Source of the DNA: a virus
Strand: one strand, 5' to 3'
DNA: 38,652 nt
IMG/VR virus record: IMGVR_UViG_3300033991_000115
Span: 1 to 38,652 of that record
Part shown: piece after piece, positions 1 through 38,652 of the stretch
Layout of the letters: each line of letters begins with the position of its first letter
Numbering within the stretch: the stretch's first letter is position 1
Notes under the pieces: generated by a model
Told to the model about the DNA's origin: nothing
Databases searched by the model: none
What the model saw: only the letters and a program-made list of their open reading frames with translations
Position numbers and translations under genes: made by a program

Positions 1-109
1 CGGGGCGGGGGGTGGGGTGGGGGTGGGGCTGATGGGGGCGAGCGGGGCGCGGACGTTGCTCCTCAGTGAGAAGGATATTCTCAACCGGTACCGGTATGTG
101 GCATTGTAG
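1..109 (+). CDS. head-tail connector protein (gp6-like), 3' part
   Basis: This is the C-terminal end of the connector gene that starts at 38132. Base 1 is the third base of a codon begun at 38651-38652. Reading from base 2 gives a glycine/valine-rich low-complexity stretch, then LLLSEKDILNRYRYVAL and a TAG stop at 107-109. The ending (LSEKD.L..YR.VAL) is the usual end of gp6-like connectors, so the piece is genuine coding sequence. The glycine-rich stretch reflects a G-rich DNA tract at 2-40, which is where the circular sequence was opened. Confidence 0.85.
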   Translation, partial: GAGGGVGVGLMGASGARTLLLSEKDILNRYRYVAL

Positions 110-116
110 GAAGACG

Positions 117-153
117 GGACGCGGATTAACGCGGATTAACGCGGATCGGAAGG
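117..153 (+). repeat. GCGGATTAAC junction repeat, copy 1
   Basis: Three tandem copies of a 10-bp unit (GCGGATTAAC) are introduced by GGAC and closed by CGGAAGGA. The copy fills the gap between the connector gene (stop 107-109) and the next gene (GTG at 160). The closing GGAAGGA is the only good ribosome binding site for that gene. The same element recurs at other late gene junctions, always in the same orientation. Confidence 0.9.
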
Positions 154-159
154 AACTGA

Positions 160-492
160 GTGGGGGTATTTGACGGGCTGCTGAATCACACATTTACGGT
201 GGAGAAGCGGGCGCGGGTGGGGGATGGGCAGGGGGGATGGACCATCGCCTATATCGCGGTGGGGACGGTGAAGGGGCGCATCCGGCCGGCGACGGGGAAT
301 GAGCGGGTGGTGGCGGATGCGGAGGAGAGGCAGATCACGCACGTCCTCTATACGCGAACAACGGCAGATATCGAAAGAGGAGATCGTGTGACGTGGGGGA
401 CTTTGACGGTTGAGGTGCTGGGGGTGCGGGAGCCGAGCGAGGCGGGGCATCATTATGAGATTGATTGCCTGGAGAGGCAGAGAGAAGAATAG
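160..492 (+). CDS. head closure / head-tail adaptor protein
   Basis: This 110-residue protein belongs by sequence pattern to the phage head-tail joining family (SPP1 gp16-like), which closes the connector channel and links head to tail. Diagnostic parts are the N-terminal GLLNHTFTVEKRARVGDGQGG, the central VKGRIRPATGNERVVADAEE and the C-terminal VLGVREPS....YEIDCLE, which suggest a small beta-barrel. Translation starts at GTG 160, just after GGAAGGA in the junction repeat, and ends at TAG 490-492, exactly where the next repeat copy begins. It lies in the usual order: connector, closure protein, gp10-like protein, tail terminator. Confidence 0.8.
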   Translation: MGVFDGLLNHTFTVEKRARVGDGQGGWTIAYIAVGTVKGRIRPATGNERVVADAEERQITHVLYTRTTADIERGDRVTWGTLTVEVLGVREPSEAGHHYEIDCLERQREE

Positions 493-529
493 GACGCGGA
501 TGAACGCGGATAAACGCGGATCGGAAGGA
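492..529 (+). repeat. GCGGATTAAC junction repeat, copy 2
   Basis: The units read GGAC GCGGATGAAC GCGGATAAAC GCGGAT CGGAAGGA. The first base is the last base of the TAG stop of the head closure gene. The variable base in each unit (T, G or A) does not alter the stop-rich character of the element. It is followed by a second ribosome binding site (AAAGGAG) for the gene at 544. Confidence 0.9.
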
Positions 530-543
530 CTGAAAGGAGCACT

Positions 544-1071
544 ATGCACGACCCAATGACACTGGCTTTTGATGTTCGCATCGGCAAGATCAGAATTGCT
601 GAGATCTGGCACCAGGACCCGGAAAGTGATGGGTCCGACGATAGTTGCGGATGGGGGTTTCCTAACCTCACTGAGGATGAATTGGCGTTGGCCAGGAGCC
701 TGATTCATGATCAGTACGACAATCTGCGGCATTGGTTTCAGGAAGTGCCGGACTATGATGCTATCCAGCGGATTTGTCAGATTTTCCGCATCCACAAGGC
801 GCACACACGGCGCTGGTGGCAGCATCCGCGCTGGCACATTTGGCACTGGCAGATCAAGATTGTACCCGTCTTCAAGCTAAAACGGTGGCTATTCAGCCGG
901 TGCGCATGTTGCGGCAAACGCTTCACCTGGGGATATTCACCAACCAGCACACAATGGAATTGGACAGGTCCGAGGTGGTTTCATTCGGAACCGAATCTTT
1001 ATCATCAGGAGTGCTACCAGCACATTCACCGCGAATTGACCGAAATCAAGCGTACTCTGGGGATAGCATGA
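544..1071 (+). CDS. conserved phage protein of unknown function, Cys/Trp-rich
   Basis: This 175-residue protein of unknown function is preceded by AAAGGAG with good spacing to ATG 544. It is rich in Trp, His and Arg. A CxxC pair (SRCACCGKRF, about residues 119-128) and a later ECYQHIH segment could form one zinc site. The opening MTLAFDVRIGKIRIAEIW and the phrase SDDSCGWGFPNL resemble a family I recall from phages and prophages, but I cannot assign a role. It is inserted between two head-completion genes, and its stop overlaps the next start as ATGA (1068-1071), so it is translated with the structural operon. Confidence 0.6.
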   Translation: MHDPMTLAFDVRIGKIRIAEIWHQDPESDGSDDSCGWGFPNLTEDELALARSLIHDQYDNLRHWFQEVPDYDAIQRICQIFRIHKAHTRRWWQHPRWHIWHWQIKIVPVFKLKRWLFSRCACCGKRFTWGYSPTSTQWNWTGPRWFHSEPNLYHQECYQHIHRELTEIKRTLGIA

Positions 1072-1436
1072 GTGCGATCACGGAGTGGCGGCAGCGGCAG
1101 GTGGTGGAGGCGGTCCAGGATTATCTCGCCACCGGCATGGAAGCGGCGGCGCACATGGTGGAGGTGGACGCACGCAGCAGGCTGCTGAGGATCGTCGAAC
1201 CGGCATTCGGGCGCGCTTACCGGCAATTGCTCGCGCTGGGAAGACTGACCAGCGGGGTGGTGGTCGAGCCGGGCGTAGCGGTCGAGGGGCTGATCGGGAT
1301 TCCGAAGGGGGAGAAGGGCGGGGATTACGGGTTCTGGATCGAGATCGGGAGCAAGAGCAAGGCGGCGCAGCCGTGGTTAAGGCCGGCGCTGATGAACAAT
1401 CTCAAGGATATTCTGAGGCTCCTGGCAGGGAAATGA
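1068..1436 (+). CDS. HK97 gp10-like head-tail joining / tail completion protein
   Basis: This 122-residue protein sits where HK97 gp10-family proteins normally lie, just before the DUF3168 tail terminator. The start is ATG 1068, which overlaps the previous stop (ATGA). A longer open frame upstream is only a shadow of the previous gene. Visible features are an amphipathic N-terminal helix (residues 5-60) and the segment YGFWIEIGSKSKAAQPWLRPALMNN near the C-terminus. That segment matches the conserved ending of the gp10 family, in which the last strand and helix are introduced by a (Y/F)xxExG...xPFxRPA motif. Confidence 0.75.
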   Translation: MSAITEWRQRQVVEAVQDYLATGMEAAAHMVEVDARSRLLRIVEPAFGRAYRQLLALGRLTSGVVVEPGVAVEGLIGIPKGEKGGDYGFWIEIGSKSKAAQPWLRPALMNNLKDILRLLAGK

Positions 1437-1440
1437 TGGG

Positions 1441-1854
1441 ATGAGCGCGATCACTGAGGCGATTTATGACGTGCTGGCCGGGGATGGGACGCTGACGGCG
1501 ATGTTGGCGGTCTACGGGGGGGAGCCGGCGATTTTCACGACTGATCCGGCACCGGGGGATGCGATGCTGCCGTACGTCGTGAGCGCGGGGGAGGTGGCGC
1601 AAAGCCCCTTCGATACGAAAACAACGCGGGGACGCACGATTGTGCGCGACCTGCGATGTTACACGGACGTGACGGGAAGCGCGGTGCTGGTGGAGGCGAT
1701 TGCGGAACGGGTGCGGGCGCTGCTGCACCGGCAATCATTCGCGATCAGCGATTTTGAGTGGATCATGGCGGACTGCTCGGGGCCGGTTGCGGCGGACGGG
1801 CAGGACGCTTATGGGCGGATCGTTTCGATCCGATTGACGATTGAGGAGGTCTGA
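1441..1854 (+). CDS. tail terminator / tail completion protein (DUF3168)
   Basis: This 137-residue protein caps the tail tube at the head-proximal end. The DUF3168 pattern is clear: an N-terminal AIYDVLAGDGTLTAML, then PYVVSAGEV, a mid-chain RDLRCYTDVTGSAVLVEAIAERV helix region, and a C-terminal beta strand YGRIVSIRLTIEEV. The start follows the previous stop by 4 bp. It begins with the same four residues (MSAI) as the preceding protein. The next gene starts 2 bp after its stop, with GAGGAGGT inside its own last codons as ribosome binding site. Confidence 0.8.
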   Translation: MSAITEAIYDVLAGDGTLTAMLAVYGGEPAIFTTDPAPGDAMLPYVVSAGEVAQSPFDTKTTRGRTIVRDLRCYTDVTGSAVLVEAIAERVRALLHRQSFAISDFEWIMADCSGPVAADGQDAYGRIVSIRLTIEEV

Positions 1855-1855
1855 A

Positions 1856-2263
1856 ATGGCGATGAATGGGACTGACGTGCTGTTGCTGGTGAACATTGGG
1901 ACGCCAACCGTACCGATTTACCAAGCGGTCGGGAGCCAGCGGGACGTGACGTTCGATGAGGCGACGGAGGAAATCGACGTCTCATCGAAGGATGGCCGGG
2001 CAAAGCGGGTGTTGCCGGGGCGGTATTCGGCGTCGCTGTCGCTCGATGCGCTGTACGTTCCCACGCGGGACGATTATCTGGCGCTGCGGGATGCGATGCG
2101 GGATGGGGAGTTGATCCTGATCGCGCGCGAGATGGATGGCACAACGACGGAGACAGCGGATGCATTGGTGACGTCGCTCTCGGAGGCGTTCCCCGATCAG
2201 GGTGAGGCGACAATCAGTGTGGCGCTGACGGTTGACGGCGAGTGGGTCGAGGTCGCATCGTGA
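1856..2263 (+). CDS. major tail (tube) protein
   Basis: This 135-residue protein is the likely subunit of the tail tube. It has the TP901-1-type tail tube pattern: an N-terminal strand (DVLLLVNIGTPTVPIYQAVGSQRDVTF), then EEIDVSSKDGRAKRVLPGRYSASLSLDALY, a helix DDYLALRDAMRDGELI, and final strands ending EATISVALTVDGEW. ATG 1856 was chosen because GAGGAGGT lies at 1843-1850. It precedes the chaperone pair and the tape measure gene, the standard order. The last codons overlap the next gene start (GTGA). Confidence 0.85.
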   Translation: MAMNGTDVLLLVNIGTPTVPIYQAVGSQRDVTFDEATEEIDVSSKDGRAKRVLPGRYSASLSLDALYVPTRDDYLALRDAMRDGELILIAREMDGTTTETADALVTSLSEAFPDQGEATISVALTVDGEWVEVAS

Positions 2264-2613
2264 CCGGGGCGCGGGGTGAGGCGATCATTTCAGCGGCTGA
2301 ACGCGAGGTGCGCATCCTATTCACGAACCGGGCGCTGGCAGAGGCCGAGGCGCAGATCGGGCGCTCAATCATCGCGGTGGCGCAGGGATTCGCGGACGGC
2401 TCCAGCGGGATCACGGAGACGGCGCACTTGCTGCGGACCGGGATGGAGGCCGCCAGGCGGGATGCCGGAGAGGGCGGCCGGGCGATCTCGCTGGTGGACG
2501 CTTACGCGGTGCTCGATGAGGTTGGATTCGCCCCTGTCGTCACGGCGGTATGTGAGGCGGTCGCGGCGGTGCTGTCCTACGGCGCCGGGGAGCCAGAGCA
2601 AAAAAACGGGTGA
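2260..2613 (+). CDS. tail assembly chaperone, upstream frame (lambda G analogue)
   Basis: This 117-residue protein is encoded between tail tube and tape measure genes, where the tail assembly chaperone always sits. It opens with a short strand (EREVRILFTNRALAEAEAQIG) followed by a helical domain, a pattern seen in gene-transfer-agent-type chaperones. I chose GTG 2260, which overlaps the tail tube stop, over GTG 2242. The last codons before TGA read CAA AAA AAC GGG, and this is a -1 slippery site (A AAA AAC at 2601-2607). A fraction of ribosomes should shift into the next frame and make a fused product of about 233 residues. Such chaperones coat the tape measure protein during tail assembly. 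Confidence 0.75.
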   Translation: MTGARGEAIISAAEREVRILFTNRALAEAEAQIGRSIIAVAQGFADGSSGITETAHLLRTGMEAARRDAGEGGRAISLVDAYAVLDEVGFAPVVTAVCEAVAAVLSYGAGEPEQKNG

Positions 2614-2646
2614 GCCAGGAGCGCTTCTCGTGGGAGGCGCTCCTGG
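2601..2646 (+). promoter_or_regulatory. -1 programmed ribosomal frameshift signal
   Basis: The heptamer A AAA AAC at 2601-2607 is in the correct X XXY YYZ phase for the upstream chaperone frame. Seven bases later, a perfect 10-bp inverted repeat (CCAGGAGCGC at 2615-2624, GCGCTCCTGG at 2637-2646) can form a GC-rich hairpin with a 12-base loop. A -1 shift places ribosomes in the frame of the 2610-2960 gene, which is open across the site. Heptamer, spacer and stem together match the known requirements for -1 frameshifting. Confidence 0.85.
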
Positions 2647-2960
2647 GGGAGGCGCTCAAGTGCGGCGTCGGCGCGCTGGAGTTCTGGGCGCTGACGCCGC
2701 GCGAGGTATACGCCGCAATCGAGGCGGCCGGCTGGCGGCTGGAGCAGGAGCACAGGCGGGCCGGGTGGCTGGCGTGGCACGTGGCGGCGCTTTCGCGCGC
2801 CAAGCGGCTGCCGGCCCTGGCGCGGATGATGGGCGGGGGGAAGGCAAAGGCGCTGACGAGTGAGGAGTTGGAGACGCGGCGGCAGGAGTATGGGGAGATC
2901 GTGGAGCGGATTGACGTAGGCAGGATAAACGAGGCGAAGCAGCGTGGGCATCGAGGCTGA
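2610..2960 (+). CDS. tail assembly chaperone, downstream frame (lambda T analogue)
   Basis: This frame is likely expressed mainly as the C-terminal half of a -1 frameshift fusion. Free translation from GTG 2610 is possible but has no clear ribosome binding site. The 116 residues are helical and carry FWALTPREVYAAIEAAGWRL followed by AWHVAALSRAKRLPAL, the (W)xLTPxE pattern typical of the second tail-chaperone frame. In lambda the equivalent fusion (GT) binds both tape measure and tail tube proteins. The gene overlaps the tape measure start by 17 bp. Confidence 0.75.
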   Translation: MSQERFSWEALLGEALKCGVGALEFWALTPREVYAAIEAAGWRLEQEHRRAGWLAWHVAALSRAKRLPALARMMGGGKAKALTSEELETRRQEYGEIVERIDVGRINEAKQRGHRG

Positions 2961-5058
2961 ACTAGGCCGAGCGAACGTAGCGATCAGGGCGACGCTCGAT
3001 AAACTGGACGGCGATCTGGGCGAGGCGCGCGGGAAGGTGGATAGTGCCATCGAGCGAATCGTCGGCGGGGCGGGGAAGGCATTCCAGGGGCTGGGCACTG
3101 TGGCGCTGGGGGCCATTGGCGTGGCGACGGGGGCGGTGGTCGGCCTGGGGGCGGCGCTGGCGAAGATCACGATCGATGCTGCGCCGGTGGAGGGAATCAG
3201 CCAAGCGTTCGATGGGCTGGCCACAAGCGCGGGCGTCGGGACGGACGAGATGCTGGCGGCCTTAAAACGCGGCAGCGCGGGGATGGTTAGCAACCGCGAT
3301 CTCATGCTGTCGTTCAATAAGGCGGCGGCGCTGGTGAGCGTGGATTTCGCGCAGCAGTTGCCGGATGCGATGCAGTACCTCGGCAAGGTCTCGGCCTCGA
3401 CGGGCCAGGATATGGGGTTCATGCTCGATAGCCTGGTGAAAGGCGTGGGACGGCTGTCGCCAATGATTTTGGATAATCTCGGGATCCAGGTGACGTTGGC
3501 GGATGCGACGGACCGGGCAGCCCAGATGTTCGGTGTCCAGGCCGAGGAACTGACGAAGGACCAGGTCCAGGCCGGGATGATGAACGTGGTGCTGGAGAAG
3601 TTGGCCGAGAATACGGCCTCAATGCCGGACGTGACGGAGAGCGCAGCGGCGAAGATGGCGCGGTTCAGGGCGACGATCCAGGATACGAAAGATGCGGTGG
3701 GGATGGCCCTACTGCCAACATTAACCAAGCTGATGGGCACGGGCCAAGATCTTGCCGAGCGTGCACTTCCATTATTGACGGGATTCATTGAGGGTACATT
3801 GGTGCCTATCTTTGAGAAAGCTGCCACGTTCGTGAATGCATTCGTGTACGGATTGACGACCGGTGAGGGTCCTCTGCAAGCATTCAAGGGGGCGCTGCAG
3901 GAGATTGTGCCGGATGAGCTATCAGACGCGATTCAGTCAATCTACTTGCGGATTCAGGAGTTGTGGGCAATGATTCAGCCCATCATAGAGCAGGTCGGCG
4001 GCTGGATCAGCAGGAATGTGGAATTGAAGGATGTCCTGATCGTGCTGGGGGCGGCGATTGCCGGCGTGGTACTTCCTGCGCTGTGGAGTGTGGTCGCGGC
4101 GGTTGCGCCAGTGATCGCGGTGTTCGTGGCGGCCGTGGCGATCGTGGCCCTCCTCCGCCAGGCATGGGAGAATGACTGGTTGGGGATCAGGACGTCGCTG
4201 ACGGAGGCGTGGGAGAATACGATCAAGCCGGCGCTGGCGGCGCTGTGGGAATGGCTGAAGGTGAACGTGCCGGCGGCGATCCAGACGCTGCGGGATTTCT
4301 GGGTGAATGTGCTGTGGCCGGCGGTGCGGAGCGTTATTGATTTCTTCACCGGCAGTGTGGTGCCGGTCTTCACGACTGTTGCGAATACGGCCAGGACGGT
4401 CGTGGGGACAGCGGTGACGGCGCTGGCGGATTTGTGGCGGAATGTGCTCAAGCCAGCGCTCAGTTTGGTATGGGGATTCATTCAGAACAGTGTGATACCG
4501 CTGTTCAATGCGCTGGCGGACGTGGCATCGGCAGTAGTGGGGGTGGCGATCACGGCGCTGGCCGGGATATGGCAGAATGTGCTCAGGCCGGCATTGGATG
4601 CGGTGTGGGGATTTATTCAGAATAGTGTGATTCCGGTATTTGAACGGGTCGCAAAAATCGTCACAGAAACGCTGGGGCCGCCATTGCAATGGCTGGCGGA
4701 TACGCTCTTGCCGCCGATCCGGGATGCGTTCGATAGGATCAAGGACGCGATCAGCGCCGTCATCGATTGGATCAATAAGATGGCGGATGCGATCCGCAAT
4801 ATAGACCTGCCGGATTGGCTGACGCCGGGCAGCGCGACGCCGTTCGAGGCTGGCCTGCGGGGGATCGGGCAGGCGATGCACGATTTGGCGCGGATGCGGG
4901 TGCCGGAGTTGTCGGCGGAATTGCGGAATGTGTACGAGGTGGAGGCGAGCGGCGCGGGGCCCGGCGGGGGGCAGCAGATCGTGATCTACGGGTTGACGCT
5001 GGAGGGGGTCCAGGATGCACGCGGGCTATTGGGGGAGTTGCAGGCGCTGGCGGTGTAG
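2944..5058 (+). CDS. tail tape measure protein
   Basis: This 704-residue protein sets tail length. By the usual rule of about 0.15 nm per residue it predicts a tail of roughly 100 nm. GTG 2944 is the start, inside the end of the chaperone gene. The N-terminal third has an Ala/Gly-rich hydrophobic stretch (about 45-80) and the conserved tape-measure region (LSFNKAAALV..., YLGKVSASTGQDMGFMLDSLVKGVG, MARFRATIQDTKDAVGMALLP). The middle (about 350-410) has transmembrane-like segments. Residues about 430-560 hold near-repeated units of the form W.NVL.PAL..VWGFIQNSVIP.F, about three tandem copies. No lytic transglycosylase or peptidase domain is evident. Confidence 0.9.
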   Translation: MGIEAELGRANVAIRATLDKLDGDLGEARGKVDSAIERIVGGAGKAFQGLGTVALGAIGVATGAVVGLGAALAKITIDAAPVEGISQAFDGLATSAGVGTDEMLAALKRGSAGMVSNRDLMLSFNKAAALVSVDFAQQLPDAMQYLGKVSASTGQDMGFMLDSLVKGVGRLSPMILDNLGIQVTLADATDRAAQMFGVQAEELTKDQVQAGMMNVVLEKLAENTASMPDVTESAAAKMARFRATIQDTKDAVGMALLPTLTKLMGTGQDLAERALPLLTGFIEGTLVPIFEKAATFVNAFVYGLTTGEGPLQAFKGALQEIVPDELSDAIQSIYLRIQELWAMIQPIIEQVGGWISRNVELKDVLIVLGAAIAGVVLPALWSVVAAVAPVIAVFVAAVAIVALLRQAWENDWLGIRTSLTEAWENTIKPALAALWEWLKVNVPAAIQTLRDFWVNVLWPAVRSVIDFFTGSVVPVFTTVANTARTVVGTAVTALADLWRNVLKPALSLVWGFIQNSVIPLFNALADVASAVVGVAITALAGIWQNVLRPALDAVWGFIQNSVIPVFERVAKIVTETLGPPLQWLADTLLPPIRDAFDRIKDAISAVIDWINKMADAIRNIDLPDWLTPGSATPFEAGLRGIGQAMHDLARMRVPELSAELRNVYEVEASGAGPGGGQQIVIYGLTLEGVQDARGLLGELQALAV

Positions 5059-5066
5059 GAGGAGTC

Positions 5067-5100
5067 GGACGCGGATTAACGCGGGTTAACGCGGATCGGA
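5067..5100 (+). repeat. GCGGATTAAC junction repeat, copy 3
   Basis: Three units, one with a variant base (GCGGGTTAAC), lie between the tape measure stop (TAG 5056-5058) and the next start at 5110. Here the closing segment reads CGGATGCG rather than CGGAAGGA. This leaves the downstream gene with only a weak ribosome binding site. Confidence 0.9.
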
Positions 5101-5109
5101 TGCGTAGCA

Positions 5110-6978
5110 ATGATTACTGAGATTATTAGTTTCGATGGGAATACGTTTGCGCCGGATTATGAGTGCGGATTCGTGGCGGCCTCAGAGCCACGGCTGCCGG
5201 GAGCGACAGCGGAGTTGCTGGAGCGAATCGGGGCGTGGCCGGTGATCGTGGCATTGCAGAGGAAACCGCATCGCCTGGCGCTCCTCATCCGCATCGTGGG
5301 CACGGACAAGGATGCGCTGAGATCGCAATTGTTCCGGTGGTTCGATCCAGAGGACGAGGAGCCGAAAGTGCTGGTGGGGGAGAATCACGATGGCGTGCAG
5401 ATGTACGTGGAGGCGCTATGCGAGGAGCTGCGCGTCTACGGCGACCAGCGGCGCGACGTGGTGTTCGTGGCGACGCTGGCGGTCAGCGGGGACGTGCGCT
5501 GGCGAGCGGTCACTGAGACCTCAGATACCTGGAGCATCACGGCCAGCGGGCAGACGCGGACGATAGCCAATACGGGGGAGGATGAGGCGTACCCGATCCT
5601 GACGATTACGCCCACGGCCGGCAAGACCGGCGGGTATGATTATAAGCGATATTGCCTGGTGACGTGGCTGGCGATCAACGCGGGGGCGAATTATCCGATC
5701 CGGCTGGGGCCGCTGGCGACGAATGCGCTGGTCGGCACGGGCAAGATGTTGGCGAACGGGGATGACCTGCGGGTATTCGTGGATGGGGTCGAGGTCACGC
5801 GGCACCTGGTGGATATGAACAGCGCAAACACGTACATTTGGTTCGCGGCGAACTGGCAAGCGGCCAAATCCACGACGCTGAGTGTCGGCATCGCTGGGGC
5901 GGGGTCGGTGGATAGCATCGCGGTTGCCGACGTGAGCGGGTGGCCATCCTCTGGGGCGGTGCGGATTGACAATGAGGTGTTCACCTACGAGGCGGTGGAC
6001 GCGGTAAACAACCGGCTTACGGGCGTCGAACGGGCGGTGTGGGGCACGGCGGCGGGGGTGCATGCGGCGGCGGCAACGGTATATTGGATGCAGCACGAGG
6101 TGATCATCGCTTACGGGAAGGCGACGGCGGGCGCGCCGACAATTCCAACCGGAGATATTCCGGTGTTCACGCTGGCGAGTAGCAGCAACACCTCGTGGTA
6201 CTTTGAGATTTTCGGGCAGGTCGGGTATCCGACCCGGCCGGCAACCTGGATAAACAATCTTAATCTGACTATATCCGGGAAGCGTGGCACCTACTCGGCA
6301 ACGCAGCGGACGCTGTCGGCGACGACATACACGGTGGTGGGCGCATGGAACGATGTGCTGACCACGTGCGCATTGGGCTGGTCGCTGTACAATCCGTGCG
6401 GAATCGTAAATACGGATTGGGCGGCCGGGCTTAAACGCGCGCTGGATAAGGATTACTTCAACGCCCGCCTGCTCTACTGGATTCGCGGCGATTTCGATTG
6501 GACGTGGCAGGCCGACATAGCGAACCCGGCAGCCGACAATGTGTGGGAGGCGTGGACACAGGCAGCAGGGGCAGCATGGAATGCTGCGGACATCGTCTGT
6601 ATGGAGATCACAATCTGGGAACAAGATCTAGAGGCCGGGACGGTGACAGTCACGCTGAACGGCAGCGAGACGCCGGTGACGACCATCGGCAGCGAGTCGG
6701 GGAACTATACGCTGGCGGCGACGATCACGAACCAGACGACGGATGAGGCCATCGCGGTGGGATTCGAAATGGCGCTGAATCAGGCGCTGGAGATCGACAC
6801 GGATCAGCGAACGGTGACATATCTGCTGGATGCATCCAACCAGTTCCAGGCAGTGGGGCTGGATTCGGCGCGGCGGGCGTGGCTGCGGCTGGCGCCGGGC
6901 AACAATGTGCTGCGCTTCGACGACACGGGGACGGCGGCGGTGACGGTCGTGACATCGTTCAGAAGGCGGTACTATTAG
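5110..6978 (+). CDS. distal tail (Dit)-like protein with extended C-terminus
   Basis: Position right after the tape measure gene and the opening MITEIISFDGNTFAPDYECG point to a distal tail protein, the hexameric ring that connects tube and baseplate. At 622 residues it is more than twice the size of simple Dit proteins, so it probably carries extra domains. About residues 1-230 form the Dit-like part, with a galectin-like region after DYKRYCLVTWLAINAG. Residues about 265-325 contain a small domain seen in many phage structural proteins (VADVSGWPSSGAVRIDNEVF, then LTGVERAVWGT). The rest is beta-rich and unassigned. The ribosome binding site is weak because the junction repeat upstream ends in CGGATGCG. 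Confidence 0.7.
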   Translation: MITEIISFDGNTFAPDYECGFVAASEPRLPGATAELLERIGAWPVIVALQRKPHRLALLIRIVGTDKDALRSQLFRWFDPEDEEPKVLVGENHDGVQMYVEALCEELRVYGDQRRDVVFVATLAVSGDVRWRAVTETSDTWSITASGQTRTIANTGEDEAYPILTITPTAGKTGGYDYKRYCLVTWLAINAGANYPIRLGPLATNALVGTGKMLANGDDLRVFVDGVEVTRHLVDMNSANTYIWFAANWQAAKSTTLSVGIAGAGSVDSIAVADVSGWPSSGAVRIDNEVFTYEAVDAVNNRLTGVERAVWGTAAGVHAAAATVYWMQHEVIIAYGKATAGAPTIPTGDIPVFTLASSSNTSWYFEIFGQVGYPTRPATWINNLNLTISGKRGTYSATQRTLSATTYTVVGAWNDVLTTCALGWSLYNPCGIVNTDWAAGLKRALDKDYFNARLLYWIRGDFDWTWQADIANPAADNVWEAWTQAAGAAWNAADIVCMEITIWEQDLEAGTVTVTLNGSETPVTTIGSESGNYTLAATITNQTTDEAIAVGFEMALNQALEIDTDQRTVTYLLDASNQFQAVGLDSARRAWLRLAPGNNVLRFDDTGTAAVTVVTSFRRRYY

Positions 6979-7008
6979 GCAGGGGAGCGGGGGAGCAAGG
7001 GGGCACGG

Positions 7009-8076
7009 GTGAGGGTGTTGCTGGGCGATTTGATGGGGCGGATACGCGCCGAAGTCACTGAGGGACGGATCAGCGACGTGACCTGGCGGCTGAATCAGGG
7101 CGGGAGCGCCACGCTGCGCATCAAGCGCGGATCGCCAGCATTCGCACGGGAGATATTGGAGCCGGGGGCGCGCATCTATGTGGGATTCGACAATGGGCTG
7201 CCGGCCTGGGGCGGGGTGCTCGATCTGCCGCGCACATGGTCGCCCGGCATGGTACAGATCAAGGCATACACGATAGAGCGGCTGCTGGAATTCCAGATGA
7301 CAGCGAAAACGCGCAGTTTCTACGGCGACGTGGCCGGAGGCATTTTCTCGCAGATCCTGACGGAAGTGGACCAGCGGGCTTCGATTGGGATCACGCTGGG
7401 GCAGAAAATCTGGCTGGGCGGTGGACCGCATTTTCCGCGCTATCACTTCCGGGATGCGATGTGGGTCATCAATGAGTCTATCCGCGCGATGGAGACCTGC
7501 GACTACCGGTTTGTCCCCTATCTCAACGATGGCCGGATCATGTTCCGCGCGGAGCTGCACGAACTGCTGGGGAATGACAAGCGGGAGACCGCGGCGCTGA
7601 GCGAGGGAGCGAATGTGGCCGAGGCAACGCTTACGGAACAAGGCGATGTCGTGAACCGCGTCGCGGTGGTGGGCAGCGGCGCCACGTGGGGTGAGCGGAG
7701 CGTGATCTGGGGCACGGAGGAGACGAGCCGCAGGCGATTCGGGCTGCGCGAGGCAATGATCGCGCCGGCGGACGTGACGCAGGAGGCAACGCTGGGGCGA
7801 TATGCGGAGAACGCGATCCGCGAGAGCACATACCCGCATACGCTGGCGGCGCTGGCGGTGGCGGACGTGGCGCCGGCGCGCTTCGCGGACTACGACGTGG
7901 GTGACATTGTGCAAGTGGTGCTGCCCAGCCTGGGGTTCGATGGGTACGATGCGCCGATGCGGATCGTGGCGCGGGGATTCGACCCGTGGTCGGGGAAATG
8001 CGAATTGGTGTGTGACGAGCGGTTCGAGTACCTGCCGGTCCTGCAGAGCGAGGAAGGGGATCGGGAGGAGGATTGA
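7009..8076 (+). CDS. baseplate hub / tail-associated protein (gp27-like fold expected)
   Basis: This 355-residue protein starts at GTG 7009 behind a purine-rich stretch. It follows the distal tail gene and precedes the fibre gene, as siphovirus hub (Tal-like) proteins do. The order of motifs fits hub proteins of the Gp37-like type: an N-terminal beta domain (WRLNQGGSATLRIKR, LEPGARIYVGF), a central part with YTIERLLEFQM, then VNRVAVVGSGATWGER, and a C-terminal FADYDVGDIVQVVLPS strand followed by MRIVARGFDPWSGKCEL. No peptidase motif is evident. Its stop TGA is immediately followed by the next ATG. Confidence 0.7.
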   Translation: MRVLLGDLMGRIRAEVTEGRISDVTWRLNQGGSATLRIKRGSPAFAREILEPGARIYVGFDNGLPAWGGVLDLPRTWSPGMVQIKAYTIERLLEFQMTAKTRSFYGDVAGGIFSQILTEVDQRASIGITLGQKIWLGGGPHFPRYHFRDAMWVINESIRAMETCDYRFVPYLNDGRIMFRAELHELLGNDKRETAALSEGANVAEATLTEQGDVVNRVAVVGSGATWGERSVIWGTEETSRRRFGLREAMIAPADVTQEATLGRYAENAIRESTYPHTLAALAVADVAPARFADYDVGDIVQVVLPSLGFDGYDAPMRIVARGFDPWSGKCELVCDERFEYLPVLQSEEGDREED

Positions 8077-10545
8077 ATGAGGATGCTGGAGCGGGATCAG
8101 ACGTACAATGACGTGCTGGACCGGATCGAGCGGTTGGAGATGCGGATTGGGGATCTGCGGGATATGGGCCGGCCGTCGGATGAAATGACGTTTGAGAATC
8201 CGGACTGGCAGGTGGTGGCGGGGTGGGTGAGTACGGGGACGGTGCTCCAGGACGTGAACGGGCGGATCGTGCTGGATCCGACGGTGCCGTGCATCCGAGT
8301 TGACACGGAGGTACATCTCGGCAACCTGATCGGGCTGGCGGACTATACGGAGGCTGCCTACGGCATCTTTATCGGGGACTATGCCGGGGACAACTGGATG
8401 GCATACGATCCGACGAATGGGCTGCGGATCCGGGGCGATGCAGTAATCGAGGGAACGATTACCGCAGACAAGCTGAATATTGGGAATTCTCTGTTCAACT
8501 CTGCGGATGGATTATTGCTGCTCGGGCCACATTGCTACATCTCCCCAACGGAATGGCACTCACTGCGCAAGCAGAAAGCGACGCTGAGTGGTGGGTTTCA
8601 CACGATGCAGGGGATGTGGTTGGGCACACGGGGATTGATGATTGAGGAAGCCACGACCAATCTGATCATAAACCCATCACTCGAGACAAACACTACCGGA
8701 TGGACTCCCGTCGGGGCCACTACATTTACTAGAACGCAGGATAGAGTTGCAGTTGCCGGTGATTACGTTGCGACAGTCGTGTTTGCTGCAGCAGCCAGGT
8801 TCGAGCGTGATGTGACGGTGCAGACAGCAGCAGCAACCGCCTACACATTCTCAGTATACGTGTGCGGCAGCACCGCAGAGACAATAGCGCTAGGAATCTG
8901 GGACGACGTTACGGGGTACAGTTGGGGTTCTGCTGAAAGTATCAGTGGCGGATGGAAGCGGATTTCGGTGACAAAAACCTTCGGTGCAGGTTCGGCCAGC
9001 CGATATGTTGAGATTGTGGGTAGTGGTGCTTGTACCATATATTTCGATGCTTTTCAATTGGAGCAGAAAGCCTATGCTACCAGCTATTGCGACGGAACAC
9101 TTGGCTACGGATATGCCTGGACGGGGACGGCGCATGCCAGCACATCTACCAGAGCAGTCAATGAGTGCAACCTGGATGCGCACGCCGGATTGATCAGTGA
9201 GAAGGATACGTTATCGTTCCGGCTGGTGGTGCAGGCGGCATACGATGCAGATGCAACCTGGCCTTCGCCCTGTGGCGACAATACTTTCATGGATGCCTGG
9301 GGTGCCGGTGCATTCCACAGGATCGCTTCGTATTACAGTACCTCTGACGACACAGTGACAGTCCTCATCCAGTGCGGGGCGGTCACGATCACGCTTAAGT
9401 CCGGCGTCCAGACGTTCGTGGCTGGCGAATGGCTAGATATAATCTTCACTCTGGACTTCACCAGTGACTCCTACAAACTCTACGTGAATGGAGTATTGGA
9501 AGACACAGATACCACTGCCTGTGATCCGATTGCGTTGCAGCAGTGGAATCTGGGAAGCACCTACTTTGCAACGCAACAGATGGGCGCCGGGTTCTGCGAG
9601 TTGGGCGTGTTTGGGAGGATACTCGATCAACATGAAATCTCCCAGCTGTTCCAACTTCAACAGCCATTGGTGGACTCGGGATCGACGGAAGGACCCGGCA
9701 TCTACATCCTGGATGGGAGTTTCAGGATCGCAAGCTCCACATCGGGCACCAGGATCGAAATCACGGCGGCTGAGATTGCCGGCTACGACGCGGCTGGAAC
9801 GAAGCAATTCTACTTACAGGCAAGCGACGGGTTGGCGTATGCGGGTGGAGGCAACGTCATCATGTCGAGCGGCGGGATCGTCGTCAAGGCACCGACGTCG
9901 GCGGATACTCAGCGCGAAATCCGCTGGAGGTACGACGACAGCGGGACGCTGCGGACGGCGGCGTATGTCTACGGGTCATATGGCCTGGCAACGAGTGAAT
10001 CATTCGGGTGGGTGGTAGGATACAGGGCCGCAGGCGACCCGTGGGGTGGAGCGCGGGTCGTCCACTCCGCTTACGATGCTGTTGACACGGAGGAGGCGTT
10101 CGTAGACCTCCGGTCGCAGTACGAGATCGTGGGTATCGGCGATAACATGGCGCTGTGTCCGAATCAATCGCCGACATCCACCATGTTGGGCGCCGGGGCG
10201 GGGGTATTTTCGATCACGAATTGTATAACCGTGCCAACGGTAAATTATGCCAGTGGGGGAATTTTGTATGCACAGGCCGGGGCGCTGAAGTGGCGCGGGT
10301 CGGCTGGAACGGTCACCACGATTGCACCGGCGGAGCCACATTGCCCGGTCTGCGGACGGGATTTCATGCTGGAATGGGTGAATGAGGCGCAAGAGACGAG
10401 CCTGCAAGTATGCGTTTGGTGCCTGTGTCAGGCGTTGGAGGGAACGCTGCCGGCTGGGGTGGTGACCAAGCGGATGAAATCAAAGAAGGTCCACTGGCCG
10501 CGATCGGCCAAGCCGGTGCAGGCGGAGGCACGTCCCAGGCTGTAG
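8077..10545 (+). CDS. tail fibre / receptor-binding minor tail protein with carbohydrate-binding and LamG-like domains
   Basis: This 822-residue protein is the largest fibre-like product and the likely host-recognition subunit. It begins with a short coiled coil (DVLDRIERLEMRIGDLRDM). Residues about 125-145 (GDAVIEGTITADKLNIG) match a repeat common in phage fibres. Residues about 193-335 look like a CBM4/9-type module (TTNLIINPSLETNTTGW...). Residues about 340-520 look like a LamG/concanavalin fold (FVAGEWLDIIFTLD, YKLYVNGVLEDTDT). The C-terminus has an unusual zinc-ribbon pattern, C756-x2-C759 ... C779-x2-C782. Base composition from 8500 to 9700 is more balanced than in neighbouring genes, which suggests module exchange. 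Confidence 0.75.
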   Translation: MRMLERDQTYNDVLDRIERLEMRIGDLRDMGRPSDEMTFENPDWQVVAGWVSTGTVLQDVNGRIVLDPTVPCIRVDTEVHLGNLIGLADYTEAAYGIFIGDYAGDNWMAYDPTNGLRIRGDAVIEGTITADKLNIGNSLFNSADGLLLLGPHCYISPTEWHSLRKQKATLSGGFHTMQGMWLGTRGLMIEEATTNLIINPSLETNTTGWTPVGATTFTRTQDRVAVAGDYVATVVFAAAARFERDVTVQTAAATAYTFSVYVCGSTAETIALGIWDDVTGYSWGSAESISGGWKRISVTKTFGAGSASRYVEIVGSGACTIYFDAFQLEQKAYATSYCDGTLGYGYAWTGTAHASTSTRAVNECNLDAHAGLISEKDTLSFRLVVQAAYDADATWPSPCGDNTFMDAWGAGAFHRIASYYSTSDDTVTVLIQCGAVTITLKSGVQTFVAGEWLDIIFTLDFTSDSYKLYVNGVLEDTDTTACDPIALQQWNLGSTYFATQQMGAGFCELGVFGRILDQHEISQLFQLQQPLVDSGSTEGPGIYILDGSFRIASSTSGTRIEITAAEIAGYDAAGTKQFYLQASDGLAYAGGGNVIMSSGGIVVKAPTSADTQREIRWRYDDSGTLRTAAYVYGSYGLATSESFGWVVGYRAAGDPWGGARVVHSAYDAVDTEEAFVDLRSQYEIVGIGDNMALCPNQSPTSTMLGAGAGVFSITNCITVPTVNYASGGILYAQAGALKWRGSAGTVTTIAPAEPHCPVCGRDFMLEWVNEAQETSLQVCVWCLCQALEGTLPAGVVTKRMKSKKVHWPRSAKPVQAEARPRL

Positions 10546-10584
10546 GGTTTCAATTTTCTGCCGCAGAAGTTCAGTGGAGGACGT

Positions 10585-10902
10585 ATGAAGAATCTGCAAT
10601 TAAATGCATGGGAAAGGGTGATGCTCAGCCAGACGCTCCCGCAGGGTACAACACTACTGCAGGTGTCAGACTTTTTGCGCATACTGGAAATTCTGCGGTT
10701 GAAAGAGGATGAGCGCAGATCGGTGGGGTGGCAGGAGGATCGGCAGAAGGGGTCGGTGGTGATCAAGGATGTTGTGAGCGAGACTGAGATCTCGTTCGAG
10801 GATGCCGACTTTGAGATCCTGCGCGATTGTGCGATGCGGTGGGATAGGTGGCCGGTGGCACTGCAGACGGCGGTGCTCAGGGGGAAATTGGACGCGGATT
10901 AA
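10585..10902 (+). CDS. hypothetical protein at end of late operon
   Basis: This 105-residue protein is preceded by AGTGGAGGACGT and ATG 10585, so it is very likely translated. It is the last gene before the late terminator. The sequence is mostly helical (LLQVSDFLRILEILRLKEDERRSV) and then reads VVIKDVVSETEISFEDADFEILRDCAMRW. That resembles small proteins found downstream of tail genes, but I cannot name a function. The last residues (KLDAD) and the stop codon come from junction repeat copy 4. Confidence 0.55.
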   Translation: MKNLQLNAWERVMLSQTLPQGTTLLQVSDFLRILEILRLKEDERRSVGWQEDRQKGSVVIKDVVSETEISFEDADFEILRDCAMRWDRWPVALQTAVLRGKLDAD

Positions 10903-10913
10903 CGCGGATTGGA
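10890..10913 (+). repeat. GCGGATTAAC junction repeat, copy 4
   Basis: Two units (GGAC GCGGATTAAC GCGGAT TGGA) overlap the 3' end of the preceding gene. They encode its last residues, and the TAA inside the first unit is its stop codon. This copy lies at the end of the late operon, directly upstream of the terminator hairpin. Confidence 0.85.
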
Positions 10914-10920
10914 TGGGAGG

Positions 10921-10950
10921 AAGCCCGGCGCGGGGAGCGCCGGGCTTTTT
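10921..10950 (+). terminator. intrinsic terminator of the late operon
   Basis: A perfect 10-bp GC-rich stem (AGCCCGGCGC at 10922-10931 with GCGCCGGGCT at 10937-10946), a 5-base loop and a run of five T form a strong Rho-independent terminator on the + strand. It separates the rightward late operon from the leftward genes that end at 10963. The opposite strand lacks a good T run, so it serves mainly the late operon. Confidence 0.9.
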
Positions 10951-10962
10951 GTTGCGGGGGAT

Positions 10963-11430
10963 TCAGAGGGCGAGGATTTCCTGGCGGCTGACGAGGATGC
11001 GGCCCTGGCGCTGGCGCGCGGCCGGGTCCGCGTAGTAGGCGAGTTTTCCCAACTGACAGGCTTGGGAAAGAGCCTGAATGGATTTGCCGGTCAGGTCCGA
11101 GGCGGCTTTGATGGTGATTAGGTCGTCGTAGATGTGAAGCGCTGCCTGGAGCGCCTCCCATTCATCGGATTCGAGAAATAGGGTGAATTCGCCTTGCTCG
11201 GGATCCTCGTACATCAGGGCGATCCCGAAGGAGGAGCCGCTGGCAGCCCAGGGGGCGCGCTCTATCCGCTTGAAATCTTCATCGCTGGCGGCCTCGGGCG
11301 GCACAAGGGCAACCAGGCTGCGCAGGGCGAGGAGATGGTCGAGCGGGATCAGGAGGATGGTGCCGTGCCGGGTGGGGATGGTCTGCTGGAGGATAGCTAG
11401 GTTTTGGTTGGGAATCCGGTAGATGTTCAT
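10963..11430 (-). CDS. small protein with C-terminal helix-turn-helix-like domain
   Basis: This 155-residue protein is the last gene of the leftward operon driven from 12355-12383. Residues about 105-155 (IKAASDLTGKSIQALSQACQLGKL ... ILVSRQEILAL) follow the pattern of excisionase/MerR-type winged helices: a helix, a turn with LTGKS, a recognition helix, then a GR.LVS wing. The first 100 residues (FGIALMYEDPEQGEFTLFLESDEWEAL) are unassigned. It may be a DNA-binding regulator. The start overlaps the previous stop (ATGA at 11427-11430). Confidence 0.6.
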   Translation of the reverse strand: MNIYRIPNQNLAILQQTIPTRHGTILLIPLDHLLALRSLVALVPPEAASDEDFKRIERAPWAASGSSFGIALMYEDPEQGEFTLFLESDEWEALQAALHIYDDLITIKAASDLTGKSIQALSQACQLGKLAYYADPAARQRQGRILVSRQEILAL

Positions 11431-11564
11431 TCGGGATTCCTATCTCTCCCAGTACCAGTACCGTCCCTTCGGGCCCGACCGCCCTTGCCGTTCTTCGCCA
11501 GGCGGTCGAGGTATTCTTTGTGATTTCGCAGCCACAAAGCGGTGGATTGTACCCTGTCGTTCAT
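11427..11564 (-). CDS. short basic protein (45 aa)
   Basis: This gene has a clear ribosome binding site (GAAGGAG, complement of 11574-11580) before ATG at 11562-11564. The 45-residue product begins MNDRVQSTALWLRNHKEYLD, followed by a basic Gly/Arg-rich tail. The stop TGA overlaps the start of the next gene (ATGA), which strongly supports translation. Its function is unknown. The basic tail suggests nucleic acid binding, but that is inference only. Confidence 0.6.
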   Translation of the reverse strand: MNDRVQSTALWLRNHKEYLDRLAKNGKGGRARRDGTGTGRDRNPE

Positions 11565-11596
11565 GTTGTGATTCTCCTTCATACCTCCGTGCACTA

Positions 11597-11809
11597 TTAC
11601 GCCTGCACAGTGGCGCTATTGTCAATTGCAGTCTCGGTCGCCGCCCCCTGGCCTGGTGCTGGTTCCCCTTCCCCATGTCCCGCGTAATATTCCGCGTCAC
11701 GGGCGTCGATGAATAGGTTCCAGTGTCTCCAGGCCAGGGGGCGAGGGCCGAAGCCCTCAGTATCCTTTAGAATCATCCATGATGTCCGCCACTTCATAGT
11801 AACGGACAT
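11597..11809 (-). CDS. hypothetical small protein (70 aa)
   Basis: The frame begins ATG at 11807-11809 with a weak, closely spaced GTGAGG upstream. An internal ATG four codons later is an alternative start. The product has a Trp-rich N-terminal half (MKWRTSWMILKDTEGFGPRP, AWRHWNLFID) and an Ala/Glu/Gly-rich tail. It resembles no family I can name. Its place in a tight leftward operon, with neighbours in the same direction, is the main support. Confidence 0.45.
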   Translation of the reverse strand: MSVTMKWRTSWMILKDTEGFGPRPLAWRHWNLFIDARDAEYYAGHGEGEPAPGQGAATETAIDNSATVQA

Positions 11810-11862
11810 ACCTCACCACGCCCAACTCAACGGAGGCTCCTCAGTGCCCCGGGCGGGATGGG

Positions 11863-12057
11863 CTAGATATTGTCGGTGGCGTAGGTGTAGATGGCGCGGG
11901 CGATTTCGGCATCGGAGAGTGGCAGGTTGTCGGGTTGTGGTTGTGCCTGGCGGAGTTCGTGAACCCCCCGCTCAATGTCGGTGAGGTTCATCGCGGCGAT
12001 CTCCTGAGCTGTGATAGAGTGCTCAACGAACAGGTCGAAGAGTTGTTCTGCGTTCAT
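11863..12057 (-). CDS. hypothetical small protein (64 aa)
   Basis: ATG at 12055-12057 is preceded by AAAGGAGC at good spacing, so the start is well supported. An open frame further upstream is not used. The protein is helical and acidic (MNAEQLFDLFVEHSITAQEI ... LSDAEIARAIYTYATDNI), without cysteines or membrane segments. It is the second gene after the 12355-12383 promoter. I do not recognise a function. Confidence 0.55.
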   Translation of the reverse strand: MNAEQLFDLFVEHSITAQEIAAMNLTDIERGVHELRQAQPQPDNLPLSDAEIARAIYTYATDNI

Positions 12058-12070
12058 TTTAGTGCTCCTT

Positions 12071-12328
12071 TCATTTGACTCTAAATGCTTTTCCTCTATG
12101 ACGCTCGCTCCACTCAGGTTGCAGAGCGTCAGCATCACGCTCAATCTGTGTCAGGCAGCGCGGGCAAAATGCCTGCGCCTCTTCGATGTGGAGCGCGACT
12201 TGTAGATCGAAGTCGGCCTGCTCCACTGGGTACAGCAGATTGTGGAGATTGTCTGCGTTGATGGCCCTATGGCAGTTGTCACAGGTTCCCATCTCTATTC
12301 TCTTCCTGGCTATCTTCCGCTTGCTCAT
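12071..12328 (-). CDS. small zinc-ribbon-like protein
   Basis: This is the first gene after the leftward promoter at 12355-12383. I take ATG 12326-12328, behind AGGAGATAG, as the start; a GTG one codon earlier is possible. The 85-residue protein has a basic N-terminus (MSKRKIARKR) and two Cys pairs, CDNCHRAIN near residue 16 and CPRCLTQIE near residue 55. It probably binds one zinc ion. The basic start plus a zinc site suggest a nucleic-acid-binding or adaptor role, but no family is certain. Confidence 0.6.
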   Translation of the reverse strand: MSKRKIARKRIEMGTCDNCHRAINADNLHNLLYPVEQADFDLQVALHIEEAQAFCPRCLTQIERDADALQPEWSERHRGKAFRVK

Positions 12329-12354
12329 CACGTCTATCTCCTATTCTCAATTGA

Positions 12355-12383
12355 ATTGTACTCCTATTCAATTGAATTGTCAA
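12355..12383 (-). promoter_or_regulatory. leftward promoter with twin operators
   Basis: On the minus strand, TTGACA (complement of 12378-12383) is followed after exactly 17 bases by TACAAT (complement of 12355-12360), a near-consensus sigma70 promoter. Two identical 11-bp palindromes, CAATTGAATTG at 12348-12358 and 12369-12379, overlap the -10 and -35 elements. They lie 21 bp (two helical turns) apart, as expected for a repressor that binds both on one face. The first gene starts at 12328. Confidence 0.85.
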
Positions 12384-12396
12384 GCGTTTCGCCTGT

Positions 12397-12448
12397 TACC
12401 GTGTAAAACTACACGGTAGCGCGTCAGGTTTTGATGCGCTACCGTGTA
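12397..12448. promoter_or_regulatory. three half-site inverted repeat (alternative hairpins or operator)
   Basis: TACCGTGTA (12397-12405), TACACGGTAGCGC (12410-12422) and GCGCTACCGTGTA (12436-12448) form two overlapping perfect inverted repeats. The middle arm can pair with the left arm over 9 bp or with the right arm over 13 bp, but not both. On the minus strand the longer hairpin is followed by GTTTT, so it may end transcription from the upstream leftward genes. It could also be a protein-binding site just upstream of the 12355-12383 promoter. Confidence 0.7.
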
Positions 12449-12466
12449 GGATCTCCGTTGCAGAGG

Positions 12467-12667
12467 TTATGTGCGCTGGTGTAGAGATTGCAGAGAGTCT
12501 ACCGGTTGTTCCGGCTGCGCATCGATCTCGGCTTCGCGCCAACCTTCGATCCAGAGGGCGCGCAGGTCGGATGATTGGTAGGGGTTGGAAGACAGTGGGA
12601 GGTCGCCGTCATAGGATATGCGGCCCACTTCGCGGACAAGATCTTTGGTTTCTTCGTTATATTCCAT
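12467..12667 (-). CDS. Rmf/CrpP-like small protein
   Basis: This 66-residue protein has AAAGGAGC upstream of ATG 12665-12667. Its pattern (EVGRISYDGDLPLSSNPYQ, then ALWIEGWREAEID) matches the Rmf/CrpP fold: a small basic/aromatic protein with conserved NPY and WxxGW segments. In bacteria, Rmf binds ribosomes during stationary phase and CrpP proteins have been linked to other roles. Phages often carry members of unknown role. The family match rests on the NPY...W(x)2GW spacing alone. Confidence 0.55.
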   Translation of the reverse strand: MEYNEETKDLVREVGRISYDGDLPLSSNPYQSSDLRALWIEGWREAEIDAQPEQPVDSLQSLHQRT

Positions 12668-12679
12668 TTCAGGCTCCTT

Positions 12680-13066
12680 TCATCCACCTGTCACAAATGG
12701 CACGCCGCGAATGCCCGTCACATGCTGGCAGCCCTGGCCGGTCGGGATGTCCCCAGGGCCGCAGCGCACATAGCACGGCATCCAGTCGGGTTCCAGGTGT
12801 TGCTCACATTGCGGTTGCGGTTCGTACACTTTGACCACAACCACAAGTGGGACCACCTCGATTTGGAGTTTGACGCGCACTTCCTGGACGCCCAGCGCGC
12901 GCGCCAGGTCCTGCGTCCAGGCCGTTTGCGGGGCCGGGATGTCGAATGTGGTATGCCCGTCCGGGGCCGTTTCGCCGCCTGTGACCCGCATGGGCAGGCC
13001 GGAGCGGGCCAGGGTTTCGTCGAGTGTGTTCGCCCACAGTTTCAGAAGCTTCGTTGGCAGTTTCAT
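12680..13066 (-). CDS. hypothetical protein (128 aa)
   Basis: AGGAGG precedes ATG 13064-13066 with good spacing. The protein starts with a helical, amphipathic segment (MKLPTKLLKLWANTLDETLA). It continues with a short strand region (VRVKLQIEVVPLVVVVKVY) and ends in a Cys-containing tail (PQCEQH, PCYVRCGPGD, GCQHV). The Cys/His spacing may bind a metal, but there is no standard motif. It is part of the leftward early operon, and its function is unknown. Confidence 0.5.
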   Translation of the reverse strand: MKLPTKLLKLWANTLDETLARSGLPMRVTGGETAPDGHTTFDIPAPQTAWTQDLARALGVQEVRVKLQIEVVPLVVVVKVYEPQPQCEQHLEPDWMPCYVRCGPGDIPTGQGCQHVTGIRGVPFVTGG

Positions 13067-13075
13067 GACATCCTC

Positions 13076-13477
13076 CTACACATTAATTACATCGCCACTG
13101 GACAGGGCGTCTATGATGCGCATCTGGCCGGGGCGGGGAAGGAGATCATCGTCGGCGCTGGCGATGGCGGGCGGGCGGGGGGCGGAGCGGGCAGCGGTGC
13201 GGGCCATGCTGGCCGTCGCCGACAGGCCACGGCCGACGGCGGTGATGGTATGCTCAGCGCCAGCGAGGCCGCGATCGAAGCCGGCCAGGTGCTCGCGGGC
13301 GGATTGGGTGGTCAGGAGCCAAGTAACGCCCGCCGTGAGCGGGATCGCCAGGGTGGCCAGGGCAGCCCACCAGCGCAGGCCGGTCGAGGTCGTGCGGCCA
13401 GTGAGGTAGTAGAGGAGGCCCACGCTGATCAGCAGCGCGACGGATATGCCGAAGTATGCGCGTTCGTGTTTCTTCAC
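13076..13477 (-). CDS. small membrane protein with two transmembrane segments
   Basis: The start is GTG 13475-13477 behind GGGAGGTT, overlapping the stop of the upstream gene (GTGA). Residues about 8-26 (FGISVALLISVGLLYYL) and 36-55 (WWAALATLAIPLTAGVTWLL) are clear membrane spans. The remaining 75 residues are soluble and Ala/Arg-rich, ending in a proline-containing tail. A role in the host membrane (exclusion or anchoring of a replication or modification complex) is possible but not shown by sequence. Confidence 0.55.
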   Translation of the reverse strand: MKKHERAYFGISVALLISVGLLYYLTGRTTSTGLRWWAALATLAIPLTAGVTWLLTTQSAREHLAGFDRGLAGAEHTITAVGRGLSATASMARTAARSAPRPPAIASADDDLLPRPGQMRIIDALSSGDVINV

Positions 13478-14085
13478 AGTAACCTCCCTTGTTGTGGATC
13501 ATACGACCAGGATGGTTCACGTAACTCGCGAATGTACAACCGTTTCTCCGTACCATTAAATTCTCCCCGTGTCGAATGCCGGGGTCGTGTATTCTTCGTT
13601 GATCCCCATAGCCGGAAATTGCTTGCTTTGTAGATCGTACCTTCGTGTCCCTGACCCAAATCTGCGTATGCGATGACCAAGCGGATGTGGTATGGCTGAT
13701 CGGGAAAGCGTGGCGGGTGGTGCTCTATCCAATCGCGCTGTACCCGTCGCAAGACCTGGCCTAGTGCGCAGGAGGCCACCGGCAACGAATGTGACCGGCC
13801 CTGCTGATCTATTACACATTGCCCCTGGAATCTTGGAGCGATCCATACACGGGAAATCACCAGCACCTGCCACTTCGTCGGCAACCCAGGGAACCCGAAT
13901 AAATCGCGCTGCCTGGTAAAGTGGGGCGTCGCCATGATGATCACGCCTGCTTCTTGACCGGATACCAAGATTCTGTATGCGAATGGGCATGCTCGCGGAT
14001 GCACCGGTCTGTGCATATAGTGGTACTCTGTAACTATCGCGTTTGCCCACGTGATCGTCGCTCTCTCAATCGTAATCAAGTTCAT
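13474..14085 (-). CDS. Mom-like DNA modification protein (GNAT-like fold)
   Basis: This 203-residue protein resembles the phage Mu Mom family, which converts adenines to N6-(methylcarbamoyl)adenine and protects phage DNA from restriction. Matching landmarks in order are EYHYMHRPV, AYRILVSGQEAGVII, VISRVWIAP (the usual LSRLW region), a helix VLRRVQRDWIEHHP, and VIAYADLGQGHEGTIYKASNF, the most characteristic block of the family. Upstream of ATG 14083-14085 there is only CAGAGG at very short spacing. Its partner genes in the same operon include a DNA methyltransferase. Mom activity itself cannot be proved from sequence. Confidence 0.7.
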   Translation of the reverse strand: MNLITIERATITWANAIVTEYHYMHRPVHPRACPFAYRILVSGQEAGVIIMATPHFTRQRDLFGFPGLPTKWQVLVISRVWIAPRFQGQCVIDQQGRSHSLPVASCALGQVLRRVQRDWIEHHPPRFPDQPYHIRLVIAYADLGQGHEGTIYKASNFRLWGSTKNTRPRHSTRGEFNGTEKRLYIRELREPSWSYDPQQGRLL

Positions 14086-14090
14086 CCTCT

Positions 14091-14192
14091 GTTTGTCTGT
14101 CTGTCTGCCTGTCTGGATACACTCTCAGGCCGATTCTGTGCTGTCTTCGGCGGGTTCCGTGTATTCATCCGCATCCAGACAGACAGACAGGC
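14091..14192. repeat. TGTC/GACA tandem repeats forming an inverted pair
   Basis: A run of TGTC units at about 14091-14118 (GTTTGTCTGTCTGTCTGCC...) is mirrored by GACA units at 14171-14192. The arms match over about 18 bp with one mismatch and are separated by about 50 bp. The left arm lies between the FtsK-like gene and the Mom-like gene. The right arm encodes part of the FtsK-like C-terminus (SVCLDADE). Short-unit repeats like this are prone to length change. Confidence 0.7.
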
Positions 14193-15444
14193 CGTGCTCT
14201 TCCATCCACGCGATGGTCTCACGTGCAAGATTCAGCAGGCGGACGGCTTTGTTGTTGTCGCCGACTTTGACGCCCTGTTGCTCAGCGCGATGCTGGTAGC
14301 GGCCACGGCCCTCGCCGAGGGAGGCTGAGAGGATGGCCAGGGCGACTTCGGGGCCGCTGGGCCAGCCGGAGACGTCGGGCAGGTTGAAGTTGTCGTCCGG
14401 CCAGTCGCGCATTTCGGGATCGCCGTTGATGGGATCGCGGTCATCGTAGGCGACCTGGACGCGGTGGATGGAACCGGGAGCAACAACGTAGGCATCGCCG
14501 CGGCCGAGGAGGTGATCGGCGCGGGGGCTGGATGCGCCGATTGCGACCTCACTTGCTTTGGCGTCCATGACCTTGAGTGCCAGGCGGCCGACCAGGTTGC
14601 GGCCGGTGGTAGGGCCCCCAAGGGCGGCGACGACAGGATGCTGAGTAGCGACCATCAGGTGGATGGCCGCGCCCCGGCCTTGACGGACCAGGAGACCCAG
14701 GGCCTCGGCAGTCTGTCTATCGTTGGCGATATCCTGGACTTCGTCTACCACGATGATCAGCCGGCGATGATCGCGGCCATCAGAATAGCGGCGGGTCATC
14801 TCCTGACAGGCCCACCCGAGAGCAGCGCGAGCGGCGAACAGGTCGGCGGCCAGGGGGCCGACACGGCCGCGACAGTTGGCGACGGGGCGGAGGGACGCGC
14901 CGTGCTTGGCATCCACCAGAATAAGGCGGTTATCCGGATCCCGGGAGAGTTGGTTGACGGCACTCAGCAGGACGGTAGTCTTGCCCGAGCCGGTGGTGCC
15001 GGATACTAGCCAGTGCGGGGTCATGTCGTAGAGGGCAGCGGTCAAAGTGTTTCCTCTCTCGGTCCGACCCACGAGCCAGCGGCCGTCGTCGGCGGGATGG
15101 TGACCCAGGGCGCGGAGGGGGATGTCATCTTCGGCCAGGCCTCGGGGCCAACCGGCCTCCAGGCGAATGTAGCGGCCGGACATGAAGGCGGCGGGATCGC
15201 CCACAAACTCCCAGGGGATGAATTGGCGCAGGAGGGCGCAGTCATCAGCCTGGAGGGCGCGGAGGAACGGGCCAGCGGCGAGGCCAGCGTCTATCTCGAT
15301 AGCACCGGCGCGGGGGCCATTGACGAGGATGCAGTTGCGCAGGGCGATGGGGCGGCCAGCGAAGGCGGCGCGCAAGGCGGCGCGCTCGATGAGGCGGGAG
15401 AAGTGGATGAGTTTGGTTTTGCGTTGTTGTTCGTCGGTATCCAT
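14125..15444 (-). CDS. FtsK/SpoIIIE/HerA-type DNA translocase ATPase
   Basis: This 439-residue ATPase has a clear P-loop (GTTGSGKTT, residues 149-157), a Walker B strand with acidic end (LIIVVDEVQD, about 229-238), and FtsK-type surrounding sequence (LILVDAKHGASL; GRGAAIHLMVATQHP; NLVGRLALKV). The N-terminal 130 residues are unassigned. The C-terminal part after 340 may be a DNA-binding region. FtsK-like translocases pump double-stranded DNA in cell division, conjugative transfer of actinobacterial elements and some viruses. In this phage the large terminase is elsewhere, so the protein may act in replication, segregation or transfer of an extrachromosomal form. Confidence 0.8.
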   Translation of the reverse strand: MDTDEQQRKTKLIHFSRLIERAALRAAFAGRPIALRNCILVNGPRAGAIEIDAGLAAGPFLRALQADDCALLRQFIPWEFVGDPAAFMSGRYIRLEAGWPRGLAEDDIPLRALGHHPADDGRWLVGRTERGNTLTAALYDMTPHWLVSGTTGSGKTTVLLSAVNQLSRDPDNRLILVDAKHGASLRPVANCRGRVGPLAADLFAARAALGWACQEMTRRYSDGRDHRRLIIVVDEVQDIANDRQTAEALGLLVRQGRGAAIHLMVATQHPVVAALGGPTTGRNLVGRLALKVMDAKASEVAIGASSPRADHLLGRGDAYVVAPGSIHRVQVAYDDRDPINGDPEMRDWPDDNFNLPDVSGWPSGPEVALAILSASLGEGRGRYQHRAEQQGVKVGDNNKAVRLLNLARETIAWMEEHGLSVCLDADEYTEPAEDSTESA

Positions 15445-15460
15445 TGGTTCGTTCCTCCAG

Positions 15461-15733
15461 TCAGGGATCGGTGATCAGGGTCAGGGCCAATTGACGCGCT
15501 TGTTTCGGTGTGAGGGGGCGATGGGCGGCAGCCGCCCGACCGGTCAGGCTGCGCGCCGGGGCCGACTCTTGCGCCTGGGCTTGTTCCAGTTCGTGGGCCA
15601 GCGCCCAGGCTTCGCGGTAGGTGGGATGGTGGCAGCGGCCGCGGCCATTGCGCAGCCAGCCGCAAGTGAGGCCCCTTGCCCCCAGATTGAATGGGCAAGA
15701 ATTTACTGCGCAGGTACCGGCGAAGATGGTCAT
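15461..15733 (-). CDS. small Cys-containing protein (90 aa)
   Basis: ATG 15731-15733 overlaps the previous stop (ATGA) and has GAGGAAC upstream. The N-terminal half contains cysteines and histidines (GTCAVNSCPFN, LTCGW, GRCHHPT) that could form a zinc site. The C-terminal half is a helical Ala/Gln-rich segment (AWALAHELEQAQAQE) followed by LTPKQARQLALTLITDP. No family is recognised. It belongs to the tight leftward operon upstream of the FtsK-like gene. Confidence 0.5.
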   Translation of the reverse strand: MTIFAGTCAVNSCPFNLGARGLTCGWLRNGRGRCHHPTYREAWALAHELEQAQAQESAPARSLTGRAAAAHRPLTPKQARQLALTLITDP

Positions 15734-15939
15734 GCTGTTCCTCTCTTCGGACGGCGCAGGCGGCGGGCGGCGGCGGCGACTGCGCGATAGGCGCGATCAT
15801 TGCTGATGCCAAATTCGGATTTCAGTTGTTTTGCGACAAAGCCGCTGTTCAATACCGGCCCGATGCCGTGCTCCAATCTGACAAGAACTGTAGCTCGAGC
15901 GATGATCCTTTCTCTTTCGGCAGTAGTGATTTTGTTCAT
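15730..15939 (-). CDS. small helical, possibly DNA-binding protein (69 aa)
   Basis: The start is ATG 15937-15939 behind GGAGGTGAC, and a longer frame upstream is not used. The protein is basic and helical. It has VAKQLKSEFGISNDRAYRAV, which reads like a helix-turn-helix (helix, turn at GIS, recognition helix), and a strongly basic tail (RRLRRPKRG). A DNA-binding role is plausible. Its start overlaps the stop of the previous gene by 4 bp. Confidence 0.55.
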   Translation of the reverse strand: MNKITTAERERIIARATVLVRLEHGIGPVLNSGFVAKQLKSEFGISNDRAYRAVAAAARRLRRPKRGTA

Positions 15940-16181
15940 CGTGTCACCTCCATGCATTGCTGGCAGAGCCAGATCAGGCCGATGCGCCCGGCTGCCGGCC
16001 GTTGACCGCATCGCTCGCAGGTGTGGCGGGCAGCGGCCAGGTGCGCGAGTTGGGCGCGGTTGATGCGCTGGCCGGGGCAGGCATTGGCGATCCCGACCAG
16101 GACGGAGACAGGCAGATCGGCGGCCAGGGTCGTGGCTGAGCCGCTCAGGGCTGTATCGGCGGATGCGCGTATCGTTTTCAT
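15936..16181 (-). CDS. small zinc-ribbon-like protein (81 aa)
   Basis: AAGGAGAAGGAGATTGAC lies before ATG 16179-16181. The C-terminal part holds two CxxC pairs (HTCERCGQRP and WLCQQCMEV, about residues 53-78), a classic single zinc-ribbon layout. Before them is a helical region (NACPGQRINRAQLAHLAAA). Such modules usually mediate nucleic-acid or protein contacts. I cannot name a specific family. Confidence 0.55.
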   Translation of the reverse strand: MKTIRASADTALSGSATTLAADLPVSVLVGIANACPGQRINRAQLAHLAAARHTCERCGQRPAAGRIGLIWLCQQCMEVTR

Positions 16182-16182
16182 G

Positions 16183-16443
16183 TCAATCTCCTTCTCCTTC
16201 AGGTCGTGAGCGGATCCACCAGTCTTTGACCGCTAAGTGGGCCGCCCGCTCGCGCTCGCGCTTTTCGTGAGCCTCTTGAGCATTGAGCCGTGCAGTTTCA
16301 ATGCAATGCCTGTGGGCCGGCCCGTTTTCAGTTTGTGTCAGGTAGCGCGGATTCGTGCGCTTCCGACAGAAAATGCATGCAACCTGCTGGGCCAGTCTGC
16401 GAGCATTGCGATCGCGGTAATCGAGATTGAGTTTTTTGCCCAT
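16183..16443 (-). CDS. small Cys/His protein with HNH-like zinc pair (86 aa)
   Basis: This gene begins at ATG 16441-16443, overlapping the TGA stop of the preceding gene by one base. The N-terminus is basic (MGKKLNLDYRDRNARRLAQQ). CIFCRKRTNP (near residue 23) and HRHCIETARLN (near residue 44) could bind one zinc ion. The C-terminus is a charged helix (EAHEKRERERAAHLA). It lacks the catalytic His-Asn pair of HNH nucleases. Function is unknown. Confidence 0.5.
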   Translation of the reverse strand: MGKKLNLDYRDRNARRLAQQVACIFCRKRTNPRYLTQTENGPAHRHCIETARLNAQEAHEKRERERAAHLAVKDWWIRSRPEGEGD

Positions 16444-17264
16444 CAGATGATCTCCCAGCCGGAGCCGTTTTTCTTGAGGCGGCCGGCTTGCTCCAGGGCA
16501 TCTTGGTAGGTGTAGATGGTCTGGCGCGAGACGCCGATGGCGTCGGCAGCCTCGGTCGGACCGGCATTGGGATTGTCAAGGTAAAACGTCAAGAGAGTGT
16601 CAAGGCGAGCGTCAAGTTTCGCCTTGCGGGAACGTCGTGCGAGCGTCAAGGAATCTGTCAAAGTTCGAGCATTTAACGCCTCATTTGACATTTCGCTTGA
16701 CGTGCGGGCGAATGTCGCTTGATGTCTCGCTTGACGCGCTGCTTTACGTTTCGCTTGACGTTCTGCGGCAGAAATTTCGCTGGTGGTCTCACGGCGGAAT
16801 TGGGCGGCGCGCTCAGCGGTCATCACGGTGGATACGACCTGGGCCAGCGGGAATAGTAAGGCGGCTAAGTGCACTGGCGCAATGAGGGCCTTCGGGATGA
16901 TCAGGACACCGATCAGGATGAAGTCAGTGGCGAAGTAGGTGATGCTCATCGCCAAGCCGAGGGTTTCATTCGCAGGAGCGTCGGATTGTTTGCGGCTGGC
17001 GTTCCAGTCGCGGGCCTTCATCCAGGTATTGACGATGGCCTGACCCACCACCTCCAGGGAGATGGAGGAAAGGAGGGCGGCGGCGGGGGTGAGGCCGAAG
17101 ATCTCCCTCGTGCTGCGGGAGGTGAGGATGACGGTGGGGATGGTGGCGAGCCAGGAGGCGGCGCGGGTGGCGATGGCCAGGGCGACGGATTCGAAGGCGC
17201 CAGCAAGGCGATCCACGTGGATGATGTTGGCGGCAATGTGAGCAGTAAGGTCTTTGATGTTCAT
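16443..17264 (-). CDS. membrane protein with C-terminal helix-turn-helix
   Basis: I take ATG 17262-17264 (behind GGAGGCC) as the start, giving 273 residues. About four hydrophobic segments lie in the first 150 residues (near 25-48, 56-78, 102-122 and 127-148). They are followed by a basic Ala/Arg/Gln-rich linker (about 150-200). Residues about 223-270 read TEAADAIGVSRQTIYTYQDA..., then GRLKKNGSGWEI, a typical helix-turn-helix plus wing. This arrangement suggests a membrane-anchored DNA-binding protein that could tether phage DNA or act as a one-component regulator. The linker DNA carries the GTCAAG cluster described separately. Confidence 0.65.
   Translation of the reverse strand: MNIKDLTAHIAANIIHVDRLAGAFESVALAIATRAASWLATIPTVILTSRSTREIFGLTPAAALLSSISLEVVGQAIVNTWMKARDWNASRKQSDAPANETLGLAMSITYFATDFILIGVLIIPKALIAPVHLAALLFPLAQVVSTVMTAERAAQFRRETTSEISAAERQAKRKAARQARHQATFARTSSEMSNEALNARTLTDSLTLARRSRKAKLDARLDTLLTFYLDNPNAGPTEAADAIGVSRQTIYTYQDALEQAGRLKKNGSGWEII
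16575..16759. repeat. iteron-like cluster of GTCAAG / CTTGAC motifs
   Basis: Read on the + strand, GTCAAG occurs at 16575, 16588, 16599, 16611 and 16645, with GTCAAA at 16657. After a centre near 16672 the orientation flips: TTTGAC at 16684, CTTGAC at 16696, CTTGAT at 16718, CTTGAC at 16730, CTTTAC at 16742 and CTTGAC at 16754. Most intervals are 11-13 bp or about twice that. In the overlapping gene the motif falls in different reading frames (CGT CAA GCG; ACG TCA AGC; TTG ACG; CTT GAC). The DNA word is therefore repeated, rather than a peptide. Confidence 0.7.
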
Positions 17265-17794
17265 GTGGCCTCCAGAGTAAGAACGACAAGCGGATCCCGG
17301 ATGTGCTCGGCAGTGCCTCCGCCCATCCATCCGTTGGTGTATAGGCCAGGGATTGCAAATTGGCGGCGCACATGCTCGCTCTCACGGTCGAGTACATCCA
17401 GGTTCTCGGCACAATTGGGGCACAGGGCGGCCTGCCCGAGCGGGGCAAAGACGGTACCAGCGGGCATGAAACGGTTCTCCACGGGCTGGCCAGCCTGGGG
17501 GTTGGGAAGATAGCGGGCGCGGAGGATGGGGGCAAGGTGGAGGGTGTGACAGCGATAGCAGTAGCCGTTGAATACGCGCACTTTGGCGCCATCATCGTTC
17601 GTCACGGTGCGGGTGATGAGTTTGGCGGCCTGCCCGCCCTGAACCAGGTAGTGATCGCGGCGAATAGTCATGCCGCAGCGACCGTCCTGACCTTTGGGTG
17701 TGAGGTATTCGATGGCGATAATGCCGCGGGCATTGGGGTGCTGGCGCGCCCAGAGTTTAGCGGCTGAAATCGGGGTCTGTTTTTTCTCAGTCAT
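17261..17794 (-). CDS. hypothetical zinc-binding protein (177 aa)
   Basis: The start ATG 17792-17794 overlaps the stop of the methyltransferase gene (ATGA). The protein has two Cys pairs, YCYRCHTLHL (about residue 78) and LCPNCAENLD (about residue 125). They are separated by a Pro-rich section (RYLPNPQAGQPVENRFMPAG), an arrangement that suggests a zinc ribbon with a long insert. The first 70 residues look beta-rich (GMTIRRDHYLVQGGQAAKLI). No family recognised. It lies in the same operon as the methyltransferase and the membrane-HTH gene. Confidence 0.5.
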   Translation of the reverse strand: MTEKKQTPISAAKLWARQHPNARGIIAIEYLTPKGQDGRCGMTIRRDHYLVQGGQAAKLITRTVTNDDGAKVRVFNGYCYRCHTLHLAPILRARYLPNPQAGQPVENRFMPAGTVFAPLGQAALCPNCAENLDVLDRESEHVRRQFAIPGLYTNGWMGGGTAEHIRDPLVVLTLEAT

Positions 17795-19044
17795 TTTACC
17801 CTCTCCGTGTACCAGGCCAGTTTCTGGCCCAGATTGTGGTGGGCGGTGGGAATGGTGGCCACTGCCCCAAGGGTGTTTAGACGCTGCTCGAGATAGCGTG
17901 CGTAGCGGTCGGTGATGTGAAGTTCGATTGGGTCACCAGCGCGCAGGTAATGGTCGGCTACCAGGTCGCGGACAATCGCGCAACTCCATTCGCGGCGAGC
18001 GCGGGCTTTGCGCGGATGATCGCCAGTCCAAGTGATATCCGGCGGAAATAGCGCTGGCACCTCACTGGCGACGTATGGGCCAGCGGAATCCAGGATCAGG
18101 ATCAGGTGATCCACAGGACCTAGCCGGTCGCACTGTTGAAGGCAGTAGGTGAGTTGCTTGTGAAAGAGGATTTGACCAGGTGACGAATCGCCGTTTGGGG
18201 CTTCGATGATGAAAAGGTGTTTTGGCTGGTGATCGGGATGGCGCGGTTTTTTGAGCACGAGGGCGGTTTCACCAGTGATCAGCGGATAGTTTTGCTGCTG
18301 GTGTTGATGGATGAGCCGCCAGCGGCTAGGGATGGTCTGCCGGTCATGGGTGGCCAGCAGATGGAGATCAATTGCCAGGGTCAAAGTCAGAGTATCCTCA
18401 GTCACCGGAACGATGCGACTTTCGCGGACTTTGTCGCCGAGGATCAAAAGGAGTTTCCCGCTCGGGCGCAGGACACGCGCGCATTCCAGGTAGACGGCGC
18501 GCATGGCGCGCAGGTAGTCCTCGTAGATGTGGAGATTGCCGATCTGGTGCGGGTGATCGCCGTAGCAAAGGCCGTTTGGTCCCACATGGCGACCGTCCAG
18601 GTAGTTGGCCTGTTTGCGGTTCCAGTCGCTAAAGAGGTCGAAGTAGGGGGGGCTGGCGACGATGGCTCCGACTGACTGATCGGCGACAGGGAGGCGGGCG
18701 GCATCCCATTGGGCGGTGAGGATGGGGGCGATGATTAGGTGGTGGGTGGTGAGTCGGCGGGCGTTGTTGTCCAGGAGTGAAGCCCAGTATGGCTCGACGT
18801 CGCCCGCCACGGTCGGGCGGCCGTTGAGGGCGGCCAGGAGGGTGGAGCCGGTGCCGGCCAGCGGGTCAAGGATGGTATCGCCGGGATCCGTGTAGGTGTT
18901 GATGAGCCAGGCCAGCCAATTCAGGTTGGCCTTGGCCTTGTGCTCGAAGGAGGATTCGGCGAAGCCCAAATATCGGCGCAGGTGGTGATCGCGCGCGAAG
19001 GTCAGTGGTGCACCCTGGCCCGAGCGAGAAATGGCATTAAGCAC
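17791..19044 (-). CDS. site-specific DNA methyltransferase (beta-type order, SPPY) with extra C-terminal domain
   Basis: I choose GTG 19042-19044 (AGGAGGA just upstream), giving 417 residues; ATG 19071 is possible. The AdoMet motif ILDPLAGTGSTL (about residues 58-69) and catalytic VASPPYFDL (about 129-137) are clear. SPPY is typical of N4-cytosine enzymes but also occurs in N6-adenine ones. The C-terminal 150 residues (after KHLFIIEAPNGD) look like a separate domain ending TAHHNLGQKLAWYTERV, which recalls the ending of DUF6884-type domains. It likely modifies phage DNA against host restriction. No cognate nuclease gene is seen nearby. Confidence 0.8.
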   Translation of the reverse strand: MLNAISRSGQGAPLTFARDHHLRRYLGFAESSFEHKAKANLNWLAWLINTYTDPGDTILDPLAGTGSTLLAALNGRPTVAGDVEPYWASLLDNNARRLTTHHLIIAPILTAQWDAARLPVADQSVGAIVASPPYFDLFSDWNRKQANYLDGRHVGPNGLCYGDHPHQIGNLHIYEDYLRAMRAVYLECARVLRPSGKLLLILGDKVRESRIVPVTEDTLTLTLAIDLHLLATHDRQTIPSRWRLIHQHQQQNYPLITGETALVLKKPRHPDHQPKHLFIIEAPNGDSSPGQILFHKQLTYCLQQCDRLGPVDHLILILDSAGPYVASEVPALFPPDITWTGDHPRKARARREWSCAIVRDLVADHYLRAGDPIELHITDRYARYLEQRLNTLGAVATIPTAHHNLGQKLAWYTERVK

Positions 19045-19861
19045 GGTCCTCCTCCTCCTCATCGTCGTCATTGTCGAAGAGGCTGTCCCCGGCTGCTTGA
19101 GCCTCGCGGCGCTCTTTCAGGTCATCGCGCAGGGTCTGGAGGCGCTCCTCGACCCATTCGTTGAGTTCGGTGGTCGTTTCGGCGATGGCAGTGTTGTCGT
19201 AGCGCGCTTTGGCGATGATAGCCACGATCTCTGCGCGGGTGCCAACGGAACGGCCGCCCATGAGTTCCCAGCACAGGAAGTCGTTAGCCATAAGATCAAT
19301 CATGGTATCCCCGTCTATGGCGATGTGGCCCAGGGCGTGCCAGCCCGTTTTTTCGTTGGGATCAGGCGAGAGGGCATCGATGCCGACGATGGACCATACA
19401 TCGGCGCGGGTCAGATACTGCCAGACCATCGCGTGGAGAGTAATTGCTGAGGAATACTCTCCGAATTTCTCCAGGCCGCTTTCAATGGTTGCGCGCTTGA
19501 GGGCCAGGAGGCGGTGACCACGGCCTACAAAGTCGTCGTCGGAATAGATCCACCAATGACCGGGGAGGTAATCAGTAGCCTCACCGGCCGGGAGGATGAT
19601 CAGCATGCCGGCGGAGGTCCAGTGCCACAGATCATAGCGGGGTTCCAGGCTGAATTTGGCGGGCTGCCCGGCCTTTTCCAGTTCGTCGTCAATCCAGGCC
19701 TCGATGTGGGCCTCGACATCGGACTTGAGGCGCTGTTCGACCTGGGGCCAGTCGTCGCCCGGCTCGACCTCAGCGGTGAGGGTGAGGGAGGGGGCGACGT
19801 TGCGGTATTCGGGCAGGCTCTCAGTCTTGCGCAGTCCTACGGTTACGGTTGTGATTTTCAT
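19037..19861 (-). CDS. conserved hypothetical phage/plasmid protein (274 aa, acidic tail)
   Basis: ATG 19859-19861 follows AAGGAGATATAG. The first 100 residues (MKITTVTVGLRKTESLPEYR, then LTLTAEVEPGDDW, AKFSLEPRYDLWHW) resemble a conserved family I recall from actinobacterial and other phages and plasmids, where its role is unknown. The remaining part includes a Trp-containing region (HWWIYSDDDFVGRGH) and ends in a very acidic tail (DNDDDEEEEDRA). Such a tail is common in single-strand DNA-binding proteins and recombination partners, so a replication role is possible. The overlap with the next gene is 8 bp. Confidence 0.55.
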   Translation of the reverse strand: MKITTVTVGLRKTESLPEYRNVAPSLTLTAEVEPGDDWPQVEQRLKSDVEAHIEAWIDDELEKAGQPAKFSLEPRYDLWHWTSAGMLIILPAGEATDYLPGHWWIYSDDDFVGRGHRLLALKRATIESGLEKFGEYSSAITLHAMVWQYLTRADVWSIVGIDALSPDPNEKTGWHALGHIAIDGDTMIDLMANDFLCWELMGGRSVGTRAEIVAIIAKARYDNTAIAETTTELNEWVEERLQTLRDDLKERREAQAAGDSLFDNDDDEEEEDRA

Positions 19862-20228
19862 GCCTATATCTCCTTGTCGTGGGGGGGGCATCCGCCGGCG
19901 ATGCCTCCCCGGGCTGCACGGACCGGGCCGGGCCGGTGCTAGGCAGGCTTGCGCCTGCGAGAGCACGTTTCTGGGCCTCCGCGATGGTTCTCAGCTCGAT
20001 AAGGGCGGATTTGCTGCGATCCAGGCTGAGGATGGCGTCGGTGAGGAGTTGGGAGAGGAGGAGGAGGTTGACCTGGCTGGCGCAATTGGCAGCGCGGATG
20101 TGATCGTGGATAGCGGCCAGGGTGTCGCGGGCCTGGTCGTTGCCGTCCAGGGCCTGGGCCATCTGCCGGCTCCAGAGATAGCCGCCAATGTTGCGGCGTT
20201 GATGCTGGCGTTGATGCTTAGGCTTCAT
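19821..20228 (-). CDS. hypothetical helical protein (135 aa)
   Basis: AAGGAGATCA precedes ATG 20226-20228. The N-terminus is very basic (MKPKHQRQHQRRN). A long helical region follows (QALDGNDQARDTLAAIHDHI ... VNLLLLSQLLTDAILSLDRS), and the C-terminus is low in complexity. The gene overlaps the next gene by 41 bp, unusual for this tightly packed but mostly 4-bp-overlapping operon. The true C-terminus is therefore less certain than the start. Function unknown. Confidence 0.45.
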   Translation of the reverse strand: MKPKHQRQHQRRNIGGYLWSRQMAQALDGNDQARDTLAAIHDHIRAANCASQVNLLLLSQLLTDAILSLDRSKSALIELRTIAEAQKRALAGASLPSTGPARSVQPGEASPADAPPTTRRYRHENHNRNRRTAQD

Positions 20229-20370
20229 TGATCTCCTTGTTGGGCTGTGATTCGATTTCAGCATCTATGCATGCGTCAGCGTCGTGGGCAGTGACACACA
20301 GGGCGACGATGAGCAGGCCAATGATGGCTCCTGCGAAAAGGCCGACGATCAGGCCAATGATGAACATCAT
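20218..20370 (-). CDS. single-pass membrane microprotein (DUF3789-like)
   Basis: The gene starts at ATG 20368-20370, overlapping the upstream stop (ATGA), or at the adjacent ATG one codon later. AAGGAGC lies just before. The 50-residue product is a membrane span (MFIIGLIVGLFAGAIIGLLI) with a small Cys-containing region and an acidic tail (AEIESQPNKEINEA). Proteins of this size and pattern, with a glycine-rich helix then ALC.....AD, match the DUF3789 family of phage-encoded small membrane proteins of unknown role. Confidence 0.6.
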   Translation of the reverse strand: MMFIIGLIVGLFAGAIIGLLIVALCVTAHDADACIDAEIESQPNKEINEA

Positions 20371-20705
20371 TGCTCCTTCCGAATGATGGTATCGTTGTGG
20401 TCCAGGCATTCGCGCCGCTGTTTGGCGCGGGCGCGGCAGTGGCGGGCGATGGAGCCGATGATCATAGGTGTGCCGCTGGCGACGAAGCAGAGAAAAACCC
20501 AGGCAATACGATCAATGCCGACAATGAGGCCGGCACCGGCCAGGGTGACAGCGCAGCCGAAGGCGACGATCAGGCCCATGTAGCCGCGATCATGGCCCTG
20601 GCGCTCCAGACGCTGGACCAGGTAGTTGTAGGCCATGCCGAAGATGGCTAAGACCAAGAACACCGGGAGGTAGATCGGAATGTAAATCGTGTAATTTGTG
20701 TACAT
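20367..20705 (-). CDS. membrane protein (112 aa, three predicted spans)
   Basis: ATG 20703-20705 is preceded by AAGGATC. Three hydrophobic stretches are visible (IYIPIYLPVFLVLAIFGMAY; YMGLIVAFGCAVTLAGAGLI; IAWVFLCFVASGTPMIIGS), followed by a basic tail (RHCRARAKQRRE). It is encoded between the 22-bp iterons and other early genes, and its promoter region should lie in the AT-rich segment at about 20706-20770. The role is unknown. Membrane proteins next to replication genes may anchor replication complexes, but this is inference. Confidence 0.5.
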   Translation of the reverse strand: MYTNYTIYIPIYLPVFLVLAIFGMAYNYLVQRLERQGHDRGYMGLIVAFGCAVTLAGAGLIVGIDRIAWVFLCFVASGTPMIIGSIARHCRARAKQRRECLDHNDTIIRKEQ

Positions 20706-20772
20706 TTTGATCCTTTTTTCCACCTGAATCAGGGTAAGTGTTTAAGTGTAAGAGTATAAGAGTCTTTCATGT

Positions 20773-20878
20773 GGTGCGCTGCTCACCATGCCCTGGTGCG
20801 CTGCTCACCATGCCCTGGTGCGCTGCTCACCATGCCCTGGTGCGCTGCTCACCATGCCCTGGTGCGCTGCTCACCATG
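20773..20878. repeat. 22-bp tandem iterons
   Basis: Nearly five perfect head-to-tail copies of a 22-bp unit (GGTGCGCTGCTCACCATGCCCT) start at 20773, 20795, 20817, 20839 and 20861; the last is cut short by the stop codon of the initiator gene. Each unit holds a short dyad, GGTG...CACC. An AT-rich stretch (about 20706-20770) lies on the other side. Two-turn spacing, next to a gene for a DnaA-domain initiator, is the usual arrangement of an iteron-type replication origin. Confidence 0.85.
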
Positions 20879-21706
20879 CTACCGATCCTCCAGGAGCGTG
20901 GGTAAGGTGAGTTGTTGCCATTCGTCGTAATCCAGTTTGCGGCGTTCGAGCTCTCTCTCATGGCGCTCCTGGAGGCGCCTGGTCAACTTGCTGATCTGTG
21001 CTGGAGTCAGGATGGGCAAAGCATTGAGAACGCGGTAGTAATAAACGGTATCTCTGCCAGTACCTACAGTACGTGGCCAGACGATATGCTCATTCTCCAG
21101 GATTTCGAGCGCTCCAACCGTGCGGCTATATCGCCGTTTCTGGCCATATTCATTTCGGCCCCGGATCTTGCACCTGTCTCCCCGTGCGACCATATCCGCC
21201 AAGGTGGAAATACTGGGCCATTGCGGGCGGCCTGTCTCTTGCCAAGCGGCAGGGAATGAGCGGAGAGTGTTCCACAAGCAAAAGGCTATAGGACTATGGG
21301 TGCCGGCCTCGCGCTCAACAGTGGCCAGGTAGGGTTGCCAATATTGCCAAGCGTAATTCGAGGTCATCACGAAGCCGGCTGTAATATCGAGATCAACAAT
21401 CTCGATAGCAACACGGTGGTCGGCGGGGAGATCGGCGGCATCGCCATCCTGATGATCGCCATTGACAATGAACTGGATTTCGACCGGCTGGCCAATGACG
21501 TGATTCACGGCGCGGAGTACGACGGATTTGTAGCGGTTTTCAAGCCAGTCTACGGCGTAGGCGTTTTTGACGGCGACGATGATCCGGTCGCCGTCGTGCT
21601 CAACGATCCTGGAATCGCGCAGCCAGGTATCGAAGGAATCCTGGGTCATTCCTAGGCTCAGGTTGTCAAGAATTTTTTGCCAAAGGGCATTGTCACTTGC
21701 GCTCAT
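20879..21706 (-). CDS. replication initiator-like protein with N-terminal DnaA domain I
   Basis: The product is 275 residues from ATG 21704-21706 (GAGGTAC upstream). Residues about 5-82 (LWQKILDNLSLGMTQDSFDT, then VKNAYAVDWLENRYKSVVLR, PVEIQFIV) match DnaA domain I, the part that contacts DnaB and other partners. There is no AAA+ ATPase. The C-terminal part has a winged-helix-like region (WNTLRSFPAAWQETGRPQWP, ILENEHIV) and a charged helical tail (LTRRLQERHERELERRKLDY). Together with the iterons next to its 3' end, this suggests an initiator that binds the origin and recruits helicase. It is the first leftward early gene. Confidence 0.7.
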   Translation of the reverse strand: MSASDNALWQKILDNLSLGMTQDSFDTWLRDSRIVEHDGDRIIVAVKNAYAVDWLENRYKSVVLRAVNHVIGQPVEIQFIVNGDHQDGDAADLPADHRVAIEIVDLDITAGFVMTSNYAWQYWQPYLATVEREAGTHSPIAFCLWNTLRSFPAAWQETGRPQWPSISTLADMVARGDRCKIRGRNEYGQKRRYSRTVGALEILENEHIVWPRTVGTGRDTVYYYRVLNALPILTPAQISKLTRRLQERHERELERRKLDYDEWQQLTLPTLLEDR

Positions 21707-21724
21707 TTGTACCTCATGTATAAT
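21697..21724 (+). promoter_or_regulatory. rightward promoter before the integrase
   Basis: TATAAT at 21719-21724 is a perfect -10 element. TTGCGC at 21697-21702 is a partial -35, 16 bases upstream. It overlaps the start of the leftward initiator gene. A transcript would pass through a hairpin-rich leader (21727-21836) into the integrase. Because the -10 is nearly symmetric (TATAAT/ATTATA), leftward transcription could also begin here, although I see no good -35 for it. Confidence 0.6.
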
Positions 21725-21726
21725 GG

Positions 21727-21836
21727 GGACGGAAGGCACCCGTCCACCCGCCAAGGAGTCCGGGCACCTTCCGGCCACCGGGCATACGAGTTTCGTATGC
21801 CCGTCTTCATTGTCCGTTCCCATTTAGAACGGGGGT
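21727..21836 (+). promoter_or_regulatory. hairpin-rich leader between promoter and integrase
   Basis: This leader contains a perfect 10-bp stem with a 3-base loop (GGGCATACGA / TCGTATGCCC, 21779-21801). It also has a second stem (CCGTTC ... GAACGG, about 21813-21831) that would hold the ribosome binding site region, and an imperfect pair between GGAAGGCACCCG and CGGGCACCTTCC. There is no clear T run, so these look more like control of translation or RNA stability than terminators. The integrase starts at ATG 21840. Confidence 0.5.
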
Positions 21837-21839
21837 TCT

Positions 21840-22766
21840 ATGAAACTCTCAGAGGCATTACGGGAGTTTGACCTGTCGCTGGTCGGGAATGCCGCGCCCT
21901 CCACGCGCCGGTGGTATCAGCAACGGCTGGGGGCGTTAGCGGAGTTCCTGGGGGACGTGGGGGTGGAGGAGGTCACGATCACGCGGTTGAGGGAGTGGCG
22001 GGCGGCGCTGGTGGGACGGGAGGCGCGGTGGAGTGAGCATCCGACACGGCCGGAGGTAAAAGGCGGGTTGTCATCCCACACGGTGCGGGGCTACATTCGC
22101 GCAGTGCGGGCGTTCGGGAACTGGCTGGAGAGGGAAGGTATGGTGGTCAGCAGCCCGGCTGCCAGGCTCAGGCTCCCGCCCGTGGGCCAGAATCCTCCGA
22201 AGGCGGTTAGCCCGGACGATGTATTGCGGATGCTAGAGGTCGCCGATGTAAGGGACCGGGCGATTGTGTGCTTCCTGGCCTGCACGGGTTGCAGGGTGGG
22301 CGGGTTATGTGATCTGCGGCTGTCCGACCTGGAGTTGGGGCACGATCCACCACGGGCGATGGTGAGGGAGAAGGGTCGCGGGGGTAAGAAGTCGAGGTTG
22401 GTATTTTGTGGTCCTCAGACGGTAGAAGCGCTATGGGCATGGTTGTCCGTGTGCTCAGATCAGATAGCGGGGGATGAAGATCACGTTTTCCTGGGGCAGC
22501 GCGGGCCGCTGACGGAGGCTGGAGTATACCAGGTACTGCGCCGGTTGGCAAAGAAGGCGGGGATCAGGGGAAGATTTAACCCGCACGCTTTCCGGCATGC
22601 ATTTGCGCGGGGTGCGTTGGAGAACGGGGCGGACCTGGGAACGGTCAGCCAGTTGCTGGGGCATTCCAGCGTCACTGTGACGAATGAGTTCTATGGGCGG
22701 TGGACGCAGGATGAGTTGGGGCGGCGGCATTCGGAGTTTGGCTGGTTTGAGAAGCGGGTGAAGTGA
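21840..22766 (+). CDS. int: tyrosine site-specific integrase
   Basis: This 308-residue recombinase integrates and excises the prophage. An N-terminal SAM-like core-binding domain (about 5-105) is followed by the catalytic domain. The catalytic residues are visible: R152 (CTGCRVGG), K178 (REKGRGGKKS), H249-x-x-R252 (PHAFRHAF), H275 (LLGHSS) and the nucleophile Y285 (NEFYGRW). Translation starts at ATG 21840 behind GAACGGGGG. The attP core lies 75 bp beyond the stop, and the Xis-like gene is on the opposite strand beyond it, the standard arrangement. The TRD-like tail is XerC/D length. Confidence 0.9.
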   Translation: MKLSEALREFDLSLVGNAAPSTRRWYQQRLGALAEFLGDVGVEEVTITRLREWRAALVGREARWSEHPTRPEVKGGLSSHTVRGYIRAVRAFGNWLEREGMVVSSPAARLRLPPVGQNPPKAVSPDDVLRMLEVADVRDRAIVCFLACTGCRVGGLCDLRLSDLELGHDPPRAMVREKGRGGKKSRLVFCGPQTVEALWAWLSVCSDQIAGDEDHVFLGQRGPLTEAGVYQVLRRLAKKAGIRGRFNPHAFRHAFARGALENGADLGTVSQLLGHSSVTVTNEFYGRWTQDELGRRHSEFGWFEKRVK

Positions 22767-22841
22767 GGATTTGTAGTCCCCTGTTCAGTTATGGGTTCCG
22801 AAAAGTTCAGCGGCTGAAATCGAACAAAACTGAGCAAAGGA

Positions 22842-22883
22842 CTCATAAGCCCTTGGTTGGCCGTTCAAATCGGCCCGTCGCCA
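22842..22883 (+). other. attP core: 3' half of a tRNA-Met (CAT) gene
   Basis: The sequence reads as the 3' half of a tRNA: anticodon loop CTCATAA (22842-22848, anticodon CAT), 3' anticodon stem GCCCT, variable loop TGGTT, T stem GGCCG, T loop TTCAAAT, T stem CGGCC, acceptor CGTCGCC and discriminator A (22883). The 5' side does not pair, so it is not a full gene. Phages with tyrosine integrases often integrate at tRNA anticodon loops and restore the 3' half. The host tRNA acceptor stem should begin GGCGACG. Confidence 0.8.
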
Positions 22884-22945
22884 CTGGCCCGTTGTGCCTC
22901 TTCGGTTGGTAAGGTTCGACTTGCTGAAAGGGTACGGCGGGACAA

Positions 22946-22983
22946 ACAGGGCCGCTCAAGGTTAACGGCCGGGGCGGCCCTGT
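22946..22983. promoter_or_regulatory. inverted repeat beyond the attP core
   Basis: ACAGGGCCGC (22946-22955) and GCGGCCCTGT (22974-22983) are perfectly complementary over 10 bp with an 18-base interval. It lies between the attP core and the 3' end of the leftward Xis-like gene. There is no T run on either side, so a protein-binding site (for integrase arm binding or Xis) or a weak two-way terminator are both possible. Confidence 0.5.
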
Positions 22984-22986
22984 TGA

Positions 22987-23181
22987 CTAGACTTGTGTTG
23001 ATATGCGTCGCTTTTCCTCGAAGGCTGTAACATCGTCTTCTGGGATTCGATATGGGCTGGTTTTGCCATCTGGCTGAAGTTTGTAGGCATTAGGGAATCT
23101 GCCCTGTCGGATCCAGGCTTGTACAGCTTGAGGTGTAGCGCCAAGTCGCTCAGCAACCTCTCTAGTCGTATACAGTTTCAT
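22987..23181 (-). CDS. excisionase/MerR-type DNA-binding protein
   Basis: This 64-residue protein starts at ATG 23179-23181 behind AAAGGGG. It is a single winged helix-turn-helix of the excisionase/MerR type: KLYTTREVAERLGATPQAVQ, then AWIRQGRFPNAYKL and a short wing (SPYRIPEDDVTAF). Its location next to attP suggests an excisionase or a regulator of the lysogeny switch. No separate CI-like repressor is evident, so this protein is the best candidate for both. A near-consensus promoter lies immediately upstream. Confidence 0.75.
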   Translation of the reverse strand: MKLYTTREVAERLGATPQAVQAWIRQGRFPNAYKLQPDGKTSPYRIPEDDVTAFEEKRRISTQV

Positions 23182-23222
23182 AGTGATGGCCCCTTTCAAA
23201 GACTTGACAAACTACAAACGTT

Positions 23223-23251
23223 AGTATACTCCTGATTTTCTGCCTTGTCAA
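23223..23251 (-). promoter_or_regulatory. leftward promoter for the Xis-like gene, overlapping rightward signals
   Basis: Reading leftward, TTGACA (complement of 23246-23251), 17 bases, and TATACT (complement of 23223-23228) form a strong promoter for the gene at 23181. The opposite strand also offers TTGACA at 23204-23209 with TATACT at 23225-23230 (15-base spacing, weaker). TTGACAA and TTGTCAA, about 37 bp apart, form an inverted pair around the shared AGTATACT palindrome. This looks like a compact divergent control region. Confidence 0.75.
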
Positions 23252-23297
23252 GCATTTGGTCGGATTTGGGCCACATTTTTAAGGATTGGAGGAAGAA

Positions 23298-23510
23298 ATG
23301 CCTAAGAGTCCCATCGTCGTGAAACGGTACAAGTCAGAAAAGCAGTACCAGCGGGATGCCGTGAAGATGCAGCGGCAAGGGTACGAGGTCGAGCACGTGG
23401 TGAGTGAGCAACCGCGTTCCGGCTGTTTGAGGATCCTCAGCATTGGGCTATTCGCTGCGATTTTCAAGCCTAAGCCAGTGCTGGTGGTGACATACAAATT
23501 GACGGCTTAG
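23298..23510 (+). CDS. small phage protein with basic N-terminus and hydrophobic segment (70 aa)
   Basis: GGAGGAAG precedes ATG 23298. The product is basic at first (VVKRYKSEKQYQRDAVKMQR), then reads GYEVEHVVSEQPRSGCLRIL, and has a hydrophobic stretch (SIGLFAAIFKPKPVLVVTY) that may associate with the membrane. The pattern (KYxSEKxYQxDAxKM..QGYxV) recalls small phage and prophage proteins of unknown role. It sits right after the divergent control region, the usual place for lysogeny or exclusion functions. Confidence 0.55.
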   Translation: MPKSPIVVKRYKSEKQYQRDAVKMQRQGYEVEHVVSEQPRSGCLRILSIGLFAAIFKPKPVLVVTYKLTA

Positions 23511-23579
23511 TGCTCAGATTGATCGCCAAGCCCGGGCTCCTGCCCGTGCGCTCTATTGGCGCGTCTGCGCCCATTCCGA

Positions 23580-23609
23580 CCCACCCCGCGCGAAGCGCGG
23601 AATGGTGGG
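23580..23609 (+). promoter_or_regulatory. hairpin upstream of the moron promoter
   Basis: CCCACC-CCGCGC-GAA-GCGCGG-AAT-GGTGGG (23580-23609) forms a two-part stem with a 3-base loop and a small bulge. It follows the stop of the gene ending at 23510 by 70 bases and lies just before the promoter at 23622. Without a T run it is a weak terminator candidate. It may serve to insulate the next promoter from upstream transcription. Confidence 0.45.
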
Positions 23610-23621
23610 ACTGCAAGGCTA

Positions 23622-23650
23622 TTGACAGTTTTCGAGTTTGAGACTATACT
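23622..23650 (+). promoter_or_regulatory. strong rightward sigma70-type promoter
   Basis: TTGACA (23622-23627), exactly 17 bases, then TATACT (23645-23650) form one of the best promoters in the genome. It drives the gene at 23677, whose start is only about 20 bases after the likely transcription start. A strong terminator follows that gene at 23913-23957, so this unit is self-contained unless the terminator is read through into the late operon. Confidence 0.8.
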
Positions 23651-23676
23651 ATCCTGTATACACAGTCGGAGTTATT

Positions 23677-23880
23677 ATGACAACGACAGTGGAAGTTGTA
23701 GACGGGAATCGTACATATATGTTCAGGGGGCGTTTGGCTGCAATGGTACGGTGGTTGGCGGCCAATGCGAAGCGAGTATCAGAGCCGCAAAAAATCCAAT
23801 TGGCTTTTGATTGTGCCGGGTCGAGTGTGAGCGCTGAGTTGAAGGAGCGCGAGCAAGTAGACCCGGCATTTTCGTCATAA
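23677..23880 (+). CDS. moron-like small protein (67 aa)
   Basis: ATG 23677 has GGAG upstream. The product starts MTTTVEVVDGNRTYMFRGRL, followed by AAMVRWLAANAKRVSEPQKI. It is small and probably folded as beta strands plus a helix. It has its own promoter and terminator, the typical form of a moron, a gene expressed in the lysogen independently of the lytic operons. Such genes often alter host fitness or exclude other phages, but no function can be read from this sequence. Alternatively, it may be the leader gene for late transcription. Confidence 0.55.
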   Translation: MTTTVEVVDGNRTYMFRGRLAAMVRWLAANAKRVSEPQKIQLAFDCAGSSVSAELKEREQVDPAFSS

Positions 23881-23912
23881 TAGGCCCGGTTGGGCCAAGG
23901 CGTTAGCGCAAG

Positions 23913-23957
23913 AAGCGCGCCATCTCTCATTGGGGGAGATTGGTGCGCTTTTTATTT
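23913..23957 (+). terminator. intrinsic terminator after the moron-like gene
   Basis: AAGCGCGCCATCTC (23913-23926) pairs with GAGATTGGTGCGCTT (23936-23950), with one bulged T and one G-T pair, and is followed by TTTTTATTTT. It lies between the moron-like gene and the first lysis gene at 23990. It either ends the moron transcript or serves as the point of antitermination for late transcription. Confidence 0.8.
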
Positions 23958-23989
23958 TATCTCATTCAGGAACAGAAAGGAGCAGTAAG

Positions 23990-24469
23990 ATGAAACGGTT
24001 CAAGGCAGTATTGATGCTGATCGCGATCGTGGCGCTGATCCTGGCAGGATGCGAGGGGCCAGAGCCTACGGTATCGCCCATCGCCACGCCCCAACTGACG
24101 GTGGTGATCATGGGGCAGGCACCAGCACAGGAGGAGCCGCTGAGTGCGGAGATCGTGGCGGCGGTGGTCGCGGCGGTGATCTCGATCCTGCTCGAGGTAG
24201 TGCCCGGATTGGCAGCGGTATGGGGCAAAGTGGATCCGACATACAAGCGGCTGACGTGGCTGATCGGGTGTTTGCTGGTGCCGATGGTTGTGTTGGGTGC
24301 TGGCTGTATCGGATTGGCCCTCGGCGTGGTCGCACCGGCGTGCGATAAACAAGGTATCATCATGGCGCTGAAGATTGCCTTCGTTGCCTACTTCGCGGGC
24401 CAAGCGACATTCGCGGTGCTCGGGCGGGCGATTCGCAGACGGAAACGGGATCGCTCATTCAGGCGGTAA
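23990..24469 (+). CDS. lipoprotein-like membrane protein, putative lysis (holin-type) protein
   Basis: ATG 23990 follows AAAGGAGC. The N-terminus is a lipoprotein signal peptide (MKRFKAVLMLIAIVALILAGC, with lipobox LAGC and C21). A spacer with Pro/Thr/Ala follows. Three hydrophobic segments come next (about residues 55-78, 93-118 and 124-142) and a basic C-terminus (RAIRRRKRDRSFRR). This is the first gene of the cassette with the M23 peptidase, so a holin is the best guess. A lipid-modified N-terminus is unusual for holins, and a spanin-like role remains possible. Confidence 0.55.
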   Translation: MKRFKAVLMLIAIVALILAGCEGPEPTVSPIATPQLTVVIMGQAPAQEEPLSAEIVAAVVAAVISILLEVVPGLAAVWGKVDPTYKRLTWLIGCLLVPMVVLGAGCIGLALGVVAPACDKQGIIMALKIAFVAYFAGQATFAVLGRAIRRRKRDRSFRR

Positions 24470-24760
24470 ATGCCTGCTACACAATCCAAGAATCATAGTC
24501 CGACAATCCGGCTCCTTGGGTCGCAGGTCGCAACGGCGCTCAGCGCCTGCGGGGAACTGCGGGCTGATCTGCGGTCGCTCGATGATGAGGTCGAGCAGGT
24601 TCGGCTTTCATTGGCTAAAATGCCGGCCAGCACTGAGGAGTATCAGGCGCTGCAGGTGGAAGTCGCCAGGCTGAAGGAGCGGATGTCTATCATCGTTGGA
24701 ATCCTGGCGGTGTTGCAGATCATTGGGACGGCGATTGCGGCGTATCTGGCCGGGAGGTGA
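24470..24760 (+). CDS. coiled-coil membrane protein, XhlA-like
   Basis: Its ATG 24470 directly follows the previous stop (TAA). Residues about 30-75 form a coiled coil (LRADLRSLDDEVEQVRLSLA, then EEYQALQVEVARLKERM). A C-terminal membrane span follows (IIVGILAVLQIIGTAIAAYL). The order coiled coil then transmembrane tail is that of XhlA-type proteins found with holins and endolysins. It probably assists membrane permeabilisation. The family match is from layout, not residues. Confidence 0.6.
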   Translation: MPATQSKNHSPTIRLLGSQVATALSACGELRADLRSLDDEVEQVRLSLAKMPASTEEYQALQVEVARLKERMSIIVGILAVLQIIGTAIAAYLAGR

Positions 24761-24762
24761 GC

Positions 24763-24969
24763 ATGGATAAGCAGGAATCGGAGAGGTCAGCGCAGTTGGC
24801 ATTCATCACGGCTACGAAGGCAGTGACCGCGCTGACATATCAGTTGGAGTTGGTCACAGATCTGCTGAAGCGGCTCTACCAAAAGCTGGCTGCCGCGGCT
24901 ACCAAACTGGAGATCGCGGTAGATCTCTCGATGGAGGAGGATGAGGACGATGGGGAATCTGCCGGATGA
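24763..24969 (+). CDS. small helical protein of the lysis cassette (68 aa)
   Basis: GGGAGGTG precedes ATG 24763; GTG 24757 is an alternative that overlaps the previous stop. The product is helical (QLAFITATKAVTALTYQLEL, VTDLLKRLYQKLAAAATKLE) with a very acidic end (MEEDEDDGESAG). There is no membrane span or signal. Position between the XhlA-like and peptidase genes suggests a lysis-timing or structural role. The stop overlaps the endolysin start. Confidence 0.5.
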   Translation: MDKQESERSAQLAFITATKAVTALTYQLELVTDLLKRLYQKLAAAATKLEIAVDLSMEEDEDDGESAG

Positions 24970-25579
24970 AGTGCGGTGGGCGGTCGAGCAGATTTGCATT
25001 ATCGCAGAGCGGCTGGCGCGGGCGCTGGAGGAAGAGCCGGAAATCCTGTGGGCCTATCCGGTAGGGACTCTTGAGCATCCGCCCGAGGATTTCTATGCTG
25101 CATGTGTTCACGACCCGACAGGGAAAGCGAACAAGGGCTATGGCCATACGGGTGTGGATCTCAATCTGGACAGATCGCCCTGGGGGGATGTGGATCGCGG
25201 GATGCCTGTGTACACAGTCGCGCCTGGCACTGTGCGGGCTGCCAGTTACTCTTCCTCTTATCTTGGAAGCATCATCATCGAAAGCCAATACAATGCGCAG
25301 CCGCTCTTCTGGCGGTACTGGCACCTCGCGGATGATACGGTATTTCGCTCGATCGTGATGGGCCAAATGATGGCGGCTGGGCAGCAGGTTGGCGCGATCG
25401 GAAACTATACCCTGGGAGAAGGCGGAGATCACTGTCACGTGGACTGCGCCCTTGATTTGTTTGGGGCGCATTGGTGGTTCACGCGGCATCCTGAGATCAG
25501 GTGGATTGATCCTGTTCCCACTTGGCTGCAGAATCTCGATCCGGTGCGGGTAGCCGCGATGCTGAGGCGGGGAGATTAG
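24950..25579 (+). CDS. M23-family metallopeptidase endolysin
   Basis: I choose ATG 24950 (GGAGGAGG upstream) over ATG 24941. The 209-residue product has the zinc-peptidase pattern of M23/lysostaphin-like enzymes: H66-x3-D70 (GYGHTGVDL), a mid-chain H125 (YWHLADD), and H151-x-H153 (DHCHVDC). Metal ligands should be H66, D70 and H153. The enzyme cuts peptide crossbridges in peptidoglycan. It lacks a signal peptide and a cell wall-binding domain, so release by the neighbouring membrane proteins is expected. It is the last of the four lysis genes. Confidence 0.8.
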   Translation: MGNLPDEVRWAVEQICIIAERLARALEEEPEILWAYPVGTLEHPPEDFYAACVHDPTGKANKGYGHTGVDLNLDRSPWGDVDRGMPVYTVAPGTVRAASYSSSYLGSIIIESQYNAQPLFWRYWHLADDTVFRSIVMGQMMAAGQQVGAIGNYTLGEGGDHCHVDCALDLFGAHWWFTRHPEIRWIDPVPTWLQNLDPVRVAAMLRRGD

Positions 25580-25580
25580 C

Positions 25581-25958
25581 ATGCCTCGGCTAGCAGCCCG
25601 TCCCTGTGCGCATCGCGGGTGTCCGGCATTGGTGCGCGGGCGGGGGAAGCGATTTTGCGCAGAGCACCAGAGCGAGGAATGGAAACGGCAGGATGCGGGA
25701 CGGGGCAGTGCAACAGCGCGGGGGTATGATGCGCAATGGCGCGACATACGTGATAGATTCCTGGCAGATCACCCCCAGTGCGCATGCGGCGCGCAAGCGA
25801 CCATCGCTCACCATATCGTGCGGCGGCGCGATGGCGGCAGCGACGATGAAAGCAATTTGATCGCGCTATGTTCATCTTGTCATTCGAGGCGGCACGCGGT
25901 ACAGGGTGAGAGTTTCGGTCATGGCGATGAGAAGCGCAATTTTGCCAGAATTGGGTAA
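25581..25958 (+). CDS. HNH endonuclease (packaging-associated)
   Basis: The product is 125 residues from ATG 25581. The N-terminus has a Cys/His zinc-like segment (C9, C14, C26, H29). The C-terminal half has the HNH motif: H77-H78 (IAHHIVRRRDGG), N92 (SNLIALC), C97-x2-C100, and H101...H105 (HSRRH). In HK97-type cos phages a small HNH protein encoded next to terminase is needed for genome end cleavage. It lies immediately before terminase small subunit, with a possible cos region between them. Confidence 0.85.
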   Translation: MPRLAARPCAHRGCPALVRGRGKRFCAEHQSEEWKRQDAGRGSATARGYDAQWRDIRDRFLADHPQCACGAQATIAHHIVRRRDGGSDDESNLIALCSSCHSRRHAVQGESFGHGDEKRNFARIG

Positions 25959-25980
25959 GGAGGTCGTAATCTCTACGCAT

Positions 25981-26046
25981 ATTTCGCGGCAAGACCGCGC
26001 GGCTAACCCAACGGAAATATCCGCGAAATTGGATAGGGGGGGGGGG
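25981..26046. other. candidate packaging (cos) region with dyad and poly-G tract
   Basis: A 9-bp inverted repeat (ATTTCGCGG at 25981-25989, CCGCGAAAT at 26021-26029) lies in the 87-base gap between the HNH gene and the small terminase gene. It is followed by eleven consecutive G (26036-26046). cos sites in HK97-like phages usually lie beside the small terminase gene. Neither the cut position nor the overhang can be read from sequence. Confidence 0.4.
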
Positions 26047-26543
26047 TGCAGGGTAGGAAGCCTAAACCGATACCTGTAAAGATGCTCGCTGGCAACCCCG
26101 GTCACCGACCGGTGAATCCAGCTGAGCCCCACTTCAGGATTCCACACCGCATACCCAGCCCGCCCACATTCCTGGAAGAATCTGCCGCAGAAGTTTGGCG
26201 TGACCTCGGCAGGCTCTTGCTCAATGCGGGGCTGTTCACGGTGGTGGATCGGTATGCGCTGGCAATGTTCTGCGTGGCGGCGGGGAGGTGGATTGAGGCG
26301 GAGCGCACCATGATGCACTCAGGCGGGCCAATCCTGGAGAGCGAGAATGGCGGGCTGTACCAAAATCCGTGGCTCCACGTGGCGAACAGGGCCTGGGGAC
26401 AGATGCGGCAGATGCTCAGTGAGTTCGGCCTCACGCCGGCGGAGCGTTCACGGCTGAAAGTGGCTACGGAGGCGGGGGAGCCGAGCCTCGCTGAGATGCT
26501 GTTCCAGATGAGCGTACCGGATGAGCGCGATGAGCGCGATTGA
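26046..26543 (+). CDS. terS: terminase small subunit (P27 family)
   Basis: This 165-residue protein recognises the packaging site. The start is GTG 26046, whose first base is the last of an 11-G run; the purine-rich upstream serves as ribosome binding site. The P27-type N-terminus (MQGRKPKPIPVKMLAGNPGHRP) is followed by PPTFLEESAAEVWRDLGRLL. A helix follows (DRYALAMFCVAAGRWIEAE) and a C-terminal region LTPAERSRLKVA. The order HNH, terS, terL is that of HK97-type phages. The 3' end overlaps terL by 23 bp. Confidence 0.85.
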   Translation: MQGRKPKPIPVKMLAGNPGHRPVNPAEPHFRIPHRIPSPPTFLEESAAEVWRDLGRLLLNAGLFTVVDRYALAMFCVAAGRWIEAERTMMHSGGPILESENGGLYQNPWLHVANRAWGQMRQMLSEFGLTPAERSRLKVATEAGEPSLAEMLFQMSVPDERDERD

Positions 26544-28209
26544 GTTCACGGGCCGACAGTACATTGACAATGTGATGAACGGGAAAGTCGCGGCGTGCCG
26601 GTGGGTGCGGCTGGCATGCGAACGGCACCTGCGCGATCTGGAATCGGGATCCGAGCGCGGATTGAGATTTGATGAACAGGCGGCGCGCCAAGCGATTGTG
26701 TTTTTCTCGCTGTTGAAACATTCCAAGGGCGAATGGGCTGGCCGGCCGCTTCACTTGGAACCGTGGCAGCAGTTCGTGATCGCGTCGCTGTTCGGGTGGC
26801 GCCGGGCGGATGGTACGCGGCGGTTCCGGACGTCATACCTGGAGTGTGGGAGGAAGAACGGGAAGACGACGATGGCGGCCGGCCTCGGGCTGTATTTGAT
26901 GCTGGCGGATGGGGAGCCGGGCGCGGAGGTCTATAGCGTAGCTACGAAACGGGACCAGGCGCGGCTATCACATGCCGAAGCCACACGGATGGCGAAGGCG
27001 TCACCACCGATACGCCGTGAGGTCAACATTGTCCGGGACAACATTCACATCATGGATACGGCGTCGAAGTTTGAGCCGCTTGGGGCAGATGCCGACACGA
27101 TGGACGGGCTGAACGTGCACGGGGCGCTGGTGGATGAGGTGCACGCCCACAAGACACGCGAGGTGTGGGATACCATCGAAACGGCAACGGGCAGCCGGCG
27201 GCAACCGCTGATATTCGCCATCACGACGGCGGGCTATGACCGGGAGACGCTATGCTGGCAGCAGCATGAGTACACGCAGAAGGTGCTCGATAGGGTCATT
27301 GAGGATGATTCATGGTTTGCGATCATCTATACTCTTGACGATGGGGATGATTGGGAGGATGAAGCAACCTGGATCAAGGCCAATCCCAATCTGGGGATCA
27401 GCAAGAAGTGGGACGACATGCGGCGGAAGGCGGCGCGGGCCAGGGAGATGCCCAGCGCGCTCAATGCGTTCCAGCGGCTCGAGCTGAGTATGTGGACACA
27501 GGCGGAGACGAAGTGGATCAGCCTGGAGCACTGGAATGCCTGCGGGCAGGCGGTGGATGCGGGGGGGCTGCGGGGACGAACGTGTTACGGCGGCCTCGAC
27601 CTGTCCAGTAATGTGGACGTGTCGGCGTTTCTGCTGGTGTTTCCTCCCCAGGCAGACGGGGAAGGGTACCAAGTGATCACGCGATTCTGGATCCCGGAGG
27701 AGGCGATGATCGAGCGCAGTCACCGGGACCGGGTGCCGTATGATGTTTGGGTGCGGCAGGGGTTCATCACCGCGACGCCGGGTAACGTGATTGATTACGC
27801 TTGGATCCTGCACCAGGTGGATGAGGATGCGCAGGCATACGATATCCGTGAGGTGGCGTTCGACCGGTGGGGGGCGACGAAGATCGCAACGGAGTTGATG
27901 GAGCGCGGCGGGGAGGATTGGCTGGTACAATTCGGGCAGGGGTTCGTGAGCATGAACCCGCCCATGCGCGAGTTGGAACGGCTGATCCTGGAACATAAAC
28001 TGGCGCATGGGAACAATCCGGTGCTGACCTGGATGGCGAATAACCTGGTGGTGCGGACCGACCCGGCAGGCAACCTGAAGCCGGACAAGGAAAAGAGCAC
28101 GGAGAAGATTGACGGAATGGTGGCGTTGGTGATGGCGCTGGATCGGGCGCTGAGGCATGAGCCGCTGAAGCGGAGCGTATACGAGGAACGGGGCCTGGAG
28201 GTGGCGTGA
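26521..28209 (+). CDS. terL: terminase large subunit
   Basis: This 562-residue motor packages DNA into proheads. The ATPase half has Walker A (GRKNGKTT, residues 110-117) and Walker B (GALVDEVHAH, residues 201-210, with D205/E206). A coupling motif (ITTAGYD) lies near 234. The nuclease half opens with YGGLDLSSNVD (D360) and contains DRWGATKIATEL further on. It ends with EKIDGMVALVMALD, with the typical final Asp. All expected parts for an HK97/phi105-type terminase are present. The start at ATG 26521 lies within terS. Confidence 0.95.
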   Translation: MSAMSAIEFTGRQYIDNVMNGKVAACRWVRLACERHLRDLESGSERGLRFDEQAARQAIVFFSLLKHSKGEWAGRPLHLEPWQQFVIASLFGWRRADGTRRFRTSYLECGRKNGKTTMAAGLGLYLMLADGEPGAEVYSVATKRDQARLSHAEATRMAKASPPIRREVNIVRDNIHIMDTASKFEPLGADADTMDGLNVHGALVDEVHAHKTREVWDTIETATGSRRQPLIFAITTAGYDRETLCWQQHEYTQKVLDRVIEDDSWFAIIYTLDDGDDWEDEATWIKANPNLGISKKWDDMRRKAARAREMPSALNAFQRLELSMWTQAETKWISLEHWNACGQAVDAGGLRGRTCYGGLDLSSNVDVSAFLLVFPPQADGEGYQVITRFWIPEEAMIERSHRDRVPYDVWVRQGFITATPGNVIDYAWILHQVDEDAQAYDIREVAFDRWGATKIATELMERGGEDWLVQFGQGFVSMNPPMRELERLILEHKLAHGNNPVLTWMANNLVVRTDPAGNLKPDKEKSTEKIDGMVALVMALDRALRHEPLKRSVYEERGLEVA

Positions 28210-28367
28210 TGGATGAGCAACAGAAGTTGAAAAAGATCGCTGACCTGTTGAGGGTGGTGGTCCGCAAGCGGGCACAGGCCAAGCGGACGCGGGGCTCGGT
28301 CCGCGCTGCGAAACTGCGGGCTGAGGCGGCAGAACTGGAACTTAAGGTAGCAAAACTCAGGAGGTAA
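28209..28367 (+). CDS. small helical protein between terminase and head genes (52 aa)
   Basis: The start ATG 28209 overlaps the terL stop by one base (TGATG). The 52-residue product is a highly charged coiled helix (MDEQQKLKKIADLLRVVV, RKRAQAKRTRG, AKLRAEAAELELKVAKLRR). The last codons (AGGAGG) also form the ribosome binding site for the next gene at 28369. Tight coupling supports it as real. Function is unknown. Confidence 0.65.
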   Translation: MDEQQKLKKIADLLRVVVRKRAQAKRTRGSVRAAKLRAEAAELELKVAKLRR

Positions 28368-28368
28368 C

Positions 28369-28611
28369 ATGGTCATCAAATTGGGCGAGAAGGTCACGGA
28401 TTCGATCAGCGGATTCTCTGGTATTGCGACTGCGCGGACTGAATATCTGTTCGGGTGTGTGCGCGTGCTGGTTGAGCCTACCGCCCTAGTGGACGGGAAA
28501 CTCGCGGAAGGCGAATGGTTCGATGAGCAGCGTCTGGCGATGGATAGCGATGCGCAGACCGGTGGGCCGCAAGCAGCGCCGATTGCGCGGAGAGATGCTC
28601 CGAAGCGATGA
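28369..28611 (+). CDS. conserved small phage protein (ISGFxG type)
   Basis: The protein has 80 residues from ATG 28369 behind AGGAGG. The pattern KLGEKVTDSISGFSGIATAR, then TEYLFGCVRVLVEP, and EWFDEQRL is a widely distributed small phage protein. It is probably one small beta barrel. The role is not established; its position before the portal gene suggests a structural or assembly function. Its end overlaps the next start by 4 bp. Confidence 0.7.
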   Translation: MVIKLGEKVTDSISGFSGIATARTEYLFGCVRVLVEPTALVDGKLAEGEWFDEQRLAMDSDAQTGGPQAAPIARRDAPKR

Positions 28612-28820
28612 GACTCTTCGATCGCTACCCGACCTTGCGGCGGGTGATCGTGAATACGAAGACCGACCGAGCGTTTCGCGGGATGCTGTGGCGGAAGCGG
28701 CGCGGTTATCTGGTGCTGCGCAATGCGGAGATGCTGCGGGGGAAGGGTGAGACGGTGCCGGTAGACGGGGAGGTCGTGGTGCCCGCTGAGAATGTGGATT
28801 TTATCCAGGTGGTGGGCTGA
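28608..28820 (+). CDS. conserved small phage protein upstream of portal (70 aa)
   Basis: It starts at ATG 28608 overlapping the preceding stop and ends at TGA 28818-28820, overlapping the portal start. The protein is basic, with a strand-rich pattern (LRRVIVNTKTDRAFRGMLWR, KRRGYLVLRNAEML, GEVVVPAENVDFIQVVG). Proteins with this pattern are often seen before portal genes in long-tailed phages, but the function is not known. It may bind DNA or the portal ring. Confidence 0.65.
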   Translation: MRLFDRYPTLRRVIVNTKTDRAFRGMLWRKRRGYLVLRNAEMLRGKGETVPVDGEVVVPAENVDFIQVVG

Positions 28821-30772
28821 TGCCTGTGGTGCAGAGCATTGGGTCGCTGACGGATCTGCAGCCGGGATGGTGGCCGGTCGCAAACTACGGTTCGCTGCGG
28901 CTGTACGACCAGTATTCATACGACTACGCCACAATGTACCGGACGCAGCCGAACGTCCGCACATGCGTTGACTTCCTCGCGCGGAACATTGCGCAGTTGG
29001 GGCTGCATGTGTTCCGGCGGGTGAGTGATACGGACCGGGTGCGATTGACAGATCATCCGCTGGCGGTGGTATTGGGCCAGCCGCTACCGGCAGAGTTCAA
29101 GGTGACTTATTACCGGTTGGTCGAGGCCCTGGTCAGCGATCTCGGGGTATACTTTAACGCTTACTGGCTGAAGGTGCGGAGCGAGGGTACGCCAGCGGGG
29201 TTGCTGCGTATCCCGCCGCCCTATGTGGTCATTGGGGGTGGCCTGGTGCCGACTGGATACAAGATCACGGTCGGGGGGAAGATAATCGCCGTGGCGCCCG
29301 AGGGGATTGTGCACTTTCGCGGATACAATCCTGAGAATCCCATCAGCGGCTTGTCGCCGCTGGAGACGCTGCGGCGGATTCTGGCGGAGGAGGCCGCGGC
29401 GGGCGACTACCGCGAACACTTCTGGCGAAATGCGGCGCGGATGGGCGGGGTGATCGAGCGGCCGCCCAATGCGCCGGAATGGAGCGAGCCGGCGCGGGCG
29501 CGGTTCAAGCAGGAGTTCGAGGCGCTCTACAGCGGGACTGAGGCGAGCGGAAAGACGGCGATCCTGGAGGAGGGAATGACGTGGCGGCCAGGATCATTCA
29601 ACCCGCAGGAATCGGAGTACCTGGCCGGACGCAAATTGACGCGGGAGGAATGCGCCAGGGCGTATCACATCCCCTTGCCGATGGTCGGAATCCTCGATAA
29701 TGCGACGTTCAGCAATATCCGAGAGCAACACAAGAATCTGTACCAGGATAGCCTCGGGCCGTGGCTGGCGATGATCGAGCAAGATATCATGTTGCAGTTA
29801 CTGCCGGAGTTCGGGGACACAGAGGGGGTATACTGCGAGTTCAACATCGCCGAGAAACTGGCGGGGGCATTCGATGAGCAGGTGACCGCGCTACAGGCAG
29901 CCGTGGGCAGGCCGTGGATGACGGCGAATGAGGCGCGGGCGCGGCTGAATCTGCCTGCGCTGAGCGGGGATGCCAACGCATTGGTGACGCCCCTCAACGT
30001 CCTGGTCGGGGCGCAGGCCAGCCCGCGCGATACTGCCCCACCGAAGGCGTTGGAGGCGGGCAGCCAACTTCTGCCGCAGAAATCCGCGCGGGCGCTGGAT
30101 TCGCATCTCCCCGAACTGCGCGAACGGCACCAGGAGAAGTGGGTTGCGACGCTGACGCGGCACTATAAGCGGCAGGAGGCGGCGGTGATGAGCCGCTTGC
30201 CGGAGGCGCAGGTGGTAGGGGATGGGAAGGGCGACCTGGGGGGCGTGTGGTGGGACGAGGAGCGGTGGGATCGGGAGTTGGGCGAGGATTTGCTGCGGCT
30301 GAATGTCCTCACGGCCGGAGCCTGGGCGGGGGAGTTCGCAGGACGGCTGGGGGCGGAAATATCCGAGGATAGGATGCTGCCGTGGCTGCAGGAGCACAGT
30401 CGGCTGCAGGCGACGTACATCAACCGGCAGACGCGCGATCAATTGCAGGAGGCGCTCAGGGACCCCGAGCCACGCGAGGCGGTCAAGGATTTGTTCCTGA
30501 CGGCCATCTCGGTTTGGGCGCTACGGGAGGCGATAAGCGCCATCACGACGGCGGCCAACTTCGGGGCGAATGAGGCGGCGCAGGCCGGTGGGTTGACCCG
30601 CAAAACCTGGCGGGTGAATTCCAGCAATCCGCGAGCGGCGCATCTGGCGATGGACGGGGAGACGGTGGGAATCCGGGACAGGTTCAGCAACGGGATGCGC
30701 TGGCCGGGGGACCCGGCGGGCGGGGCGGAGAACAACGCGAACTGTCAGTGTTCGGTGGAGTTCGGGAGATAG
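28820..30772 (+). CDS. portal protein fused to a MuF-like minor head domain
   Basis: This 650-residue protein starts at ATG 28820. Residues about 20-420 are an HK97-type portal (TMYRTQPNVRTCVDFLARNI, IVHFRGYNPENPISGLSPLE, then LTREECARAYHIPLPMVG and FSNIREQHKNLYQ), the dodecameric DNA gate. After a Pro/Ala linker (about 410-430) the last 220 residues form a MuF/gp7-like minor head domain, ending KTWRVNSSNPRAAHLAMDGE ... NANCQCSVEF. Two usually separate genes are joined here, so minor head protein is made in fixed ratio with portal. No stop or frameshift separates them. Confidence 0.85.
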   Translation: MPVVQSIGSLTDLQPGWWPVANYGSLRLYDQYSYDYATMYRTQPNVRTCVDFLARNIAQLGLHVFRRVSDTDRVRLTDHPLAVVLGQPLPAEFKVTYYRLVEALVSDLGVYFNAYWLKVRSEGTPAGLLRIPPPYVVIGGGLVPTGYKITVGGKIIAVAPEGIVHFRGYNPENPISGLSPLETLRRILAEEAAAGDYREHFWRNAARMGGVIERPPNAPEWSEPARARFKQEFEALYSGTEASGKTAILEEGMTWRPGSFNPQESEYLAGRKLTREECARAYHIPLPMVGILDNATFSNIREQHKNLYQDSLGPWLAMIEQDIMLQLLPEFGDTEGVYCEFNIAEKLAGAFDEQVTALQAAVGRPWMTANEARARLNLPALSGDANALVTPLNVLVGAQASPRDTAPPKALEAGSQLLPQKSARALDSHLPELRERHQEKWVATLTRHYKRQEAAVMSRLPEAQVVGDGKGDLGGVWWDEERWDRELGEDLLRLNVLTAGAWAGEFAGRLGAEISEDRMLPWLQEHSRLQATYINRQTRDQLQEALRDPEPREAVKDLFLTAISVWALREAISAITTAANFGANEAAQAGGLTRKTWRVNSSNPRAAHLAMDGETVGIRDRFSNGMRWPGDPAGGAENNANCQCSVEFGR

Positions 30773-30783
30773 GAGCGGAAATG

Positions 30784-30820
30784 GGACGCGGATTAACGCG
30801 GATTAACGCGGATCGGAATG
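30784..30820 (+). repeat. GCGGATTAAC junction repeat, copy 5
   Basis: GGAC, three units of GCGGATTAAC type and CGGAATGG fill the start of the gap between the portal gene and the protease gene. Here the closing segment is further from the next gene, which has its own ribosome binding site (AGGAGG near 30865). Confidence 0.9.
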
Positions 30821-30877
30821 GACGATTTTTGAGCAATTTTGCAGGTTTCTATTGTAGAGTAGTAGGAGGTAGGGGAG

Positions 30878-31822
30878 ATGGAGACGAAAGTTTTTCGAGC
30901 GCCGATTCAGATTAAGGCGGATGGAGAGCAGGGCGAGTTTTCGGCGGTATTCGCCACGCTGGGTGTGGTGGACCTCGACGATGATGTGACGATCCCGGGC
31001 GCTTTTGGATCGCAGCGGGTGCTGATCGAGCCGTGGAACCACAATCTGCAGGCTCCGCCAATTGGCAAGGGCACGATCACGGAGGATGGCAACCAGGCGC
31101 TGGTGAGCGCGCGCTTCTTCCTGGACACAGAAGCGGGGCGCGAGCACTATGCGGTGGTCAAGGCGCTGGAGGATATGCAGGAGTGGAGTTACTCGTTCCG
31201 CATCGTAGAGGCCGATGTGGGGATGTTTGAGGGCCAGCAGGTGCGGTTTCTGCGCAGGCTGGAGGTGATTGGGGTCTCGCCCGTGACCCAGGGCGCTGGA
31301 ATCGCCACTCATACGGTGGCGATCAAGGGGGCGAAGGCAGCAATCGGGGCGCATTCAACGGCGACGACTGATGCGGCCTGGGATGGGCCAGCGAATGAGG
31401 CGCGGGCGCGCAGTGGAGAGAGCGAAGCGTACTACCGGCGCATCTATGCCTGGCGCGATCCGGACGGCGATCCGGCAGTGAAATCCTCGTATCGGTTCGT
31501 CCACCACATGGTGGCGGCTGGAGGGGAGCCGGGGGCGGCTAATGTCCGGGGCTGCCAGACGGGAATCGGGGTGTTAAATGGTGGCCGGGGCGGGACGACG
31601 ATCCCGGATGGCGACCGGCGCGGGGTGTGGAATCATCTGGCGAAGCATCTGCGGGATGCGGACCTGGAGCCGCCAGAGTTGAAGGCGATCAAAGGCGCCG
31701 GGGACGGCGCTTCTGATGACGCGGGGGATGGGACTGAAGGCGAGGCCGGGGACGGTAAGCCGAGCGGGGCATCACCGCGTGTGGTAGCGAGTTTGGTCGA
31801 GATCGAGCTTCTGGAGGGATAG
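30878..31822 (+). CDS. prohead protease (HK97-type) with C-terminal extension
   Basis: This 314-residue protein begins at ATG 30878. Residues about 1-160 match the HK97-type serine protease (GEFSAVFATLGVVDLDDDV, AFGS....PWNHN with the catalytic His, and FLDTEAGREHYAVVKALEDM, then EWSYSFRI with the catalytic Ser). It cleaves the scaffold part of capsid protein during maturation. Residues about 170-290 form an extension (SESEAYYRRIYAW-like, then ANVRGCQTGIGVLNGGRGGT, GVWNHLAKHLRDADLEPPEL) seen in several other phage proteases, role unknown. The final part is Gly/Asp-rich. The stop sits at repeat copy 6. Confidence 0.85.
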   Translation: METKVFRAPIQIKADGEQGEFSAVFATLGVVDLDDDVTIPGAFGSQRVLIEPWNHNLQAPPIGKGTITEDGNQALVSARFFLDTEAGREHYAVVKALEDMQEWSYSFRIVEADVGMFEGQQVRFLRRLEVIGVSPVTQGAGIATHTVAIKGAKAAIGAHSTATTDAAWDGPANEARARSGESEAYYRRIYAWRDPDGDPAVKSSYRFVHHMVAAGGEPGAANVRGCQTGIGVLNGGRGGTTIPDGDRRGVWNHLAKHLRDADLEPPELKAIKGAGDGASDDAGDGTEGEAGDGKPSGASPRVVASLVEIELLEG

Positions 31823-31854
31823 AACGCGGATCGCAGGACAGAAGCGGATCGGGA
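31822..31854 (+). repeat. GCGGATTAAC junction repeat, degenerate copy 6
   Basis: A shorter and diverged copy (AACGCGGATCGCAGGACAGAAGCGGATCGGGAAAG) lies right after the protease stop. Two GCGGATC words remain. It is the least well preserved copy of the family. Confidence 0.6.
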
Positions 31855-31878
31855 AAGTCAAATCTATGGAGGTGTAGA

Positions 31879-33141
31879 GTGGATCTGAAGGAACTACTCA
31901 AAAAACTGCTGCTGGATGCACGGGCGATCTGTGATCTGGCAGAGAAGGAGAAGCGGGACTTTACCGCTGAGGAACGGGAGCAGGTCGGCAAACTGCTGGC
32001 GGAGGCGAAGAGTCTCAAGGATCAGATCAAGCAGGAGGAAGGGGATGCTGCGCTGAAGCAGGCGGTCCTCGACCTGGGCGCGGGTGTGGAACTGGCGGAG
32101 GCGAAGGGCGCTCCCCAGCCGAGTGTACGGCCGGGCAGGGGACCGACTATCGGTGAGCAGTTCGTCAACTCGCCGGAATGGAAGGCATGGCTAAAGTCGG
32201 TTGCGCCCTCGGGCAGCATCCCGGATAGCCGGAAGGGGCTGCAGAGTCCGCCGGTCGAGTTCAAGGAGCTGATCAGCGGCGCGGACGTGACGAGCGCCGG
32301 GGCGTTCGTGACGCCGGACTATACCGGCATCTACGAGCCGATCGGGCGCTATCCGGTCACGCTGCGCAACCTGATCAGTGTGCGGCAGACGACCAGCGAC
32401 ACGGTCGAGTTCGTCCGCCAGACGGCGCAGGTCACGCAGGCTGCGCCGACGCCGGAAGCGAACGTGAAGGAGCCGACCGGCGCGACCGGGGAGATCACCG
32501 GCGAGAAGCCGCAAGGTGAGATCAGTTTCGAGCGGGTCTACGAGACTGTGAAGACTATCGCGGTGTACGTCGGGGCGACGAAGCGGGCGTTGAGCGATGC
32601 GGCGCAGATCCGGGGGATCATCGACCAGGAACTCCGTGAGGACCTGATCGACGAACTGGAGAACCAACTGTTCAACGGCAACGGCGTGGGGGAGAACTTT
32701 ACCGGCCTCAACAACCAGACGGGGACGCTGATCCAGGCGTTCAACACCAACCAACTCATCACGTGCCGGCAGGCCATCACGACGCTGCTGGTGACCGGGC
32801 GCCAGAGTCCGACCGCATTCGTGTTCCATCCGACGGATTGGGAGGCGGTGGACCTGCTGCGGGATACGACGGGCAGGTTCCTGCGGGGCGATCCGTTCGG
32901 GGCCGGGCCGAATACGCTGTGGGGCGTGCCGGTGGTGCAGAGTTTCCATCACACGGCCGGGACGGCGTGGCTGGCGAACTGGCGGAAGGCTGTCCTCTGG
33001 GACAGGCAGCAAGCGACGATCAGCGCGACGGACAGCCACAGCGATTGGTTCATCAGGAACCTGGTGGCGATCCTGGCTGAGATGCGCGCGGCATTCGGGC
33101 TGATCCGGCCCAGCGCGTTCATCAACATTGAGCTGGCGTAA
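31879..33141 (+). CDS. major capsid protein (HK97 fold)
   Basis: The 420-residue protein starts at GTG 31879 (GGAGGTG upstream). Residues 1-~90 are a helical delta/scaffold domain (LKELLKKLLLDARAICDLAE, KSLKDQIKQEEGD) removed by the protease. The core has the HK97 landmarks: GAFVTPDYTGIYEPIGR, LRNLISVRQTTSDTVEF, GEISFERVYETVKTIAVYVG, LRDTTGRFLRGDPFG, and NLVAILAEMRAAFGLIRPSAF. It follows the protease directly and precedes the transferase block. It is the most likely receiver of any glycan made by that block. Confidence 0.9.
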   Translation: MDLKELLKKLLLDARAICDLAEKEKRDFTAEEREQVGKLLAEAKSLKDQIKQEEGDAALKQAVLDLGAGVELAEAKGAPQPSVRPGRGPTIGEQFVNSPEWKAWLKSVAPSGSIPDSRKGLQSPPVEFKELISGADVTSAGAFVTPDYTGIYEPIGRYPVTLRNLISVRQTTSDTVEFVRQTAQVTQAAPTPEANVKEPTGATGEITGEKPQGEISFERVYETVKTIAVYVGATKRALSDAAQIRGIIDQELREDLIDELENQLFNGNGVGENFTGLNNQTGTLIQAFNTNQLITCRQAITTLLVTGRQSPTAFVFHPTDWEAVDLLRDTTGRFLRGDPFGAGPNTLWGVPVVQSFHHTAGTAWLANWRKAVLWDRQQATISATDSHSDWFIRNLVAILAEMRAAFGLIRPSAFINIELA

Positions 33142-33146
33142 CCGAT

Positions 33147-34901
33147 ATGGGGCTGCTGATCAACATCGTGTGCCGGAATCTCAACGACGACCGAGTCATT
33201 CCGCGCTTCGCGCGCTACCTACGGGATCATCTCGGCTGGACGTTGACGGCAGCGCCCGACCCGCACGCGGACATCGTATATCTGTCCGGGTATTTTGAAG
33301 CACAACTGTGCAAGCTGTGGCCGAGCGTGCCGGTCGCGGCGATGTTCACGCACCGGGAGGAGGAGCCGCCGGGCAATGAGAAGGCGCGGCTGTTCGACTC
33401 CGTAGCGAAGCGGGTAGACCTGCGGGTGGCAATGTGCCGCTTATATCGGGAGCCGCTGAGCAAGTTCGGGCCGACGATCCAGCCGCCGTTGCCGCTGGAG
33501 CGGGATAAATTCGTGATTGCAGGAGGCAAGAGGCAGGACGCAGGACGCAGGAAACTTGTCGTGGGCTTCAGCGGATACACGTACCGCAATCATCGGAAGG
33601 GGGAGGACCTGGTCGCGGCCGTGGTGGGGTCGAAGATCGGGAGGAGCGTCGAATGGCGGGCTTCGGGGCGGGGCTGGCCAGTGCCGATGAAGCGCTACTC
33701 CTGGGCGGAGATGCCGTCCTTCTTCCAGGGGCTGGACGTGTTCGTGTGCCCCTCGCGGGTGGAGGGCGGCCCAATGCCGGTGCTGGAGGCGCTGGCATGC
33801 GGGGTGCGGGTGGTGATCCCGCGCGGTGTGGGGATTCTGGACGAGTTGCGAGATGCGCCAGGCATCCACAGGTACGAGCGGGGGAATCCCAAGGCGCTGG
33901 TAGCCGCTTTGGGCGCGGCAGTTTCGGAAAAGTTCGACCGCGAGGCGCTACGCGCGGTCACGGAGCCGTACAGCGTAGCGGCATGGGTGAAGGCGCACGC
34001 GAAGGCGATTCCGGCGCTGGCGCAGGGCCCGGAACGGGTGGACGCGGGGATCGAGGGGGTGGTGGAGGTGCCGGTCAAACGGACAACGCCGACTATCAAG
34101 GCGGTGAAGCCGCGTGTTTATAACACGGGGAGCACGCGCGGAATCTACATGGTGGCGTTTGGGAGGCCGTCGCGGAAGAGCGGGAAAAGGCTCCTGCTGA
34201 GCATCAAGAAGCACATGCCGGACATTCCGGTATGTGTCTGCGGTGCCAGCAAGCTCGGGGGCGAAGACGTGTTTATCCGGCAGCCGGACTCGGACGTAGG
34301 GGGACGGCGGGCGAAGCTCAAGGCTTATGAGTTGGCACCGGCTGAATGGAAGGCGGTCCTCTACCTGGATGCGGATACGCTGGTGACGGCGCCGATCTAC
34401 CGCTATTTTGAGTGGATCGAAGCGGGGTGGGAGTTCGTGATCTGCAAAGACCCGCATCTGATGGACACGATGCACGCTTTCGAGAGGCGGAACAACCGGC
34501 TGGAATTGAGGCAGATCGAGCAGGAGATCAGTACGCTCCATGCGTTACAAATTAATGGCGGCGTGTGGGCGTTTCAGCACGACAATGCGCGGGTGGCGGG
34601 CTTCTTCCGGCGCTGGCAGCAAGAGTGGGAACAGTATGCGCAGCGGGATCAGGGGGCGCTCTTGAGGGCGCTGTACGCGGATCCGCTGAAGGTGCTCTGG
34701 CTTGGCAATGAATGGAACACATTCGAGAAGTATTGCAAGGGCCTCACCACGGCGGGGCTGATGCATTATCCGGGGGATGCCAGAAGGTGGAAGGGAATGA
34801 TCCCGGGGCGGATAGATTCGCCCGAGGCGTGGCGGATGGTGCGGCAGTGGGAACGGGAGCATGCGGCGCCGGGAACACAACGGAAGAAGAAGGGCAAATG
34901 A
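33147..34901 (+). CDS. bifunctional glycosyltransferase (GT-B plus GT-A domain)
   Basis: This 584-residue protein starts at ATG 33147, 5 bp after the capsid gene. Residues about 1-310 are a GT-B fold transferase of GT4 type with the EX7E motif at E206/E214 (RVEGGPMPVLEALACG) and a GFSGYTYRNHRKGEDLV segment. Residues about 325-584 are a second transferase domain of GT-A type (GT8-like) with the DxD-type sequence LDADT (D408-A-D410) and ALQINGGVWAF. Together they could add two sugars. A linker at about residues 124-135 is encoded by a second type of repeat (33518-33552). Location among capsid genes suggests virion glycosylation. Confidence 0.75.
   Translation: MGLLINIVCRNLNDDRVIPRFARYLRDHLGWTLTAAPDPHADIVYLSGYFEAQLCKLWPSVPVAAMFTHREEEPPGNEKARLFDSVAKRVDLRVAMCRLYREPLSKFGPTIQPPLPLERDKFVIAGGKRQDAGRRKLVVGFSGYTYRNHRKGEDLVAAVVGSKIGRSVEWRASGRGWPVPMKRYSWAEMPSFFQGLDVFVCPSRVEGGPMPVLEALACGVRVVIPRGVGILDELRDAPGIHRYERGNPKALVAALGAAVSEKFDREALRAVTEPYSVAAWVKAHAKAIPALAQGPERVDAGIEGVVEVPVKRTTPTIKAVKPRVYNTGSTRGIYMVAFGRPSRKSGKRLLLSIKKHMPDIPVCVCGASKLGGEDVFIRQPDSDVGGRRAKLKAYELAPAEWKAVLYLDADTLVTAPIYRYFEWIEAGWEFVICKDPHLMDTMHAFERRNNRLELRQIEQEISTLHALQINGGVWAFQHDNARVAGFFRRWQQEWEQYAQRDQGALLRALYADPLKVLWLGNEWNTFEKYCKGLTTAGLMHYPGDARRWKGMIPGRIDSPEAWRMVRQWEREHAAPGTQRKKKGK
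33518..33552 (+). repeat. AGGCAGGACGCAGG repeat element inside the glycosyltransferase gene
   Basis: Short units (GCAGGAGGCA, AGAGGCAGGAC, GCAGGAC, GCAGGA) form a low-complexity element distinct from the GCGGATTAAC family. It lies within the glycosyltransferase frame and encodes a small basic linker (GGKRQDAGRRK). The insertion has kept the reading frame. Confidence 0.6.
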
Positions 34902-35521
34902 AAGCAAGCGGGACACAGGAGGAATTGTGGAGCGAATTATCTACTCCGGCGATTGCGGCGGTGCTGACCGCTACGGAGCACGTGCGCGGCAAGATGCTGC
35001 CTTACCAGTACGCGGCGCTTTATCGCCTGGCCACTCAATATGATGGGGGATGCATCCTGGACATTGGCGGTTTTCACGGACGATCAGCGCTGATTCTCTC
35101 AGCGGCGGCTCCCAAAGCAGAAATCATCAGTCTCGAGCCCTACCGCGCTGAGGAAATCCGCAAGAACGTTGCGCATTGTGGCAATGTGGAAGTGCTGCGA
35201 ACATGGTCCTGGAAGTACCTTAGCTACTGCAGCATAGCCTGGGATATGGTCCTGGTTGACGGCAATCACAAGAGGGTGGAAGCGGATTTGCCCTGGTTCC
35301 ACTGGCTGACCGAGGGCGGTTTGATTCTATTCCACGATTACACACCGGCCGAGGCGGCCCGTGGCCAGTATCCGCAGGTCTACGCTGCGGTCAATCGGCT
35401 GGCCGAGCATCTGGGAAGAGAACCGGATGTACTCATCCAGGATGATGATCTGATCGGCATGGCCGGCTTTTACCGGCGAAATGGGGAGAGACTGTGGCGA
35501 CTTTTACCTGGAACGGGCTGA
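34898..35521 (+). CDS. class I SAM-dependent methyltransferase
   Basis: The 207-residue protein starts at ATG 34898, overlapping the previous stop (ATGA). AdoMet motif I is LDIGGFHGRSAL (about 54-65), an acidic residue follows in SLEPYR (E80), and the later motif is MVLVDGNHKRV (about 113-123), with a closing LILFHDYTP. This layout (VDGxH and FHDY) matches the Methyltransf_24 family, whose members act on small molecules and sugars. Its neighbours suggest O-methylation of a glycan on the virion. The substrate cannot be read directly. Confidence 0.75.
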   Translation: MKASGTQEELWSELSTPAIAAVLTATEHVRGKMLPYQYAALYRLATQYDGGCILDIGGFHGRSALILSAAAPKAEIISLEPYRAEEIRKNVAHCGNVEVLRTWSWKYLSYCSIAWDMVLVDGNHKRVEADLPWFHWLTEGGLILFHDYTPAEAARGQYPQVYAAVNRLAEHLGREPDVLIQDDDLIGMAGFYRRNGERLWRLLPGTG

Positions 35522-36111
35522 CGCTGGCATATTTCAACCATTCCTACAACCACACGGCGCTGAATATGCGGTGCGTGGAGATTCCCGTCGTACGATGGTT
35601 CCTGGGGCAATGTGGGGAGGGGGCGCGCATCCTGGAGGTCGGGAATGTCCTAAGTCATTATGGCCCGGTGACCTGGCCGGTGGTGGATTTGTATGAGAAA
35701 GGGGCGATCAATGCGGACGTGATGTGTTGGGAGCCGCAGGAGCCGGTTGATTTGCTGATCAGCATTTCAACGATCGAGCACATTGGCTTTGGGAAGTACA
35801 AGAAGACGACGGCGCCGACGCGGCCCAGCCTGGTGCTGGCGCGGTTCCGGTCGTTCCTGGCGGAGGGCGGGCAGGCGGTGGTGACTGCGCCGGCGGGCTA
35901 CAATCCGGTCCTCGATGCGGAATTGAGTGCGGGGACGCTGGGGGCAGATCGGACGTGGTTCATGCGGGTGACAGAGAGGCGGATGTGGCACGAATGCACG
36001 ATGGAGCAGGCGCTGGCGATGTCGGCCAGGGCGTGCGCGGGGCGGTGGAGCGGGGGATTGGTGGTGCTGAGATTGGATGCGGATTTTCTGGACGCGGATG
36101 AACGCGGATGA
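35494..36111 (+). CDS. methyltransferase-like protein with repeat-encoded C-terminus
   Basis: The start is GTG 35494 within the end of the preceding gene; GGGGAGAG is upstream. The 205-residue product has a class I methyltransferase-like core: ARILEVGNVLSHYG (about 44-57), VVDLYEKG (about 63-70), LISISTIEHIGFG (about 88-100) and a later hydrophobic strand (GQAVVTAPAGYNP). The AdoMet motif is imperfect (EVGNxxS). The last residues, LDADFLDADERG, come from junction repeat copy 7. Substrate unknown; it belongs to the transferase block. Confidence 0.65.
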   Translation: MATFTWNGLTLAYFNHSYNHTALNMRCVEIPVVRWFLGQCGEGARILEVGNVLSHYGPVTWPVVDLYEKGAINADVMCWEPQEPVDLLISISTIEHIGFGKYKKTTAPTRPSLVLARFRSFLAEGGQAVVTAPAGYNPVLDAELSAGTLGADRTWFMRVTERRMWHECTMEQALAMSARACAGRWSGGLVVLRLDADFLDADERG

Positions 36112-36133
36112 ACGCGGATCGGAGGGATAGGAG
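36073..36133 (+). repeat. GCGGATTAAC junction repeat, copy 7
   Basis: This copy reads TTGGATGCGGATTTTCTGGAC, then three GCGGATGAAC units, then CGGAGGGATAGGAG. Its left part encodes the end of the methyltransferase-like protein. The TGA stop lies in the first GATGAAC unit, and the closing GGAGGGATAGGAG provides the ribosome binding site for the sulfotransferase gene. Confidence 0.9.
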
Positions 36134-36889
36134 ATGGTTGTGATCGAGAACGATGAGACGAAGCATGCGGCGCGGCCGGCGGTGATCGTGGCCTCGGTAC
36201 GGAGCGGGGGAACGTTCCTGGCGCATTGTCTGAGCAATCATCCGCAGATTTTCTGTGATCGCGGGGAATCGCTCCACCACACGAGCCTGTGGCACACGCA
36301 TTTGACGGCGGACCGGCGGAAACTGCTCTATTGCCTCACGCACATGCAGGGCTACCGGGTGAGCATGTGCAAACTCACGTATCATCAGGCATTCTCGGAG
36401 GTGTGGGATTACATACGGAGAGTGCCGGTGTTGTGGCTGAGGCGGGAGAATGTGATCCGGCAGGCGGTGAGCGTGATCGTGAACGGGATGGCGCGCGGGG
36501 GGAGGATTCAGCGGCCACAGCATACATTCAGGCGGGTGCAGGACATCCGCGTGAATCTGGGGCCCGAGCTGGTGCTGAGGGCGGCGCGCGGGCTGCTGGA
36601 ACGGGATCAGCAGGCGATGGAACGGCTCGAGGATCTGCGTGCGCTGGCGCTGACTTATGAGGAGATCGTGGGGCCGGCCTCCACGCTGGCGGACGGGGCG
36701 GCGAGGCGGATTTGTGCATTCCTGGGGGTGCGGTACGTGGCGACGCTGGGGTGTGAGTTGACGCGGATCAATGCGCAGCCGCTCAGTGAGATGATCGAGA
36801 ATTGGGACGAGGTACGCAGGGCGATCAAGGGGAGCGAACTCGCTCATTTTTTGGACGCGGATTTTTTGGACGCGGATAAACGCGGATGA
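36134..36889 (+). CDS. sulfotransferase (PAPS-dependent)
   Basis: The 251-residue protein starts at ATG 36134 right after GGAG. It has the two PAPS-binding regions of sulfotransferases: the 5'-phosphosulfate loop VASVRSGGTFLAHCL (about 19-33; the usual lysine is replaced by Gly or Arg) and the 3'-phosphate region VLWLRRENVIRQAVSVI (about 99-115, with R103/R104 and S113). Downstream are ALTYEEIV and, near the end, IENWDEVRRAIKGSEL, typical of this family. It would transfer sulfate from PAPS to a hydroxyl group, here probably a sugar. The last residues (FLDADFLDADKRG) come from repeat copy 8. Confidence 0.75.
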   Translation: MVVIENDETKHAARPAVIVASVRSGGTFLAHCLSNHPQIFCDRGESLHHTSLWHTHLTADRRKLLYCLTHMQGYRVSMCKLTYHQAFSEVWDYIRRVPVLWLRRENVIRQAVSVIVNGMARGGRIQRPQHTFRRVQDIRVNLGPELVLRAARGLLERDQQAMERLEDLRALALTYEEIVGPASTLADGAARRICAFLGVRYVATLGCELTRINAQPLSEMIENWDEVRRAIKGSELAHFLDADFLDADKRG

Positions 36890-36907
36890 ACGCGGATCGG
36901 AAGGATA
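36851..36907 (+). repeat. GCGGATTAAC junction repeat, copy 8
   Basis: TTGGACGCGGATTTTTTGGAC, then GCGGATAAAC, GCGGATGAAC, GCGGAT and CGGAAGGATAGAG. The left part encodes the end of the sulfotransferase. The TGA stop is inside the repeat, and CGGAAGGA supplies the ribosome binding site for the methyltransferase gene at 36911. Confidence 0.9.
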
Positions 36908-36910
36908 GAG

Positions 36911-37399
36911 ATGGATATTCTGAATCTAGGAGCGGGGAACAAGATCATTGCGGGGGCGGTAAATCACGACCTGCGGAAGCACCGGAAAGAGATCGACGTC
37001 GCACACGATTTGAATATCCTCCCCTGGCCATGGGCGGATGAATCGTTCGACGTGATCGTGGCGCGAGCGGTGTTCGAGCACCTGGACAATGATCTGATGG
37101 TCACGCTGAATGAGTGCTGGAGGATACTGAGGCCAGGGGGGAAGCTGGGGATCAAATTGCCGCTGTGGAGTGCGGAGCGGGCGCATGATGACCCGACGCA
37201 CCGGTGGTTTTTCACCATCCGGTCGCTGGATCAATTCTGCCCGGATACGAAACGGGGGCGGCAGTACGCCTTCTACACAGACAGGAAGTGGAAGTTCGTG
37301 AAGAGGCCAAAAGTGAATAAGGCGCAAACGTCCTTTTACGCCACGTTAAGCCCCATTAAGGGCACTTTAGAGGCAGTTAAGGTGGAGAAAGCCGGATGA
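36911..37399 (+). CDS. small SAM-dependent methyltransferase
   Basis: The 162-residue protein begins at ATG 36911. The AdoMet motif ILNLGAGNKI (about 3-12) and the later FDVIVARAVFEHLDND and ECWRILRPGGKLGIKLP segments are those of Methyltransf_11-type enzymes. It is shorter than typical (usually about 230 residues), with little substrate-recognition domain, so it may work with a partner protein. It is the fifth gene of the transferase block. The stop overlaps the next start (ATGA). Confidence 0.75.
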   Translation: MDILNLGAGNKIIAGAVNHDLRKHRKEIDVAHDLNILPWPWADESFDVIVARAVFEHLDNDLMVTLNECWRILRPGGKLGIKLPLWSAERAHDDPTHRWFFTIRSLDQFCPDTKRGRQYAFYTDRKWKFVKRPKVNKAQTSFYATLSPIKGTLEAVKVEKAG

Positions 37400-38139
37400 G
37401 CGATGGATGCGGGATCGTGGTGATGCGGAAGGGCGCAAAAATCTCTATGAGCAATGCGAAGAAATTGCACCTGGAGGTGCGGCAGGGCGGAAGTTGGTCG
37501 CTGCCGTGGGAGCGGACGCTGTTCATTGCCGGGGAGTACACGGTGCCGTGGGACCTGGTGCCGAGCGGGTTCCATTTCTTGCAGCGGTGGGACGCGGCGG
37601 CTCCGCTGTGGCGGTACGGGGTGCTGGCCGCGGACATTGGGACGGATGCGGAGCGGAAACGGACTGTAAAAGTCACATTGGATTTGCGGATTCCCCTCTA
37701 CGAGCCGGCGCTGCTGTTCGTGCAGGCGTCGGAGGCGGGGCGGGCGCTGATGAAGGCGTGGCGGTCGGAATGCCGGCCGGGCGATGACGAGCGGTTGGCG
37801 TTCCTGCGGGCGTTGCACATGGTGAAGCCGAGGTTCTGCGCGCTGCCCAGGTCATGGTTGGCGGAGGAGGAGCGGCGGGCGCGGCAGGATGCGGTGACGG
37901 AGAGGAATATCAGAAAGACAGTGAAACCATTGGTGACAGTGGAAATCGGGGCGGGGCGGTCCGTCAAATGTCACGCGGGAGATGAGGAGAAGGTGCGGGC
38001 CTATTACGCCACGCTGCATGCGGGCAGGGCGGCAGGGGGCAAGAAGAAGCGGGAGAAGGCTGAAGATAAGATGAGGAAGAAGCCAGTGGAGGACAAGGCG
38101 CAGAAGAAGGGGAAGGAGAAGGCAGAGGGCGATGGCTGA
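37396..38139 (+). CDS. unknown protein with glycosyltransferase-like C-terminal half and Lys-rich tail
   Basis: The 247-residue protein starts at ATG 37396, overlapping the previous stop. The central part (YEPALLFVQASEAGRALMKA, then WRSECRPGDDERLAFLRALH, RFCALPRSWL) follows the pattern of the C-terminal half of nucleotide-sugar transferases: a strand with LLF, then a W..C..G.DD.LAF.RALH helix. There is no DxD motif in the N-terminal part, so it is not a complete transferase by eye. The last 40 residues are very rich in Lys/Glu (KKREKAEDKMRKK, EDKAQKKGKEKAEGDG). It may be a partner or degenerate transferase. The 3' end overlaps the connector start by 8 bp. Confidence 0.5.
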   Translation: MSDGCGIVVMRKGAKISMSNAKKLHLEVRQGGSWSLPWERTLFIAGEYTVPWDLVPSGFHFLQRWDAAAPLWRYGVLAADIGTDAERKRTVKVTLDLRIPLYEPALLFVQASEAGRALMKAWRSECRPGDDERLAFLRALHMVKPRFCALPRSWLAEEERRARQDAVTERNIRKTVKPLVTVEIGAGRSVKCHAGDEEKVRAYYATLHAGRAAGGKKKREKAEDKMRKKPVEDKAQKKGKEKAEGDG

Positions 38140-38652
38140 TTTTTGTACGGTGCAGGACGTGGAGAATTTTCTCCAGATCGAGATCACGGCGGACGATAAG
38201 GTGGCGTCTGTCCAGCAGGCAATCACTTGGGCGACGGAGGCGATTCGGAATTATTGCCACCAGCACATCGATCTGGTGACGGATGACGTGATTACGCTGG
38301 ATTGTGCGGGGGGGACACGGGTGTTCCTGCCGGAGTTGCCGGTGGTGGAGGTGTCGGAGGTCGTGGAGGATGGGGAGGTGCTGGTGGAGGGGGCCGAGGA
38401 GGATTATCAATTGGGCCAGCACGGTATCCTCCACCGGGTGGGACAGGATTGGATGGCGGGGATTCAGGTCATTGAGGTGACCTATACACACGGATATGAT
38501 GCCTACGATTCGCTGCCGGATGACATTGTGGCGGTGGCCACCAGGGCGGCGGCCAGGGCGTACCAGGCGGGATTGAAAGCCTCGGAGACGGAGGGGGTGC
38601 CGGGGGTTTCGGCGATGAGCCTGGGGGATTATTCAGTGACTTATTCCAGCGA
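38132..38652 (+). CDS. head-tail connector protein (gp6-like), 5' part
   Basis: This gene encodes the adaptor that docks below the portal in HK97-type siphoviruses. It opens with ATG at 38132, overlapping the preceding gene by 8 bp, and begins MADFCTVQDVENFL, the usual helical N-terminus of this family. A central segment (VTYTHGYDAYDSLPDDIVAVATRAAA) is also typical. It has no stop before the window edge: 173 full codons plus the bases GA remain. Joining base 1 gives GAC, and the frame then runs to TAG at 107-109, for a protein of 209 residues. The intact frame and the family-typical C-terminus across the join show that the two window ends belong together. Confidence 0.85.
   Translation, partial: MADFCTVQDVENFLQIEITADDKVASVQQAITWATEAIRNYCHQHIDLVTDDVITLDCAGGTRVFLPELPVVEVSEVVEDGEVLVEGAEEDYQLGQHGILHRVGQDWMAGIQVIEVTYTHGYDAYDSLPDDIVAVATRAAARAYQAGLKASETEGVPGVSAMSLGDYSVTYSS

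What the first reader, a model, noticed from the sequence alone, without database searches (positions are those of the whole stretch)
33147..38139. Candidate virion-decoration pathway inserted between capsid and connector genes
Six genes in a row encode a two-domain glycosyltransferase (GT-B with EX7E, GT-A with DxD), a Methyltransf_24-like enzyme, a second methyltransferase-like protein, a PAPS-type sulfotransferase, a small Methyltransf_11-like enzyme and a transferase-like protein. They lie in the structural operon exactly between major capsid and connector genes and are translationally coupled (ATGA overlaps). Capsid glycosylation with linked methyltransferases is known in some actinobacteriophages. 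A sulfotransferase in such a block would give sulfated, methylated glycans on a phage capsid, which I do not know to be described. The enzyme families are seen in sequence; the target and the pathway are inferred.
Basis: partly seen in the sequence, partly recalled or inferred. Interest (0 to 1): 0.88.

Follow-up and report, generated by a model that had tools for sequence, protein, structure and literature searches.

The report
Sulfated-glycan gene cassette beside phage capsid
A group of uncultured phages carries, next to the gene for the virus shell, a mix-and-match set of sugar-adding, methyl-adding and (in about a third) sulfate-adding enzymes, which most likely coats the virus particle with a custom glycan; no sulfated coat made by a phage's own enzymes has been reported as far as I could find.

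Summary
Confirmed. The window is a near-complete 38.7 kb temperate-phage record. Between the HK97-type capsid gene and the head-tail adaptor lie six intact genes. They encode a GT4 + GT-A glycosyltransferase, a Methyltransf_24 enzyme, a probable class-I methyltransferase, a PAPS sulfotransferase (Pfam above cut-off; model matches Stf0 at Z 13.1), a Methyltransf_11 enzyme, and a GT-A-fold protein that has lost its DxD metal motif.

The cassette is not a one-off. In 89 non-redundant loci with the glycosyltransferase, the major capsid gene is the next modelled gene upstream in 79 of 82 testable cases. The three exceptions lie in other phage types but still inside the head/neck gene cluster. Between the conserved glycosyltransferase and the GT-A-like gene the contents vary; 14 of 38 complete cassettes not found through the sulfotransferase carry one, from two Pfam families. 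The sulfotransferases were never seen outside the cassette.

Best reading: a modular, virus-encoded virion glycan locus whose product is often sulfated as well as methylated. Enzyme families, linkage and modularity are shown. The acceptor, the glycan structure and sulfation itself are inferred. Phage capsid glycosylation is known; the sulfotransferase module and the O-antigen-locus-like swapping appear undescribed.

The parts
31879..33141 (+). major capsid protein (HK97 fold), likely acceptor of the glycan (inferred)
   Evidence: PF05065 6e-37, phrog_10 3.7e-55; 44-46% identical to Arthrobacter/Gordonia phage capsids
33147..34901 (+). g1: two-domain glycosyltransferase, GT4 (GT-B, E206x7E214) + GT-A (D408xD410)
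   Evidence: PF00534 6.8e-11; motifs invariant in 16 relatives; next downstream of the capsid gene in 79 of 82 testable loci
34898..35521 (+). g2: Methyltransf_24-type AdoMet methyltransferase; ATGA overlap with g1
   Evidence: PF13578 7.3e-10; a homologous domain is fused to a GT-A domain in L027
35494..36111 (+). g3: probable class-I AdoMet methyltransferase
   Evidence: no Pfam/PHROG/NCBIfam hit; hhalign to g5 family 90% over 44 columns; weak CFA/mycolic acid synthase hits; 13 homologues, all in cassettes
36134..36889 (+). g4: PAPS-dependent sulfotransferase (Sulfotransfer_3, Stf0/TPST-like); R23-S-G-G-T27 P-loop, candidate base E45, 3'-phosphate residues R104/S113
   Evidence: PF13469 above cut-off; AlphaFold pLDDT 86.6, best match Stf0 Z 13.1, then TPST, 3-OST, SULT; R23, G25, T27, E45, R104, R109 invariant in 11
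36911..37399 (+). g5: small Methyltransf_11-type methyltransferase
   Evidence: PF08241 8.4e-11, phrog_6636 8e-11; present in 30 of 38 complete cassettes
37396..38139 (+). g6: GT-A-fold protein without DxD, with C-terminal hairpin and Lys-rich tail; last cassette gene
   Evidence: hhalign 99.1%, E 1.3e-18 to GT-A half of g1; pLDDT 87.0, Z about 9 to GT6 enzymes and PBCV-1 capsid GT 2p72; DxD-type motif only in divergent L009/L027 homologues
38132..38652 (+). head-tail adaptor; continues in frame across the record end to TAG at 107-109
   Evidence: phrog_442 6.5e-38; junction read
36092..36119 (+). ACGCGGATNA decamer repeat between g3 and g4, followed by a purine-rich ribosome-binding stretch
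   Evidence: 13 matches in window, 0.02 expected
36870..36897 (+). same decamer repeat between g4 and g5

Best explanation
The block is a virus-encoded virion glycan locus. The late structural transcript makes the head proteins together with soluble enzymes. The bifunctional g1 puts sugars, from nucleotide-sugar donors, on a virion protein, most likely the major capsid protein. Two or three methyltransferases cap hydroxyls, and g4 moves sulfate from PAPS onto the glycan. g6, a GT-A-fold protein that lost its metal site, most likely acts as a non-catalytic partner or targeting subunit. Across related phages the outer parts are exchanged (GT2s, methyltransferases, sulfotransferases of two families, sugar-nucleotide enzymes) while g1 and g6 stay, so different phages would display different coats, much as bacteria vary O-antigens. 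Shown: enzyme families and folds, operon position, conservation, modularity, restriction to phages. Inferred: acceptor, glycan structure, that sulfation occurs, and the benefit (adsorption, shielding, or host surface interactions).
For: Families and folds. Linkage: capsid gene next upstream in 79 of 82 testable loci, 70 within 200 bp. L049 (between terminase and portal), L054 (before the portal, lambda-type capsid) and L104 (after capsid and neck genes, phrog_1005 capsid) keep it inside the head/neck cluster of other phage types. The closest cultured phages have capsid - one small ORF - adaptor, i.e. an empty slot. No membrane-type hydrophobic segment in any of the six (maximum 19-residue Kyte-Doolittle mean 1.49), unlike membrane-bound serotype-conversion systems. 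g1 was not found as a cellular gene in 597 Chloroflexota genomes. All 31 loci with a sulfotransferase of either family hold the g1 cassette, including those fetched by sulfotransferase scans alone. Sulfotransferase presence changes at least 7 times on both the g1 and the capsid tree. The window capsid is nearest L007 (80%) while its g1 is nearest L003 (81%, whose capsid is 64%), so cassette and capsid recombine. MT24-sulfotransferase and MT24-GT-A fusions tie these activities to one product.
Against: No virion has been analysed and there is no cultured member. No capsid insertion or obvious acceptor site is specific to cassette phages. In L049, L054 and L104 the cassette does not touch the capsid gene, so another virion protein could be the target. 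g3 is unproven, and g6 lacks DxD so cannot be an ordinary metal-dependent GT-A enzyme. Operon position alone does not prove the target: other late genes may ride in this slot.
Confidence: 0.68

Rival explanations
1. Surface (serotype) conversion: the enzymes modify the host cell envelope during late infection or lysogeny to block superinfection.
For: The phage is temperate (integrase at 21840-22766). GT plus sulfotransferase loci exist in cell-envelope biosynthesis (Stf0 makes sulfolipid in mycobacteria; own knowledge).
Against: Position in the head operon in essentially all relatives. No flippase, polyprenyl transferase or membrane protein in the block. g1 not found outside phage contigs in 597 Chloroflexota genomes.
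Confidence: 0.12
2. DNA base hypermodification: glycosylated or sulfated bases protect phage DNA.
For: PMC10829341 says GT- and sulfotransferase-based nucleotide modification systems have been reported in phages. The window encodes a Mom-like protein and a DNA methyltransferase elsewhere.
Against: The early genes scanned show no hydroxymethylating or thymidylate-synthase-like enzyme that would make an acceptor base (not every window ORF was scanned). The Mom-like and methylase genes are in the early region on the other strand, the cassette in the late operon. g1 is GT4 + GT-A and matched no DNA glucosyltransferase family.
Confidence: 0.05
3. The cassette decorates a tail, neck or fibre protein rather than the capsid.
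For: Mycobacteriophage enzymes modify both capsid and tail tube (PMC12363180, PMC11600133). In L049, L054 and L104 the cassette is not beside the capsid gene.
Against: Overwhelming adjacency to the capsid gene elsewhere, though adjacency does not prove the substrate.
Confidence: 0.25
4. g4 uses PAPS but its acceptor is a protein tyrosine (TPST-like) of the virion rather than a glycan.
For: TPST structures are the next best fold matches after Stf0 (Z 12.4), and the loop IFCDRGES resembles the TPST catalytic loop (own knowledge).
Against: Stf0 (trehalose sulfotransferase) ranks first and 3-O-sulfotransferases score nearly as high, so the fold does not decide. The gene is found only among glycan enzymes, and a second sulfotransferase family is joined to a methyltransferase domain in one cassette ORF.
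Confidence: 0.12

Closest known systems
Mycobacteriophage virion glycosylation (Che8, Corndog, Myrna; Freeman et al. 2023, as cited in PMC12363180 and PMC11600133)
   Same: Phage-encoded glycosyltransferases, with a linked O-methyltransferase in cluster O, that modify capsid and tail tube proteins.
   Different: Those accounts mention no sulfotransferase. In the related F1 phage Maravista the glycosyltransferases lie near the 3' end of the genome (PMC11256854), not between capsid and adaptor. g1 has no tblastn match at 1e-5 in 50,697 phage records. The primary paper was not readable here.
Chlorovirus PBCV-1 capsid glycosylation
   Same: Virus-encoded glycosyltransferases and methylated glycans on the major capsid protein (own knowledge); g6 model matches the PBCV-1 capsid GT 2p72 at Z 9.1.
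   Different: Eukaryotic large DNA virus with a different capsid fold; a large review of giant-virus glycans mentions neither sulfotransferase nor sulfated glycans (PMC9614988).
Haloarchaeal virus HRPV-1 VP4 glycan (Kandiba et al. 2012, as reported in PMC6137143)
   Same: A prokaryotic virus particle carrying a glycan with a sulfated hexuronic acid.
   Different: Predicted to be made by the host N-glycosylation pathway, on an envelope spike; the later MS of the host protein writes sulfated/phosphorylated.
Sulfotransferases of cyanophages and OM43 phages (PMC10580990)
   Same: PF13469 sulfotransferases in tailed phages.
   Different: Reported as auxiliary genes whose function 'remains unclear'; no capsid-linked cassette is described in the passages read. 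The window g4 has no match in the phage collection at 1e-3.
Stf0 trehalose sulfotransferase
   Same: Best structural match of g4 (Z 13.1, 191 residues, 3.5 A).
   Different: 16% identity; cellular enzyme acting on a disaccharide.

Membership tests
PAPS-dependent sulfotransferase (Sulfotransfer_3) | Pfam PF13469 above curated cut-off | tested here: met
   30.9 bits vs 27 for g4; all 11 homologues match the family
PAPS-dependent sulfotransferase (Sulfotransfer_3) | sulfotransferase fold | tested here: met
   All 50 listed structure matches are sulfotransferases, Z 13.1-10.5
PAPS-dependent sulfotransferase (Sulfotransfer_3) | 5'-phosphosulfate loop and 3'-phosphate Arg/Ser | tested here: met
   R23, G25, T27 and R104 invariant, S113 nearly so in A2; roles assigned by analogy
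PAPS-dependent sulfotransferase (Sulfotransfer_3) | transfers sulfate from PAPS | not testable with these tools
   needs an enzyme assay
Bifunctional GT4 + GT-A glycosyltransferase (g1) | GT4 profile and EX7E; DxD in GT-A half | tested here: met
   PF00534 6.8e-11; E206/E214 and D408/D410 invariant
Active metal-dependent GT-A glycosyltransferase (g6) | DxD metal-binding motif | tested here: not met
   TLFIAGEYTVPW in place of TLYVDADT; DxD-type motif only in L009/L027
Class-I AdoMet methyltransferase (g2, g5) | curated family match | tested here: met
   PF13578, PF08241 above cut-off
Class-I AdoMet methyltransferase (g3) | curated family match or fold | tested here: inconclusive
   no family; partial profile match only
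Phage virion glycosylation system | phage-encoded GTs linked to virion structural genes | tested here: met
   79 of 82 testable loci directly after the capsid gene
Phage virion glycosylation system | glycan on capsid or tail protein of purified virions | not testable with these tools
   no virions; uncultured phage
Serotype conversion (gtrABC-type) system | membrane flippase and membrane glucosyltransferases | tested here: not met
   no membrane-type hydrophobic segment and no such family in the six genes

The most novel reading that the evidence does not exclude
Phages possess a true 'serotype locus' for their own particles: a conserved glycosyltransferase pair framing interchangeable tailoring modules, sulfotransferases recruited from two families among them, that moves between unrelated capsid types and makes sulfated, methylated virion glycans under phage control. 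g6 would be a GT-derived subunit carrying a piece of a head-operon protein and so dock the enzymes on the particle.
Probability: 0.4. Interest if true: 0.87.

Novelty: new variant of a known kind. Interest (0 to 1): 0.78.

Why it matters
Phage capsid glycosylation is known from a handful of mycobacteriophages, and the role of sulfotransferases in phage genomes is stated in the literature to be unclear. A widespread cassette that sits beside the capsid gene, carries sulfotransferases in about a third of cases and swaps its modules gives those genes a testable role, and predicts negatively charged, variable phage coats. It would bear on phage adsorption, particle stability in sediments and biofilms, and how phage particles are recognised. 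It also gives a sequence handle (g1 beside a capsid gene) for finding phages with chemically diverse coats.

Tried and rejected
- g1, g4 and the second sulfotransferase family against 50,697 phage records (tblastn): no match, so no cultured phage could serve as a direct comparison.
- Phmmer and profile searches of g3, g4 and g6 against PDB sequences gave no usable relatives, except weak methyltransferase hits for g3. Folds were needed for g4 and g6.
- A capsid insertion specific to cassette phages as an acceptor site: none seen.
- Host from the ACGCGGATNA repeat: the longer motif is absent from 400 Chloroflexota genomes, and the 28-nt form from five bins that hold cassette contigs. My recollection that it is typical of that phylum was not supported. 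Five of the ten GTDB contigs with g1 come from bins labelled Chloroflexota, so the host stays open.
- Homology of the g6 tail to the small ORF between capsid and adaptor of actinophages: two g6 tails match the stand-alone small ORFs of relatives better than any of 1,000 shuffles (15.5 and 17.3 bits; best shuffle 11.7), a third only just (12.2), but the actinophage proteins score at the level of the best shuffle. Kept as a hint only.
- Corndog records for a direct synteny comparison were not in the collection, and Freeman et al. 2023 is not held.
- DNA-modification and serotype-conversion readings were considered and down-weighted (see rivals).
Full report
The window. The window is the whole of one IMG/VR virus record, 38,652 bases. 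Terminase, portal, protease and capsid genes lie at 26521-33141 and tail genes at the start of the record. The adaptor gene at 38132 runs off the end, and its frame continues without a stop at base 1 to a TAG at 107-109. The record is therefore probably a circularly permuted, nearly complete genome. An integrase at 21840-22766 marks it as temperate.

The six genes. All six ORFs are intact and packed as described. g1 has a GT4 half (PF00534, 6.8e-11) with E206-x7-E214 and a GT-A half with D408-A-D410; these four residues are invariant in 16 relatives. g2 and g5 are AdoMet methyltransferases by Pfam (PF13578, PF08241). g4 passes the Sulfotransfer_3 cut-off and all 11 aligned homologues match that family. 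g3 has no family hit; a partial profile match to g5 (90%, 44 columns) and weak matches to mycolic-acid/cyclopropane synthases around the EHxG motif make a class-I methyltransferase likely. g6 has no family hit, but its profile aligns with the GT-A half of g1 (99.1%, 1.3e-18).

Folds. The AlphaFold model of g4 (pLDDT 86.6) matches Stf0 trehalose sulfotransferase at Z 13.1 (191 residues, 3.5 A), then tyrosylprotein, heparan 3-O- and cytosolic sulfotransferases; all 50 listed entries are sulfotransferases. R23, G25, T27, E45, R104 and R109 are invariant among 11 homologues and S113 nearly so. By analogy these are the PAPS loop, a candidate general base and the 3'-phosphate site (own knowledge of the family). 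The g6 model (pLDDT 87.0) is a GT-A fold, Z about 9 to GT6 enzymes and to the PBCV-1 capsid glycosyltransferase 2p72. In the window and its close relatives the DxD is replaced (TLFIAGEYTVPW), whereas divergent homologues in L009 and L027 keep a DAE/DAD motif. g6 is thus probably a glycosyltransferase-derived protein without metal-dependent activity.

A conserved, modular cassette. Scans of viral contigs and of GTDB genomes with the capsid protein, g1 and g4 gave 89 non-redundant loci with the GT-B half of g1. In 79 of 82 loci with usable upstream sequence the next modelled gene upstream is the major capsid gene, in 70 of them within 200 bp. Of 43 complete cassettes, 36 are followed by the head-tail adaptor model. 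Between g1 and g6 the content varies: 23 different gene sets, with methyltransferases in 41 of 43, GT2 enzymes in 14, UDP-glucose dehydrogenase in 3 and an epimerase in others.

Sulfotransferases. In the 38 complete cassettes that were not fetched through the sulfotransferase alone, 14 carry one: 12 of the g4 family and 2 of Sulfotransfer_4 (PF17784 at 1.2e-31, 1.3e-31 and 2.4e-33 in L009, L077 and L015). L077 carries both families. In L009 a sulfotransferase is joined to a Methyltransf_24 domain in one ORF, and in L027 a GT-A domain is joined to Methyltransf_24. All 31 loci with either sulfotransferase hold the g1 cassette. On trees of g1 and of the capsid protein the g4 family needs at least seven gains or losses, so it is a swappable module.

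Cassette and capsid recombine. The window's capsid is nearest L007 (80% identity), while its g1 is nearest L003 (81%), whose capsid is only 64% identical.

Other phage types. Three loci lack a matching capsid gene just upstream. L049 has the cassette between a terminase and an SPP1-type portal. L054 has it upstream of a lambda-type portal, protease, decoration and capsid set. L104 has it after a phrog_1005 capsid and neck genes. In L052, L079, L080, L136, L137 and L142 the internal order differs (g6 first) but the capsid gene is still the nearest modelled head gene. The block therefore moves between virion types and stays among head/neck genes. The closest cultured phages, such as Arthrobacter phage Abidatro and Gordonia phage Moosehead (capsids about 45% identical), have capsid, one small ORF, adaptor: the empty arrangement.

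Function. None of the six proteins has a membrane-type segment, all act on soluble donors by family, and g1 was not found outside phage contigs in 597 Chloroflexota genomes. pN/pS of 0.21-0.37 against relatives shows that all are maintained. This fits cytoplasmic modification of a virion protein better than change of the host surface. The acceptor is inferred; no capsid insertion marks a site. A DNA-modification role is unlikely: the phage has a separate Mom-like gene and DNA methyltransferase, and no base-hydroxylating enzyme was seen in the genes scanned.

Known and new. Capsid and tail-tube glycosylation by phage enzymes is known for Che8, Corndog and Myrna (PMC12363180, PMC11600133; the primary paper was not held). 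Sulfated hexuronic acid on a virion protein is reported for the archaeal virus HRPV-1, and is thought to be made by the host (PMC6137143). Sulfotransferases in phage genomes are reported with unclear function (PMC10580990). I found no account of a capsid-linked sulfotransferase cassette in the searched open library, which lacks most subscription papers. Novelty is therefore rated as a new variant of a known kind.

Noticed in passing
window 13477-14085 (-): Mom-family protein (PF25680, 4e-11): a possible DNA base modification gene, separate from the glycan cassette; a DNA methyltransferase with a DUF6884-like C-terminus lies at 17794-19071 (-).
   Followed up: no
window 119-146, 494-521, 5069-5096, 10892-10909, 30786-30813, 36092-36119, 36870-36897: Tandem decamer ACGCGGATNA (13 overlapping matches, 0.02 expected) sits mostly at gene boundaries, often followed by a GGAAGGA-type ribosome-binding stretch, and is read into the C-termini of g3 and g4 (LDADFLDAD..). 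Among fetched loci an exact match is found only in L003 (same contig as L061) and one other viral contig (L062).
   Followed up: partly
window 38132-38652 and 1-109: The adaptor gene reads in frame across the record ends through a G-rich stretch, so the record is probably a circularly permuted complete genome.
   Followed up: partly
window 37900-38139; L016:15991-16227, L024:6880-7098, L030:3892-4104 and others: The g6 C-terminus (LVxVEIxPGRFVKCHxGDEEKV plus Lys-rich xxKMRK) resembles a stand-alone small ORF between g6 and the adaptor in relatives, perhaps a head-operon protein fused to g6; resemblance to actinophage small ORFs is weak.
   Followed up: partly
L027:2859-4199, L009:8846-10048: Natural fusions Methyltransf_24 + GT-A and Methyltransf_24 + Sulfotransfer_4 inside the cassette.
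   Followed up: yes
L049 / L073: A contig binned as a Thermoprotei archaeon carries the same sequence as an IMG/VR phage contig with terminase, portal and the cassette; probably mis-binned or an unusual host.
   Followed up: no
window 20882-21823 (-), 14128-15444 (-): A DnaA N-terminal-domain protein and an FtsK/SpoIIIE-type ATPase in the early region.
   Followed up: no
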